Source: a virus. Taken from it: DNA of 37,297 nucleotides. The notes under the pieces are model-generated. The model worked only from the letters and a program-made list of their open reading frames with translations, was not told the origin of the DNA and did no database searches. Location of the stretch: positions 1 to 37,297 of the IMG/VR virus record IMGVR_UViG_3300028414_000728; one strand, written 5' to 3'. The translations under genes and the position numbers were made by a program. Shown piece by piece: positions 1-37,297 of the stretch. Numbering within the stretch: position 1 is the first letter of the stretch; each line of letters starts with the position of its first letter.

Positions 1-284
1 ACCTACAGGGAGCACCAAACTTTGACGGTAAGCAAAATGTTGTAACAGCAGTATCTTTTGAAACAGCTATAGTTGACGGAGAATACCAACAAGTTACAAA
101 CAACCATATATCAGTGGAATACAACCCCGAAAGTTTTACAGAATTCAGTAGTATCACAGAACAACAAGTAATAAGCTGGATAGAAGCACATCCAGCATAT
201 TCAAATATAAAAGCTAACCTAGATGCACTAATCCAAAATATGAAAGTACCAATGGATTACGGACTAGAAAAACCTTGGGAATAA
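1..284 (+). CDS. Small virion-associated protein, 3' part (DUF7936-like)
   Basis: This gene is cut by the left edge; the frame is open from base 3 to a TAA at 282-284, giving 93 visible residues. I recognise no catalytic motif. Its C-terminal half (F..F..IT...VISWI.A followed by a charged helix) matches in pattern the C-terminal half of the complete 115-residue protein at 2351-2698, so the two look like paralogues. The complete one resembles a small family (DUF7936 by my recollection) found in T4-like marine phages next to tail genes. The stop sits one base before the ATG of the vWA protein, which suggests translational coupling and a shared structural role. A virion or fibre-accessory role is inference. 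Confidence 0.6.
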   Translation, partial: LQGAPNFDGKQNVVTAVSFETAIVDGEYQQVTNNHISVEYNPESFTEFSSITEQQVISWIEAHPAYSNIKANLDALIQNMKVPMDYGLEKPWE

Positions 285-285
285 T

Positions 286-2274
286 ATGGCAGTACCTGGA
301 AGCGGACAGTTAAGCTTATTTTCTATAGCTAATGAAAAACTCAGCAATGACTACAACGACGGTGATGACGGGAGTGGACCATACAGTCTAAGAGATATCA
401 CCCAAGGAGGTGATCAGTATGGTCAGAGTGAGGATTATGATGATACAAATCAACAGAGTCCAAACCACCCTGATAATGTAGCTTCTTTTAGAATGGGTGA
501 GTTTTATGCCTATGACCATGACTTTCAAGCTATACCCTGTAATAAAGCAATGGATGTTGTTTTTTTATTAGATTATACATATAGTATGAGCGATGATATG
601 CAAACTTTAAAAACTAACGTAGCTGCTATATCAAATAAAGTTGCTTCAGAGTCTGGTGGTGATTACAGGTTAGCAGCAGTTTTGATTGATCAAACTGGAG
701 GAGATGATGGTGGTACTCCTTCGTACTGGACAGGTAATAATACTGCTGTTTCTAACTTAGCTTCTGCAAACAAATATAATTCAGGAGAAGTGTGGTTAGC
801 TGCTCTAGTTCCTTTTGCAAACGCAAATAAAACAGATTTTGATACAAAAATAGGGTATTTAGATGGATCTACTAACAGTTCTACAAGTATGTTAATAGGA
901 AGTGGTGCTAACGGTCCAGAACCAAATGACACTGCAATTGACAGAGTATTAAACCATAGTCTAGCAGGAAGTTTTAGATCAGGAGTAACTAGAATGATTA
1001 TACTTATAACAGACAACTCTCCGGATGGAGATGGAGATGATCAATTTCAGGGGGCTGAAGAAACTACTATAATGGGTACTTTGACTAATCAGGCGGTTGC
1101 TAATGTATGTACTATATCTGTTTTAGGAACAATACCTAATTTTAACAGTACTGATGGGTCTACAAATTTACATGATTTATACAACGCCTATGCAACGAAT
1201 ACTGGGGGCTTGACTAATTTTAGTGGGGATCCAAGTGACATTGTAGATTTTATAGAAGATATATGTGATGATATAGAAACTGGTTTTGCAACGTTTACAT
1301 CACCCTCACTACCGAATACATTTATCGATTCAACTCCTGCCGGCACAGTCGGCGCTACTAGCCCTACTACTACTAATTTTACAGCTAAGTTTACTGTTAC
1401 AGATATAAACAACAATGCAAGAAACTACTGGAAACCTTGGGCGACAAATTCAGCAGGAACTTCATATGGAGATCTTGAATCTGTTACCGCCAGCAAATGG
1501 ACAGCAAATACTGAAGTCACTAGCACCACTACTGTAACCAGTAAAGGATTTGTATACAGTAACAGTTCAAATAACCTGACAACAGCAGGAACATCAGTAA
1601 CAACAACTGGAGGGACTAATACGTACTCACAGGCAATAGAAAATAATCAAGGACTAGATTCTTTAGGATGGACATTTGCTAATGCTTCTTTTACACAAAC
1701 CCCTATTGTATCATACTCTAACGGAACCGTAGGAAATGCCACGGGTTGTCAAACAGCTACGTACTTAGGGGCGAATAATACCACCGGTTTAAAAACACAG
1801 ACAGTAACTGAAAATGGAGTATCATTACTGGAATCAAATACCTATAAAGTAAGGGGATGGTTTGAACAAAAGGACAACGGAGGGATTGTATATAGCTCAA
1901 ACATAGCAACATTTACTGTACCGGCAACATACAATTTTACCTCGACTATGACTATTGCCAACTCTACAGCATACAGTACAACTGCTTATGGGTACAGTAA
2001 TCGGTTTCCATTTTTTATGGGGTCCTTAAGTAATACTTCTTTTGACGGCAGCACAGTATCTGCACTATATTGGCACGACTCTTCTGTGGATTTTATGTAC
2101 ATATACTTTACAGGGACTAGACCTACATTTACTAATTTAGTTATAAACGGGACTAGCTTAGGAGCCTCAACATCTTGGACAACTATAGGGAGTGACGGAT
2201 ACCGGAAACCATTTTCATACAACATATTCGGACAATTCAGCGGAGGTTATGCAACCATACAAGCAACATACTAG
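286..2274 (+). CDS. vWA-domain tail fibre/adhesin-like virion protein
   Basis: The protein has 662 residues. The N-terminus (MAVPGSGQLSLFSIANE) is of the short PGSGQ/ISL type common at the start of phage fibre and tip proteins, probably the virion-attachment end. Residues about 88-330 look like a von Willebrand factor A domain: hydrophobic strand VVFLLD, then a MIDAS-like D96-x-T98-x-S100, and later a strand MIILITD. vWA domains bind protein ligands through a divalent metal. The C-terminal 330 residues are Thr/Ser/Asn/Gly-rich beta-type sequence with an Ig/fibronectin-like stretch, typical of fibres. No signal peptide is visible. It is flanked by two paralogous small genes. I infer host-surface binding; the vWA call rests on motif pattern only. 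The start one base after the upstream stop suggests coupling. Confidence 0.65.
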   Translation: MAVPGSGQLSLFSIANEKLSNDYNDGDDGSGPYSLRDITQGGDQYGQSEDYDDTNQQSPNHPDNVASFRMGEFYAYDHDFQAIPCNKAMDVVFLLDYTYSMSDDMQTLKTNVAAISNKVASESGGDYRLAAVLIDQTGGDDGGTPSYWTGNNTAVSNLASANKYNSGEVWLAALVPFANANKTDFDTKIGYLDGSTNSSTSMLIGSGANGPEPNDTAIDRVLNHSLAGSFRSGVTRMIILITDNSPDGDGDDQFQGAEETTIMGTLTNQAVANVCTISVLGTIPNFNSTDGSTNLHDLYNAYATNTGGLTNFSGDPSDIVDFIEDICDDIETGFATFTSPSLPNTFIDSTPAGTVGATSPTTTNFTAKFTVTDINNNARNYWKPWATNSAGTSYGDLESVTASKWTANTEVTSTTTVTSKGFVYSNSSNNLTTAGTSVTTTGGTNTYSQAIENNQGLDSLGWTFANASFTQTPIVSYSNGTVGNATGCQTATYLGANNTTGLKTQTVTENGVSLLESNTYKVRGWFEQKDNGGIVYSSNIATFTVPATYNFTSTMTIANSTAYSTTAYGYSNRFPFFMGSLSNTSFDGSTVSALYWHDSSVDFMYIYFTGTRPTFTNLVINGTSLGASTSWTTIGSDGYRKPFSYNIFGQFSGGYATIQATY

Positions 2275-2307
2275 TTGGTAGTTAAAGTTTTTTTTACTAT
2301 ATTTATA
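2275..2307 (+). promoter_or_regulatory. Promoter-like element, late type
   Basis: TTG at 2275-2277, 20 bases, then TATATTTATA at 2298-2307. The spacing equals that of the other elements in this phage, and TATTTATA is the form seen before structural genes. It precedes the small virion gene at 2351. Confidence 0.5.
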
Positions 2308-2350
2308 TAAAGAACAATAAACTAAAGTTCAACACTTAATAAAATAAAAT

Positions 2351-2698
2351 ATGAATACTTACAATTGGGACTGTAAAACAGTAGATGTACATCCTTCTGA
2401 AGAAGGACAAACAAACGTTATATATAACGTACATTGGAGAGTAACGGCTACTTCTGATGCTTTAGACGCAAACGATAACGCATTTAATGCAACTAGCATT
2501 GGAACTCAAGCTTTACAATTTAACTCAGAAAGTGATTTTGTTGCTTTTGATGAGTTAACTCATGCTAATATTATCGAATGGGTACAAGCAGCAATGGGAG
2601 AAGAGCAAGTAACATCTCTAAAAGGAGGATTAGATTCACAAATCTCAGAACTACAAACCCCAACTTCAGTTACTTTAACAGTAGCAGACGGAGAATAA
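2351..2698 (+). CDS. Small virion-associated protein (DUF7936-like)
   Basis: A complete 115-residue protein. The N-terminus (NTYNWDCKTVDVHP, then V.Y.VHWRV.AT) is a beta-rich pattern I associate with a small conserved family of T4-like marine phages (DUF7936 by recollection). The C-terminal part, with LTHANIIEWV and a following helix, resembles the partial gene at the left edge. There is no signal peptide, membrane segment or catalytic motif. It stands alone behind its own promoter-like element and precedes the sheath gene. A virion or fibre-accessory role follows from context only. Confidence 0.65.
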   Translation: MNTYNWDCKTVDVHPSEEGQTNVIYNVHWRVTATSDALDANDNAFNATSIGTQALQFNSESDFVAFDELTHANIIEWVQAAMGEEQVTSLKGGLDSQISELQTPTSVTLTVADGE

Positions 2699-2717
2699 AA
2701 AAAATATTAAAAATAAG

Positions 2718-2747
2718 TTGCAGAACTAAATAATAGTTCTTATATTA
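2718..2747 (+). promoter_or_regulatory. Promoter-like element TTG-N20-TATATTA
   Basis: TTG at 2718-2720, 20 bases, TATATTA at 2741-2747 inside TTCTTATATTA. The same element with the same spacing occurs before several other genes. It lies 41 bases before the coiled-coil gene at 2789. Confidence 0.55.
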
Positions 2748-2788
2748 ATTAATATATATAATTTAATCGATTAATTTAAAGTTACAAA

Positions 2789-3076
2789 ATGGCAAATCAA
2801 AAGTTATCAAAAGAAGAGTTAGGACAAATTGAAGAAATCCAAAAACGAGTTCAAGCAGTAAAAGTTGAACTAGGAAATGTAGGCCTAGCAGAAATAGATT
2901 TAAAAACTCGTAAAGCTAATATCGAGCAATACTTAACAGAAACACAAGAGCAAGAAGCTTCTGTAGTTAAGGAGTTAGAAGAGAAATACGGTAAAGGATC
3001 TATCGATTTACAGAACGGGGAATTCATTCCATCGGAAGAAGTAAAAGAAGAAGAAGTAGTTACTGAAGTAAAGTAG
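2789..3076 (+). CDS. Small coiled-coil protein, probably virion-associated
   Basis: 95 residues, rich in Glu, Lys and Gln and almost wholly helical by composition; heptad-like spacing runs over residues about 5-65. A YGKG motif at 67-70 is followed by an acidic tail (SEEVKEEEVVTEVK). I recall similar short proteins with the YGKG-x-D pattern next to tail genes in uncultured marine T4-like phages, but they have no assigned function. There is no membrane segment or signal. It sits directly before the tail sheath gene behind its own promoter-like element. A structural or assembly role is inferred from position. Confidence 0.6.
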   Translation: MANQKLSKEELGQIEEIQKRVQAVKVELGNVGLAEIDLKTRKANIEQYLTETQEQEASVVKELEEKYGKGSIDLQNGEFIPSEEVKEEEVVTEVK

Positions 3077-3106
3077 AATCTATTAATTCAGTAAGATTAT
3101 TTAGAG

Positions 3107-3127
3107 GGGGAGGTTTTGTACCTTCCC
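3107..3127 (+). terminator. Hairpin, possible weak terminator
   Basis: GGGGAGG and CCTTCCC can pair over 7 bp (one G-T wobble) around the loop TTTTGTA. No long T-run follows, so termination is uncertain. It separates the coiled-coil gene from the sheath gene. Confidence 0.35.
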
Positions 3128-3131
3128 TTCC

Positions 3132-3196
3132 TATTTATATACAAATAACTACCTGTACATTACGGGAACGGTTTACAAAATAAGCTGATATTTATA
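3132..3196 (+). promoter_or_regulatory. Two TATTTATA late-type elements before the sheath gene
   Basis: TATTTATA occurs at 3132-3139 and again at 3189-3196; the second lies 28 bases before the sheath ATG, as in the other structural genes. No TTG is seen at the expected distance. The rest of the 148-base gap holds only the hairpin at 3107-3127. Confidence 0.45.
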
Positions 3197-3224
3197 AAAG
3201 ACATTTAAATAAACTTCATTAAAC

Positions 3225-5375
3225 ATGGCAGAAACAATTATCTCTCCAGGTGTATTCACAAGAGAAAATGACATTTCATTTATTCAACCAGCCCCTGTAA
3301 CAGCAGGCGCTGCAATTATTGGACCAGCGGTAAAAGGACCGGTAGAAATTCCAACATTGGTTACCTCTTACGGTGACTATGTAAGAAAATTCGGTACTAC
3401 TTTCACTTCAGGTTCAAACTCTTATGAATTCTTAACTTCTATAGCAGTTAAAAATTATTTTCAACAAGGCGGTAACTCAGTATTAGTATCTAGAGCTGTA
3501 ACAGGATCATTTTCTTCTGCTGCATCAACTAAGATTACTAATAATACGACTTATGCACCAGGTGCAACAGCATCCGGTACTGCAACTGCTTTTGATCAAG
3601 CATTAGATGGTCAGCAGTACATAGTAGAAGCACCAAACGGGACTGAGTATAAATTTACAGCAATCGACGGAGAATTACCAGCAGACATTCCTGCAGCTAA
3701 TCAATGGTATTTTGCTATAGGAGCAGATGCTGACGGAACGGTAGATAATTTAGAAGCTGAAATAACTAATGCTGGAATAGCAGTAATAGGAGGAGGAAAT
3801 GCAACAGGTGATACTATACAATTAGACGGTAGAGTTCCAGGAACAGCAGCTAACGGTTACTTCTTAAGAGTAGGAGTTGGAACAGCAGTCCCAACAGATA
3901 CTGCAGTACTTACTTTAGCAGGCGGTACAGTAACACCAACTGTCACTAGTGATTCATTTATACTAGCTACTATAGGTTCAGGAACAGTATATAATAATGC
4001 AACAGATACTAATACTATCCCAGAAAACTCAGATAACTCACTAGTTAGTGGTACCTCTGATAATATTAGATGGGAAATAAGTAATGTTAATACCGAACAA
4101 GGAACTTTTACAGTAAGCATCCGTCAAGGAGATGATAGTTTAAAAAATAAAGTTGTACTAGAGACATTTAATAATGTATCTCTAGATCCAAAATCTGCAA
4201 ACTACATAGAGAGTGTAATAGGAAATCAACGTCAAGTACTATCAACAGACCAAGATGGTTCAAAATATATTAAAACAGAAGGAGAGTACGTTAATAAATC
4301 AAATTACGTTAGAGTTTCTTCAGTACCAGCACAGACATTAGATTACTTAGCAAATGACGGATTAACAGTTAACACAGATTCTCAAGGAGTTAGTTATGTA
4401 GCTTCACTTCCACTCGCACAATCTGGTTCATTCTTTGGAGCTACAGGAGCATTATTTAATCCTTTACAGACAGCAAATTTCTTCGGAAATATCAATGGAA
4501 CTGATTCACAAGGACTAGTAGGAGGATGCTACTCAGATATCATTTCGGTATTAGAGAATAACGACGACTACGTATTTAATATCATATCAGCACCGGGACT
4601 AGCTTATAACTTAGCTGGACACTCTACACCAATAGACAGTATAATATCACTAGCTGAAACTAGAGGAGACTGTATAGCAGTAGTAGACTTAGTAGACTAC
4701 TCAGTAACAGGAGAAACCGCAGTAACAACTCAAGCTTTAAACCTTAACAGCTCTTATGCTGCATCGTACTGGCCATGGTTACAGACTCAATCTGCAACAG
4801 GTAGAAACGAATGGATTCCAGCATCAGTTGTTATTCCAGGAGTATATGCTTTTACAGATAACAGTTCAGCACCTTGGTTTGCACCAGCAGGATTAGTAAG
4901 AGGTGGAATTACAGGAGTAATACAAGCTCAAAAGAGACTAACAAGAACTCAGAGAGATACACTATACTCTAAGAAAGTAAATCCAATCGCTTCTTTCCCA
5001 GGACAAGGAATATCAGTATTCGGTCAGAAAACGTTACAGACTAAAGCATCAGCATTAGACAGAGTAAACGTAAGAAGATTGTTAATTGAATTGAAAAAGT
5101 TTATTGGAGATGAATCAAGAAACTTAGTATTCGAACAAAATACATTAACAACTAGAAACAGATTCTTAGCTAAAGTAAATCCTTACTTAGAGTCGGTAGT
5201 ACAAAGACAAGGTCTTTACGCTTACAGAGTAGTAATGGACGACACAAACAACACTGCAGACGTAGTAGATAGAAATCAATTAATAGGTCAAATCTTTATT
5301 CAACCAGCCAAAACTGCTGAATTTGTAGTACTAGACTTTACAATTGAGCCAACTGGTGCAACTTTTGCAGGATAA
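3225..5375 (+). CDS. Contractile tail sheath protein (T4 gp18-like)
   Basis: 716 residues, against 659 for T4 gp18. It forms the outer cylinder that contracts to drive the tube into the host. The N-terminus (SPGVFTRENDISF, then AAIIGPAVKGP) is the classic start of myovirus sheath proteins. The middle (about residues 90-300) is a Thr/Gly/Ala-rich variable insertion of the kind exposed on the sheath surface. The C-terminal third has the conserved pattern: WLQT, then W.PAS, NPIASFPGQG, FGQKTLQ, LDRVNVRRL and a final LDFTIEPTGA. The order sheath then tube (gp19, next gene) matches T4-like genomes. The ATG follows a late-type element and an A/T-rich leader without Shine-Dalgarno. Confidence 0.96.
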   Translation: MAETIISPGVFTRENDISFIQPAPVTAGAAIIGPAVKGPVEIPTLVTSYGDYVRKFGTTFTSGSNSYEFLTSIAVKNYFQQGGNSVLVSRAVTGSFSSAASTKITNNTTYAPGATASGTATAFDQALDGQQYIVEAPNGTEYKFTAIDGELPADIPAANQWYFAIGADADGTVDNLEAEITNAGIAVIGGGNATGDTIQLDGRVPGTAANGYFLRVGVGTAVPTDTAVLTLAGGTVTPTVTSDSFILATIGSGTVYNNATDTNTIPENSDNSLVSGTSDNIRWEISNVNTEQGTFTVSIRQGDDSLKNKVVLETFNNVSLDPKSANYIESVIGNQRQVLSTDQDGSKYIKTEGEYVNKSNYVRVSSVPAQTLDYLANDGLTVNTDSQGVSYVASLPLAQSGSFFGATGALFNPLQTANFFGNINGTDSQGLVGGCYSDIISVLENNDDYVFNIISAPGLAYNLAGHSTPIDSIISLAETRGDCIAVVDLVDYSVTGETAVTTQALNLNSSYAASYWPWLQTQSATGRNEWIPASVVIPGVYAFTDNSSAPWFAPAGLVRGGITGVIQAQKRLTRTQRDTLYSKKVNPIASFPGQGISVFGQKTLQTKASALDRVNVRRLLIELKKFIGDESRNLVFEQNTLTTRNRFLAKVNPYLESVVQRQGLYAYRVVMDDTNNTADVVDRNQLIGQIFIQPAKTAEFVVLDFTIEPTGATFAG

Positions 5376-5396
5376 ATTTAAATTAAGATATTTATA
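5365..5396 (+). promoter_or_regulatory. Late-type promoter element before the tail tube gene
   Basis: TATTTATA at 5389-5396 within GATATTTATAATAAA, with TTG at 5365-5367 inside the end of the sheath gene (19 bases before GATATT). The tube ATG follows 16 bases after the element. Confidence 0.5.
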
Positions 5397-5412
5397 ATAA
5401 ACAATAAATAAA

Positions 5413-5898
5413 ATGGCAGTATTAGATCCAAACGAAATTATGTTTAGAGCCTTCGAACCGAAGGTACAGAATAGATTCATCATGTACATGGACAACATTC
5501 CATCATTCATGATAAAAACAGTATCAGCTCCTTCGTTTGAAGATGGGGAAGTTGTACTAGACCACATCAACTCCTATCGTAAGATTAGAGGAAAGAGAAT
5601 GTGGAATGATATGGATATGACATTATATGATCCAATTACACCTTCCGGAGCTCAAGCAGTAATGGAGTGGGCAAGACTATCTTACGAATCAGTAACAGGT
5701 CGTGCAGGGTATTCAGACTTCTACAAAAAAGATTTAACACTTAACGTTTTAGGTCCAGTAGGAGATGTAGTATCAGAATGGATTATTAAAGGTGCATTCA
5801 TTAAAACTATGTCACAAGGAGACTTTGACTGGTCAGCACCTGAAGCAGTTGAATTATCAATGACAGTAGCAATGGATTATTGCGTACTTAATTACTAA
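5413..5898 (+). CDS. Tail tube protein (T4 gp19-like)
   Basis: 161 residues, almost the size of T4 gp19 (163). It builds the inner tube through which DNA passes. Seen in the sequence: an N-terminal RFIMYMDNIPSFMIKT strand pair and V.APSF typical of tube proteins, a central R..RGKR.W-D-M turn, and WIIKGAFIKTMSQG.FDWS near the C-terminus, the strongly conserved end of gp19 relatives. It follows the sheath gene and is closed by a clear hairpin terminator, as expected for a highly expressed structural gene. Confidence 0.95.
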   Translation: MAVLDPNEIMFRAFEPKVQNRFIMYMDNIPSFMIKTVSAPSFEDGEVVLDHINSYRKIRGKRMWNDMDMTLYDPITPSGAQAVMEWARLSYESVTGRAGYSDFYKKDLTLNVLGPVGDVVSEWIIKGAFIKTMSQGDFDWSAPEAVELSMTVAMDYCVLNY

Positions 5899-5917
5899 TA
5901 CAAGCCTTAATATAAAT

Positions 5918-5943
5918 AAAAGCTCGATTAATTTCGGGCTTTT
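5918..5943 (+). terminator. Rho-independent-type terminator after tail tube gene
   Basis: AAAAGCTCGA (5918-5927) pairs with TTCGGGCTTTT (5933-5943), about 10 bp with one T-G wobble, loop about 5 bases. It is followed by TTTTGTTGTTTT. It lies 20 bases after the tube stop codon. Confidence 0.7.
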
Positions 5944-5944
5944 G

Positions 5945-5977
5945 TTGTTTTAGAAAAGTATTCTTCGTATATTTATA
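5945..5977 (+). promoter_or_regulatory. Late-type promoter element after the terminator
   Basis: TTG at 5945-5947, 20 bases, then TATATTTATA at 5968-5977, preceded by TTCTTCG. It restarts transcription after the terminator, 30 bases before the gp26-like gene. Confidence 0.5.
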
Positions 5978-6006
5978 GTAAGAACTAGTTTTAATTAATA
6001 AAATTT

Positions 6007-6750
6007 ATGGAACAAACACAAAAATTCCCAACAGAGATAGTAGATCTACCTTCTATGGGTAAACTTTACCCAAAAGAATCGAAACTATCTAGCGGTACAA
6101 TAGAGATGAAGTATATGACTGCTAAAGAAGAGGATATCTTAACTAACCAAAACTATATAGAAAAAGGGATAGTAATTGATAAACTACTTAAAGCACTTAT
6201 AGTAGACAAAGGTATAAATTACAATGAGTTGCTAGTAGGAGATAAAAATGCTCTATTAATAGCAGCACGTATCTTAGGGTACGGTAAGGATTATGAGTTT
6301 ACTTATAATGGTTCAACAGAAAAAGTTGACTTATCTTTATTAGATAATAAGAAATTGCATACAGATATTGAAAAAGCAACAGAAAACACTTTTAATTATA
6401 CACTTCCTACTACCGGACATGTAATAACCTTTAAACTCCTATCACATGGAGATGAATCAGCAATAGATCAAGAAGTAAAAGGACTTAAAAAAATTAACAA
6501 AGAATCATCAGCTGAATTATCTACTAGGTTAAAACATATGATAACAGCCGTCAATGGTGAAGCAGAGAAAAAAACTGTTAGAGCATTCGTTGATAATCAG
6601 TTCTTAGCAAGAGACTCTAGAGCGTTTAGAAACTACCTTAGAGACTTTCAACCAGATGTAGACATGACATGCTACCCAGAGAATGGTCCAGAAGGGGGGA
6701 TAGACATCCCAATTGGGGTTAATTTTCTTTGGCCTGACGCCGTCGTATAG
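6007..6750 (+). CDS. Baseplate hub / tail assembly protein (T4 gp26-like, PF12322 type)
   Basis: 247 residues (T4 gp26 has 208). The N-terminus LPSMGKLYPKES, then EMKYMTAKEEDILT, is the signature of the T4 baseplate (gp26/gp51) family as I know it. The C-terminus IPIGVNFLWP occurs in relatives, where it is followed by further sequence, whereas here a TAG follows at 6748-6750. The next open frame overlaps by 38 bases in the +1 frame. The place between tube and tape measure is where tail assembly chaperones with programmed frameshifts lie in other long-tailed phages, so a scaffold role around the tape measure is possible besides hub assembly. Confidence 0.8.
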   Translation: MEQTQKFPTEIVDLPSMGKLYPKESKLSSGTIEMKYMTAKEEDILTNQNYIEKGIVIDKLLKALIVDKGINYNELLVGDKNALLIAARILGYGKDYEFTYNGSTEKVDLSLLDNKKLHTDIEKATENTFNYTLPTTGHVITFKLLSHGDESAIDQEVKGLKKINKESSAELSTRLKHMITAVNGEAEKKTVRAFVDNQFLARDSRAFRNYLRDFQPDVDMTCYPENGPEGGIDIPIGVNFLWPDAVV

Positions 6751-6979
6751 GTTATCGGTATTTACGCAAATTCACGAAATAGTATTTCACGGTAAAGGAG
6801 GGTTTGATTATGATACGGTATATAATATGCCTATCTGGTTGAGAAACTTTACATTCCAGAAATTACAAGATCATTTTGAAAAGGAAAAAGAAGAATACGA
6901 TAAAATAAATAAGAAATCCCAGACAATGAAAGGTGGTAAAATAAAGAAACCATCCTACAGTACAAAGGCTCGTAAATAA
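6713..6979 (+). CDS. Overlapping second frame: gp51-like / tail chaperone extension
   Basis: 88 residues if read from the TTG at 6713; the first ATG in this frame lies deep inside the conserved part (YNMPIWLR), so either TTG starts it or ribosomes enter from the gp26-like frame by a +1 shift. The frame is open from 6704, so any shift must occur between 6704 and 6750; the upstream gene ends GTA-TAG-G. The protein has FTQIHEIVFHGKGGFDYDTV, then MPIWLRNFTF and a Lys/Glu-rich helical tail, with no membrane segment. A relative of T4 gp51 or of the T part of lambda-type G/GT chaperones is inferred from position and overlap. The stop codon sits in the loop of a hairpin. Confidence 0.6.
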   Translation: MGLIFFGLTPSYRLSVFTQIHEIVFHGKGGFDYDTVYNMPIWLRNFTFQKLQDHFEKEKEEYDKINKKSQTMKGGKIKKPSYSTKARK

Positions 6980-6990
6980 CGCGAGCCTTT
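6964..6990 (+). terminator. Hairpin overlapping the stop codon, possible terminator
   Basis: AAAGGCTCG (6964-6972) and CGAGCCTTT (6982-6990) are perfect 9-bp complements around a 9-base loop that contains the TAA stop at 6977-6979. Only a short T-run follows, so it could be a partial terminator or a processing/attenuation site ahead of the tape measure gene. Confidence 0.55.
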
Positions 6991-6992
6991 AC

Positions 6993-7000
6993 TATTTATA
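6993..7000 (+). promoter_or_regulatory. Late-type element TATTTATA before tape measure gene
   Basis: CTATTTATAATAAA, 17 bases before the ATG at 7018, directly behind the hairpin. It has the same form as the elements before the tube gene and before 10391. Confidence 0.45.
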
Positions 7001-7017
7001 ATAAACTGATCATTTAA

Positions 7018-10000
7018 ATGGCTACCGAACAACAACAGAATAACGCAAGACTTTTTGAAGCCAAGAAGTTAATAGAGGATATTAACAGGTTAAGAGGGCA
7101 AATGAACCAAGAGCCTCTACAGCTTGGTGATGCTGAAGCTGTTAGGAACATGCAATCACTGAGAAACGAGTTTAAACAACTCGCATCAGATATTGGAGAC
7201 GTAGACAACTCTGCCTCAAATCTATTCCAACAAATGGTAGGAATAGCGAAAGAATTCGGGGCTGTAAACACTCCAGCTAAGCAACTAAAAAGTGCATTTC
7301 GAGGATTAGTAGATCAAGCTGCTAAGTTAAAGAATGATGAATTAGGGTTAGTAGATCTTAGAACTAGAGACTTAGAGAGTATACAGAAAAAACTAAGCTT
7401 ACAAAACGAAGCAGCACGAATAGCGGCATCTCAATTTGAAGGGCAAAGAGCATCTTATGATGCAGCACTTGCTGCAAAAGAGCAAGAAGCAGCATTACAG
7501 TCACATATAAACTCCCTTAATGCTCAAGCTGCAGCGTTAGAAGAACAGGGTAACGACAACGGTGCTTTAGTAAAACTCGCCGCTGTAGAGAACTACGAGA
7601 AAGACTTAATAAGACTTAAAAGAAAGAGAATAGGTTTAGAATCTCAAGTAGAGGACGGTGCTGCAGCAGCATTTGCGTACTTAGATGATTCAGACGGAGC
7701 TTATAATAGAATAAATACAAAGGTAGCAGAAAGACTAGGGGTAGAGAAAGAAGTATCTAGATTGACAGGTGTAACAGGTGCATTAGTAGGAGGTACAGGA
7801 GCATTAATGGAAAGACTAGGTATGAGGTCTGGAATATTTCACGATGCTATGAAAGACTCTGCTGAAGAAATGCGTAAAATGGCTAAATCCACAGCAGAAG
7901 GAGGAAAATCATTTAATAAATTACAAATAGCAGCCAAAGGTTTTTCTGTTCTTGCTGAAGGATTTGCTGGAGCATTAAACGATCCAGCATCAGCAGGATT
8001 GGCAATAGTAACCTCTTTCTTGGAAGTTAACAAAGCACAAACCGACTTTATACGACTAACAGGTCAATCAGCAGCCTCACTCGGTGGAGTAAATACCGAA
8101 GTAGCTTCTATGACCGATTTGTTAAAAACAGCAGCAGAATTCACCAAACAGACCGGACTAAATGCAGCTGCTATATTTACACCAGAACAAGTAGGGCAAA
8201 TAGCAGACGCTACAGAACAACTAGGTATTTCAGCAGAACAAGGAGTTAAGCTCGGAATGATAATGAAACAGACAGGTAAGTCTGCTAATGATATAGGAGA
8301 TGCTATATTCCGTAACATAGATGCAGGAGTAGCGAACAAAGTAGTTTACGACGATGTATTAAGTGCTTCTAATGATATAGTAGCATCATCCGGTGGTAAC
8401 GTAGAGGCATTAGGTAGAGCAGCATCAGCTGCTAGAAAACTGGGGTTAGATTTAAGTAAAGTAAATCAAATCGCTGACGGCTTATTAGATTTTGAAGCTT
8501 CTATAGAATCAGAATTAGAAGCTCAACTACTAACAGGTAAAAATATAAACCTTAACAAAGCAAGAGAACTAGCATTAAATAACGACCTTGAAGGAGTAGC
8601 AAAAGAATTAGAGAAAAACGGAGCTTCCGCAGCAGAATTTGCTAAAATGAACCGTATACAGCAACAAGCTTTAGCAAAAGCTATGGGAATGTCCAGGGAT
8701 GAGCTGGGTAAGATGGTCCTGACAAAAGAAGCAATGGCTGATATGTCAGCTGATGAAGTAGCAAATGCTAGAGGAATGACGGTAGAACAATCCAAGCAAA
8801 TGGATATTCAAGCTAAAATTAAAAAATCTATGGATAGGTTAGCTCAAGCCTTTGCTCCAATCTTAGAAGCAGTAGTGCCAATAGTAGAAGCATTATTAAC
8901 AATAATTAGACCTATCGCTGCAGCAGTCGGATATCTTTTAAAGTTCAAAGCAGTATCTATTGCGTTAACAGCAGTACTAGGTACAATAGCCACTTTTTTT
9001 GCAGCAAAGAAAATAGCTAATTTTGTAGGTGTAGGAATAAAAGGATTTAATGCAATGCGTGCTTCGATATCTTCAATGGGCGGAGGACTGGAGTCCGTAA
9101 AAGGTCTGTTTGGAAAAGCAGGTAAAAGCATAACAGACTCATTTAGTAAAGGACTAGGAGATAAAACAAAAGTTGCTTTTGATAAAAGTATAAACCGATT
9201 TAGGGATCAAGCAACTGGTAAATTAGTATCTGCTGATAATGCAAAAAAATTAGGAGCTAAGATGCCTGATAGTTTGAAGAAAACTGGCGATAAGGTAGGG
9301 GATTTAGGAAAGAAAACAAAAGGCATAAAAGCAGATTCAGGAGCAGGCATCAGAGGATTTCTTAAAGGACTAGGAGATGGATTAGCATCTATCGGTAGAC
9401 AGATAGGCGATGTTATCAAAGGTTCTATAGCTATAGGAGTAGCAGGATTAGCTTTAGGCGGTTCATTCGCACTTGCTTTAAAGATGGTTAAAGATGTAGA
9501 TCCAACACAAATGCTTGCATTTGCTACTTCTATATCTATGTTTGGACTTACATTAGCGTTATTAGGTAAAATAGGAAAAGATGTAATTAAAGGTTCACTT
9601 GCAATGGCTATACTAGGTGTGGGACTAATACCAGCAGCATATGCTTTTAGCCTTCTTAAAGGAGTAGACGCTGGATCAATGTTCGCATTTGCAGGAGCAT
9701 TATCTCTTTTAGGATTAGCAGCAGCAGGATTAGGATTCTTATTCCCTTATATAGCTATGGGTTCAGGAGCACTAGCCCTGCTTGGAGCAGCATTAATCCC
9801 TGCAGCTTATGGGTTCTCTCTATTGCAAGGAATAGATATGGATACTATATTAAGTTTTGCAAAAGGAGTAGGAGTTCTAGCGCTAACAACAGCATCACTT
9901 GGACTGATAGCACCTTTAATCTTAGCCGGTTCATTAGCATTAGCAGCACTAGGTATGGCATTAATTCCATTAAGTTATGGATTTAAAATGCTAGGAAGTA

Positions 10001-10353
10001 CTCCTATAGAATCAATTGTAGGTAAGTTACAAGGATTAGCTTTATTAGCTCCACAGTTAATGTTAGTAGGAGCAGGACTAATGGGAATAGCAGCAGGCTT
10101 AGGAATGATAGCAATTTCAGGAATAGCAGCAATACCGGCTCTAGCCGCCTTATCTGCTTTTGCTTTAGTAGCATCACCATTAGCAGCACTTGGAGGACTA
10201 TTTGGGGATGGGGAAGAAGAGGATAACTCAATGGCAGAAATATCATCAAAATTAGATACCCTGATATCAGTCGTATCAGCAGGTGGGAATGTATATCTAG
10301 ACGGAGATAAAGTAGGAGAAGCACAAGTATTGGGAACATATAAACTTTCTTAA
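7018..10353 (+). CDS. Tail tape measure protein
   Basis: 1111 residues, the largest gene in the window. It sets tail length and is threaded through the tube. The N-terminal 270 residues are charged, Ala/Gln-rich and helical; a middle part (about 300-600) is also helical; hydrophobic segments start near 620 (VVPIVEALLTIIRPIAAAVG). Residues about 802-1026 consist of four hydrophobic repeats of 56-57 residues, each beginning GS-x-A and carrying LIPAAYGFSLLKG-type sequence. The C-terminus returns to a soluble EEEDNSMAEISSKLDTLIS and ends YLDGDKVGEAQVLGTYKLS, a pattern common at tape-measure ends. Position after tube and chaperone-like genes fits. T4 gp29 (590 residues) is the counterpart by role. 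Confidence 0.88.
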   Translation: MATEQQQNNARLFEAKKLIEDINRLRGQMNQEPLQLGDAEAVRNMQSLRNEFKQLASDIGDVDNSASNLFQQMVGIAKEFGAVNTPAKQLKSAFRGLVDQAAKLKNDELGLVDLRTRDLESIQKKLSLQNEAARIAASQFEGQRASYDAALAAKEQEAALQSHINSLNAQAAALEEQGNDNGALVKLAAVENYEKDLIRLKRKRIGLESQVEDGAAAAFAYLDDSDGAYNRINTKVAERLGVEKEVSRLTGVTGALVGGTGALMERLGMRSGIFHDAMKDSAEEMRKMAKSTAEGGKSFNKLQIAAKGFSVLAEGFAGALNDPASAGLAIVTSFLEVNKAQTDFIRLTGQSAASLGGVNTEVASMTDLLKTAAEFTKQTGLNAAAIFTPEQVGQIADATEQLGISAEQGVKLGMIMKQTGKSANDIGDAIFRNIDAGVANKVVYDDVLSASNDIVASSGGNVEALGRAASAARKLGLDLSKVNQIADGLLDFEASIESELEAQLLTGKNINLNKARELALNNDLEGVAKELEKNGASAAEFAKMNRIQQQALAKAMGMSRDELGKMVLTKEAMADMSADEVANARGMTVEQSKQMDIQAKIKKSMDRLAQAFAPILEAVVPIVEALLTIIRPIAAAVGYLLKFKAVSIALTAVLGTIATFFAAKKIANFVGVGIKGFNAMRASISSMGGGLESVKGLFGKAGKSITDSFSKGLGDKTKVAFDKSINRFRDQATGKLVSADNAKKLGAKMPDSLKKTGDKVGDLGKKTKGIKADSGAGIRGFLKGLGDGLASIGRQIGDVIKGSIAIGVAGLALGGSFALALKMVKDVDPTQMLAFATSISMFGLTLALLGKIGKDVIKGSLAMAILGVGLIPAAYAFSLLKGVDAGSMFAFAGALSLLGLAAAGLGFLFPYIAMGSGALALLGAALIPAAYGFSLLQGIDMDTILSFAKGVGVLALTTASLGLIAPLILAGSLALAALGMALIPLSYGFKMLGSTPIESIVGKLQGLALLAPQLMLVGAGLMGIAAGLGMIAISGIAAIPALAALSAFALVASPLAALGGLFGDGEEEDNSMAEISSKLDTLISVVSAGGNVYLDGDKVGEAQVLGTYKLS
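9421..10095 (+). repeat. Four tandem 56-57-codon repeats in the tape measure gene
   Basis: Units begin with GGTTC at 9421, 9592, 9760 and 9928 (spacing 171, 168, 168). The encoded units share GSxAxAxLGxALIPAAYGFSLLxG, then a loop with Val/Ile-Asp and a second hydrophobic stretch. They look diverged at DNA level but in register. Confidence 0.7.
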
Positions 10354-10357
10354 CTTC

Positions 10358-10365
10358 TATTTATA
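10358..10365 (+). promoter_or_regulatory. Late-type element TATTTATA
   Basis: CTATTTATAATAAA, 25 bases before the ATG at 10391. TTG is present at 10330-10332, slightly further away than in the other elements. Confidence 0.45.
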
Positions 10366-10390
10366 ATAAAATAAATTTAAATTAATAATT

Positions 10391-10600
10391 ATGGCTAAAG
10401 GAATAATAGACAATCAACTACCTAATTCAACATTAGGACTTAAAGGAGCAACTCCTCCACAGAGAGCAGGAGCTAAAGGCAAATCTAGACTACATTACGA
10501 GTCTTCGATTAATAACAACCCAGCAATTGCACAGAGTCCATCAGGATTAGACCTCAACGGTGTAACACCTGATAAATACTCAGATAACCCTCCAGCATAA
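10391..10600 (+). CDS. Small protein of unknown function in baseplate cluster
   Basis: 69 residues, rich in Asn, Pro, Ser and Gly, likely extended or disordered. It shows LPNSTLGLKG, P.QRAGAKG and PSGLDLNGVTPDKYSDNPP. It has no membrane segment or catalytic motif. I do not recognise a named family. It lies between tape measure and a large baseplate protein, four bases before the next ATG, so a minor virion or assembly role is likely. The start ATG follows an A/T-rich tract as elsewhere. Confidence 0.6.
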   Translation: MAKGIIDNQLPNSTLGLKGATPPQRAGAKGKSRLHYESSINNNPAIAQSPSGLDLNGVTPDKYSDNPPA

Positions 10601-10604
10601 GCTT

Positions 10605-13340
10605 ATGCCTATTATAAGGAACCTTAAAAAAGACTTTGACGAAGGTCGTATGGATTCACTCCGTTCTATATCTTTTGAAGATACGGGGACTAAGGCTCCT
10701 TATGTTACTAAGCCAATAGGTAGCACATCCAATCAGGTTACTAAAAGGATTGACGATCTTGCCCGTATGGGTCAAATGCTTATAGACAAACCAGGACTTG
10801 AACACCTAGCAAAGGAAGCATTACTAAAACAAGGAGAGATAACAGATAAGTTAAGAAGAAATAGTAAGTACAATACCGGTACAGATGTAGGCAACTTTCT
10901 TAGAAGGGCAACTGGAACAATCGAACACTTAGTTTTAGTTGCAGGGTCTACCCTAGCACAGATTCCTGTTAATGGAACTGGTACACATTTTGTTAGAGGA
11001 TTTAAAAGAGATACATACTTACAGGAATCTACTGGATTTAAAACTCCTGTTGCCGGGTCTACTTACTCCCTTGAAGGTGAAAGCGTACCTATGTCAGAAG
11101 TTAATTCTAACTCAATACTTCCAAATAATACCACTGCATCCCCAGGGGATTTAGGGAAGTTAAACATAGGAATACAGGGAGAATTAAAGCCTAGTTACGG
11201 AGTAGCAGGTAAAGTAGTAGATAATTATAACTCTGTTAATACGTTTACAAATACGGTTACTGATTTAAATATAGAAAAAGCATCCGATGGGATAGCAATC
11301 ACTAACCAGACAGAGTTAACAGAAAATACTACAGTATCTGAAGGAACGTTAGGAACATCTAATACAGATGTCCTAGGAACCCTAGAAGCGCCTTTTAAAA
11401 GAAGTAATTCATATAGTAACACTCGCCCCTTTACAGGAAATGACACACTTACAAATGCTAACAATGTACAAAACGGAGTAAGCATTTCTAAACCAGAAGA
11501 TCTTACTAGAAACACAACACCTACCTCAGGAAGTTTAGGACAAACTAATAAGAACGTAACAGGAGATATACCTGAGCAAGTAACTTTAAGCAATTACCGT
11601 CCTAATGGTACTTATACTGAAACTGACACAGTTACAAATGTAAACAATGTTCGTAACGGAAACCCTACAAATAACCCTTCAGGAACAGGTGAATTTGATC
11701 AAACATTTGCTGTCCAAACAACTGCAGTAAAGGAACAATTAGGAGTAACTAATAAAGCGATAGGAGGAGATAAGTTTGAACAGAAAATAACAACCCAATA
11801 TAATTCAGATAATACCTACACCAGTGGGTCAACATTAGATAATAGAATTAGTTCTACTGAAGGGACCCCAATAGTTAACCCTAGAATAGGTACACAAACA
11901 ACTGCAGTAAAGGAACAATTTGGAGTATCAAATACTAATGTAAAAGGAGACACAACACCTTCTTTAAGTCCCGATATAAATAAGTTTAAATTAGATAAGA
12001 AAAAATCTAAATTAGACACACAGGGTAATATACTATTAACACAACCGCTAACAACCGGCAGTATAGTTAACATACCCCTAAGTGAAACTCCTGTTCCAGA
12101 TGAGTATGTAGTTAATCAAATGTCTAAACAACTCTTTTCACCAGAAGATACCTATACAAAAAAAACTGCTAAAGAGCATATAGACATACTTAAACACGGG
12201 GATGGAAAAAATCCAAAAATAGCTAAGAGACTAAATTCTTCAAAGGATACTATTGCAGGAACATCAACTCCTATACCAAGCCAAGATGAACAGAAAAAAG
12301 CTGCATATAACCAAACAGTAGCATCAACTAAGGTAGAAGACTTTAGAGGGAAAGATGTATTTGGTGGTGGTATAAAAAATACATATTCTTTTGACTATAG
12401 TGCTATAAAAATTAACAAAGAAACAAGAGTAGGTTTAGGGAACCCCGGTAAAAGGTCAAGACTTAGAACATCGTATACAGCTTCAGACCCAGATACAGTA
12501 GATCAAATAAATAAATTAGATGTTAGTGAAAAACCTCTAGACGGAATAGATGAAAACAGAGACTTAATTCAATTAGAATTTCAAGTGATAACACCTGAAA
12601 AGACGTATTACCTAGCTTTTAGAGCATTTCTTGAAACATTTGATGATAGTTTTAATGCTTCATGGAACTCCAGTAAGTATTTAGGAAGAGCAGATAGTTT
12701 CTATACATATAACGGTTTTGAAAGATCTATTAATATAGGGTTTAAAATAGCAGCACAATCTAAAGAGGAAATGAAACCTCTTTATAAAAAAGCAGCAACG
12801 TTAGCTTCTGTAACAGCTCCTTCCTACGGTACAGGAGGTAGGTTTATGAGAGGTACTATAGCGAAAGTAACTGTAGGAGATTACATATACGAACAACCAG
12901 GTATAATAGAGTCAGTTCAGTATACTTGGCAAAAAGATTACCCTTGGGAAATATCTTTCCAAAACCCAGAAGGAGAAGGAGGGAAAGATCAGATACTACC
13001 TCATGTACTGGATGTATCTATATCATTTAAAGTTATACACGATTTCCTTCCTGAGGCAGGTGTTACACCATTTATTACAAACCACAGGCCTATTAAAGGA
13101 AATAAAGATATATACATTCCTTTAGAAGATAGAAAATTTATAGTACCAGAAACAGCAGCAGAAAAGAGGGAAAAATTAGCAAAAGAGGAAGCGGCAAAAA
13201 AAGAGGCAGCAGCACAAGCAAAAGCAGCATCAGAAGATAAAATTCTGGTGGATAATAACCTTGTGGGGCCTTTAGAAAATCCTAACTCTAGTAGAGAAAC
13301 AACTACAAGTCCTTTTGATTTTGGAGGGTTCGGAATATAG
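10605..13340 (+). CDS. Large baseplate / tail-tube-cap structural protein with repeat insert
   Basis: 911 residues. The N-terminal 130 residues are charged and helical. Residues about 190-460 are a Thr/Asn/Gly-rich region of diverged repeats of about 60 residues (L-G-x-x-N-x-x-V-x-G, then YNS-x-NTYT). The C-terminal part (about 640-830) is well formed: LIQLEFQVITPEKTYYLAFRAFL, NSSKYLGRADSFYTY.GFERSI, Y.YEQPGIIESV and LPHVLDVSISFKVIHDFLP. I recall this C-terminal pattern in uncharacterised structural proteins of marine T4-like phages; a role like gp48/gp54 (tube initiation on the baseplate) is a guess. A Lys/Ala-rich helix precedes the tail. It is followed by a LysM-like protein. Confidence 0.65.
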   Translation: MPIIRNLKKDFDEGRMDSLRSISFEDTGTKAPYVTKPIGSTSNQVTKRIDDLARMGQMLIDKPGLEHLAKEALLKQGEITDKLRRNSKYNTGTDVGNFLRRATGTIEHLVLVAGSTLAQIPVNGTGTHFVRGFKRDTYLQESTGFKTPVAGSTYSLEGESVPMSEVNSNSILPNNTTASPGDLGKLNIGIQGELKPSYGVAGKVVDNYNSVNTFTNTVTDLNIEKASDGIAITNQTELTENTTVSEGTLGTSNTDVLGTLEAPFKRSNSYSNTRPFTGNDTLTNANNVQNGVSISKPEDLTRNTTPTSGSLGQTNKNVTGDIPEQVTLSNYRPNGTYTETDTVTNVNNVRNGNPTNNPSGTGEFDQTFAVQTTAVKEQLGVTNKAIGGDKFEQKITTQYNSDNTYTSGSTLDNRISSTEGTPIVNPRIGTQTTAVKEQFGVSNTNVKGDTTPSLSPDINKFKLDKKKSKLDTQGNILLTQPLTTGSIVNIPLSETPVPDEYVVNQMSKQLFSPEDTYTKKTAKEHIDILKHGDGKNPKIAKRLNSSKDTIAGTSTPIPSQDEQKKAAYNQTVASTKVEDFRGKDVFGGGIKNTYSFDYSAIKINKETRVGLGNPGKRSRLRTSYTASDPDTVDQINKLDVSEKPLDGIDENRDLIQLEFQVITPEKTYYLAFRAFLETFDDSFNASWNSSKYLGRADSFYTYNGFERSINIGFKIAAQSKEEMKPLYKKAATLASVTAPSYGTGGRFMRGTIAKVTVGDYIYEQPGIIESVQYTWQKDYPWEISFQNPEGEGGKDQILPHVLDVSISFKVIHDFLPEAGVTPFITNHRPIKGNKDIYIPLEDRKFIVPETAAEKREKLAKEEAAKKEAAAQAKAASEDKILVDNNLVGPLENPNSSRETTTSPFDFGGFGI
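11715..11920 (+). repeat. 26-base direct repeat, 180 bases apart
   Basis: The same 26 bases, beginning CAAACAACTGCAGTAAAGG, occur at 11715-11740 and 11895-11920, in frame and exactly 60 codons apart. They encode QTTAVKEQ followed by a Leu/Phe-Gly-Val. They are the best-conserved part of the repeat region in the baseplate gene. Confidence 0.85.
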
Positions 13341-13360
13341 GTGGATAGTTAAAATAAAAT

Positions 13361-13370
13361 TCGTATATTG
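13361..13370 (+). promoter_or_regulatory. TATATT-type element just before the LysM-like gene
   Basis: TCGTATATTG only 5 bases before the ATG at 13376. GTG instead of TTG stands at the -33 position (13341-13343). If used, the transcript would be leaderless or nearly so. Weak. Confidence 0.3.
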
Positions 13371-13375
13371 AATAG

Positions 13376-13681
13376 ATGGGAAGAAGATTTAAAAAAATAC
13401 CAGTAAGCAAATCAGCAAATGGAACAACATATAAAAGAAACGTTATATACCCAGAAATCCCTTTGAATGATAACGATGTATACGTATTAACTCAATATGG
13501 AGATAGGTACGATTCATTAGCACTTGAATTTTATAAAGACTCTGAACTATGGTGGATAATCTCTTCTGCAAATAATTATCAAAAAGGATCATTAAATATA
13601 ACACCAGGAGTACAATTAAGAATTCCAGCAGATAAAACAGCAGCAATACAGTTATACGAAGAAGTTAATAAAAGTAGATAA
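13376..13681 (+). CDS. LysM-like baseplate protein (T4 gp53-like by position)
   Basis: 101 residues. The C-terminal half is LysM-like: DRYDSLALEFYKDSELWWII, then ANN and a Gly-x-x-LRIP end, the pattern of tail protein X and of the LysM part of T4 gp53, which in phages serve structural binding rather than cell-wall lysis. The N-terminus is basic (GRRFKKIP). It is shorter than gp53 (196). It overlaps the next gene by one base (TAATG), indicating coupling. A role in the baseplate wedge or tail terminus is inferred. Confidence 0.6.
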   Translation: MGRRFKKIPVSKSANGTTYKRNVIYPEIPLNDNDVYVLTQYGDRYDSLALEFYKDSELWWIISSANNYQKGSLNITPGVQLRIPADKTAAIQLYEEVNKSR

Positions 13682-15231
13682 TGTCTAAAAAAGGAAAAGA
13701 TAAGCCTCAAGGCCAACCTCAAGATGTTATAGGAGGAGGTATAGATAACAGCGTGGTAGAGCAACTTATTGCACGCGAAAAGCTAGTGTCTTCAACAAAA
13801 AGGGACAATAACCACCTACTTTTTTATAACAGTAACGGCGCATGGGCAAGGATAGTATCAAGTATAAATACAATAACTAAGGAAGAGACCGAGGCGTTGG
13901 CAACAGGTGAAAAAACCATTAACGATGTAGTAGGAAATAAAAATTTAGCTTACAATAACGTCATTATGGGCGGAACTGTTAAACAAGCTACTGCTCAACA
14001 ACCTACATCTTTAGGAGGAGGAGTAAACCAGTCAAAACATAATCCAATAAATATTGACATGGATGGATATGCTTCTGCAGGTGATATAAAAGATAGTGCG
14101 TACCACAACTACGAAAGTTTAGGACATAGACCAACACCGGGGATTAACTCTGTCTCTGTTAAATCTAAAGGTACTTACGGTAGTTTAAGAGAAGCTGAAG
14201 TAAACGTAACTGTCTGGACATTAGAGGACTTAGAGATGATGCAAGCTTTATATCTCCGTCCTGGATTTACGATACTACTAGAATGGGGACATTCACTGCA
14301 GTTAGACAGTAAGTCTGGTGAAGTAGTAAAAGATATTCAATTCTACAGAAAATTCTTAAGAAATAAAGTACCGAAAAAAACAATACAAAATGATTTAAAG
14401 GAATTAACTTTTGATTCAAGTTACAACTACGACTCTATGTCTGGGTATATTTCAAATTTTAATTGGTCGTTTAGAGAAGATGGAGGATACGATTGTATGA
14501 TAAAAATTATATCATCAGGTACAGTTTTAGAATCAATAGCAGTAACGTTTGATACATCGAATGTTTATCCGGTAAATGAGTTAGAAAGTTGGGAAGAAGA
14601 TAAAGGAAAGAAAGAAAGAAGATCAATATACCATAAGTTATTTATAGAACTTGAACACTTAGTAGGAGATCCTAATTCAGCTGCACAGGAAATTAAGCAA
14701 AATATAGTAGAATTTGACGAGTCATTACAGGGCGTTCAAGTAGGAGTAGGTGTTGCACTTACAACAGGCAATACGGACTTACTAGTATCCGCTTCTGCAG
14801 TAGCAGCAGAAAATTTTGGTGAAATATTTACAGGAGATGATGAGAGAGCTAGAAGAGACTTAAACGATGTTGCAACATCAACAGGTCGAGCTTTACTCCA
14901 AGATCCGACATTCAAAGCAGAGTACGATAAGGTGATAGGAGGCGGTTATATGTTTTACAGAGGTACAAAATACAGTTGGACTAAAGAAAAACCACTATCT
15001 CAATACAACGAAGAAAAAGTTGTTCCTTACTTAAGAAAAAAGTTTGGCAAATACGGACTTAAGTTTACAGAAACAGGATGGGGGACTAATATGGTTAATA
15101 TAACAGTAAAAGGCGACGCATCAAGATCTGAAGACTTTGATTTAAATACGACTACACCACAAGGATCAAGAAAAGAGACATATAACATAATGGACTATAT
15201 AGTTGAAAATGGTAAATTACCCGGTAATTAA
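13681..15231 (+). CDS. Baseplate-associated structural protein
   Basis: 516 residues. The region about 50-290 shows NGAWARIVSSIN, LAYNNVIMGGT, PTPGINSVSVKSKGTYGSLRE, MQALYLRPGFTILLEWGHS and YDSMSGYISNFNWS.REDGGYDC, ending IISSGTVLES. I recall this architecture in unnamed structural proteins of marine T4-like phages. The SVKSKGTYGS..E..V strand and LEWGHS are its most distinctive features. The rest is helical and charged. It has no catalytic site or signal. It is coupled to the LysM-like gene upstream and lies six bases before the lysozyme-peptidase hub gene, so it probably contacts the hub or central spike. Confidence 0.6.
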   Translation: MSKKGKDKPQGQPQDVIGGGIDNSVVEQLIAREKLVSSTKRDNNHLLFYNSNGAWARIVSSINTITKEETEALATGEKTINDVVGNKNLAYNNVIMGGTVKQATAQQPTSLGGGVNQSKHNPINIDMDGYASAGDIKDSAYHNYESLGHRPTPGINSVSVKSKGTYGSLREAEVNVTVWTLEDLEMMQALYLRPGFTILLEWGHSLQLDSKSGEVVKDIQFYRKFLRNKVPKKTIQNDLKELTFDSSYNYDSMSGYISNFNWSFREDGGYDCMIKIISSGTVLESIAVTFDTSNVYPVNELESWEEDKGKKERRSIYHKLFIELEHLVGDPNSAAQEIKQNIVEFDESLQGVQVGVGVALTTGNTDLLVSASAVAAENFGEIFTGDDERARRDLNDVATSTGRALLQDPTFKAEYDKVIGGGYMFYRGTKYSWTKEKPLSQYNEEKVVPYLRKKFGKYGLKFTETGWGTNMVNITVKGDASRSEDFDLNTTTPQGSRKETYNIMDYIVENGKLPGN

Positions 15232-15237
15232 GAACAT

Positions 15238-18159
15238 ATGGCTAGTAAATATACAGAAGAATCATACAAGTATTTAAACACAACACCTAAAGCAGGTGGA
15301 GAGTTACCTTCTGGACAAAAACCTAATGCACTTTATATCGCTAAATACTTAAAATCACAAGGATACACGAAAGCAGGTACACAGGCTGTACTTGCTAATA
15401 TTAAAAAAGAAAGTTATTTTAAACCAGCAATAGTTGAAAAGGGTGTAGGAGGTAATAGTGAAATAGGAGGTAAAGGAGGTATAGGATTAATTCAATGGAC
15501 AGGGCAAGGTAAAAAACGTAGAGGAGAATTAGAAAGAGCAGCTAACCTAGACAAATCAGTTAGAGATAGTTTAGAATTCCAAACAAAGTACTTGGTTACA
15601 GAGGTAAAGGGAAAGAAAATTGCTGAAGTACTAAAATCAACACAAAACCCTGTAGAAGGAACATTAGAACTACTGTACCTTGACATTAGATCTCAATCTG
15701 CTATAAATGTAAAAAAAGCAATAAAAAACGGAACAACACCATCAAGCACAGACATAGAAAGAATTCAGAGAAGGGTTGATGCAACATGGGCAGTTCAAAG
15801 CATAGTAGATGAAGTTTTTGGAGAAACAGAAGAAGGTTCAACAACAACAACAACTCCAACTACGCAAGAAACACAAAACAACGCAAACAATTCAACTACT
15901 TCAACAAATGTAGCTAATCCGGATGAAGTAAATCAAAGGAGTAATGAGAAACAGAAATTAAAAACTCCTCCAGCAGAAGACCAGTTACCAATCTACACTA
16001 AAGACAGTTTTCTTAGAACCCAAGCACAACACTTAAAAAAGACTCTTAACGGATTTGTTGCTTTTAGGTTAGAGTCAATTGAGGAAAAAGATACGGGGAC
16101 GTTTGACAACGATAATTTAAATGAATACTGGATACCATTGTACGTTGTTCTGGATATATACAATCAGTATGTAAGTATACTAGATGCAACAGCGGAGCCG
16201 GAGAAAGGAACAAATACTCCTGGTCGTAAATTAACAGAGTTTTACACAGGGTACCAAGATAAAGACGATACAAAAAAACAGTACGAAAAAGAATGTAAAT
16301 TTCTTACTAACGAATTGCATTTTTCAATAGACCCTATGGTTTGTGTACTCCCTAGACCAGTGGAAAATCAAACAATCTACGACTCTAAGAAGCAAGTAGT
16401 ACCCTGGACAAAAAATTGGGTCTTTAAAGATGAACAGTCTTATGCACCTGGACTTTTATATAAAAATGGCTTTCATAAAAATGTAATAGAGGCACTAGAA
16501 AGAGGATTAATGAGAGGAGAAACAGACGATATCTTAAATATACTTGTTTCCTGTCAACTACTCCAAGAAGAGTTAGATAAAATAGTAGAAAGTAATAAAG
16601 ACTCAGATCAAAACGAAGGTAACGATATGGTATCGTTTATAAGAGTTATACTGAAGGCATTAAACGAGGCTTTAGGAGGTATTAACGATTTTGAAACTAT
16701 ATACGATGAACAGGACGATATGTTTTACATAGTCGATAGAAAAGTAACTCCTGCGTTACGTAACATACTGCCGACAATAAGCTTAACAGGAGTTAGATCA
16801 ACCATTACTAAACTAAGTATATCCAGCAAAATCAGCTCAAAGATCGGAAGTATGATCTCAATTGCTGCACAGGGTACTGGAGGACATACCAAAGATAATA
16901 TAGCACCACTGTTAGAATGGAACAGAGGACTCTTAGATAGACATATTATTCATAAAGCTCAGAAGAATACAGATGATAACGGGCAAGTAAAAGAAAACAG
17001 AGAGACTCCTGAAGATGAGAGATTAAAAAAATGGACTTTAGCATATTTTAACTACTGGGAAGAACTTAATGGTAATGCAGGAATTTTCAATGACAATGGA
17101 GACTACGATCGAGCTGCAGTTTCCAATATTAAAGGATACCATAAAGAATGGTGCCAGAAATGGGTTGTTGAAAAAAGAAGTAAAGATAAAGAAAACCCTT
17201 TACCAGCACCTGGGGTTATTCCTGTAGAACTATCGTTTACCACTATGGGTATAGGAGGATTGAAAATTGGTCAAGCATTCTTAGTGGAAGAAGGGGTACT
17301 ACCCTTCCAATACTCAGAAAATTTTGGGTTTATTATAACGGGATTGTCACACAATATAGCAGAAGGAAAATGGACAACAGATGTCAAAACGCAGTTTTAT
17401 TCAACTAGACCACCCACAGCAGAAGAAATAGCTTTTTTTAACGAGAAACATAGCACTAAATCAGCACCGTATAGAAACAACCCTTCAGCAGACCCAGCAT
17501 CAGGAGGAAATTCAGGAAGTGTTACTACTGCTGGAGCAGTATTAGGAGAACAAGGTGAAATTGTAGTTGCAGACGGAGAAGATCCTGCACCAATAATTAA
17601 CCCAAATAAACTCGGTAGTAGGAAACCTTACTCTTCAAAAGGAATGGCACCGGTAATTGCAAGTAAGCCACTAGTTAAAGCATGGGGAAGTAAAGCAAGG
17701 TCGTACAGCAAATCTGATGTAATAAAAGGAGCAGCTGACGGAATATTTGCCCCTATCGGTGGACCAGGAACTCCAGGAGCAGATTGGAGTTCAGGAGCAT
17801 CATCTAACGTTAACGGGTCATACTATCTTGAAACAAAAGCAGCATCTCAATTTGTAGCATGGTACAACGAAATGGTAACAGCAGGAATAAAGTTTAGAGT
17901 CTCTTCTGCTTTAAGATTTGGTAGCAATGTTGGTGGAGGAGTACACGGATACGGAATTGCAGTAGATTTCGCAACTCTTTACCGTTTAGTAGGAGGATCA
18001 ACAACTGCTGTACCGAATAAGAATGCAAGAATACAGCAACCAGTATGGAAACAAATGGCTGAAATAGGAGCAAAATACGGTTGGTATAACCCTTGGAGGC
18101 TGTCTGACGGTAGGAGTATGGAGGAAGTATGGCATTTCGAATACTATGGACCAGCATAA
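15238..18159 (+). CDS. Baseplate hub with tail lysozyme and M15-type peptidase domains
   Basis: 973 residues. Residues about 30-200 are a tail-lysozyme domain (Phage_lysozyme2 type): VLANIKKESYFKP with probable catalytic E58, then GLIQWTG at 83-89. A Thr/Gln/Asn-rich linker at about 200-235 follows. Residues about 250-740 look like the hub body: LTGVRSTITKLSISSKI and a final beta part (ELSFTTMGIGGLKIGQAF, ITGLSHNI..GKWTTDV). Residues about 850-973 form a D-Ala-D-Ala carboxypeptidase-like (M15) domain: SSALR, GVHGYGIAVD with H903 and D910, EVWHFEY with H966, a full zinc triad. It would cut glycan and peptide parts of peptidoglycan during injection. T4 splits hub and lysozyme between gp27 and gp5; this arrangement with two enzymes is different. 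Confidence 0.82.
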   Translation: MASKYTEESYKYLNTTPKAGGELPSGQKPNALYIAKYLKSQGYTKAGTQAVLANIKKESYFKPAIVEKGVGGNSEIGGKGGIGLIQWTGQGKKRRGELERAANLDKSVRDSLEFQTKYLVTEVKGKKIAEVLKSTQNPVEGTLELLYLDIRSQSAINVKKAIKNGTTPSSTDIERIQRRVDATWAVQSIVDEVFGETEEGSTTTTTPTTQETQNNANNSTTSTNVANPDEVNQRSNEKQKLKTPPAEDQLPIYTKDSFLRTQAQHLKKTLNGFVAFRLESIEEKDTGTFDNDNLNEYWIPLYVVLDIYNQYVSILDATAEPEKGTNTPGRKLTEFYTGYQDKDDTKKQYEKECKFLTNELHFSIDPMVCVLPRPVENQTIYDSKKQVVPWTKNWVFKDEQSYAPGLLYKNGFHKNVIEALERGLMRGETDDILNILVSCQLLQEELDKIVESNKDSDQNEGNDMVSFIRVILKALNEALGGINDFETIYDEQDDMFYIVDRKVTPALRNILPTISLTGVRSTITKLSISSKISSKIGSMISIAAQGTGGHTKDNIAPLLEWNRGLLDRHIIHKAQKNTDDNGQVKENRETPEDERLKKWTLAYFNYWEELNGNAGIFNDNGDYDRAAVSNIKGYHKEWCQKWVVEKRSKDKENPLPAPGVIPVELSFTTMGIGGLKIGQAFLVEEGVLPFQYSENFGFIITGLSHNIAEGKWTTDVKTQFYSTRPPTAEEIAFFNEKHSTKSAPYRNNPSADPASGGNSGSVTTAGAVLGEQGEIVVADGEDPAPIINPNKLGSRKPYSSKGMAPVIASKPLVKAWGSKARSYSKSDVIKGAADGIFAPIGGPGTPGADWSSGASSNVNGSYYLETKAASQFVAWYNEMVTAGIKFRVSSALRFGSNVGGGVHGYGIAVDFATLYRLVGGSTTAVPNKNARIQQPVWKQMAEIGAKYGWYNPWRLSDGRSMEEVWHFEYYGPA

Positions 18160-18171
18160 AACTATAAACAA

Positions 18172-18852
18172 ATGTATTTACCTAAATCACAATATAAACT
18201 AACTAAAGTTAAAGACATTCCCAACGTAAAGGATGTAGTTGACCGTCTAGGAAACTTTATTAATTCAAACAAGCAAGTAGTATTAACTTCCTTTGGCACT
18301 ATGTTTGATAAAGCAGGTATTGATTTCGACAAAGGAGATTTTTCTAAAGCACTAGAACTATTTTCAACAGGAACACCAGAAGAAGCTGAATCAAGAGACC
18401 AGCCTGGGTACGAATCTGATAAAGATACCCCAGAATTAAACTCATCAGGAAAAACAGTTTCTTTAAAATTGCCACCGACTACAGCTGACAAAAAGAAGGG
18501 CATAATGCAAAGATGTTTTTACTACAATAAGTGTACTGGAAAAGCATTAGAAATATCAAAAGTACAGCTCAATAATTTATCTATGGACAAGGACCTATGT
18601 ACTGAATTAGCGATAGCAGAATGGTATATTAAAGGTTCCGCTAAAGATAGAACCGTAAATGGGTACTTTTTAGAAGGGCTAGAGACTGTAAATAACAGAA
18701 CTATACAGCAAATTAAAAAAACCATTCCGGTAATAGAGGGGCTGATTAAAAGTCCCCTTGAGTACGTAGAAGATACCTTTATACCATCATCTATAGAATA
18801 TAAATCTCAGATTAAAGATATTATTATACCTTCACCGGGAAAAGAGTTGTAG
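18172..18852 (+). CDS. Unknown protein at end of baseplate cluster
   Basis: 226 residues. It is not recognised. The N-terminal 110 residues are polar with an acidic, Pro/Ser-containing stretch; residues about 115-180 hold CFYYNKCTGK, three further cysteine-containing or hydrophobic helices and AEWYIKG; the C-terminus is Ile/Lys-rich. A CX5C pair near residue 115-121 could be redox or metal related but nothing else supports this. It begins 12 bases after the hub gene and is followed by a promoter, so it closes the structural operon. Confidence 0.55.
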   Translation: MYLPKSQYKLTKVKDIPNVKDVVDRLGNFINSNKQVVLTSFGTMFDKAGIDFDKGDFSKALELFSTGTPEEAESRDQPGYESDKDTPELNSSGKTVSLKLPPTTADKKKGIMQRCFYYNKCTGKALEISKVQLNNLSMDKDLCTELAIAEWYIKGSAKDRTVNGYFLEGLETVNNRTIQQIKKTIPVIEGLIKSPLEYVEDTFIPSSIEYKSQIKDIIIPSPGKEL

Positions 18853-18875
18853 ATACGAAATATTTTCGTATATTA
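18847..18875 (+). promoter_or_regulatory. Promoter-like element overlapping an 8-bp palindrome
   Basis: TTG at 18847-18849, 19 bases, TATATTA at 18869-18875. An inverted repeat ATACGAAA-TAT-TTTCGTAT (18853-18871) fills the spacer and enters the -10-like box. It precedes the polymerase gene. The overlap is what an operator would look like, but a small hairpin is also possible. Confidence 0.5.
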
Positions 18876-18894
18876 TAATAAAGGTTACAAACAA

Positions 18895-20220
18895 GTGTTT
18901 TATATATTAGAATCAAAAGATCAAATCGACCGGTTAGAAAGTCAAACTAATTCCCCTCTATACGTAGATGTAGTTAGTACCAACTTCTATTACCACTCTA
19001 AATTAACTTCCACAGTAGGAGTGTATGTTAGAGTTGTAGGAGATAAGCAAGGGTACTTTGTTCCTATATCTCATGAGGATGGACTTAATGTAGATAAAGA
19101 ACGTATCTACAACATTCTAAATAAAGCACAAACACTTTATACATTAAATAAGAAAACACTTCTCTACTACTTTAATCTACAGAGAGCTATAGATATATCT
19201 TTAGTATATTCTATGAATAATTACAAAAGGTTAGAGTACTCTACTTCAAATACAACTATCGACTGGTACTACCGTACACATAGTGAGAAGAATAACATAA
19301 ATAGAATAATCCCTATAGTCAAACTCTACGAGAGATGTGAGAATATATTTAATCAGATAGAACAACACCTACAACTTCCAATACCAGACGGCTTTGACTT
19401 TTATAATAATACAACCACAAATGTATTTTACCTATTGGAGCAGAACGGTGTAGGAATTGTATACGATGGATTTAATGAATTATTTAAACCTAAAAATCCA
19501 CTTTATAATACAGAAGATAATACTGTTTATACCGAATACAACCTATACAATAGTACCTCCAGGCCGACAAATACTTTTAATTCTGTTAATTTTGCAGCAA
19601 TTCCTAAAACACCCGAACATAGACAGTGTTTTAAACCGCAGAATGACTTCTTTGTAGAATTCGACTTCGACGGGTACCACTTAAGACTATTAGCTGAACA
19701 GTTAGATTACCCCTTAACTAATGAATCTGCTCATAAACAGTTAGCTAAACAGTATTTCGGTAAGCAGGATATATCCGAAGAAGAGTACAATAGAGCAAAA
19801 CAGATTAATTTTCATGCTATATACGGGAAGATACCAGAAGAACATAAAAATCTTAAAATATTTAAAGAAGTACAGGAATATATAGATGCAATGTGGAAGC
19901 TATATATTGAAACAGGGCAAGTACATAACCCACAATCTGGAAAAGCATTTACTAATAAACTCCAGGATATGAACCCAGCTAAGCTAATGAATTATATGAT
20001 GCAATCGTTGGAAACCTCAAATAATATCACTATATTAAAAGATATACTAAAATATCTCAGAGATAAAAAGACATTTATTACGTTATATACCTACGATGCA
20101 ATTTTATTTGACTTTAGTAAAGAAGACGGTAAAGATACTCTCTCAGAGATACAAACAATAATGGAAAAACAAGGGAAATACCCTGTAAAATTTAAATACA
20201 GCACAAATTTAGTGTTATAA
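18895..20220 (+). CDS. Shortened family A DNA polymerase
   Basis: 441 residues, less than half of E. coli Pol I. The C-terminal half carries the family A polymerase motifs: motif A D257-F-D-G-Y-H-L-R264 (D257 equals the catalytic Asp; Glu of ELR replaced by H262), motif B R300-A-K302 through F306 to Y310-G311, and motif C Y400-D401-A402 in place of HDE. The segment SRPTNTFNSVNFAAIP before motif A also fits. The N-terminal 110 residues resemble a 3'-5' exonuclease fold (VDVVSTNFYYHS, then VGVYV) but acidic residues are sparse. T4 itself uses a family B polymerase. The start is GTG at 18895; no ATG lies near. Catalytic aspartates remain, so activity is possible. Confidence 0.75.
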   Translation: MFYILESKDQIDRLESQTNSPLYVDVVSTNFYYHSKLTSTVGVYVRVVGDKQGYFVPISHEDGLNVDKERIYNILNKAQTLYTLNKKTLLYYFNLQRAIDISLVYSMNNYKRLEYSTSNTTIDWYYRTHSEKNNINRIIPIVKLYERCENIFNQIEQHLQLPIPDGFDFYNNTTTNVFYLLEQNGVGIVYDGFNELFKPKNPLYNTEDNTVYTEYNLYNSTSRPTNTFNSVNFAAIPKTPEHRQCFKPQNDFFVEFDFDGYHLRLLAEQLDYPLTNESAHKQLAKQYFGKQDISEEEYNRAKQINFHAIYGKIPEEHKNLKIFKEVQEYIDAMWKLYIETGQVHNPQSGKAFTNKLQDMNPAKLMNYMMQSLETSNNITILKDILKYLRDKKTFITLYTYDAILFDFSKEDGKDTLSEIQTIMEKQGKYPVKFKYSTNLVL

Positions 20221-20231
20221 AACAGAACAAC

Positions 20232-20239
20232 TATTTATA
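20232..20239 (+). promoter_or_regulatory. TATTTATA immediately before a start codon
   Basis: TATTTATA ends one base before the ATG at 20241. A transcript would start inside the gene, so this may be chance or only an A/T-rich initiation leader. Low certainty. Confidence 0.2.
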
Positions 20240-20240
20240 T

Positions 20241-20693
20241 ATGATAACAAATCTAACATTACCACGGTTCGACTACGATATTGAACCTATTTTTACCAGC
20301 GACGATATGAGTAATAAGTTGTTTTGCACCTTTTCTACAGAAGAAGGACTTGAAGAAGTATTAACTTCTATTCAAGAGAGATATAAAATTATATATAATA
20401 AAATATTTGTACTTTATTCTAAAAGTCAAGATGAGTATATGTGTACATATAACGTAGACTTTGGAAATGTAGGAGCTTTTATAGACAATACTATACTAGT
20501 ACATAGAAAAAAAGAAACAAATACCCTATACACAATAAATGCACTTAATACACTAATTAAGGATCTTAATGGAGGTGTATTGGATACAAGTTATAGAATA
20601 AACTGGCCTGATTACCGTAATTGCGTACTACTTACTAAAGGTCCAGAATTAAAGAGAGTTAATACAAAGTTATATAAAATTATTGAGCTTTAG
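20241..20693 (+). CDS. Conserved phage protein of unknown function
   Basis: 150 residues. It shows a beta-rich N-terminal half, YMCTYNVDFGN, NTILVHRKKETNTLYTINAL near the middle, and INWPDYRNCVLLT near the end. I recall proteins with the NTILVHRKK..TNTLYTINALN pattern in marine T4-like phages without assigned function. There is no signal peptide, membrane helix or known catalytic motif. It sits between the polymerase and the ssDNA-binding protein; a small replication or regulatory role (T4 places RegA and clamp genes near here) is possible but not supported by sequence similarity. Confidence 0.6.
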   Translation: MITNLTLPRFDYDIEPIFTSDDMSNKLFCTFSTEEGLEEVLTSIQERYKIIYNKIFVLYSKSQDEYMCTYNVDFGNVGAFIDNTILVHRKKETNTLYTINALNTLIKDLNGGVLDTSYRINWPDYRNCVLLTKGPELKRVNTKLYKIIEL

Positions 20694-20723
20694 TTGGCGC
20701 TTTAATTTATTATTCTTATATTA
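20694..20723 (+). promoter_or_regulatory. Promoter-like element TTG-N20-TATATTA before ssb gene
   Basis: TTG at 20694-20696, 20 bases, TATATTA at 20717-20723 inside TTCTTATATTA. It is 30 bases before the gp32-like ATG and would drive the gp32-uvsX-exonuclease-helicase operon. Confidence 0.6.
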
Positions 20724-20753
20724 CTAATAAGTTATAATTTTAAAATCAGTTAT

Positions 20754-21557
20754 ATGGATATCAATGCGATCAGAGCGAAACTAGATGCTCTAAACTCTAA
20801 TGGTCAGGAGAGAGAAAAAACAGACTACACTAAAATCTTTTGGAAACCGGAATTAGGTAAACAAACAGTACGTATTGTACCGTCTGCTTCTGACCCAAGC
20901 TTTCCTTTTAAAGAACTTAAGTTTCATTACGGAATTGGTAAATTTCCAATGGTAGCACTTTCCAATTTTGGTAAGCAGGATCCAATTGAGGAGTTTGTTA
21001 AAGAGTTAAGGAAGACAAGCGATAAGGACAACTGGTCATTATCAGGCAAGATCTCACCTAAAACTCGTGTATTTGCACCAGTTATAGTAAGAGGAGAAGA
21101 AGATAAAGGAGTTAGATTATGGGGATTCGGAGTTACAATCTATAAAGCATTACTTGCTTTAGCAGAAGACGAAGATATTGGAGACTTTACCGATGTTATT
21201 AACGGATGGGATATGGTAGTTGAACAACAAAAAGGAAACCCTTACCCTGAGACAACAGTAAGGATTAAACCTAAACAAACACCACTATCAGATAATAATG
21301 AATTAGTTGATACTTGGTTAAAAGATCAACCAAATCCTGTAGAAGTACATACACAGTACGACTACGACTTTATAAAAAAGAAATTACAATTATATTTAGA
21401 TCCTAATGCAGTAGAAGAGACAAACAATACTGAAACTAAAGAAGGAGATAAACTGCCAGAAAGCTTAGGTCAACAGAAAACGGACTTTACTTTGGAAACA
21501 GCTACGGCTGGCAACAAAGACACAGTTAGTAAATTTGATGACTTATTCAACGAGTAA
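20754..21557 (+). CDS. Single-stranded DNA-binding protein (T4 gp32-like)
   Basis: 267 residues (T4 gp32 301). It covers ssDNA in replication and recombination. Seen: FWKPELGKQTVRIVP near residue 29, FKELKFHYGIGK, RVFAPVIVRGEEDKGVRLW and a FGVTIYKALL helix, the OB-fold core of gp32 relatives in marine T4-like phages. The acidic C-terminal tail ends DTVSKFDDLFNE, the protein-recruiting tail expected of ssDNA-binding proteins. The zinc-binding Cys cluster of T4 gp32 is not obvious. It is first in an operon with the recombinase, three bases downstream. Confidence 0.9.
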   Translation: MDINAIRAKLDALNSNGQEREKTDYTKIFWKPELGKQTVRIVPSASDPSFPFKELKFHYGIGKFPMVALSNFGKQDPIEEFVKELRKTSDKDNWSLSGKISPKTRVFAPVIVRGEEDKGVRLWGFGVTIYKALLALAEDEDIGDFTDVINGWDMVVEQQKGNPYPETTVRIKPKQTPLSDNNELVDTWLKDQPNPVEVHTQYDYDFIKKKLQLYLDPNAVEETNNTETKEGDKLPESLGQQKTDFTLETATAGNKDTVSKFDDLFNE

Positions 21558-21559
21558 AT

Positions 21560-22633
21560 ATGGCAAAACAGAGAAAAGAAGTAAAAGCAGCCGCATCAGC
21601 GGCAGTAAAGAAGGGCTTTAATTTAGGTAATTTTAAGAAGAAGAAGGGTTTTTCTAACGCATCTGTAAAGTTTAAAGAGCAAGGATGGATTCCACTATCG
21701 AAGGCATTCCAAGATATAACTTCTCTTCCAGGTATCCCTACAGGGCATATTACCCTATTAAGAGGTCATAGTGATACAGGAAAAACAACTGCTCTACTAG
21801 AAGCTGCAGTAAATGCACAAAAGCAAGGAGTACTTCCAGTATTTATTATTTCAGAGATGAAATGGTCATGGGAACATGCTAAAGAGATGGGACTTGAGTT
21901 TACAGAAGTATTAGATGAAAACGGAAAAGTAACAGATTACGAAGGTTTCTTCCTATATGCGGATAGAGGTACTTTAAATACTATTGAAGAAGTTGCTGTA
22001 CATATGGCTGACTTAATCGATGAGCAAACAAAAGGTAACTTACCTCATGATATGTGCTTCTTCTGGGATTCAATCGGTTCTATCCCTTGCGATCTATCAG
22101 TACGTTCTAATAAGAATAATAATGAATGGAATGCAGGAGCAATGTCAACTCAATTCGGTAATAATCTTAACCAAAAGATATTATTATCTAGGAAAGAGAA
22201 CTCACCTTACACAAATACGCTAGTAGCTATTAATAAGGTATGGACAATGAAACCTGAACACCCAATGGGTCAACCTAAATTACAGAACAAAGGAGGAATG
22301 TCTATGTGGTACGATGCTACGTTGGTTGTAACCTTTGGTAATATTACTAACCCAGGTACCTCTAAAATTAAAGCTGTAAAGAACGGACTTCAAGTGGAAT
22401 TTGCTAAAAGAACTAACATTCAGATAGAGAAAAACCACATTGGGGGAGTACAGTCAAGAGGAAGGGTAGTTATGACCTCTCACGGTTTTATAGAAGACGA
22501 TAAAAAGGCAATTGATAAATATAGAGATGCACATAAAGAGCATTGGCTAAAGCTAGTAGGTAGTATAGATTTCGACTTAATCGAAGAAGGAGACTTAGAA
22601 GAAGAAACTATAACTCCAAATATACTAGATTAA
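21560..22633 (+). CDS. uvsX: UvsX/RecA-type recombinase
   Basis: 357 residues. An ATP-dependent strand-exchange protein working with the gp32-like protein. Walker A GHSDTGKTT at 69-77; FIISEMKW after it; Walker-B-like strand MCFFWDSIGSIP near residue 160-175; loop region with NNNEWNAGAMSTQFG; KNHIGG. near the end of the core. The N-terminus is Lys/Ala-rich and unlike cellular RecA. Length and order (gp32, uvsX, exonuclease, helicase) fit a T4-like replication cluster. Its stop overlaps the next ATG by one base (TAATG). Confidence 0.88.
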   Translation: MAKQRKEVKAAASAAVKKGFNLGNFKKKKGFSNASVKFKEQGWIPLSKAFQDITSLPGIPTGHITLLRGHSDTGKTTALLEAAVNAQKQGVLPVFIISEMKWSWEHAKEMGLEFTEVLDENGKVTDYEGFFLYADRGTLNTIEEVAVHMADLIDEQTKGNLPHDMCFFWDSIGSIPCDLSVRSNKNNNEWNAGAMSTQFGNNLNQKILLSRKENSPYTNTLVAINKVWTMKPEHPMGQPKLQNKGGMSMWYDATLVVTFGNITNPGTSKIKAVKNGLQVEFAKRTNIQIEKNHIGGVQSRGRVVMTSHGFIEDDKKAIDKYRDAHKEHWLKLVGSIDFDLIEEGDLEEETITPNILD

Positions 22634-23667
22634 TGGCTAAATATGATCAATTACTAGACGGCCTAAAAGAACGCCCTCCCAGAGAGTTGAACGATCACAT
22701 CCTTGTGATTGATGCTATGAATATGTTAATTCGTAGCTTTTCATTACTCAAAGCAATGAATCCATCAGGCCATCATATTGGCGGCCTGGTTGGTTTTATG
22801 CGATCACTAGGGTTTGTAACAAGAACCTTTGATCCAACAAGAGTAATAATAGTATGGGACGGTAAAGGAGGGTCAGCAAATAGGAAAAATATAGATCCTA
22901 ATTACAAAGCACAGCGGGCAACATCAAGAATAACCCATTGGGGTTTATATGATTCTAAAGCAGAAGAACAAGAAGCTCTTATAGGACAGTTATTTAGGAC
23001 ACAAGATTACCTTGAATGTCTACCAGTACAGCAAATTAGTATGGAAAAACTAGAAGCTGACGATGTAATAGCATACATAGCAAAAAGAGCATCAGTATCT
23101 AAAGTTAAAAAATGTACTATAGTATCGTCTGATAAGGATTTCTTGCAGTTAGTAGATGATACAGTTGAAGTATATGCTCCTATTAAGAAGAAAGTGTTTA
23201 CTGAAGGTAATATATTCGACGAATTGAAGGTACTACCTGAAAATTATAACGTTGTCAAAGCGTTACTGGGAGATAACTCAGATAATTTAGCAGGCGTTAA
23301 AGGATTAGGGATAAAGACTATAATATCAGAGTTTCCTGAGTTGGTAGATAAACCAAATATGACTTTACAATACGTTTACGATGTATGTGCAGCTAAATTA
23401 GAGGAAAAGAAATTTAAAAAGATCTTCCCTAAGATTATAACGGAATGGGATCGTGTAGAAACTAATTTTAAATTAATGGATTTACATGTGACTTCGTTGG
23501 ATAGTAAGGAAAAAGATCATATATTAGATATAATAAAGAGTGACATTCCCAATCTACAATCAGGGGCATTTCTACATCTTTTAGATCAAGATAAGATCGA
23601 AGGGATTACTAAGAATACTGAAGGTTGGTTAGAGAACTTTAGAGGTTTAACGGTTTTAAAAAAATAA
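22633..23667 (+). CDS. 5'-3' exonuclease (FEN/T4 RNase H-like)
   Basis: 344 residues. Removes RNA primers and flaps during lagging-strand synthesis. Acidic metal-binding residues are present in family order: D27 (VIDAMN), D76 (VWDGKGG), E141/D143/D144 (EADDVIAY), D167/D169 (SSDKDF), and D214/D217 (LLGDNSDN) leading into the helix-hairpin-helix GVKGLGIKT. The size is close to T4 RNase H (305). The gene is translationally coupled to uvsX through TAATG and is followed four bases later by the helicase gene. In a phage with a polymerase lacking a 5' nuclease domain this protein would supply that function. Confidence 0.9.
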   Translation: MAKYDQLLDGLKERPPRELNDHILVIDAMNMLIRSFSLLKAMNPSGHHIGGLVGFMRSLGFVTRTFDPTRVIIVWDGKGGSANRKNIDPNYKAQRATSRITHWGLYDSKAEEQEALIGQLFRTQDYLECLPVQQISMEKLEADDVIAYIAKRASVSKVKKCTIVSSDKDFLQLVDDTVEVYAPIKKKVFTEGNIFDELKVLPENYNVVKALLGDNSDNLAGVKGLGIKTIISEFPELVDKPNMTLQYVYDVCAAKLEEKKFKKIFPKIITEWDRVETNFKLMDLHVTSLDSKEKDHILDIIKSDIPNLQSGAFLHLLDQDKIEGITKNTEGWLENFRGLTVLKK

Positions 23668-23671
23668 GGGT

Positions 23672-25018
23672 ATGACATTAAAAGCATTGAATCAGTATGG
23701 AAAAGGTTTCCAGCTGAAGGTATTGGGCTCATTGCTAACGGATAAAAGCTTCCTTCTAAATGTACGAGATGTACTGCAAGAAGAGTACTTTGACTCAGAC
23801 GCACACAAGTGGATTATAAATCAGTTAGTTAATTACTTTGATAAGTATCATACTACTGTTACTATGGATGTACTTAAGGTTGAATTACAGAAAATCGATA
23901 ACGATATTCTTAAAGTAGCATTAAAAGAAGAGTTACGTAATTCCTACGAAGCATCTCAAGATGATTTAGATTATGTACAGGAAGAATTTACAACTTTCTG
24001 TAAGAATCAAGAAATGAAACAAGCGATTCTTAATTCTACCGATCTATTAAAAGCAGGAGATTTTGATGGTATTAGGAATACTATAGAAACAGCTATGAAA
24101 GCTGGAATGGATAAGAATATTGGACACGAATACAATAAAGATGTAGAATCAAGGTATAGGACAGATTATAGACCTACAATTCCAACTCCTTGGGCACAGC
24201 TAAATGAAGGAATTCAAGGAGGATTCGGTCCTGGAGATTTAGCTATCGTCTTTGGTAACCCGGGTGGAGGTAAAAGTTGGACCTGTGTTGCAATGGCAGC
24301 ACATGCTGTTAAAATGGGATATAAAGTTAACTACTATACTTTAGAATTAGGTGAAGACTATGTAGGAAAACGTTTCGACTGCTACTTTACAGGATACTCT
24401 ATTGACGAGGTTAACAACCACAGAAAAGAAGTGCAGAAAGTAGTAGATAACTTAAAAGGTAAGTTGATAGTTAAAGAATACGCACCAAAAGGAGCTACAG
24501 TCAATACAATTAAGTCCCATATACAAAAGTGTATAGATATGGAACATAAACCAGATTTAGTTGTTATCGATTACGTTGATTACTTGAGAGCACCATCTAA
24601 AGGTAAATTCTCAGAACGTAAAGACGAAATAGATGATGTATTCATCGCTACTAAGGGGTTAGCTAAAGAACTTAAGATACCGGTTATAACACCTTCTCAA
24701 GTAAATAGAATGGGTGCTAAAGATTCGGTCATCGAAGGAGATAAAGCTGCTGGTTCGTATGATAAAATGATGGTAGCAGATATGTGCTTTTCTTTATCCA
24801 GAATGAAAGAAGATAAAGTACTCGGTACCGGTAGGTGGCATGTTATGAAAAATAGATACGGTCAAGACGGTATGACTTATAACCTTAAAATGGATACTAA
24901 TAACGGTCATATCGAATTCGAGGGTAAAGCTGATATAGATGAGCACTTAAATTCCGGCGATGGTCCAACATTTACATTATCCAGAGAAAAAATGTCAGAA
25001 CTTTTTGACAAAAAGTAA
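23672..25018 (+). CDS. Replicative DNA helicase (DnaB / T4 gp41-like)
   Basis: 448 residues (T4 gp41 475). A hexameric 5'-3' helicase at the fork. Residues 1-150 resemble the DnaB N-terminal domain (FQLKVLGSLLTDKSFL). The RecA-like core begins near 175: Walker A GNPGGGKSW at 195-203, a Glu in YYTLELGEDYVGKR, Walker B PDLVVIDYVDYLR, ITPSQVNR and a final RWHVMKNRYG.DGM arginine-finger region. It is the last gene before a strong terminator. No primase gene is visible in the window, so priming must be encoded elsewhere or by the host. Confidence 0.92.
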   Translation: MTLKALNQYGKGFQLKVLGSLLTDKSFLLNVRDVLQEEYFDSDAHKWIINQLVNYFDKYHTTVTMDVLKVELQKIDNDILKVALKEELRNSYEASQDDLDYVQEEFTTFCKNQEMKQAILNSTDLLKAGDFDGIRNTIETAMKAGMDKNIGHEYNKDVESRYRTDYRPTIPTPWAQLNEGIQGGFGPGDLAIVFGNPGGGKSWTCVAMAAHAVKMGYKVNYYTLELGEDYVGKRFDCYFTGYSIDEVNNHRKEVQKVVDNLKGKLIVKEYAPKGATVNTIKSHIQKCIDMEHKPDLVVIDYVDYLRAPSKGKFSERKDEIDDVFIATKGLAKELKIPVITPSQVNRMGAKDSVIEGDKAAGSYDKMMVADMCFSLSRMKEDKVLGTGRWHVMKNRYGQDGMTYNLKMDTNNGHIEFEGKADIDEHLNSGDGPTFTLSREKMSELFDKK

Positions 25019-25042
25019 AATATATATGCTATTTATGGAAAC

Positions 25043-25083
25043 ATCTCCAATAGCATCTATAGCTTACTCTGGAGATTTTTTTT
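25043..25083 (+). terminator. Rho-independent terminator after helicase
   Basis: ATCTCCA (25043-25049) pairs with TGGAGAT (25070-25076); a small inner AGC/GCT pair is possible in the 20-base loop. Eight T follow (25076-25083). It ends the replication operon 25 bases after the helicase stop and separates it from nrdB. No clear promoter element lies between it and nrdB. Confidence 0.8.
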
Positions 25084-25106
25084 GTCTAATTAATTAATTA
25101 AAAAAT

Positions 25107-26090
25107 ATGAGTTTACTCGACGAACGCATTGTCTACAAACCTTTCGAATACCCAAAAGCATATGATTTTTGGCTTAAACAACAACAAGCTCACTGGCTAC
25201 ATACAGAAGTACCAATGTCACAAGATGTGACAGACTGGGCGAGTAATTTAAAAGATCACGAAAAAAATGTGATTGGAGGAATCTTAAAAGGATTTGCTCA
25301 AACAGAAACTATAGTAAATGATTACTGGTCTACTTTAGTAACTAAGTGGTTTAGAAAACCGGAAATTATTATGATGGGTACAACACTAGGTTCTAGTGAA
25401 ACTATTCATGCAGAAGCATACTCCCTATTGAACGAACAATTAGGATTAGACAACTTTGCTGAGTTTTTAGAAGATGAAGCAACTATGGCTAAGATTGAAA
25501 GTCTGATGGAAGTGAGAGACGGTCATGATGGTTCTCCTAATTGGCACGATAGAGCAAAGTCTCTAGCTATATTTTCTGCTTTTACCGAAGGGGTAAATCT
25601 ATTTAGTTCTTTTGCAGTACTTCTTTCATTTAAAATGAGAAATAAGCTTAAAGGAGTAGGGCAGATAGTTGAATGGTCAGTAAGAGATGAAAGCTTACAT
25701 TCTGATGCTGGATGCTGGCTATTCAGAACACTTATGGAAGAACATCCAGAATTCAAAACACCAGAATTAATAGCAGATATTGAATCAGCTGCTAAAGATG
25801 CTTTGAAGTTAGAATTCGATTTCATTGATAAGATATTTGAGATGGGAGATTTAGAGAACTTAAAGAAAGACGAATTAAAGAACTTTATTCGCCATAGAGT
25901 GAATACTAAAATGGGAGATTTAGGTTTAAAGCCTATTGTTCCTTCTGAGGAAATAGATAAGGGTGCTCTAAAAACAATGAAATGGTTTGACGCAGTAATT
26001 GCAGGTAAACAGCATACAGATTTCTTTGCGAACAGAGTAACAAACTACGCCAAAGGGCATATGGAATGGGATGCAGCAACAATGTTTTAA
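25107..26090 (+). CDS. nrdB: Class I ribonucleotide reductase small subunit
   Basis: 327 residues. Generates the radical for deoxynucleotide synthesis in the cytoplasm. Dimetal ligands visible in order: E67 (QTETIV; Asp in E. coli NrdB), E98 and H101 (SETIHAEAY), E161 (TEGVNLF), E195 and H198 (RDESLH). Y105 stands four residues after H101, the place of the radical tyrosine Y122. The length is shorter than E. coli NrdB (376) but usual for phage proteins. It precedes nrdA, the reverse of the E. coli order, with 11 bases between them. The Glu at the first metal position is seen in some class Ic or Ib-like proteins, but the tyrosine argues for a tyrosyl radical. Confidence 0.93.
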   Translation: MSLLDERIVYKPFEYPKAYDFWLKQQQAHWLHTEVPMSQDVTDWASNLKDHEKNVIGGILKGFAQTETIVNDYWSTLVTKWFRKPEIIMMGTTLGSSETIHAEAYSLLNEQLGLDNFAEFLEDEATMAKIESLMEVRDGHDGSPNWHDRAKSLAIFSAFTEGVNLFSSFAVLLSFKMRNKLKGVGQIVEWSVRDESLHSDAGCWLFRTLMEEHPEFKTPELIADIESAAKDALKLEFDFIDKIFEMGDLENLKKDELKNFIRHRVNTKMGDLGLKPIVPSEEIDKGALKTMKWFDAVIAGKQHTDFFANRVTNYAKGHMEWDAATMF

Positions 26091-26101
26091 TAAAATAATT
26101 T

Positions 26102-27817
26102 ATGAGTATAGTAGTAGATACTTCCAAATGGGAAGCAGGTAAAGATTATCCAGAGTGGATGAACGAAGTATCATTGGCAACAATATCAAAAGGATATTTG
26201 CTGACAGATGAAACACCTAAAAAAGCATATAAAAGAGTAGCAGATACAATTGCAAAAAGACTGGATAGACCAGATCTAGCTAATAAGTTTTTCCGCTATA
26301 TGTGGAAAGGATGGCTAAATTTAGCTTCCCCTGTACTTTCTAACACCGGAACCGACCGAGGATTACCCATCTCATGTTTTGGAATTGATACGCCCGATTC
26401 AATTCGAGGTATTGGTCTCACCAATGCCGAACTAATGAGACTTACCTCCCTTGGCGGCGGTGTTGGTATAGGGTTATCCCGTATTAGAGGTAGAGGAGTA
26501 GAAATAGGAAACGGAGATATGGGCCAATCAGAAGGAGTAATACCGTGGTCTAAAATTTACGATTCAACAATACTAGCGACTAATCAAGGAGCAGTTAGAA
26601 GAGGAGCAGCGTCAGTAAACCTGGATATTAACCACCCGGATATTAAAGAATTTTTACAAATACGTAGACCTAAAGGAGATCCTAATAGACAGTGTCTAAA
26701 CCTACACCAATGCGTCGTAGTGGATGATGACTTTATGCAAAAACTAGAGCGGAGAGACCCTGAGGCTATGGATACATGGGTAACAATCCTGAAATCTAGA
26801 GTTGAGACTGGAGAGCCATATATAATGTTTAAAGACAATGTAAATAATGACAATCCACCAGCCTATGTTAAAAATAACTTAGATGTAAGCATGACTAATA
26901 TATGCTCAGAGATAACTCTACATACAGATGAAGAACATAGCTTCATTTGCTGCTTATCTTCAGTTAATTTAACAAAATGGCATGAATGGAAAAACTCAGA
27001 TTTAATTGAGACATCGATATACTTTTTAGACGGAGTTTTAGAAGAATTTCTAGCTAAGACTTCTGGAAGAGACTCCCTTATTAGAGCTCATAGATCAGCA
27101 AAAAAAGGTAGAGCTATTGGACTAGGAGTACTAGGATGGCATACATTATTACAGAATGAAAGAATACCATTTTCATCTATAGCAGCAACATCATACACAC
27201 ATCAGATTTTTTCTCAAATTAAAAATCAAGCAGAAGCAGCATCAAGAAAGTTAGCAGATGAGTACGGAGAGCCACTTTGGTGTAAAGGTACAGGTATGAG
27301 AAATACTCACTTAATGGCTATAGCACCGACTGTATCTAATAGTACAATTTCAGGAGGAGTATCAGCCGGCATAGAACCAATACCAGCTAATGTATATACT
27401 TTTAATTCAGCAAAAGGAACGTTTATACGAAAAAACTCGGCACTAGAAAGCTACTTTGAAGAAAGAGGGTGTAATACAGAGGAAGTATGGGATTCCATTA
27501 TGAAAGATAGAGGGTCTGTAGCAAACCTACCAGAAGACATTATGCCTTTAGAGGATAAGCCTATCTTTCTAACTTTTGCAGAGGTAAATCAATTAGCATT
27601 AGTGGAACAAGCAGCAGTTAGACAGAAGTATATTGATCAGACACAGTCGTTAAATCTAGCTTTTGATCCAACCGATTCACCTAAATTTATTAACCTAGTA
27701 CACCAGACAGCTTGGAAATTGGGAATTAAGACACTATATTACCTTAGAACTGATTCAGTAATTAATGGAGATATAGGTTCTAGGACATCTGAAGATTGTC
27801 TTAGCTGTGATGGATAA
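26102..27817 (+). CDS. nrdA: Class I ribonucleotide reductase large subunit
   Basis: 571 residues, compact compared with 761 in E. coli; the N-terminal ATP-cone is missing, so dATP inhibition through that domain is not expected. Catalytic residues are in place: C92 (PISCFG), N266-I-C268-S-E270, a CC pair at 283-284 for the second redox cysteine, Y546-Y547 (TLYYLRTDS), and a C-terminal C566-x-x-C569 two residues from the end. The specificity-loop region (SLGGGVGIGLSRIRG) is normal. It works with the preceding nrdB product; the thioredoxin at 28425 is a likely electron donor for the C-terminal cysteines. Confidence 0.94.
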   Translation: MSIVVDTSKWEAGKDYPEWMNEVSLATISKGYLLTDETPKKAYKRVADTIAKRLDRPDLANKFFRYMWKGWLNLASPVLSNTGTDRGLPISCFGIDTPDSIRGIGLTNAELMRLTSLGGGVGIGLSRIRGRGVEIGNGDMGQSEGVIPWSKIYDSTILATNQGAVRRGAASVNLDINHPDIKEFLQIRRPKGDPNRQCLNLHQCVVVDDDFMQKLERRDPEAMDTWVTILKSRVETGEPYIMFKDNVNNDNPPAYVKNNLDVSMTNICSEITLHTDEEHSFICCLSSVNLTKWHEWKNSDLIETSIYFLDGVLEEFLAKTSGRDSLIRAHRSAKKGRAIGLGVLGWHTLLQNERIPFSSIAATSYTHQIFSQIKNQAEAASRKLADEYGEPLWCKGTGMRNTHLMAIAPTVSNSTISGGVSAGIEPIPANVYTFNSAKGTFIRKNSALESYFEERGCNTEEVWDSIMKDRGSVANLPEDIMPLEDKPIFLTFAEVNQLALVEQAAVRQKYIDQTQSLNLAFDPTDSPKFINLVHQTAWKLGIKTLYYLRTDSVINGDIGSRTSEDCLSCDG

Positions 27818-27827
27818 AAATTAGAAT

Positions 27828-28241
27828 ATGTTATACACAATAGTGATAGGAACCCTCTTAGTAATACTAGGAGGAGTTTCTTACCGTTTTAAAAAGAAAG
27901 TAAGACTATTACAAGAGCAATTTGAGAAAGAGAGAGCAGAAATTAGGAGGGATGCTAAGAAGAGATCAGGAGCAGTACAGTGGGGAAAAACGATAGAGCA
28001 TTTCGTTCCATTTATGCCCGGTTTCCCTGTCCCTCCTGAAGACTGTACGTTCTTAGGTATGCCAATTGATTATGTTGCCTTTAAAGATACCGGCAGCAAG
28101 ACTAAATGCTCAATTCACTTCGTAGAGGTAAAAAGCGGTAGTGCGTTTCTTATGGGTAAGCAGAAGAATATTAAGAAGGCAATCGAGGAAGGAAGAGTAC
28201 ATTGGCATGAAATAACAGTAGATGGAAACACTGTAAAATAG
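27828..28241 (+). CDS. Membrane-anchored Holliday-junction-resolvase-like nuclease
   Basis: 137 residues. Residues 3-19 form a hydrophobic segment (LYTIVIGTLLVILGGVS), followed by a basic helical stretch 21-47. The C-terminal domain carries GMPIDYVAF near residue 77-85 and FVEVKSG near 103-109, with a K.Q.....I..G.V.WHE end. This is the pattern of the family described as endonuclease related to archaeal Holliday junction resolvase (PF10107), a PD-(D/E)xK fold: Asp of PIDY and Glu-x-Lys of EVK would be catalytic. A membrane-anchored DNA nuclease could act in recombination or in host DNA breakdown. Function is inferred from motifs. Confidence 0.72.
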   Translation: MLYTIVIGTLLVILGGVSYRFKKKVRLLQEQFEKERAEIRRDAKKRSGAVQWGKTIEHFVPFMPGFPVPPEDCTFLGMPIDYVAFKDTGSKTKCSIHFVEVKSGSAFLMGKQKNIKKAIEEGRVHWHEITVDGNTVK

Positions 28242-28271
28242 TTGTTTAAATGCTTTATTTTTCTTATATTA
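28242..28271 (+). promoter_or_regulatory. Promoter-like element TTG-N20-TATATTA
   Basis: TTG at 28242-28244, starting on the base after the TAG stop of the upstream gene, 20 bases, TATATTA at 28265-28271 inside TTCTTATATTA. It is 25 bases before the small gene at 28297 and would drive it together with thioredoxin and the membrane protein. Confidence 0.6.
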
Positions 28272-28296
28272 TTATATAATCATAAATCAAAGTTAT

Positions 28297-28428
28297 ATGT
28301 CAAAAAATTCATCAAAACAACTCTATACACAAACAGTAGAGTGGTTAAAAACAAGAGGAGTAAAAACTTTAAACACCTCAGGAAAAAAATCAAGATTTAA
28401 TACCTATAAAGAAAGAGGAAGAAAATGA
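28297..28428 (+). CDS. Very small basic protein upstream of thioredoxin
   Basis: 43 residues: a short helix-forming stretch (QLYTQTVEWLKTRGV) and a Lys/Arg/Ser-rich C-terminus (GKKSRFNTYKERGRK). It has a promoter-like element at a normal distance, an A/T-rich leader with AAAGTT before ATG, and its stop overlaps the thioredoxin start (ATGA), so it is most likely translated and coupled. It is not recognised; the basic tail suggests nucleic-acid or membrane binding. Confidence 0.55.
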   Translation: MSKNSSKQLYTQTVEWLKTRGVKTLNTSGKKSRFNTYKERGRK

Positions 28429-28685
28429 AAAAAGTAATTAAATTTTATGCAGATTGGTGCGGACCATGTAAGGTATACGCTAAAACCTTTGATAAAGTAT
28501 CTGAGGAACTAAAAGATGAGTACGACTTTGTTAATATAAATGTTGAAAAAGATACAACAGGATTAGCAGCAGAATATAAAGTGAATGGTATACCAACAAC
28601 TGTTGTTATAGACGGAGACAATGTAAAGTCAGAACCCGGTAGAATGGATGAAAAGAAGTTAAAAGCATTTATAGGTAGTGAATAG
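28425..28685 (+). CDS. trxA: Thioredoxin
   Basis: 86 residues, somewhat shorter than cellular thioredoxins (about 105). Active site W11-C12-G13-P14-C15 after the strand VIKFYAD, and the cis-proline loop GIPTTVVI near residue 55-62. This is a dithiol reductant in the cytoplasm. Its position behind nrdB-nrdA suggests that it reduces the phage ribonucleotide reductase. The start overlaps the stop of the 43-residue gene by four bases (ATGA) and its own end overlaps the next gene, forming a tightly coupled trio. Confidence 0.92.
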   Translation: MKKVIKFYADWCGPCKVYAKTFDKVSEELKDEYDFVNINVEKDTTGLAAEYKVNGIPTTVVIDGDNVKSEPGRMDEKKLKAFIGSE

Positions 28686-29022
28686 AAATGTAGTTATAGC
28701 GTTTATACTCTTTATGATAGCCCAAGGAATGATATGGTACCAGACTAACTCTCAGTTCTTTAGTAACTGGGTTAAGGAAAGACCACTGCTTATGGCTTGT
28801 TTAGGGATACCTATTAGTTACATTTTAATTTATGCTTCAAGATATGTCGTAGCAGGATTTAATGGATTATTATGGCCTGGTAGATTAATAGGATTTTCTA
28901 CAGGTATGATAATAATGGCGATACTGACTTACGTACATTTAGGAGAAGGCATTACAATGAAAACAGGAATTACACTACTACTAGCATTTATAATAGTAAT
29001 GGTACAGTTATATTGGAAATAA
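28678..29022 (+). CDS. Small integral membrane protein of unknown function
   Basis: 114 residues with about four hydrophobic segments: near 4-19, 38-54, 68-86 and 97-113. A conserved-looking centre (LLWPGRLIGFSTGMIIM) separates the helices. The likely start is GTG at 28678, overlapping the thioredoxin end by eight bases; the first ATG would remove most of helix one. I recall similar four-helix proteins of about 110 residues in marine phages but no function. Its coupling to thioredoxin may mean electron transfer at the membrane, but this is only a guess. Confidence 0.6.
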   Translation: MNRNVVIAFILFMIAQGMIWYQTNSQFFSNWVKERPLLMACLGIPISYILIYASRYVVAGFNGLLWPGRLIGFSTGMIIMAILTYVHLGEGITMKTGITLLLAFIIVMVQLYWK

Positions 29023-29038
29023 ATAATAAATTTAAGTT

Positions 29039-29344
29039 ATGTTAAGAAGACCAGATTCTATCCCCGCTGGGGACACAATTATTGAAGATGCGGTTATGGA
29101 ACCGTTTTTCATTGCTAAATCAACCTCAGGAGGATACACTCTATATGAAAGAGTCATTAAAGGGGAAAACAACACACACTATATTAAAACAGTATGCTAC
29201 CCAGCAACGTTTAATCAAGCACTAAAATCAGCTTGTAGAGAGTTACTTAATAGTAAAAGTAAACACTACGGGTCAATAAAAGATTATATAAGTGAGTGGA
29301 GAGTAATACAAGAGAAAATATCATCTTTTACAAATATAGAGTAG
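29039..29344 (+). CDS. Conserved small phage protein, function unknown
   Basis: 101 residues. It shows DTIIEDAVMEPFFIAKSTSG, then GYTLYERVIKG and a helical C-terminal half with CYPATFNQALKSACRELL and SIKDYISEW. I recall the pattern MEPFFI.K...GG.T.YE...K, followed by YP.TF..A, in many small phage proteins without assigned function. It has no signal or membrane segment. It begins 16 bases after the membrane protein and ends the group before the queC promoter. Confidence 0.6.
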   Translation: MLRRPDSIPAGDTIIEDAVMEPFFIAKSTSGGYTLYERVIKGENNTHYIKTVCYPATFNQALKSACRELLNSKSKHYGSIKDYISEWRVIQEKISSFTNIE

Positions 29345-29360
29345 GAATATAATAATATAT

Positions 29361-29371
29361 TTCTTATATTA
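29361..29371 (+). promoter_or_regulatory. TTCTTATATTA promoter-like element before queC
   Basis: Exact TTCTTATATTA as at 2737, 20713 and 28261. The -33 position (29342-29344) reads TAG rather than TTG, so it may be weaker. The expected transcription start is around 29375-29378, just before the structured leader. Confidence 0.5.
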
Positions 29372-29372
29372 A

Positions 29373-29408
29373 AGGTAAGCGTTGGCCTATACGCTCAAAA
29401 TACCTGGC
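29373..29408 (+). promoter_or_regulatory. Structured queC leader, candidate regulatory RNA
   Basis: AGGTA (29373-29377) pairs with TACCT (29401-29405) and AGCGT (29378-29382) with ACGCT (29391-29395), making a 10-bp stem interrupted only by the one-sided bulge CAAAA (29396-29400). The 8-base loop TGGCCTAT contains GCC (29385-29387), which can pair with GGC at 29406-29408 directly after the stem, giving an H-type pseudoknot. An A-rich tail follows before the ATG at 29429. PreQ1 riboswitches are small pseudoknots with A-rich tails in front of queuosine genes, but this sequence does not match the classes I know. If transcription starts near 29376 the outer stem may be partly missing. Confidence 0.4.
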
Positions 29409-29428
29409 AAAAATTAAATAAGTAAATT

Positions 29429-30217
29429 ATGGCACATTGTGTAGTTAGTTTAAGTGGTGGAATGGATAGCAGCACCCTATTGTTAAGAGCTATCGAGGAG
29501 TATGATACAGTAACAGGTATCTCATTTGACTATGGTCAAAAACATAGAGTTGAACTTGAAAGAGCTCAACAATTAATTGATTACCTTGCAACTAAAGGTC
29601 ACAAAGTAAATTATCGTCAAATTAAATTAGATGGATTAGTAGATCTATTAGATTCAGCATTAACTGAAGGCGGTAAAGATGTACCTGAAGGACATTATGA
29701 GCAAGATAATATGAAAGAAACAGTTGTTCCTAATAGAAATAAAATGTTTGCTTCTATTACTCAAGCAGTAGCATTATCTGTAGCAAATAAAACAGAAGGT
29801 GTTTGTGATATTGCTTTAGGTATTCATGCTGGTGACCATGCAGTTTATCCTGATTGTAGACAAGAATTTAGAGATGCAGATGATGCAGCTTTTAGAATGG
29901 GAAATTGGGATGCGGATAGAGTAGGCTACTTTACACCTTATTTAAATACTGATAAATTTGGTATTTTGCAAGATGGAGAAATACTATGCGCTAAATTAAA
30001 AATTGATTTTAATGAAGTATATAAAAGAACAAATACTTCTTATAAGCCTTATCCTTCGGGAAATAGTGATTATAAGTCTGCTTCTAGTGTTGAGAGGATT
30101 GAGGCTTTTATTGCTCTTGGCAGAAAGGATCCCGTACAGTATGAGGATGAAACTGGAGAAGTTGATTACGAGGTAGCAAGAAAACACGTTGAAAACGTTT
30201 TATCTGCATATTTATAA
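29429..30217 (+). CDS. queC: 7-cyano-7-deazaguanine (preQ0) synthase, zinc-less variant
   Basis: 262 residues. Converts 7-carboxy-7-deazaguanine to preQ0 with ATP and ammonia. The PP-loop SGGMDSS is at 9-15; FDYGQKHR at 33-40, VPNRNKMF at 100-107, GIHAGDHAVYPDCR at 131-144 and FTPY at 168-171 are the family's core. Known QueC proteins end with four zinc cysteines (C, then CxxCxxC). Here the matching stretch, residues 201-220 (TNTSY to SASS), has none; serines stand in their place. The remainder VERIEAF is in family register. It has its own promoter-like element and structured leader. The third quarter of the gene uses T-ending codons more than its neighbours. Confidence 0.9.
   Translation: MAHCVVSLSGGMDSSTLLLRAIEEYDTVTGISFDYGQKHRVELERAQQLIDYLATKGHKVNYRQIKLDGLVDLLDSALTEGGKDVPEGHYEQDNMKETVVPNRNKMFASITQAVALSVANKTEGVCDIALGIHAGDHAVYPDCRQEFRDADDAAFRMGNWDADRVGYFTPYLNTDKFGILQDGEILCAKLKIDFNEVYKRTNTSYKPYPSGNSDYKSASSVERIEAFIALGRKDPVQYEDETGEVDYEVARKHVENVLSAYL
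30209..30216 (+). promoter_or_regulatory. TATTTATA late-type element before the lysis genes
   Basis: TATTTATA in the last codons of queC, 29 bases before the ATG at 30246. This is the spacing seen at structural genes, and late control would suit the endolysin-like gene at 30403. No TTG is present at the usual distance. Confidence 0.35.
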
Positions 30218-30245
30218 GCTCATGTTAAATAATTAAAATAAAAAA

Positions 30246-30392
30246 ATGAGTACTACAAGCGATCAACAAAACGGTCAACCACATACTAATGATACCAGAA
30301 ACACTTTTAATAAAAGAGTAAGCAGGTACATTATGTTAGGGAACACTAAAAAAGTACAATGGGACGGTAAAAGAAGGAACCGCTCTATCTAA
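30246..30392 (+). CDS. Very small basic protein before endolysin
   Basis: 48 residues, polar N-terminus (STTSDQQNGQPHTNDTRN) and a basic C-terminus (KKVQWDGKRRNRSI). The start follows an A-rich leader; the stop is 10 bases before the endolysin-like ATG. It has no hydrophobic segment, so it is not a holin. It is not recognised. Support is the tight fit between neighbours and the A/T-rich initiation region. Confidence 0.45.
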   Translation: MSTTSDQQNGQPHTNDTRNTFNKRVSRYIMLGNTKKVQWDGKRRNRSI

Positions 30393-30402
30393 AAAAACAG
30401 TT

Positions 30403-31002
30403 ATGAAAACTAAACTTGACAGTATCTCTAGGTTAATTTTAATTGCTATAATGTTATTTTCTATAATGGCATTTACATCAGTATATAAATTAAAAAGAGG
30501 TACTGTTAAAGTTAATGTACTTAAACCTGAAAAAGTTAAAATAACAACTACTATAGATTCATCTATACTTCCTGAAATAGTTATTAAAGACCACCAATTA
30601 TTCTTAAATGATTTAGGTCATCAAGAATCAGGCAATAGATACAGTGTAGTTAACAGGTACGGATATATGGGAAGATACCAGTTTGGAAAATCTACTTTAA
30701 AAACGCTAAAGATAAGAGCTAGTCGCTCTAAGTTCCTTAAAGATACACTTCTGCAGGAACAAGCTATGTTTGCTCTACTTAAACATAATAAAAAACGATT
30801 GCAAAAACTTATAAATAAGTTTGATGGTAAAGTCGTACATGGAGTACTAGTTACAGAATCAGGACTATTAGCAGCAGCACATTTAGGCGGCCAAGGAAGT
30901 GTTAAAAAGTGGTTTAGATCAGGTAGAGTAAGAAAAGACGGTAATGGAGTACGAATTACAACTTACATGAGAAAATTCGGAGGATATACTTTAAATTTAT
31001 AA
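30403..31002 (+). CDS. Lysozyme/transglycosylase-like endolysin with N-terminal membrane anchor
   Basis: 199 residues. Residues 10-28 form a hydrophobic segment after a short basic start, either an uncleaved signal anchor (SAR-like) or a signal peptide. Residues about 64-199 look like a lysozyme-fold peptidoglycan hydrolase: LNDLGHQESGNRY with probable catalytic E75, YGYMGRYQFGKSTL, LQEQAMFALLKHN and AAAHLGGQGSV near the end, the SLT/lysozyme pattern. It would cut the glycan strands from the periplasmic side at lysis. No obvious holin is adjacent, though small membrane proteins are encoded at 28678 and 31588. The next gene begins one base after its stop. Confidence 0.75.
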   Translation: MKTKLDSISRLILIAIMLFSIMAFTSVYKLKRGTVKVNVLKPEKVKITTTIDSSILPEIVIKDHQLFLNDLGHQESGNRYSVVNRYGYMGRYQFGKSTLKTLKIRASRSKFLKDTLLQEQAMFALLKHNKKRLQKLINKFDGKVVHGVLVTESGLLAAAHLGGQGSVKKWFRSGRVRKDGNGVRITTYMRKFGGYTLNL

Positions 31003-31003
31003 A

Positions 31004-31591
31004 ATGAAAAAAGGGACAAAACACCTTATAATAATAGGACATCCAGATCAAAAGTCATTCTGTTATAACGGCATATACAGAACAATTATTAGACAGATGA
31101 ATAAGTATAAATCAAACTACAAAGTTATAGATTTATATGAAGATAAATTACATAGAGATAAAGTAGATCTGATAAAAAGCTATAAGAAGTTAGTTACTTG
31201 GTCAACACATATCTACTTTGTTTCACCTGTATGGTGGTTTAGGTTGACGCCTAAATTAGAGATGTTTTTTGATGAAGTATTTACACCTGGTTTTGCATAC
31301 AAGTTTGTACCGGTAGTAGGTAAGTACGCTTATCCGAAACCTTTTTTTAGTAAAAAGAAAGTAAGGACATACATTACTCATGGAGCTCCCAAATTACCGG
31401 TAATAACACTATACCTTAACTCAGTTAAATTAAGATTAGTAATGGGAGTATATACATTTGTATTTGGCTGGAATATAAACAGATGGACTAAGACAAAACA
31501 ATTCTGGTCTGTACCGTTTGTATCAAAAGAGAAACGTAAAAAGTATTTGAGAATAGTTAAAGAAGATATTAGAAAAGATCTAGGACTATGA
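31004..31591 (+). CDS. NAD(P)H-quinone-oxidoreductase-like flavoprotein (Flavodoxin_2 type)
   Basis: 195 residues. Begins with a basic start and strand HLIIIGHPDQKSFCYNGI, the phosphate-binding loop of this flavin family; then YFVSPVWWFRLTPKLEMFFDEVFTPGFAY, which matches the hallmark P-x-WW-x-x-P-x-x-x-K/E-x-x-x-D-x-V-x-x-x-G-x-A-Y of NQO/MdaB/KefF-like proteins; THGAPK near the middle. It should bind FMN or FAD and reduce quinones or similar electrophiles using NAD(P)H. Such a gene is unusual in phages. It lies between endolysin and a membrane protein that overlaps its stop by four bases. A link to the preQ0 genes is possible but unsupported. Confidence 0.8.
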   Translation: MKKGTKHLIIIGHPDQKSFCYNGIYRTIIRQMNKYKSNYKVIDLYEDKLHRDKVDLIKSYKKLVTWSTHIYFVSPVWWFRLTPKLEMFFDEVFTPGFAYKFVPVVGKYAYPKPFFSKKKVRTYITHGAPKLPVITLYLNSVKLRLVMGVYTFVFGWNINRWTKTKQFWSVPFVSKEKRKKYLRIVKEDIRKDLGL

Positions 31592-31932
31592 AAAAGTGTA
31601 ACGTATGTAAGCAAGAAAAACCGGGATTCTTATACAAAACCGGAGAAAAACAGACTTGCAGAAAATGTGAGTTTAAGTGGTGGCACTACTACCTAAGGTT
31701 AATGGTAAGGGAACGTAAACTTACTCCTTTAGAAAGACTATCAAGTAGGGTTGGATATATGGGCGCTGGGTTTCTAGTAGCTGGACAATGGACATTGAAT
31801 CCATATCTATTCATAATAGGGTTCTTATGTGTAATGATTCAGACAACAGTCCGTAGACAGTGGAATTTAGTAATACTACAGTTAAACGGATTAGTAGCAT
31901 GGGTAATACATTTAATATACTCTATAAATTAG
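31588..31932 (+). CDS. Zinc-ribbon membrane protein
   Basis: 114 residues. The N-terminus has CNVCKQEK, then CRKCEFKWW: two CxxC pairs 19 residues apart (C4, C7, C24, C27), a treble-clef/zinc-ribbon pattern. Residues about 55-112 form three hydrophobic segments (VGYMGAGFLVAGQW, LFIIGFLCVMI, LNGLVAWVIHLIYSI) with a basic VRRQWN turn between the second and third. The ATG overlaps the flavoprotein stop (ATGA), so the two are coupled and may act together at the membrane. Family unknown to me. Confidence 0.6.
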   Translation: MKKCNVCKQEKPGFLYKTGEKQTCRKCEFKWWHYYLRLMVRERKLTPLERLSSRVGYMGAGFLVAGQWTLNPYLFIIGFLCVMIQTTVRRQWNLVILQLNGLVAWVIHLIYSIN

Positions 31933-31962
31933 TTGCATATTAGAATAAAAAACACTATATTA
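31933..31962 (+). promoter_or_regulatory. Promoter-like element TTG-N20-TATATTA
   Basis: TTG at 31933-31935, directly after the TAG stop, 20 bases, TATATTA at 31956-31962. It would drive the small membrane gene, queD and queE. Confidence 0.6.
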
Positions 31963-32008
31963 TTATAATATAGGTACAGTGTCACAGCACCACTTTAAAA
32001 ACACGAAT

Positions 32009-32248
32009 ATGAATAAATTAGGAAAAAAGGTTATGAATGAACTCTACAATAGAGAAGAAAGAGAGAACTTCGAAGGAATCAAGATCAATGATCATAAGAT
32101 TCCAGATCCAAAATTACATCAACAAATTAGCTTCGCCAAATCAGGTATCCGTATTTTAGGTTATGCTGCATTATGTTATAGTTTAGATATAGCAGTAGGT
32201 TTACTCATATTGAGTGAAGGAATAGGAATTATAGAAGAATTAGTTTAA
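32009..32248 (+). CDS. Small membrane-associated protein before queD
   Basis: 79 residues from the ATG at 32009; an in-frame GTG at 31979 would add ten residues but lies too close to the promoter element to leave a leader. The N-terminal 45 residues are charged (VMNELYNREERENFEG), the rest has hydrophobic stretches (IRILGYAALCYSLDIAVGLLI). It is not recognised. Its stop is nine bases before the queD ATG, so it is part of the queD-queE operon. Confidence 0.5.
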   Translation: MNKLGKKVMNELYNREERENFEGIKINDHKIPDPKLHQQISFAKSGIRILGYAALCYSLDIAVGLLILSEGIGIIEELV

Positions 32249-32257
32249 ATTAAAGTT

Positions 32258-32722
32258 ATGGGAAAATTTCAATCAACAAAAGTATTTGACGGATACTCTA
32301 CTGTATTTCGTCAATGGAAAGCAACAACAACACATTGCTCTAAACTACACGGATACGGAGTATCTTTTAAGATATGGTTTGAAGGGGAGTTAGATGAGAG
32401 AAATTGGGTCTGGGATTTCGGAGGAATGAAAAGAGCTAAAGGAACTATAGAAAAGATGACTCCTAAAGCATGGATGGATTATATGTTTGACCATACCTTT
32501 TTAGTAGCTGAAGACGATCCATTTAAGGAATCTTTTATGCAAATGGATTTAGCTAAAGTAGCTCAAGTACGAGTTATTCCAGCTACCGGAGCAGAGAGCT
32601 TTGCTAAATTTATTTACGATAGTATAAATCCATTTATCGAAGCAGAAACTGACGGAAGAGTTAAGATAACAAAAGTAGAATTTAGAGAACACGCTAAAAA
32701 CAGTGCAATTTATGTCGCATAA
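32258..32722 (+). CDS. queD: 6-carboxy-tetrahydropterin synthase-like, variant metal site
   Basis: 154 residues. Second step of the preQ0 route: converts dihydroneopterin triphosphate to 6-carboxy-tetrahydropterin. Family features: C27-SKL-H31-GYG (Cys nucleophile and first HGH histidine), VWDFGGMKR, FDHTFL with D78-H79, and PATGAESFA with E113. Two of the three zinc histidines of cellular QueD are not there: the early His is F17 (VFRQW) and the second His of HGH is Y33. H26 next to C27 might substitute. I recall the FRQW...HC..LHGY form in other marine phages, so it may be a phage subfamily. queE overlaps its end by 11 bases. Confidence 0.85.
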   Translation: MGKFQSTKVFDGYSTVFRQWKATTTHCSKLHGYGVSFKIWFEGELDERNWVWDFGGMKRAKGTIEKMTPKAWMDYMFDHTFLVAEDDPFKESFMQMDLAKVAQVRVIPATGAESFAKFIYDSINPFIEAETDGRVKITKVEFREHAKNSAIYVA

Positions 32723-33500
32723 ACAATTAAAAAGAATAGAAGACTACGATAAAAATTTACCTATCGTAGAAATATATACAGCAGTACAGTCAGAAGGATC
32801 AAGAGCTGGTTATCCAACAGTAGTGATTAGAACTACAGGATGTACACATAGATGTTACTTTGGAGAAGGAGGATGGTGTGATAGCTGGTATACAAGTATA
32901 CATCCAGAAAAAGGACACTTTAATTTTAAAGACATTATTAAAGCATATGAAGATAATCCTCATATAAAAGAAATGATGCTAACCGGTGGATCACCAACAA
33001 TGCATCCTGCTCTAGTAAACGAATTAACACACTTTGCACATGAAAACAATATATTCATTACTATTGAAACTGAGGGATCTCATTTTCTACCTACCGATTA
33101 TCCTATTAATTTGCTTAGCATTAGTCCTAAGTTTAGTAATAGTGTCCCCGTTGTTGGTGTTGAAACTCCTCAAGGATCCATTACCGACGAAAGAATGGTA
33201 AAAAGACATAATAAGTTTAGACTTAATTATGATGCTATATCTAAATCAATATCATACCATTCAGATTACCATATTAAGCCAGTATGGGACGGTAAGGATA
33301 AAGGTTCATTAGAAGAAATTCTTAATTTTATTAAGATTATGGATGTACCTCAAGAGAAAGTATGGTTTATGCCAGCTGGAGATTCTAGAGAAGGGTTATT
33401 TAAATCCTACCCATTAGTATTCGATTGGGTAAGAGATAACGGTTACAGAATGACTTGGAGACCGCACATTATTGCATTCGAAGATCAACGTGAAGTATAG
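32712..33500 (+). CDS. queE: 7-carboxy-7-deazaguanine synthase-like radical SAM enzyme
   Basis: 262 residues from ATG 32712; an in-frame GTG at 32703 is possible but less likely. Third step: SAM-dependent ring contraction to 7-carboxy-7-deazaguanine. Seen: IVEIYTAVQSEGSRAG.P.V.IR, the QueE N-terminus with substrate-binding QSEG; cluster cysteines C44, C48 and C56 as CTHRC...GGWCDSW, that is CX3CX7C instead of the common CX3CX2C; LTGGSPTMHP, where GGEP is usual; and SPKFSNS later. The start lies inside the end of queD, so both are translated together. A stretch near 33110-33180 uses GTT and other T-ending codons unlike its surroundings. Confidence 0.88.
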   Translation: MSHKQLKRIEDYDKNLPIVEIYTAVQSEGSRAGYPTVVIRTTGCTHRCYFGEGGWCDSWYTSIHPEKGHFNFKDIIKAYEDNPHIKEMMLTGGSPTMHPALVNELTHFAHENNIFITIETEGSHFLPTDYPINLLSISPKFSNSVPVVGVETPQGSITDERMVKRHNKFRLNYDAISKSISYHSDYHIKPVWDGKDKGSLEEILNFIKIMDVPQEKVWFMPAGDSREGLFKSYPLVFDWVRDNGYRMTWRPHIIAFEDQREV

Positions 33501-33634
33501 TGAATCAAGAAGAAGCATTAGAAATATTAGAAACAATAGCAGAAAACATTAATACATGTTGCGCAATTACTATGGAACCAGATGATGTTTTGGTTTTATG
33601 TGATAAATTAAAAAAATACTTAGAGAATGGTTAA
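33500..33634 (+). CDS. Small protein between queE and 33627 gene
   Basis: 44 residues from a GTG that overlaps the last base of the queE stop (TAGTG). Acidic helix (NQEEALEILETIAENIN), then TCCAIT, PDDVLVLCDKLKKYLENG. The stop overlaps the next ATG region (ATGGTTAA), so the reading frame is locked between two coupled genes. It is not recognised; likely a small helical protein. Confidence 0.5.
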   Translation: MNQEEALEILETIAENINTCCAITMEPDDVLVLCDKLKKYLENG

Positions 33635-33926
33635 TTTAAAAGAATTAATAGAATCAGCAGGTCCAGGTAGACTAGATCATACGGTTACTATAGAAGGAAG
33701 CCCAGTTTGGGATTATAAAATGGGGGACGTACACACTGTATTCCTTATATCAGAAGACCCTTGGGATGGGGTAGAAGAAGAGTACGTAACTTTAAGAGAG
33801 TTGAGAAAGTATATAATTGAAAGCTTTATACCTTTCGATTCAGTAAAGTTTAAAACAGAAGCAGATCAAGAAACAATAAAAAGTTATAAATGGGAAGAAG
33901 AACAATTAGTATTGTCGCATTACTAA
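33627..33926 (+). CDS. Unknown protein
   Basis: 99 residues, acidic. MVNLKELIESAGPGRLDHTV then EGSPVWDYKMGDVHTVFLIS and a helical second half with EEEYVTLRELRKYI. It has no membrane segment or known motif. Both ends overlap neighbours: eight bases with the 44-residue gene upstream and 37 bases with the nuclease gene downstream, which suggests a coupled operon. Function unknown. Confidence 0.55.
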   Translation: MVNLKELIESAGPGRLDHTVTIEGSPVWDYKMGDVHTVFLISEDPWDGVEEEYVTLRELRKYIIESFIPFDSVKFKTEADQETIKSYKWEEEQLVLSHY

Positions 33927-34471
33927 TAATAGTACCTTTTATCGGGGTTAGTCAAGTAATAGAAGTTGAAACAAAGATTTATAAAGTACTATATGATCAA
34001 GATTTAAAACAACCTCTTGAAGTTAGTTATACAGTACAGTGCCCTAAAGGGGATGCTGATAGAGCAGGTATGGACTTTAGAACAGTTCCTAATATAGTAA
34101 CATCTACAGCAGAAGACTATTCAAACAACATATGGGACAAAGGTCATCTAGCACCTGCAGCAGCATTTAGCTGTACTAAGGAGATGTTAAGAGAAACATT
34201 TATGTATTTCAATTGTGTTCTTCAACATGAAAGCTTGAATAGAGGGGTATGGAATAGATTAGAACAGTTCGAAAGAAGTTTAGCTAATTTCTATCAAGTT
34301 GAAGTAACAATAGAAGTATTGTTTGACGATAAAGTAAGAAGGGTGCCAACAGGAGCAGCAATACCTAAAGAATTTATCAAGACAATAAAATTCGGTGATA
34401 AGAACTTAAAATTTAGATTCCCTAACACCAACACATCAGGAACAAATTGGATTGATTACTTAATAGAATAG
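33890..34471 (+). CDS. Secreted DNA/RNA non-specific endonuclease (NUC type)
   Basis: 193 residues. N-terminal signal peptide: basic GRR, hydrophobic core SIVALLIIVPFIGV, likely cleavage near residue 20-22. The domain has D83-K-G-H86-LAPAAAF, the DRGH catalytic motif of Serratia-type nucleases with H86 as base, then N108 and QHESLNRGVWNRLE, in which N117 would bind the metal. The family cuts DNA and RNA with Mg2+. Export implies action in the periplasm or outside. It starts inside the upstream gene (37-base overlap). It might destroy incoming foreign DNA or recycle nucleotides; phage DNA could be protected by its modified guanine. Confidence 0.8.
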   Translation: MGRRTISIVALLIIVPFIGVSQVIEVETKIYKVLYDQDLKQPLEVSYTVQCPKGDADRAGMDFRTVPNIVTSTAEDYSNNIWDKGHLAPAAAFSCTKEMLRETFMYFNCVLQHESLNRGVWNRLEQFERSLANFYQVEVTIEVLFDDKVRRVPTGAAIPKEFIKTIKFGDKNLKFRFPNTNTSGTNWIDYLIE

Positions 34472-34473
34472 AA

Positions 34474-34644
34474 ATGACAGAGAAAGAATTTATTGACTGG
34501 ATAAGAGGATATGTGGACGGAGTACATACGTATTCAGTATCACCAAAGCAGTGGCAGTTCTTAAAAGATAAAGTTAAGAGCATTTCCGGAACAACAACTA
34601 GGTACACTATTGATAGTGAAAAATGGACAACTAACGTATCATAA
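34474..34644 (+). CDS. Small conserved-type phage protein
   Basis: 56 residues: TEKEFIDWIRGYVDGV, then PKQWQFLKDKVKSI. Short proteins with the pattern EF..WL.GY.D, followed by L...Q...LK.KL, are frequent in phage genomes without known function. It starts two bases after the nuclease stop and ends two bases before the phosphoribosyltransferase ATG, so it fits the operon. Confidence 0.55.
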   Translation: MTEKEFIDWIRGYVDGVHTYSVSPKQWQFLKDKVKSISGTTTRYTIDSEKWTTNVS

Positions 34645-34646
34645 TT

Positions 34647-35051
34647 ATGGAAACAAAGAAAATCTTTATAACCTGGGATGAGGTTAACGAACTATTAGAT
34701 AAAGTATACGATAAATGTAAAGGAAAGGTAAGCTTAGTTACAGGTGTACCTAGAGGAGGTACGATATTAGCAATAATGTTTTCACATAGGTTTGACATAC
34801 AGTACATGCCCTATATGAGTAACCACTACCCTAATATGCTTATAATAGATGATATAGCAGATACAGGAAAAACATTTAAGGAATTAGAAAAAGACTTGGA
34901 TACTCCTAAGTATGCAGCACTACATTATAAAAATACTTCGGTATTCAAACCCGACTACTATGCAGAGGAAATAGACGATGATTTTGGATGGATAGTGTAC
35001 CCTTGGGAGAAAAAAGATTCAAATACTATTCAAAATTATTTGGAGAATTAA
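34647..35051 (+). CDS. Purine-type phosphoribosyltransferase
   Basis: 134 residues. Type I phosphoribosyltransferase: VTGVPRGGTILAIMFSHRF near 31-49, PRPP-binding motif MLIIDDIADTGKTF at 64-77, and a WIVYPWEK end typical of xanthine/guanine phosphoribosyltransferases. It transfers ribose phosphate from PRPP to a purine base. It is somewhat shorter than E. coli Gpt (152). It stands directly before folE, whose substrate is GTP, so guanine salvage for the preQ0 route is a plausible role (inference). Substrate cannot be read from the sequence. Confidence 0.78.
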   Translation: METKKIFITWDEVNELLDKVYDKCKGKVSLVTGVPRGGTILAIMFSHRFDIQYMPYMSNHYPNMLIIDDIADTGKTFKELEKDLDTPKYAALHYKNTSVFKPDYYAEEIDDDFGWIVYPWEKKDSNTIQNYLEN

Positions 35052-35069
35052 AATAAATTACTTATATTA
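35040..35069 (+). promoter_or_regulatory. Promoter-like element TTG-N20-TATATTA before folE
   Basis: TTG at 35040-35042, within the last codons of the upstream gene, 20 bases, TATATTA at 35063-35069. The folE ATG at 35081 is only 11 bases downstream, so the transcript would have a very short leader. Confidence 0.55.
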
Positions 35070-35080
35070 TTATTATATTA

Positions 35081-35830
35081 ATGAGTCGTAGAACCTCAAA
35101 AAAACAATTAAAATTTATGCCTAAAAAGTTTATAGACGGAACAGAATTAGTAAAAGCAGGATATGCAAATGGTATATCAAGTCAATTAGCTGCAAAGCAA
35201 GAATTAGAAGGACCTGAAGCTAGGTTAACTGAACATGAAAAGAAAGTAATTATAGAAAGAGCAGCAAAAGCTTATGCAGATTTTTTAACCGCTCTAGGCT
35301 GTGACTATAAAGAAGATCCTAACTCATCAGATACTCCATTTAGAGTAGCTAAAGCTTACGTAAACGACCTATGGGCAGGAAGGTATAATCCTTTAGACAG
35401 AATTACAGCATTCCCATCAGATGGATACGATGGTATTGTACAGGAAAGTAATATACCTGTAACCTCTATGTGTTCACACCACCATCAAGCCATTAGCGGT
35501 ACAGTCAGTATTGCCTATATAGCCTCAGAAGACGGTAAAGTAGTAGGGTTATCTAAGTTAAATAGAATAGTAGAGCAATTCGGTAGAAGAGGAGCTATAC
35601 AGGAACAGTTAACTGTAGCTATTCATAATGCTGTAGATAAGATATGTGAAGGAAATCTAGGAGTAGCAGTACAGATTAATGCAACTCATGCTTGTGTATC
35701 ATGTAGAGGAGTTAAACATAGAGGAGCATCTATGCAAACAGCGAAATTAACAGGAGCATTTCTTAACGAAGACTCAGCAAAAGCAGAGTTCTATAAAAAT
35801 ATAGAATTAGCAAGTATTTGTAAACATTAA
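35081..35830 (+). CDS. folE: GTP cyclohydrolase I
   Basis: 249 residues (E. coli 222). First step of the preQ0 route: GTP to dihydroneopterin triphosphate. Zinc ligands in family positions: C131 and H134 (SMCSHHHQ) and C205 (THACVSCRG). Also GLSKLNRIVEQFGRR, the conserved GLSK..R motif at 157-170, and QEQLT. The first 50 residues are a basic extension not needed for catalysis. Pterin for folate is an alternative use, but queD, queE and queC nearby favour 7-deazaguanine synthesis. It has its own promoter-like element. Confidence 0.95.
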   Translation: MSRRTSKKQLKFMPKKFIDGTELVKAGYANGISSQLAAKQELEGPEARLTEHEKKVIIERAAKAYADFLTALGCDYKEDPNSSDTPFRVAKAYVNDLWAGRYNPLDRITAFPSDGYDGIVQESNIPVTSMCSHHHQAISGTVSIAYIASEDGKVVGLSKLNRIVEQFGRRGAIQEQLTVAIHNAVDKICEGNLGVAVQINATHACVSCRGVKHRGASMQTAKLTGAFLNEDSAKAEFYKNIELASICKH

Positions 35831-35845
35831 TAAATAAATTAAATT

Positions 35846-36049
35846 ATGACAAACTATTGGCAAGTTACTACTCAATTCGAAAGAGAAAACGATAGAGGAA
35901 GAGTACAGAAAGTAAAAGAAATATACCTAGTAGATGCAATGACAGGAACAGAAGCAGAAGCTAAAACATATAAGATGCTAGAAGAGTTAAGTGAAACGAA
36001 CTTTAAGATTATTAGCCTTGCAGAATCAAGAATTATAAAAGTATACTAA
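35846..36049 (+). CDS. DUF4494-like small protein
   Basis: 67 residues: NYWQVTTQFERENDRGRVQKV then KEIYLVDAMTGTEAEAK and a FKIISLAESRIIKVY end. This follows the DUF4494 pattern (W.....Y, K.V.E.YLVDA...TEAEA, F.V), a small family I know mainly from Bacteroidota and their phages. No function is assigned to it. It lies 15 bases after folE and two bases before the MazG-like gene. It is useful as a host hint. Confidence 0.65.
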   Translation: MTNYWQVTTQFERENDRGRVQKVKEIYLVDAMTGTEAEAKTYKMLEELSETNFKIISLAESRIIKVY

Positions 36050-36050
36050 A

Positions 36051-36578
36051 ATGAAAGGAAAGCAATTAACATTATTCCCTATATTAGATGCTATGTCTGA
36101 AAAAGACTATGTACCTTTTGTTAGCGAAGTAGAAACATTTAATACTACTTTTGGAAAACCGAACAACTATGGACCAACAATCCCAGAAAAAAAAGAATGG
36201 CAATTCGTTTACGACTTTATACTCGAAGAATTGGAGGAATATAGACAAGCTTGCGAAAACGGAGACATCGTGGAAGTTTTGGATGCTTTGTGCGATATTA
36301 CTTATGTGTCCCTTGGGAACGGTGTTATGCTACACGGCCTTAAGGATCAGATATGGCCAGCGTATCAAGAGGTACAAGACAGTAATATGTCAAAATCTTG
36401 CACTACTGAGGAAGAAGCCTTACAGACTGTCACCTTACGAGCTAAAGAACAGGGTGAGCCGTGTCATTATGAAAAGGTTAATAGTAGATACGTCGTTTAT
36501 AGATCTAGGGACAAAAAAGTAATGAAGTCTATCAACTACTTTAGACCGAACCTAAAAAAGTTGTTTAATGCCAATTAA
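36051..36578 (+). CDS. MazG-like nucleotide pyrophosphohydrolase
   Basis: 175 residues. All-alpha NTP pyrophosphohydrolase pattern: FILEELEEYRQA with E59, E60 and E63, then VEVLDALCDITYV with D78 and D82, and GLKDQIWPAYQEV, which resembles phage MazG/PRA-PH-like proteins. It would hydrolyse NTPs or dNTPs to monophosphates, or alter (p)ppGpp, roles proposed for phage MazG. The residues after 110 (NMSKSCTTEEEALQTV) are a phage-type extension. The end overlaps the next ATG by 11 bases. In this region it might remove unwanted nucleotides before DNA synthesis; this is inference. Confidence 0.75.
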   Translation: MKGKQLTLFPILDAMSEKDYVPFVSEVETFNTTFGKPNNYGPTIPEKKEWQFVYDFILEELEEYRQACENGDIVEVLDALCDITYVSLGNGVMLHGLKDQIWPAYQEVQDSNMSKSCTTEEEALQTVTLRAKEQGEPCHYEKVNSRYVVYRSRDKKVMKSINYFRPNLKKLFNAN

Positions 36579-36756
36579 GTTAGAGGATCATATAATATAT
36601 GTAGATAGCCATAAAATGGATATGGTTCCTCTATCTATAGCAATTAAAGCAGTTAAAGAAGCAAGTACTCCAGAAGTAGAAAAGTATGCAGAGGAGTTTG
36701 AAAAAGCAATGGCAGAATTACGTAACTCAATAAACGATATAAAATTAGATGATTAA
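36568..36756 (+). CDS. Small acidic helical protein before dpdA
   Basis: 62 residues: PIKLEDHIIYVDSHKMDMVPLS then a charged helix (PEVEKYAEEFEKAMAELRNS). It is not recognised. It starts inside the MazG-like gene and overlaps the dpdA-like ATG by eight bases (ATGATTAA), so it is translated as part of the same operon. Confidence 0.5.
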   Translation: MPIKLEDHIIYVDSHKMDMVPLSIAIKAVKEASTPEVEKYAEEFEKAMAELRNSINDIKLDD

Positions 36757-37297
36757 AATAGCTCATGAAAGTCCTAAAAGTATTTTTAACGATGTACAGA
36801 AGTACACAGACTATGATTACGCATTAGTACATTTATTAGAAGAAGATGAAGAGTACTTAGACCAGTTTAAAGAAGCAGTTAAAAAAGGTAGAGAAGTTAT
36901 ATTAGATAACTCTATTTTTGAATTAGAAGAAGCATTTGATGCTGATAAGTTTGCAAACTGGATTAATGAGTTAAGGCCAACTTGGTACATAGTACCTGAT
37001 GCATTAGAAGATACTAAGAAAACTATGAGTCAGATGGCTAGCTGGAATATGCACTATTCAAAATCAGTGTACGGTAAAAAGATAGGTGTAGTACAGGGTA
37101 AGACATACAAGCAGATAGTAGCATGTTACGAATATATGGATAAAATTGCCGATGTAGATATGATCGCAATATCTTTTGATTATTCGTATTATACCGATTC
37201 TATACCTCATCCTAACAAGTACGTTAGTTGGATGCTAGGACGTATTAAGCTACTAGGAGATTTAGTAAGAGACGGTATTATAAATGAAAATAAACCT
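36749..37297 (+). CDS. dpdA: DpdA-like DNA-guanine transglycosylase, 5' part
   Basis: 183 residues are visible; the frame is open to the right edge. TGT-like motifs: V50-I-L-D53-N-S-I-F-E-L, the counterpart of the base-recognition SDSGGF loop; IVPDAL at 81-86; IGVVQGK at 112-118, matching TGT's G-x-VQG; ISFDYS at 141-146. Phage DpdA proteins of this type exchange guanine in DNA for preQ0 or a derivative. With queC, queD, queE and folE in the same window this is the expected last enzyme. The nucleophilic aspartate region may lie beyond or near the edge and cannot be checked. The distinction from tRNA TGT rests on the divergent sequence and the phage context. Confidence 0.75.
   Translation, partial: MIKIAHESPKSIFNDVQKYTDYDYALVHLLEEDEEYLDQFKEAVKKGREVILDNSIFELEEAFDADKFANWINELRPTWYIVPDALEDTKKTMSQMASWNMHYSKSVYGKKIGVVQGKTYKQIVACYEYMDKIADVDMIAISFDYSYYTDSIPHPNKYVSWMLGRIKLLGDLVRDGIINENKP

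What the first reader, a model, noticed from the sequence alone, without database searches (positions are those of the whole stretch)
18895..20220. Half-size family A DNA polymerase with altered motifs in a T4-like genome
T4-like phages normally carry a family B polymerase. Here a 441-residue family A protein lies next to gp32, uvsX, exonuclease and helicase. Catalytic aspartates D257 and D401 and K302 are present, but motif A has His for Glu (H262), motif B lacks the leading Arg and has H307 for Gly, and motif C is YDA not HDE. The N-terminal exonuclease-like part is degenerate. It may be the true replicase, split in two genes, or a specialised polymerase, perhaps linked to modified bases.
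Basis: partly seen in the sequence, partly recalled or inferred. Interest (0 to 1): 0.55.

Follow-up and report, generated by a model that had tools for sequence, protein, structure and literature searches.

The report
Compact helper DNA polymerase in phages
This phage gene makes a compact, proofreading-dead relative of bacterial DNA polymerase I that probably patches gaps during replication beside a separate full-size copying enzyme; the family was described in 2024, so it is a further member rather than something new.

Summary
The 441-aa ORF is real. AlphaFold2 (pLDDT 90.8) gives a shrunken Klenow-type fold, best match bacterial Pol I, Z 27.2. It is not the only polymerase. A contig 99.99-100% identical to the window over 21.2 kb runs on and carries a 769-aa proofreading family A polymerase 3.4 kb past the window's end. 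All 11 immuto-like records of 59 kb or more carry both. Distant relatives carry a family B polymerase instead but keep the small one. The small gene sits in a fixed operon with gp32, UvsX, a 5'-nuclease and a helicase. Yutin et al. 2024 (PMC11348598, sections 13-14 read) already named this family divPolA1. Most likely role, inferred: Pol I-like gap filling with the separate 5'-nuclease. Not discussed in the text I read: the Glu-to-His change at the sugar gate is invariant. The modified-base link is not supported.

The parts
18895..20220 (+). Small family A DNA polymerase (divPolA1 type), 441 aa
18895..19248 (+). Exonuclease-like N-terminal part (about residues 1-118), motifs degenerate
   Evidence: Secondary structure of the model; position 27 never Glu in 68 sequences. 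The boundary is inferred
19561..19563 (+). R223, aligned with Klenow R668 (primer minor-groove contact, numbering recalled); invariant in 42 aligned
19663..19686 (+). Motif A, D257-FDGY-H262-L-R264: catalytic Asp kept, Glu of the sugar gate replaced by His in 73 of 73
19786..19827 (+). Motif B (O helix) Y298 to G311: K302, F306, Y310 kept; leading Arg replaced by Tyr; H307 in place of Gly
20092..20100 (+). Motif C Y400-D401-A402: catalytic Asp kept, second carboxylate absent
18172..18852 (+). Upstream 226-aa ORF, conserved next to the polymerase (103 of 104 loci with room); function unknown, possibly structural (inference)
   Evidence: no Pfam match at E 0.1
20241..20693 (+). 150-aa protein conserved downstream (131 of 131 loci with room); unknown fold family, possible partner
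20754..21557 (+). gp32-like single-strand DNA-binding protein
   Evidence: PF08804 42.6 bits; 98 of 98 loci with room
21560..22633 (+). UvsX-like recombinase
   Evidence: phrog_97 E 1.7e-16; 77 of 77 loci with room
22633..23667 (+). 5'-3' exonuclease (FEN-type, the nuclease domain that bacterial Pol I carries fused)
   Evidence: PF02739 113.7 bits; 72 of 72 loci with room
23672..25018 (+). DnaB-like replicative helicase
   Evidence: phrog_19 E 1.1e-75; 62 of 62 loci with room

Best explanation
The gene encodes a compact, exonuclease-dead DNA polymerase I-type enzyme of the divPolA1 family. It works as the phage's second polymerase. The main replicase is a separate full-size enzyme: a proofreading family A polymerase in this group, family B in distant relatives. 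I think the small enzyme does short-patch synthesis: it fills gaps left when the FEN-type 5'-nuclease of the same operon removes RNA primers, and extends ends in recombination intermediates coated by gp32 and UvsX. In effect it would be a bacterial Pol I split into a nuclease gene and a polymerase gene. Shown: homology and predicted fold, conserved catalytic residues, second polymerase, fixed operon. Inferred: that it polymerises, and which step it serves.
For: Catalytic Asp pair, O-helix Lys, Phe, Tyr and Gly, and the minor-groove trio R223/N366/Q370 are invariant. dN/dS is 0.04-0.09 in 9 informative pairs. The model matches bacterial Pol I large fragments over nearly the whole chain (6vdd Z 27.2, 407 of 441 aligned). 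A separate proofreading PolA lies beyond the window; such large enzymes keep a DTE exo motif, the motif A Glu and the O-helix Arg (15 aligned) and co-occur in 11 of 11 immuto-like records of 59 kb or more. Six of six long distant-group records carry PolB instead, none a relative of the large PolA, and keep the small enzyme. The FEN gene lies in the same operon in 72 of 72 loci with room. A DnaG-like primase is present in all 6 records of 150 kb or more, so primers to be removed are expected.
Against: No activity is shown here or in the papers read. T4 itself removes primers with a FEN-type RNase H and fills gaps with its replicase, so the operon does not require a second polymerase (recalled). 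No ATP-type DNA ligase was found over the cut-off in 13 records, so phage-encoded completion of lagging-strand joining is not evident. The operon is equally that of recombination. Loss of the O-helix Arg and the short thumb predict weak activity. Yutin et al. note that the small gene, not the large, has the conserved replication context.
Confidence: 0.5

Rival explanations
1. It is a lesion-bypass or D-loop-extension polymerase for recombination-dependent replication, analogous in role to Pol theta or nu, not a primer-gap filler.
For: No proofreading motif, short thumb helices, conserved next to gp32 and UvsX. Foldseek also lists Pol theta and Pol nu among the matches, though all family A enzymes match.
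Against: The protein is shorter than Pol theta or nu domains and shows no obvious inserts of their kind (inference from length). No damage-response genes were tested.
Confidence: 0.25
2. It is the fork replicase, and the large polymerase has another job.
For: The small gene has the strictly conserved replication operon and persists where the other polymerase is exchanged; Yutin et al. call the function of the regular polymerases less obvious.
Against: It lacks the Exo I motif, while the large enzyme has the exonuclease domain PF01612 and a nearly full PF00476 match. Phages of about 160 kb would copy without proofreading.
Confidence: 0.1
3. It is a catalytically dead family A protein kept as a scaffold or clamp-like factor.
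For: Three motif changes (H262, Y298, A402) and degenerate exonuclease.
Against: Both catalytic Asp, Lys, Tyr and the DNA-contact residues are invariant. Phage Tt72 polymerase with Ser at the A402 position is active, and its E-to-A mutant at the H262 position keeps 35%.
Confidence: 0.1

Closest known systems
divPolA1 (Yutin et al. 2024, PMC11348598)
   Same: Immuto phage member is 57% identical over the full length; second polymerase beside a regular family A, B or C one; replication-gene context; palm catalytic residues kept; thumb truncated; exonuclease inactivated (section 13 read).
   Different: Nothing excludes membership. Additional here: invariance of the His at the sugar gate, and many more members. 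The paper says all three exonuclease aspartates are replaced; here an Asp remains at position 25, without its Glu partner.
Bacterial DNA polymerase I, large (Klenow) fragment
   Same: Same predicted fold over nearly the whole chain; profile match E 3.3e-7.
   Different: About 160 residues shorter; E710, R754, G763 and E883 equivalents changed; 5'-nuclease encoded by a separate gene.
Large PolA of the same phages (immuto gp199)
   Same: Family A, same genome.
   Different: About 770-800 aa, proofreading domain, canonical motif A Glu and O-helix Arg, motif C HDQ, Leu at the F762 position.
divPolA2 of barbaviruses (same paper)
   Same: Second divergent family A enzyme beside a regular one.
   Different: No homologous thumb, unrelated N-terminal domain, variable gene context (not compared here by sequence).
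Phage Tt72 polymerase (PMC9324360)
   Same: Motif C lacks the second carboxylate yet the enzyme is active (passages).
   Different: Has strong proofreading and keeps the motif A Glu.

Membership tests
divPolA1 | Homology to the immuto gp001 protein | tested here: met
   57.1% identity over 100% of the query to MW353175-7 and NC_055915.1; the paper lists MW353175-7
divPolA1 | A second, regular DNA polymerase in the genome | tested here: met
   769-aa PolA on contig G002, 99.99-100% identical to the window over 21.2 kb; in the window itself it lies beyond the end
divPolA1 | Conserved downstream replication genes | tested here: met
   gp32, UvsX, FEN, helicase in order
divPolA1 | Catalytic palm residues kept | tested here: met
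   D257 and D401 in 73 of 73
divPolA1 | Inactivated 3'-5' exonuclease | tested here: inconclusive
   Exo I by sequence only: position 27 never Glu, position 25 Asp in 44 of 68; no PF01612 match at E up to 1. Exo II and III were not aligned and activity was not assayed
divPolA1 | Truncated thumb | tested here: inconclusive
   Only short helices at 141-160 and 167-181 in the model; not superposed residue by residue
Family A DNA polymerase | Pfam DNA_pol_A above cut-off | tested here: met
   38.8 bits against 34.3
Family A DNA polymerase | DNA synthesis activity | not testable with these tools
   Needs purified protein
Replicative proofreading phage PolA | Recognisable 3'-5' exonuclease domain PF01612 | tested here: not met
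   No PF01612 match at E up to 1; the large enzyme scores 52.4 bits
T4-type family B replicase | PF00136 match | tested here: not met
   None in the window record

The most novel reading that the evidence does not exclude
The invariant Glu-to-His change at the sugar gate, with loss of the O-helix Arg and of the motif C carboxylate, marks a polymerase with altered sugar choice: it may add ribonucleotides or mixed tracts, for example to start or mark synthesis at UvsX D-loops, so that divPolA1 would be a step from DNA polymerase toward the single-subunit RNA polymerases.
Probability: 0.12. Interest if true: 0.75.

Novelty: new member of a known kind. Interest (0 to 1): 0.36.

Why it matters
A polymerase that stays in the replication operon while the main replicase is exchanged between families is a good handle on what replication needs besides a replicase. 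The invariant His at the sugar gate gives a simple test of sugar selection in a natural family A enzyme. The family is widespread and is named, but in the papers found it has no biochemistry.

Tried and rejected
Replicase split in two genes: rejected. One chain covers the whole Klenow-like fold, and the neighbours 18172-18852 and 20241-20693 showed no polymerase match.

Family B polymerase in the same genome group: none in the window record or in the 11 long immuto-like records.

Family C: PF07733 was found only in the 484-kb record W02 among 25.

Primase role: disfavoured, since a DnaG-like primase is in 6 of 6 records of 150 kb or more, 6 of 13 overall. The Pfam model PF08275 was too weak a probe (2 of 13 at E 0.001).

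Modified-base link: QueC (phrog_1550) is in 7 of 15 records. It is absent from G045 (162 kb), G046 (157 kb), W02 and W03, all of which carry the small polymerase, and from 4 shorter distant-group contigs, where absence says little.

DNA ligase PF01068: 0 of 13 over the cut-off, 1 of 13 at E 9.6e-4. NAD-type ligase was not searched.

Fold of the 150-aa neighbour: no Foldseek match at E 0.001. Aligner Z is at most 6.8, on part of the chain; rows over most of the chain are polyomavirus T-antigen origin-binding domains at Z about 6, below the level I trust.

Literature searches: immuto, two polymerases, E710 steric gate, Crassvirales, Mel-JY01 (no paper), DpdA, divPolA1 (two records: the paper and its preprint), His steric gate; apart from PMC11348598, PMC8775771 and PMC9324360 only the listings were seen. 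PMC8775771 was seen in passages only. In these searches I found no paper that discusses the His.

Full report
Observation. The ORF at 18895-20220 (+) encodes 441 aa and passes the Pfam cut-off for DNA_pol_A (38.8 against 34.3 bits). Position 402 is Ala in 53 and Ser in 20, never Glu. Among 42 aligned sequences R223, N366 and Q370, which align with Klenow residues that touch the primer minor groove (recalled), are also invariant. Of 11 gene pairs compared, 9 gave dN/dS of 0.04-0.09, one gave 0.24 from almost no differences, and one pair was identical.

Structure. AlphaFold2 on the 42-sequence alignment gives mean pLDDT 90.8 and pTM 0.89. Foldseek lists only family A polymerases among the 50 best rows (apicoplast polymerase 1.4e-18, Klenow 4.8e-18). 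The DALI-like aligner gives M. smegmatis Pol I Z 27.2, rmsd 4.0, 407 aligned, and Bacillus fragment entries at Z about 26-27. So the chain is one complete but shrunken Klenow-type enzyme, not half of a split one. The exonuclease-like part lacks its first motif: the partner of the Exo I Asp is never Glu, and the Asp is present in 44 of the 68 sequences that reach it.

A second polymerase. The window is a 37,297-base fragment. Contig G002 matches it at 100% over 7,947 bases and 99.986% over 14,256 bases, together window 16095-37297, and runs about 12 kb past the right end. There it encodes a 769-aa protein with the 3'-5' exonuclease domain (52.4 bits) and a nearly full DNA_pol_A match (197.9 bits). 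By the alignment it would lie at window-equivalent 40741-43050 on the + strand, 3.4 kb beyond the end. The complete Flavobacterium phage immuto genome (NC_055915.1) likewise has gp001 (441 aa) and gp199 (777 aa), both annotated DNA polymerase family A. Over all records searched, the large enzyme was found in 12 of 47 and 8 of 17 (not counting the probable cellular Pol I genes of two bacterial bins, G051 and G052); most of the rest are short contigs or the distant group. In immuto-like records of 59 kb or more it is 11 of 11 (G001, G020, G026, G028, G034, W01, G045-G049). Fifteen large enzymes aligned all have the motif A Glu, the O-helix Arg and motif C HDQ, and a DTE motif in the first 120 residues of the open frame.

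Exchange of the main polymerase. In the distant group (30-37% identity; L061-L072), in Microcystis phage Mel-JY01 and in the 484-kb record LR756508.1, the large family A enzyme has no relative. Six of six such records of 54 kb or more (G038, G040, G042, G044, W02, W03) carry a family B match; none of the 19 other records in that search does. W02 also has a family C match. The small enzyme is kept throughout. The Pfam model misses the small enzyme in Mel-JY01, which tblastn finds.

Operon. In 146 loci scanned with iterated profiles, wherever the contig is long enough, the 150-aa protein, gp32, UvsX, FEN and helicase are found downstream: 131 of 131, 98 of 98, 77 of 77, 72 of 72 and 62 of 62. 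An upstream ORF is found in 103 of 104. In the 20 loci whose positions were printed the order is the same as in the window, with extra genes between in the distant group. The distant matches are strong for most of these (for example the 150-aa protein in Mel-JY01 at E 1.7e-46, FEN at 2.3e-125) and weaker for UvsX (3.4e-15 in LR756508.1). Loci were not dereplicated, so the counts overstate independence.

Abundance. Four loci lie in cellular genome bins, probably phage contigs binned with them (inference).

Prior knowledge. Yutin et al. 2024 (PMC11348598; sections 13 and 14 read in full, plus the abstract and passages) describe exactly this family as divPolA1 in 14 phages, including immuto, with a regular polymerase of family A, B or C besides, conserved replication context, kept palm residues, truncated thumb and inactivated exonuclease. 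They conclude that polymerase activity is likely kept. The finding is therefore a further member of a described kind. What I add: the window's assignment, the location of its partner polymerase, invariance of the sugar-gate His over 73 sequences, the conserved 150-aa neighbour, and the scale of the family. Their structure-guided alignment figure may show the His; figures are not held, and the text read does not discuss it.

Mechanism. The missing motif C carboxylate is compatible with activity: Tt72 polymerase has Ser there, its S616A variant keeps 76%, and E389A at the sugar gate keeps 35%, while the two Asp mutants fall to 4% (PMC9324360 passages). Bacterial Pol I joins a 5'-nuclease to a polymerase to remove primers and fill gaps (established knowledge). 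Here the same two functions are nearby genes of one operon, and a primase that makes primers is present in all six records of 150 kb or more. I therefore favour Pol I-like patch synthesis, at 0.5, with lesion or D-loop synthesis next. Against it: no ATP-type ligase was found, T4 manages without a second polymerase (recalled), and no activity is demonstrated.

Modified bases. The window has FolE, QueD, QueE and QueC, and the extension has QueF and a protein matching phrog_19058 at the place where immuto has the gene annotated DpdA. But the pathway marker QueC is absent from G045, G046, W02 and W03, which have the small polymerase, so the polymerase is not tied to it.

Verdict. Real, conserved, already described; role inferred. 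The sugar-gate His is the part most worth testing.

Noticed in passing
window 20241-20693: A 150-aa protein of unknown family is conserved between the small polymerase and gp32 (131 of 131 loci with room), with invariant HRKK and N/Y/N/LN residues. AlphaFold2 pLDDT 83.9; only weak resemblance to a T-antigen origin-binding domain. A possible polymerase or ssDNA partner.
   Followed up: partly
window 29429-37297 and G002 extension (L129): 7-deazaguanine DNA modification set: QueC, QueD, QueE, FolE in the window; QueF and a 266-aa protein (phrog_19058, PHROGs 'unknown function') placed like immuto's annotated DpdA, the latter running across the window's right end.
   Followed up: partly
L131 and L133 (contig G001, 167,696 bases): The two ends carry large-polymerase copies 86.8% identical over 2.5 kb, suggesting a near-complete genome closed with a strain variant.
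   Followed up: no
large PolA loci (e.g. L079, L083, L210): All 15 large enzymes aligned have Leu at the Klenow F762 position and motif C HDQ in place of HDE.
   Followed up: no
LR756508.1 260623-266900: The family B polymerase of this 484-kb record matches Pfam in two open frames (1022 and 625 aa) several kb apart: a split or interrupted gene.
   Followed up: no
PP395634.1 55792-56832 and 50397-51623: In Mel-JY01 the 5'-nuclease is annotated 'DNA polymerase I' and the small family A polymerase 'hypothetical protein'.
   Followed up: yes
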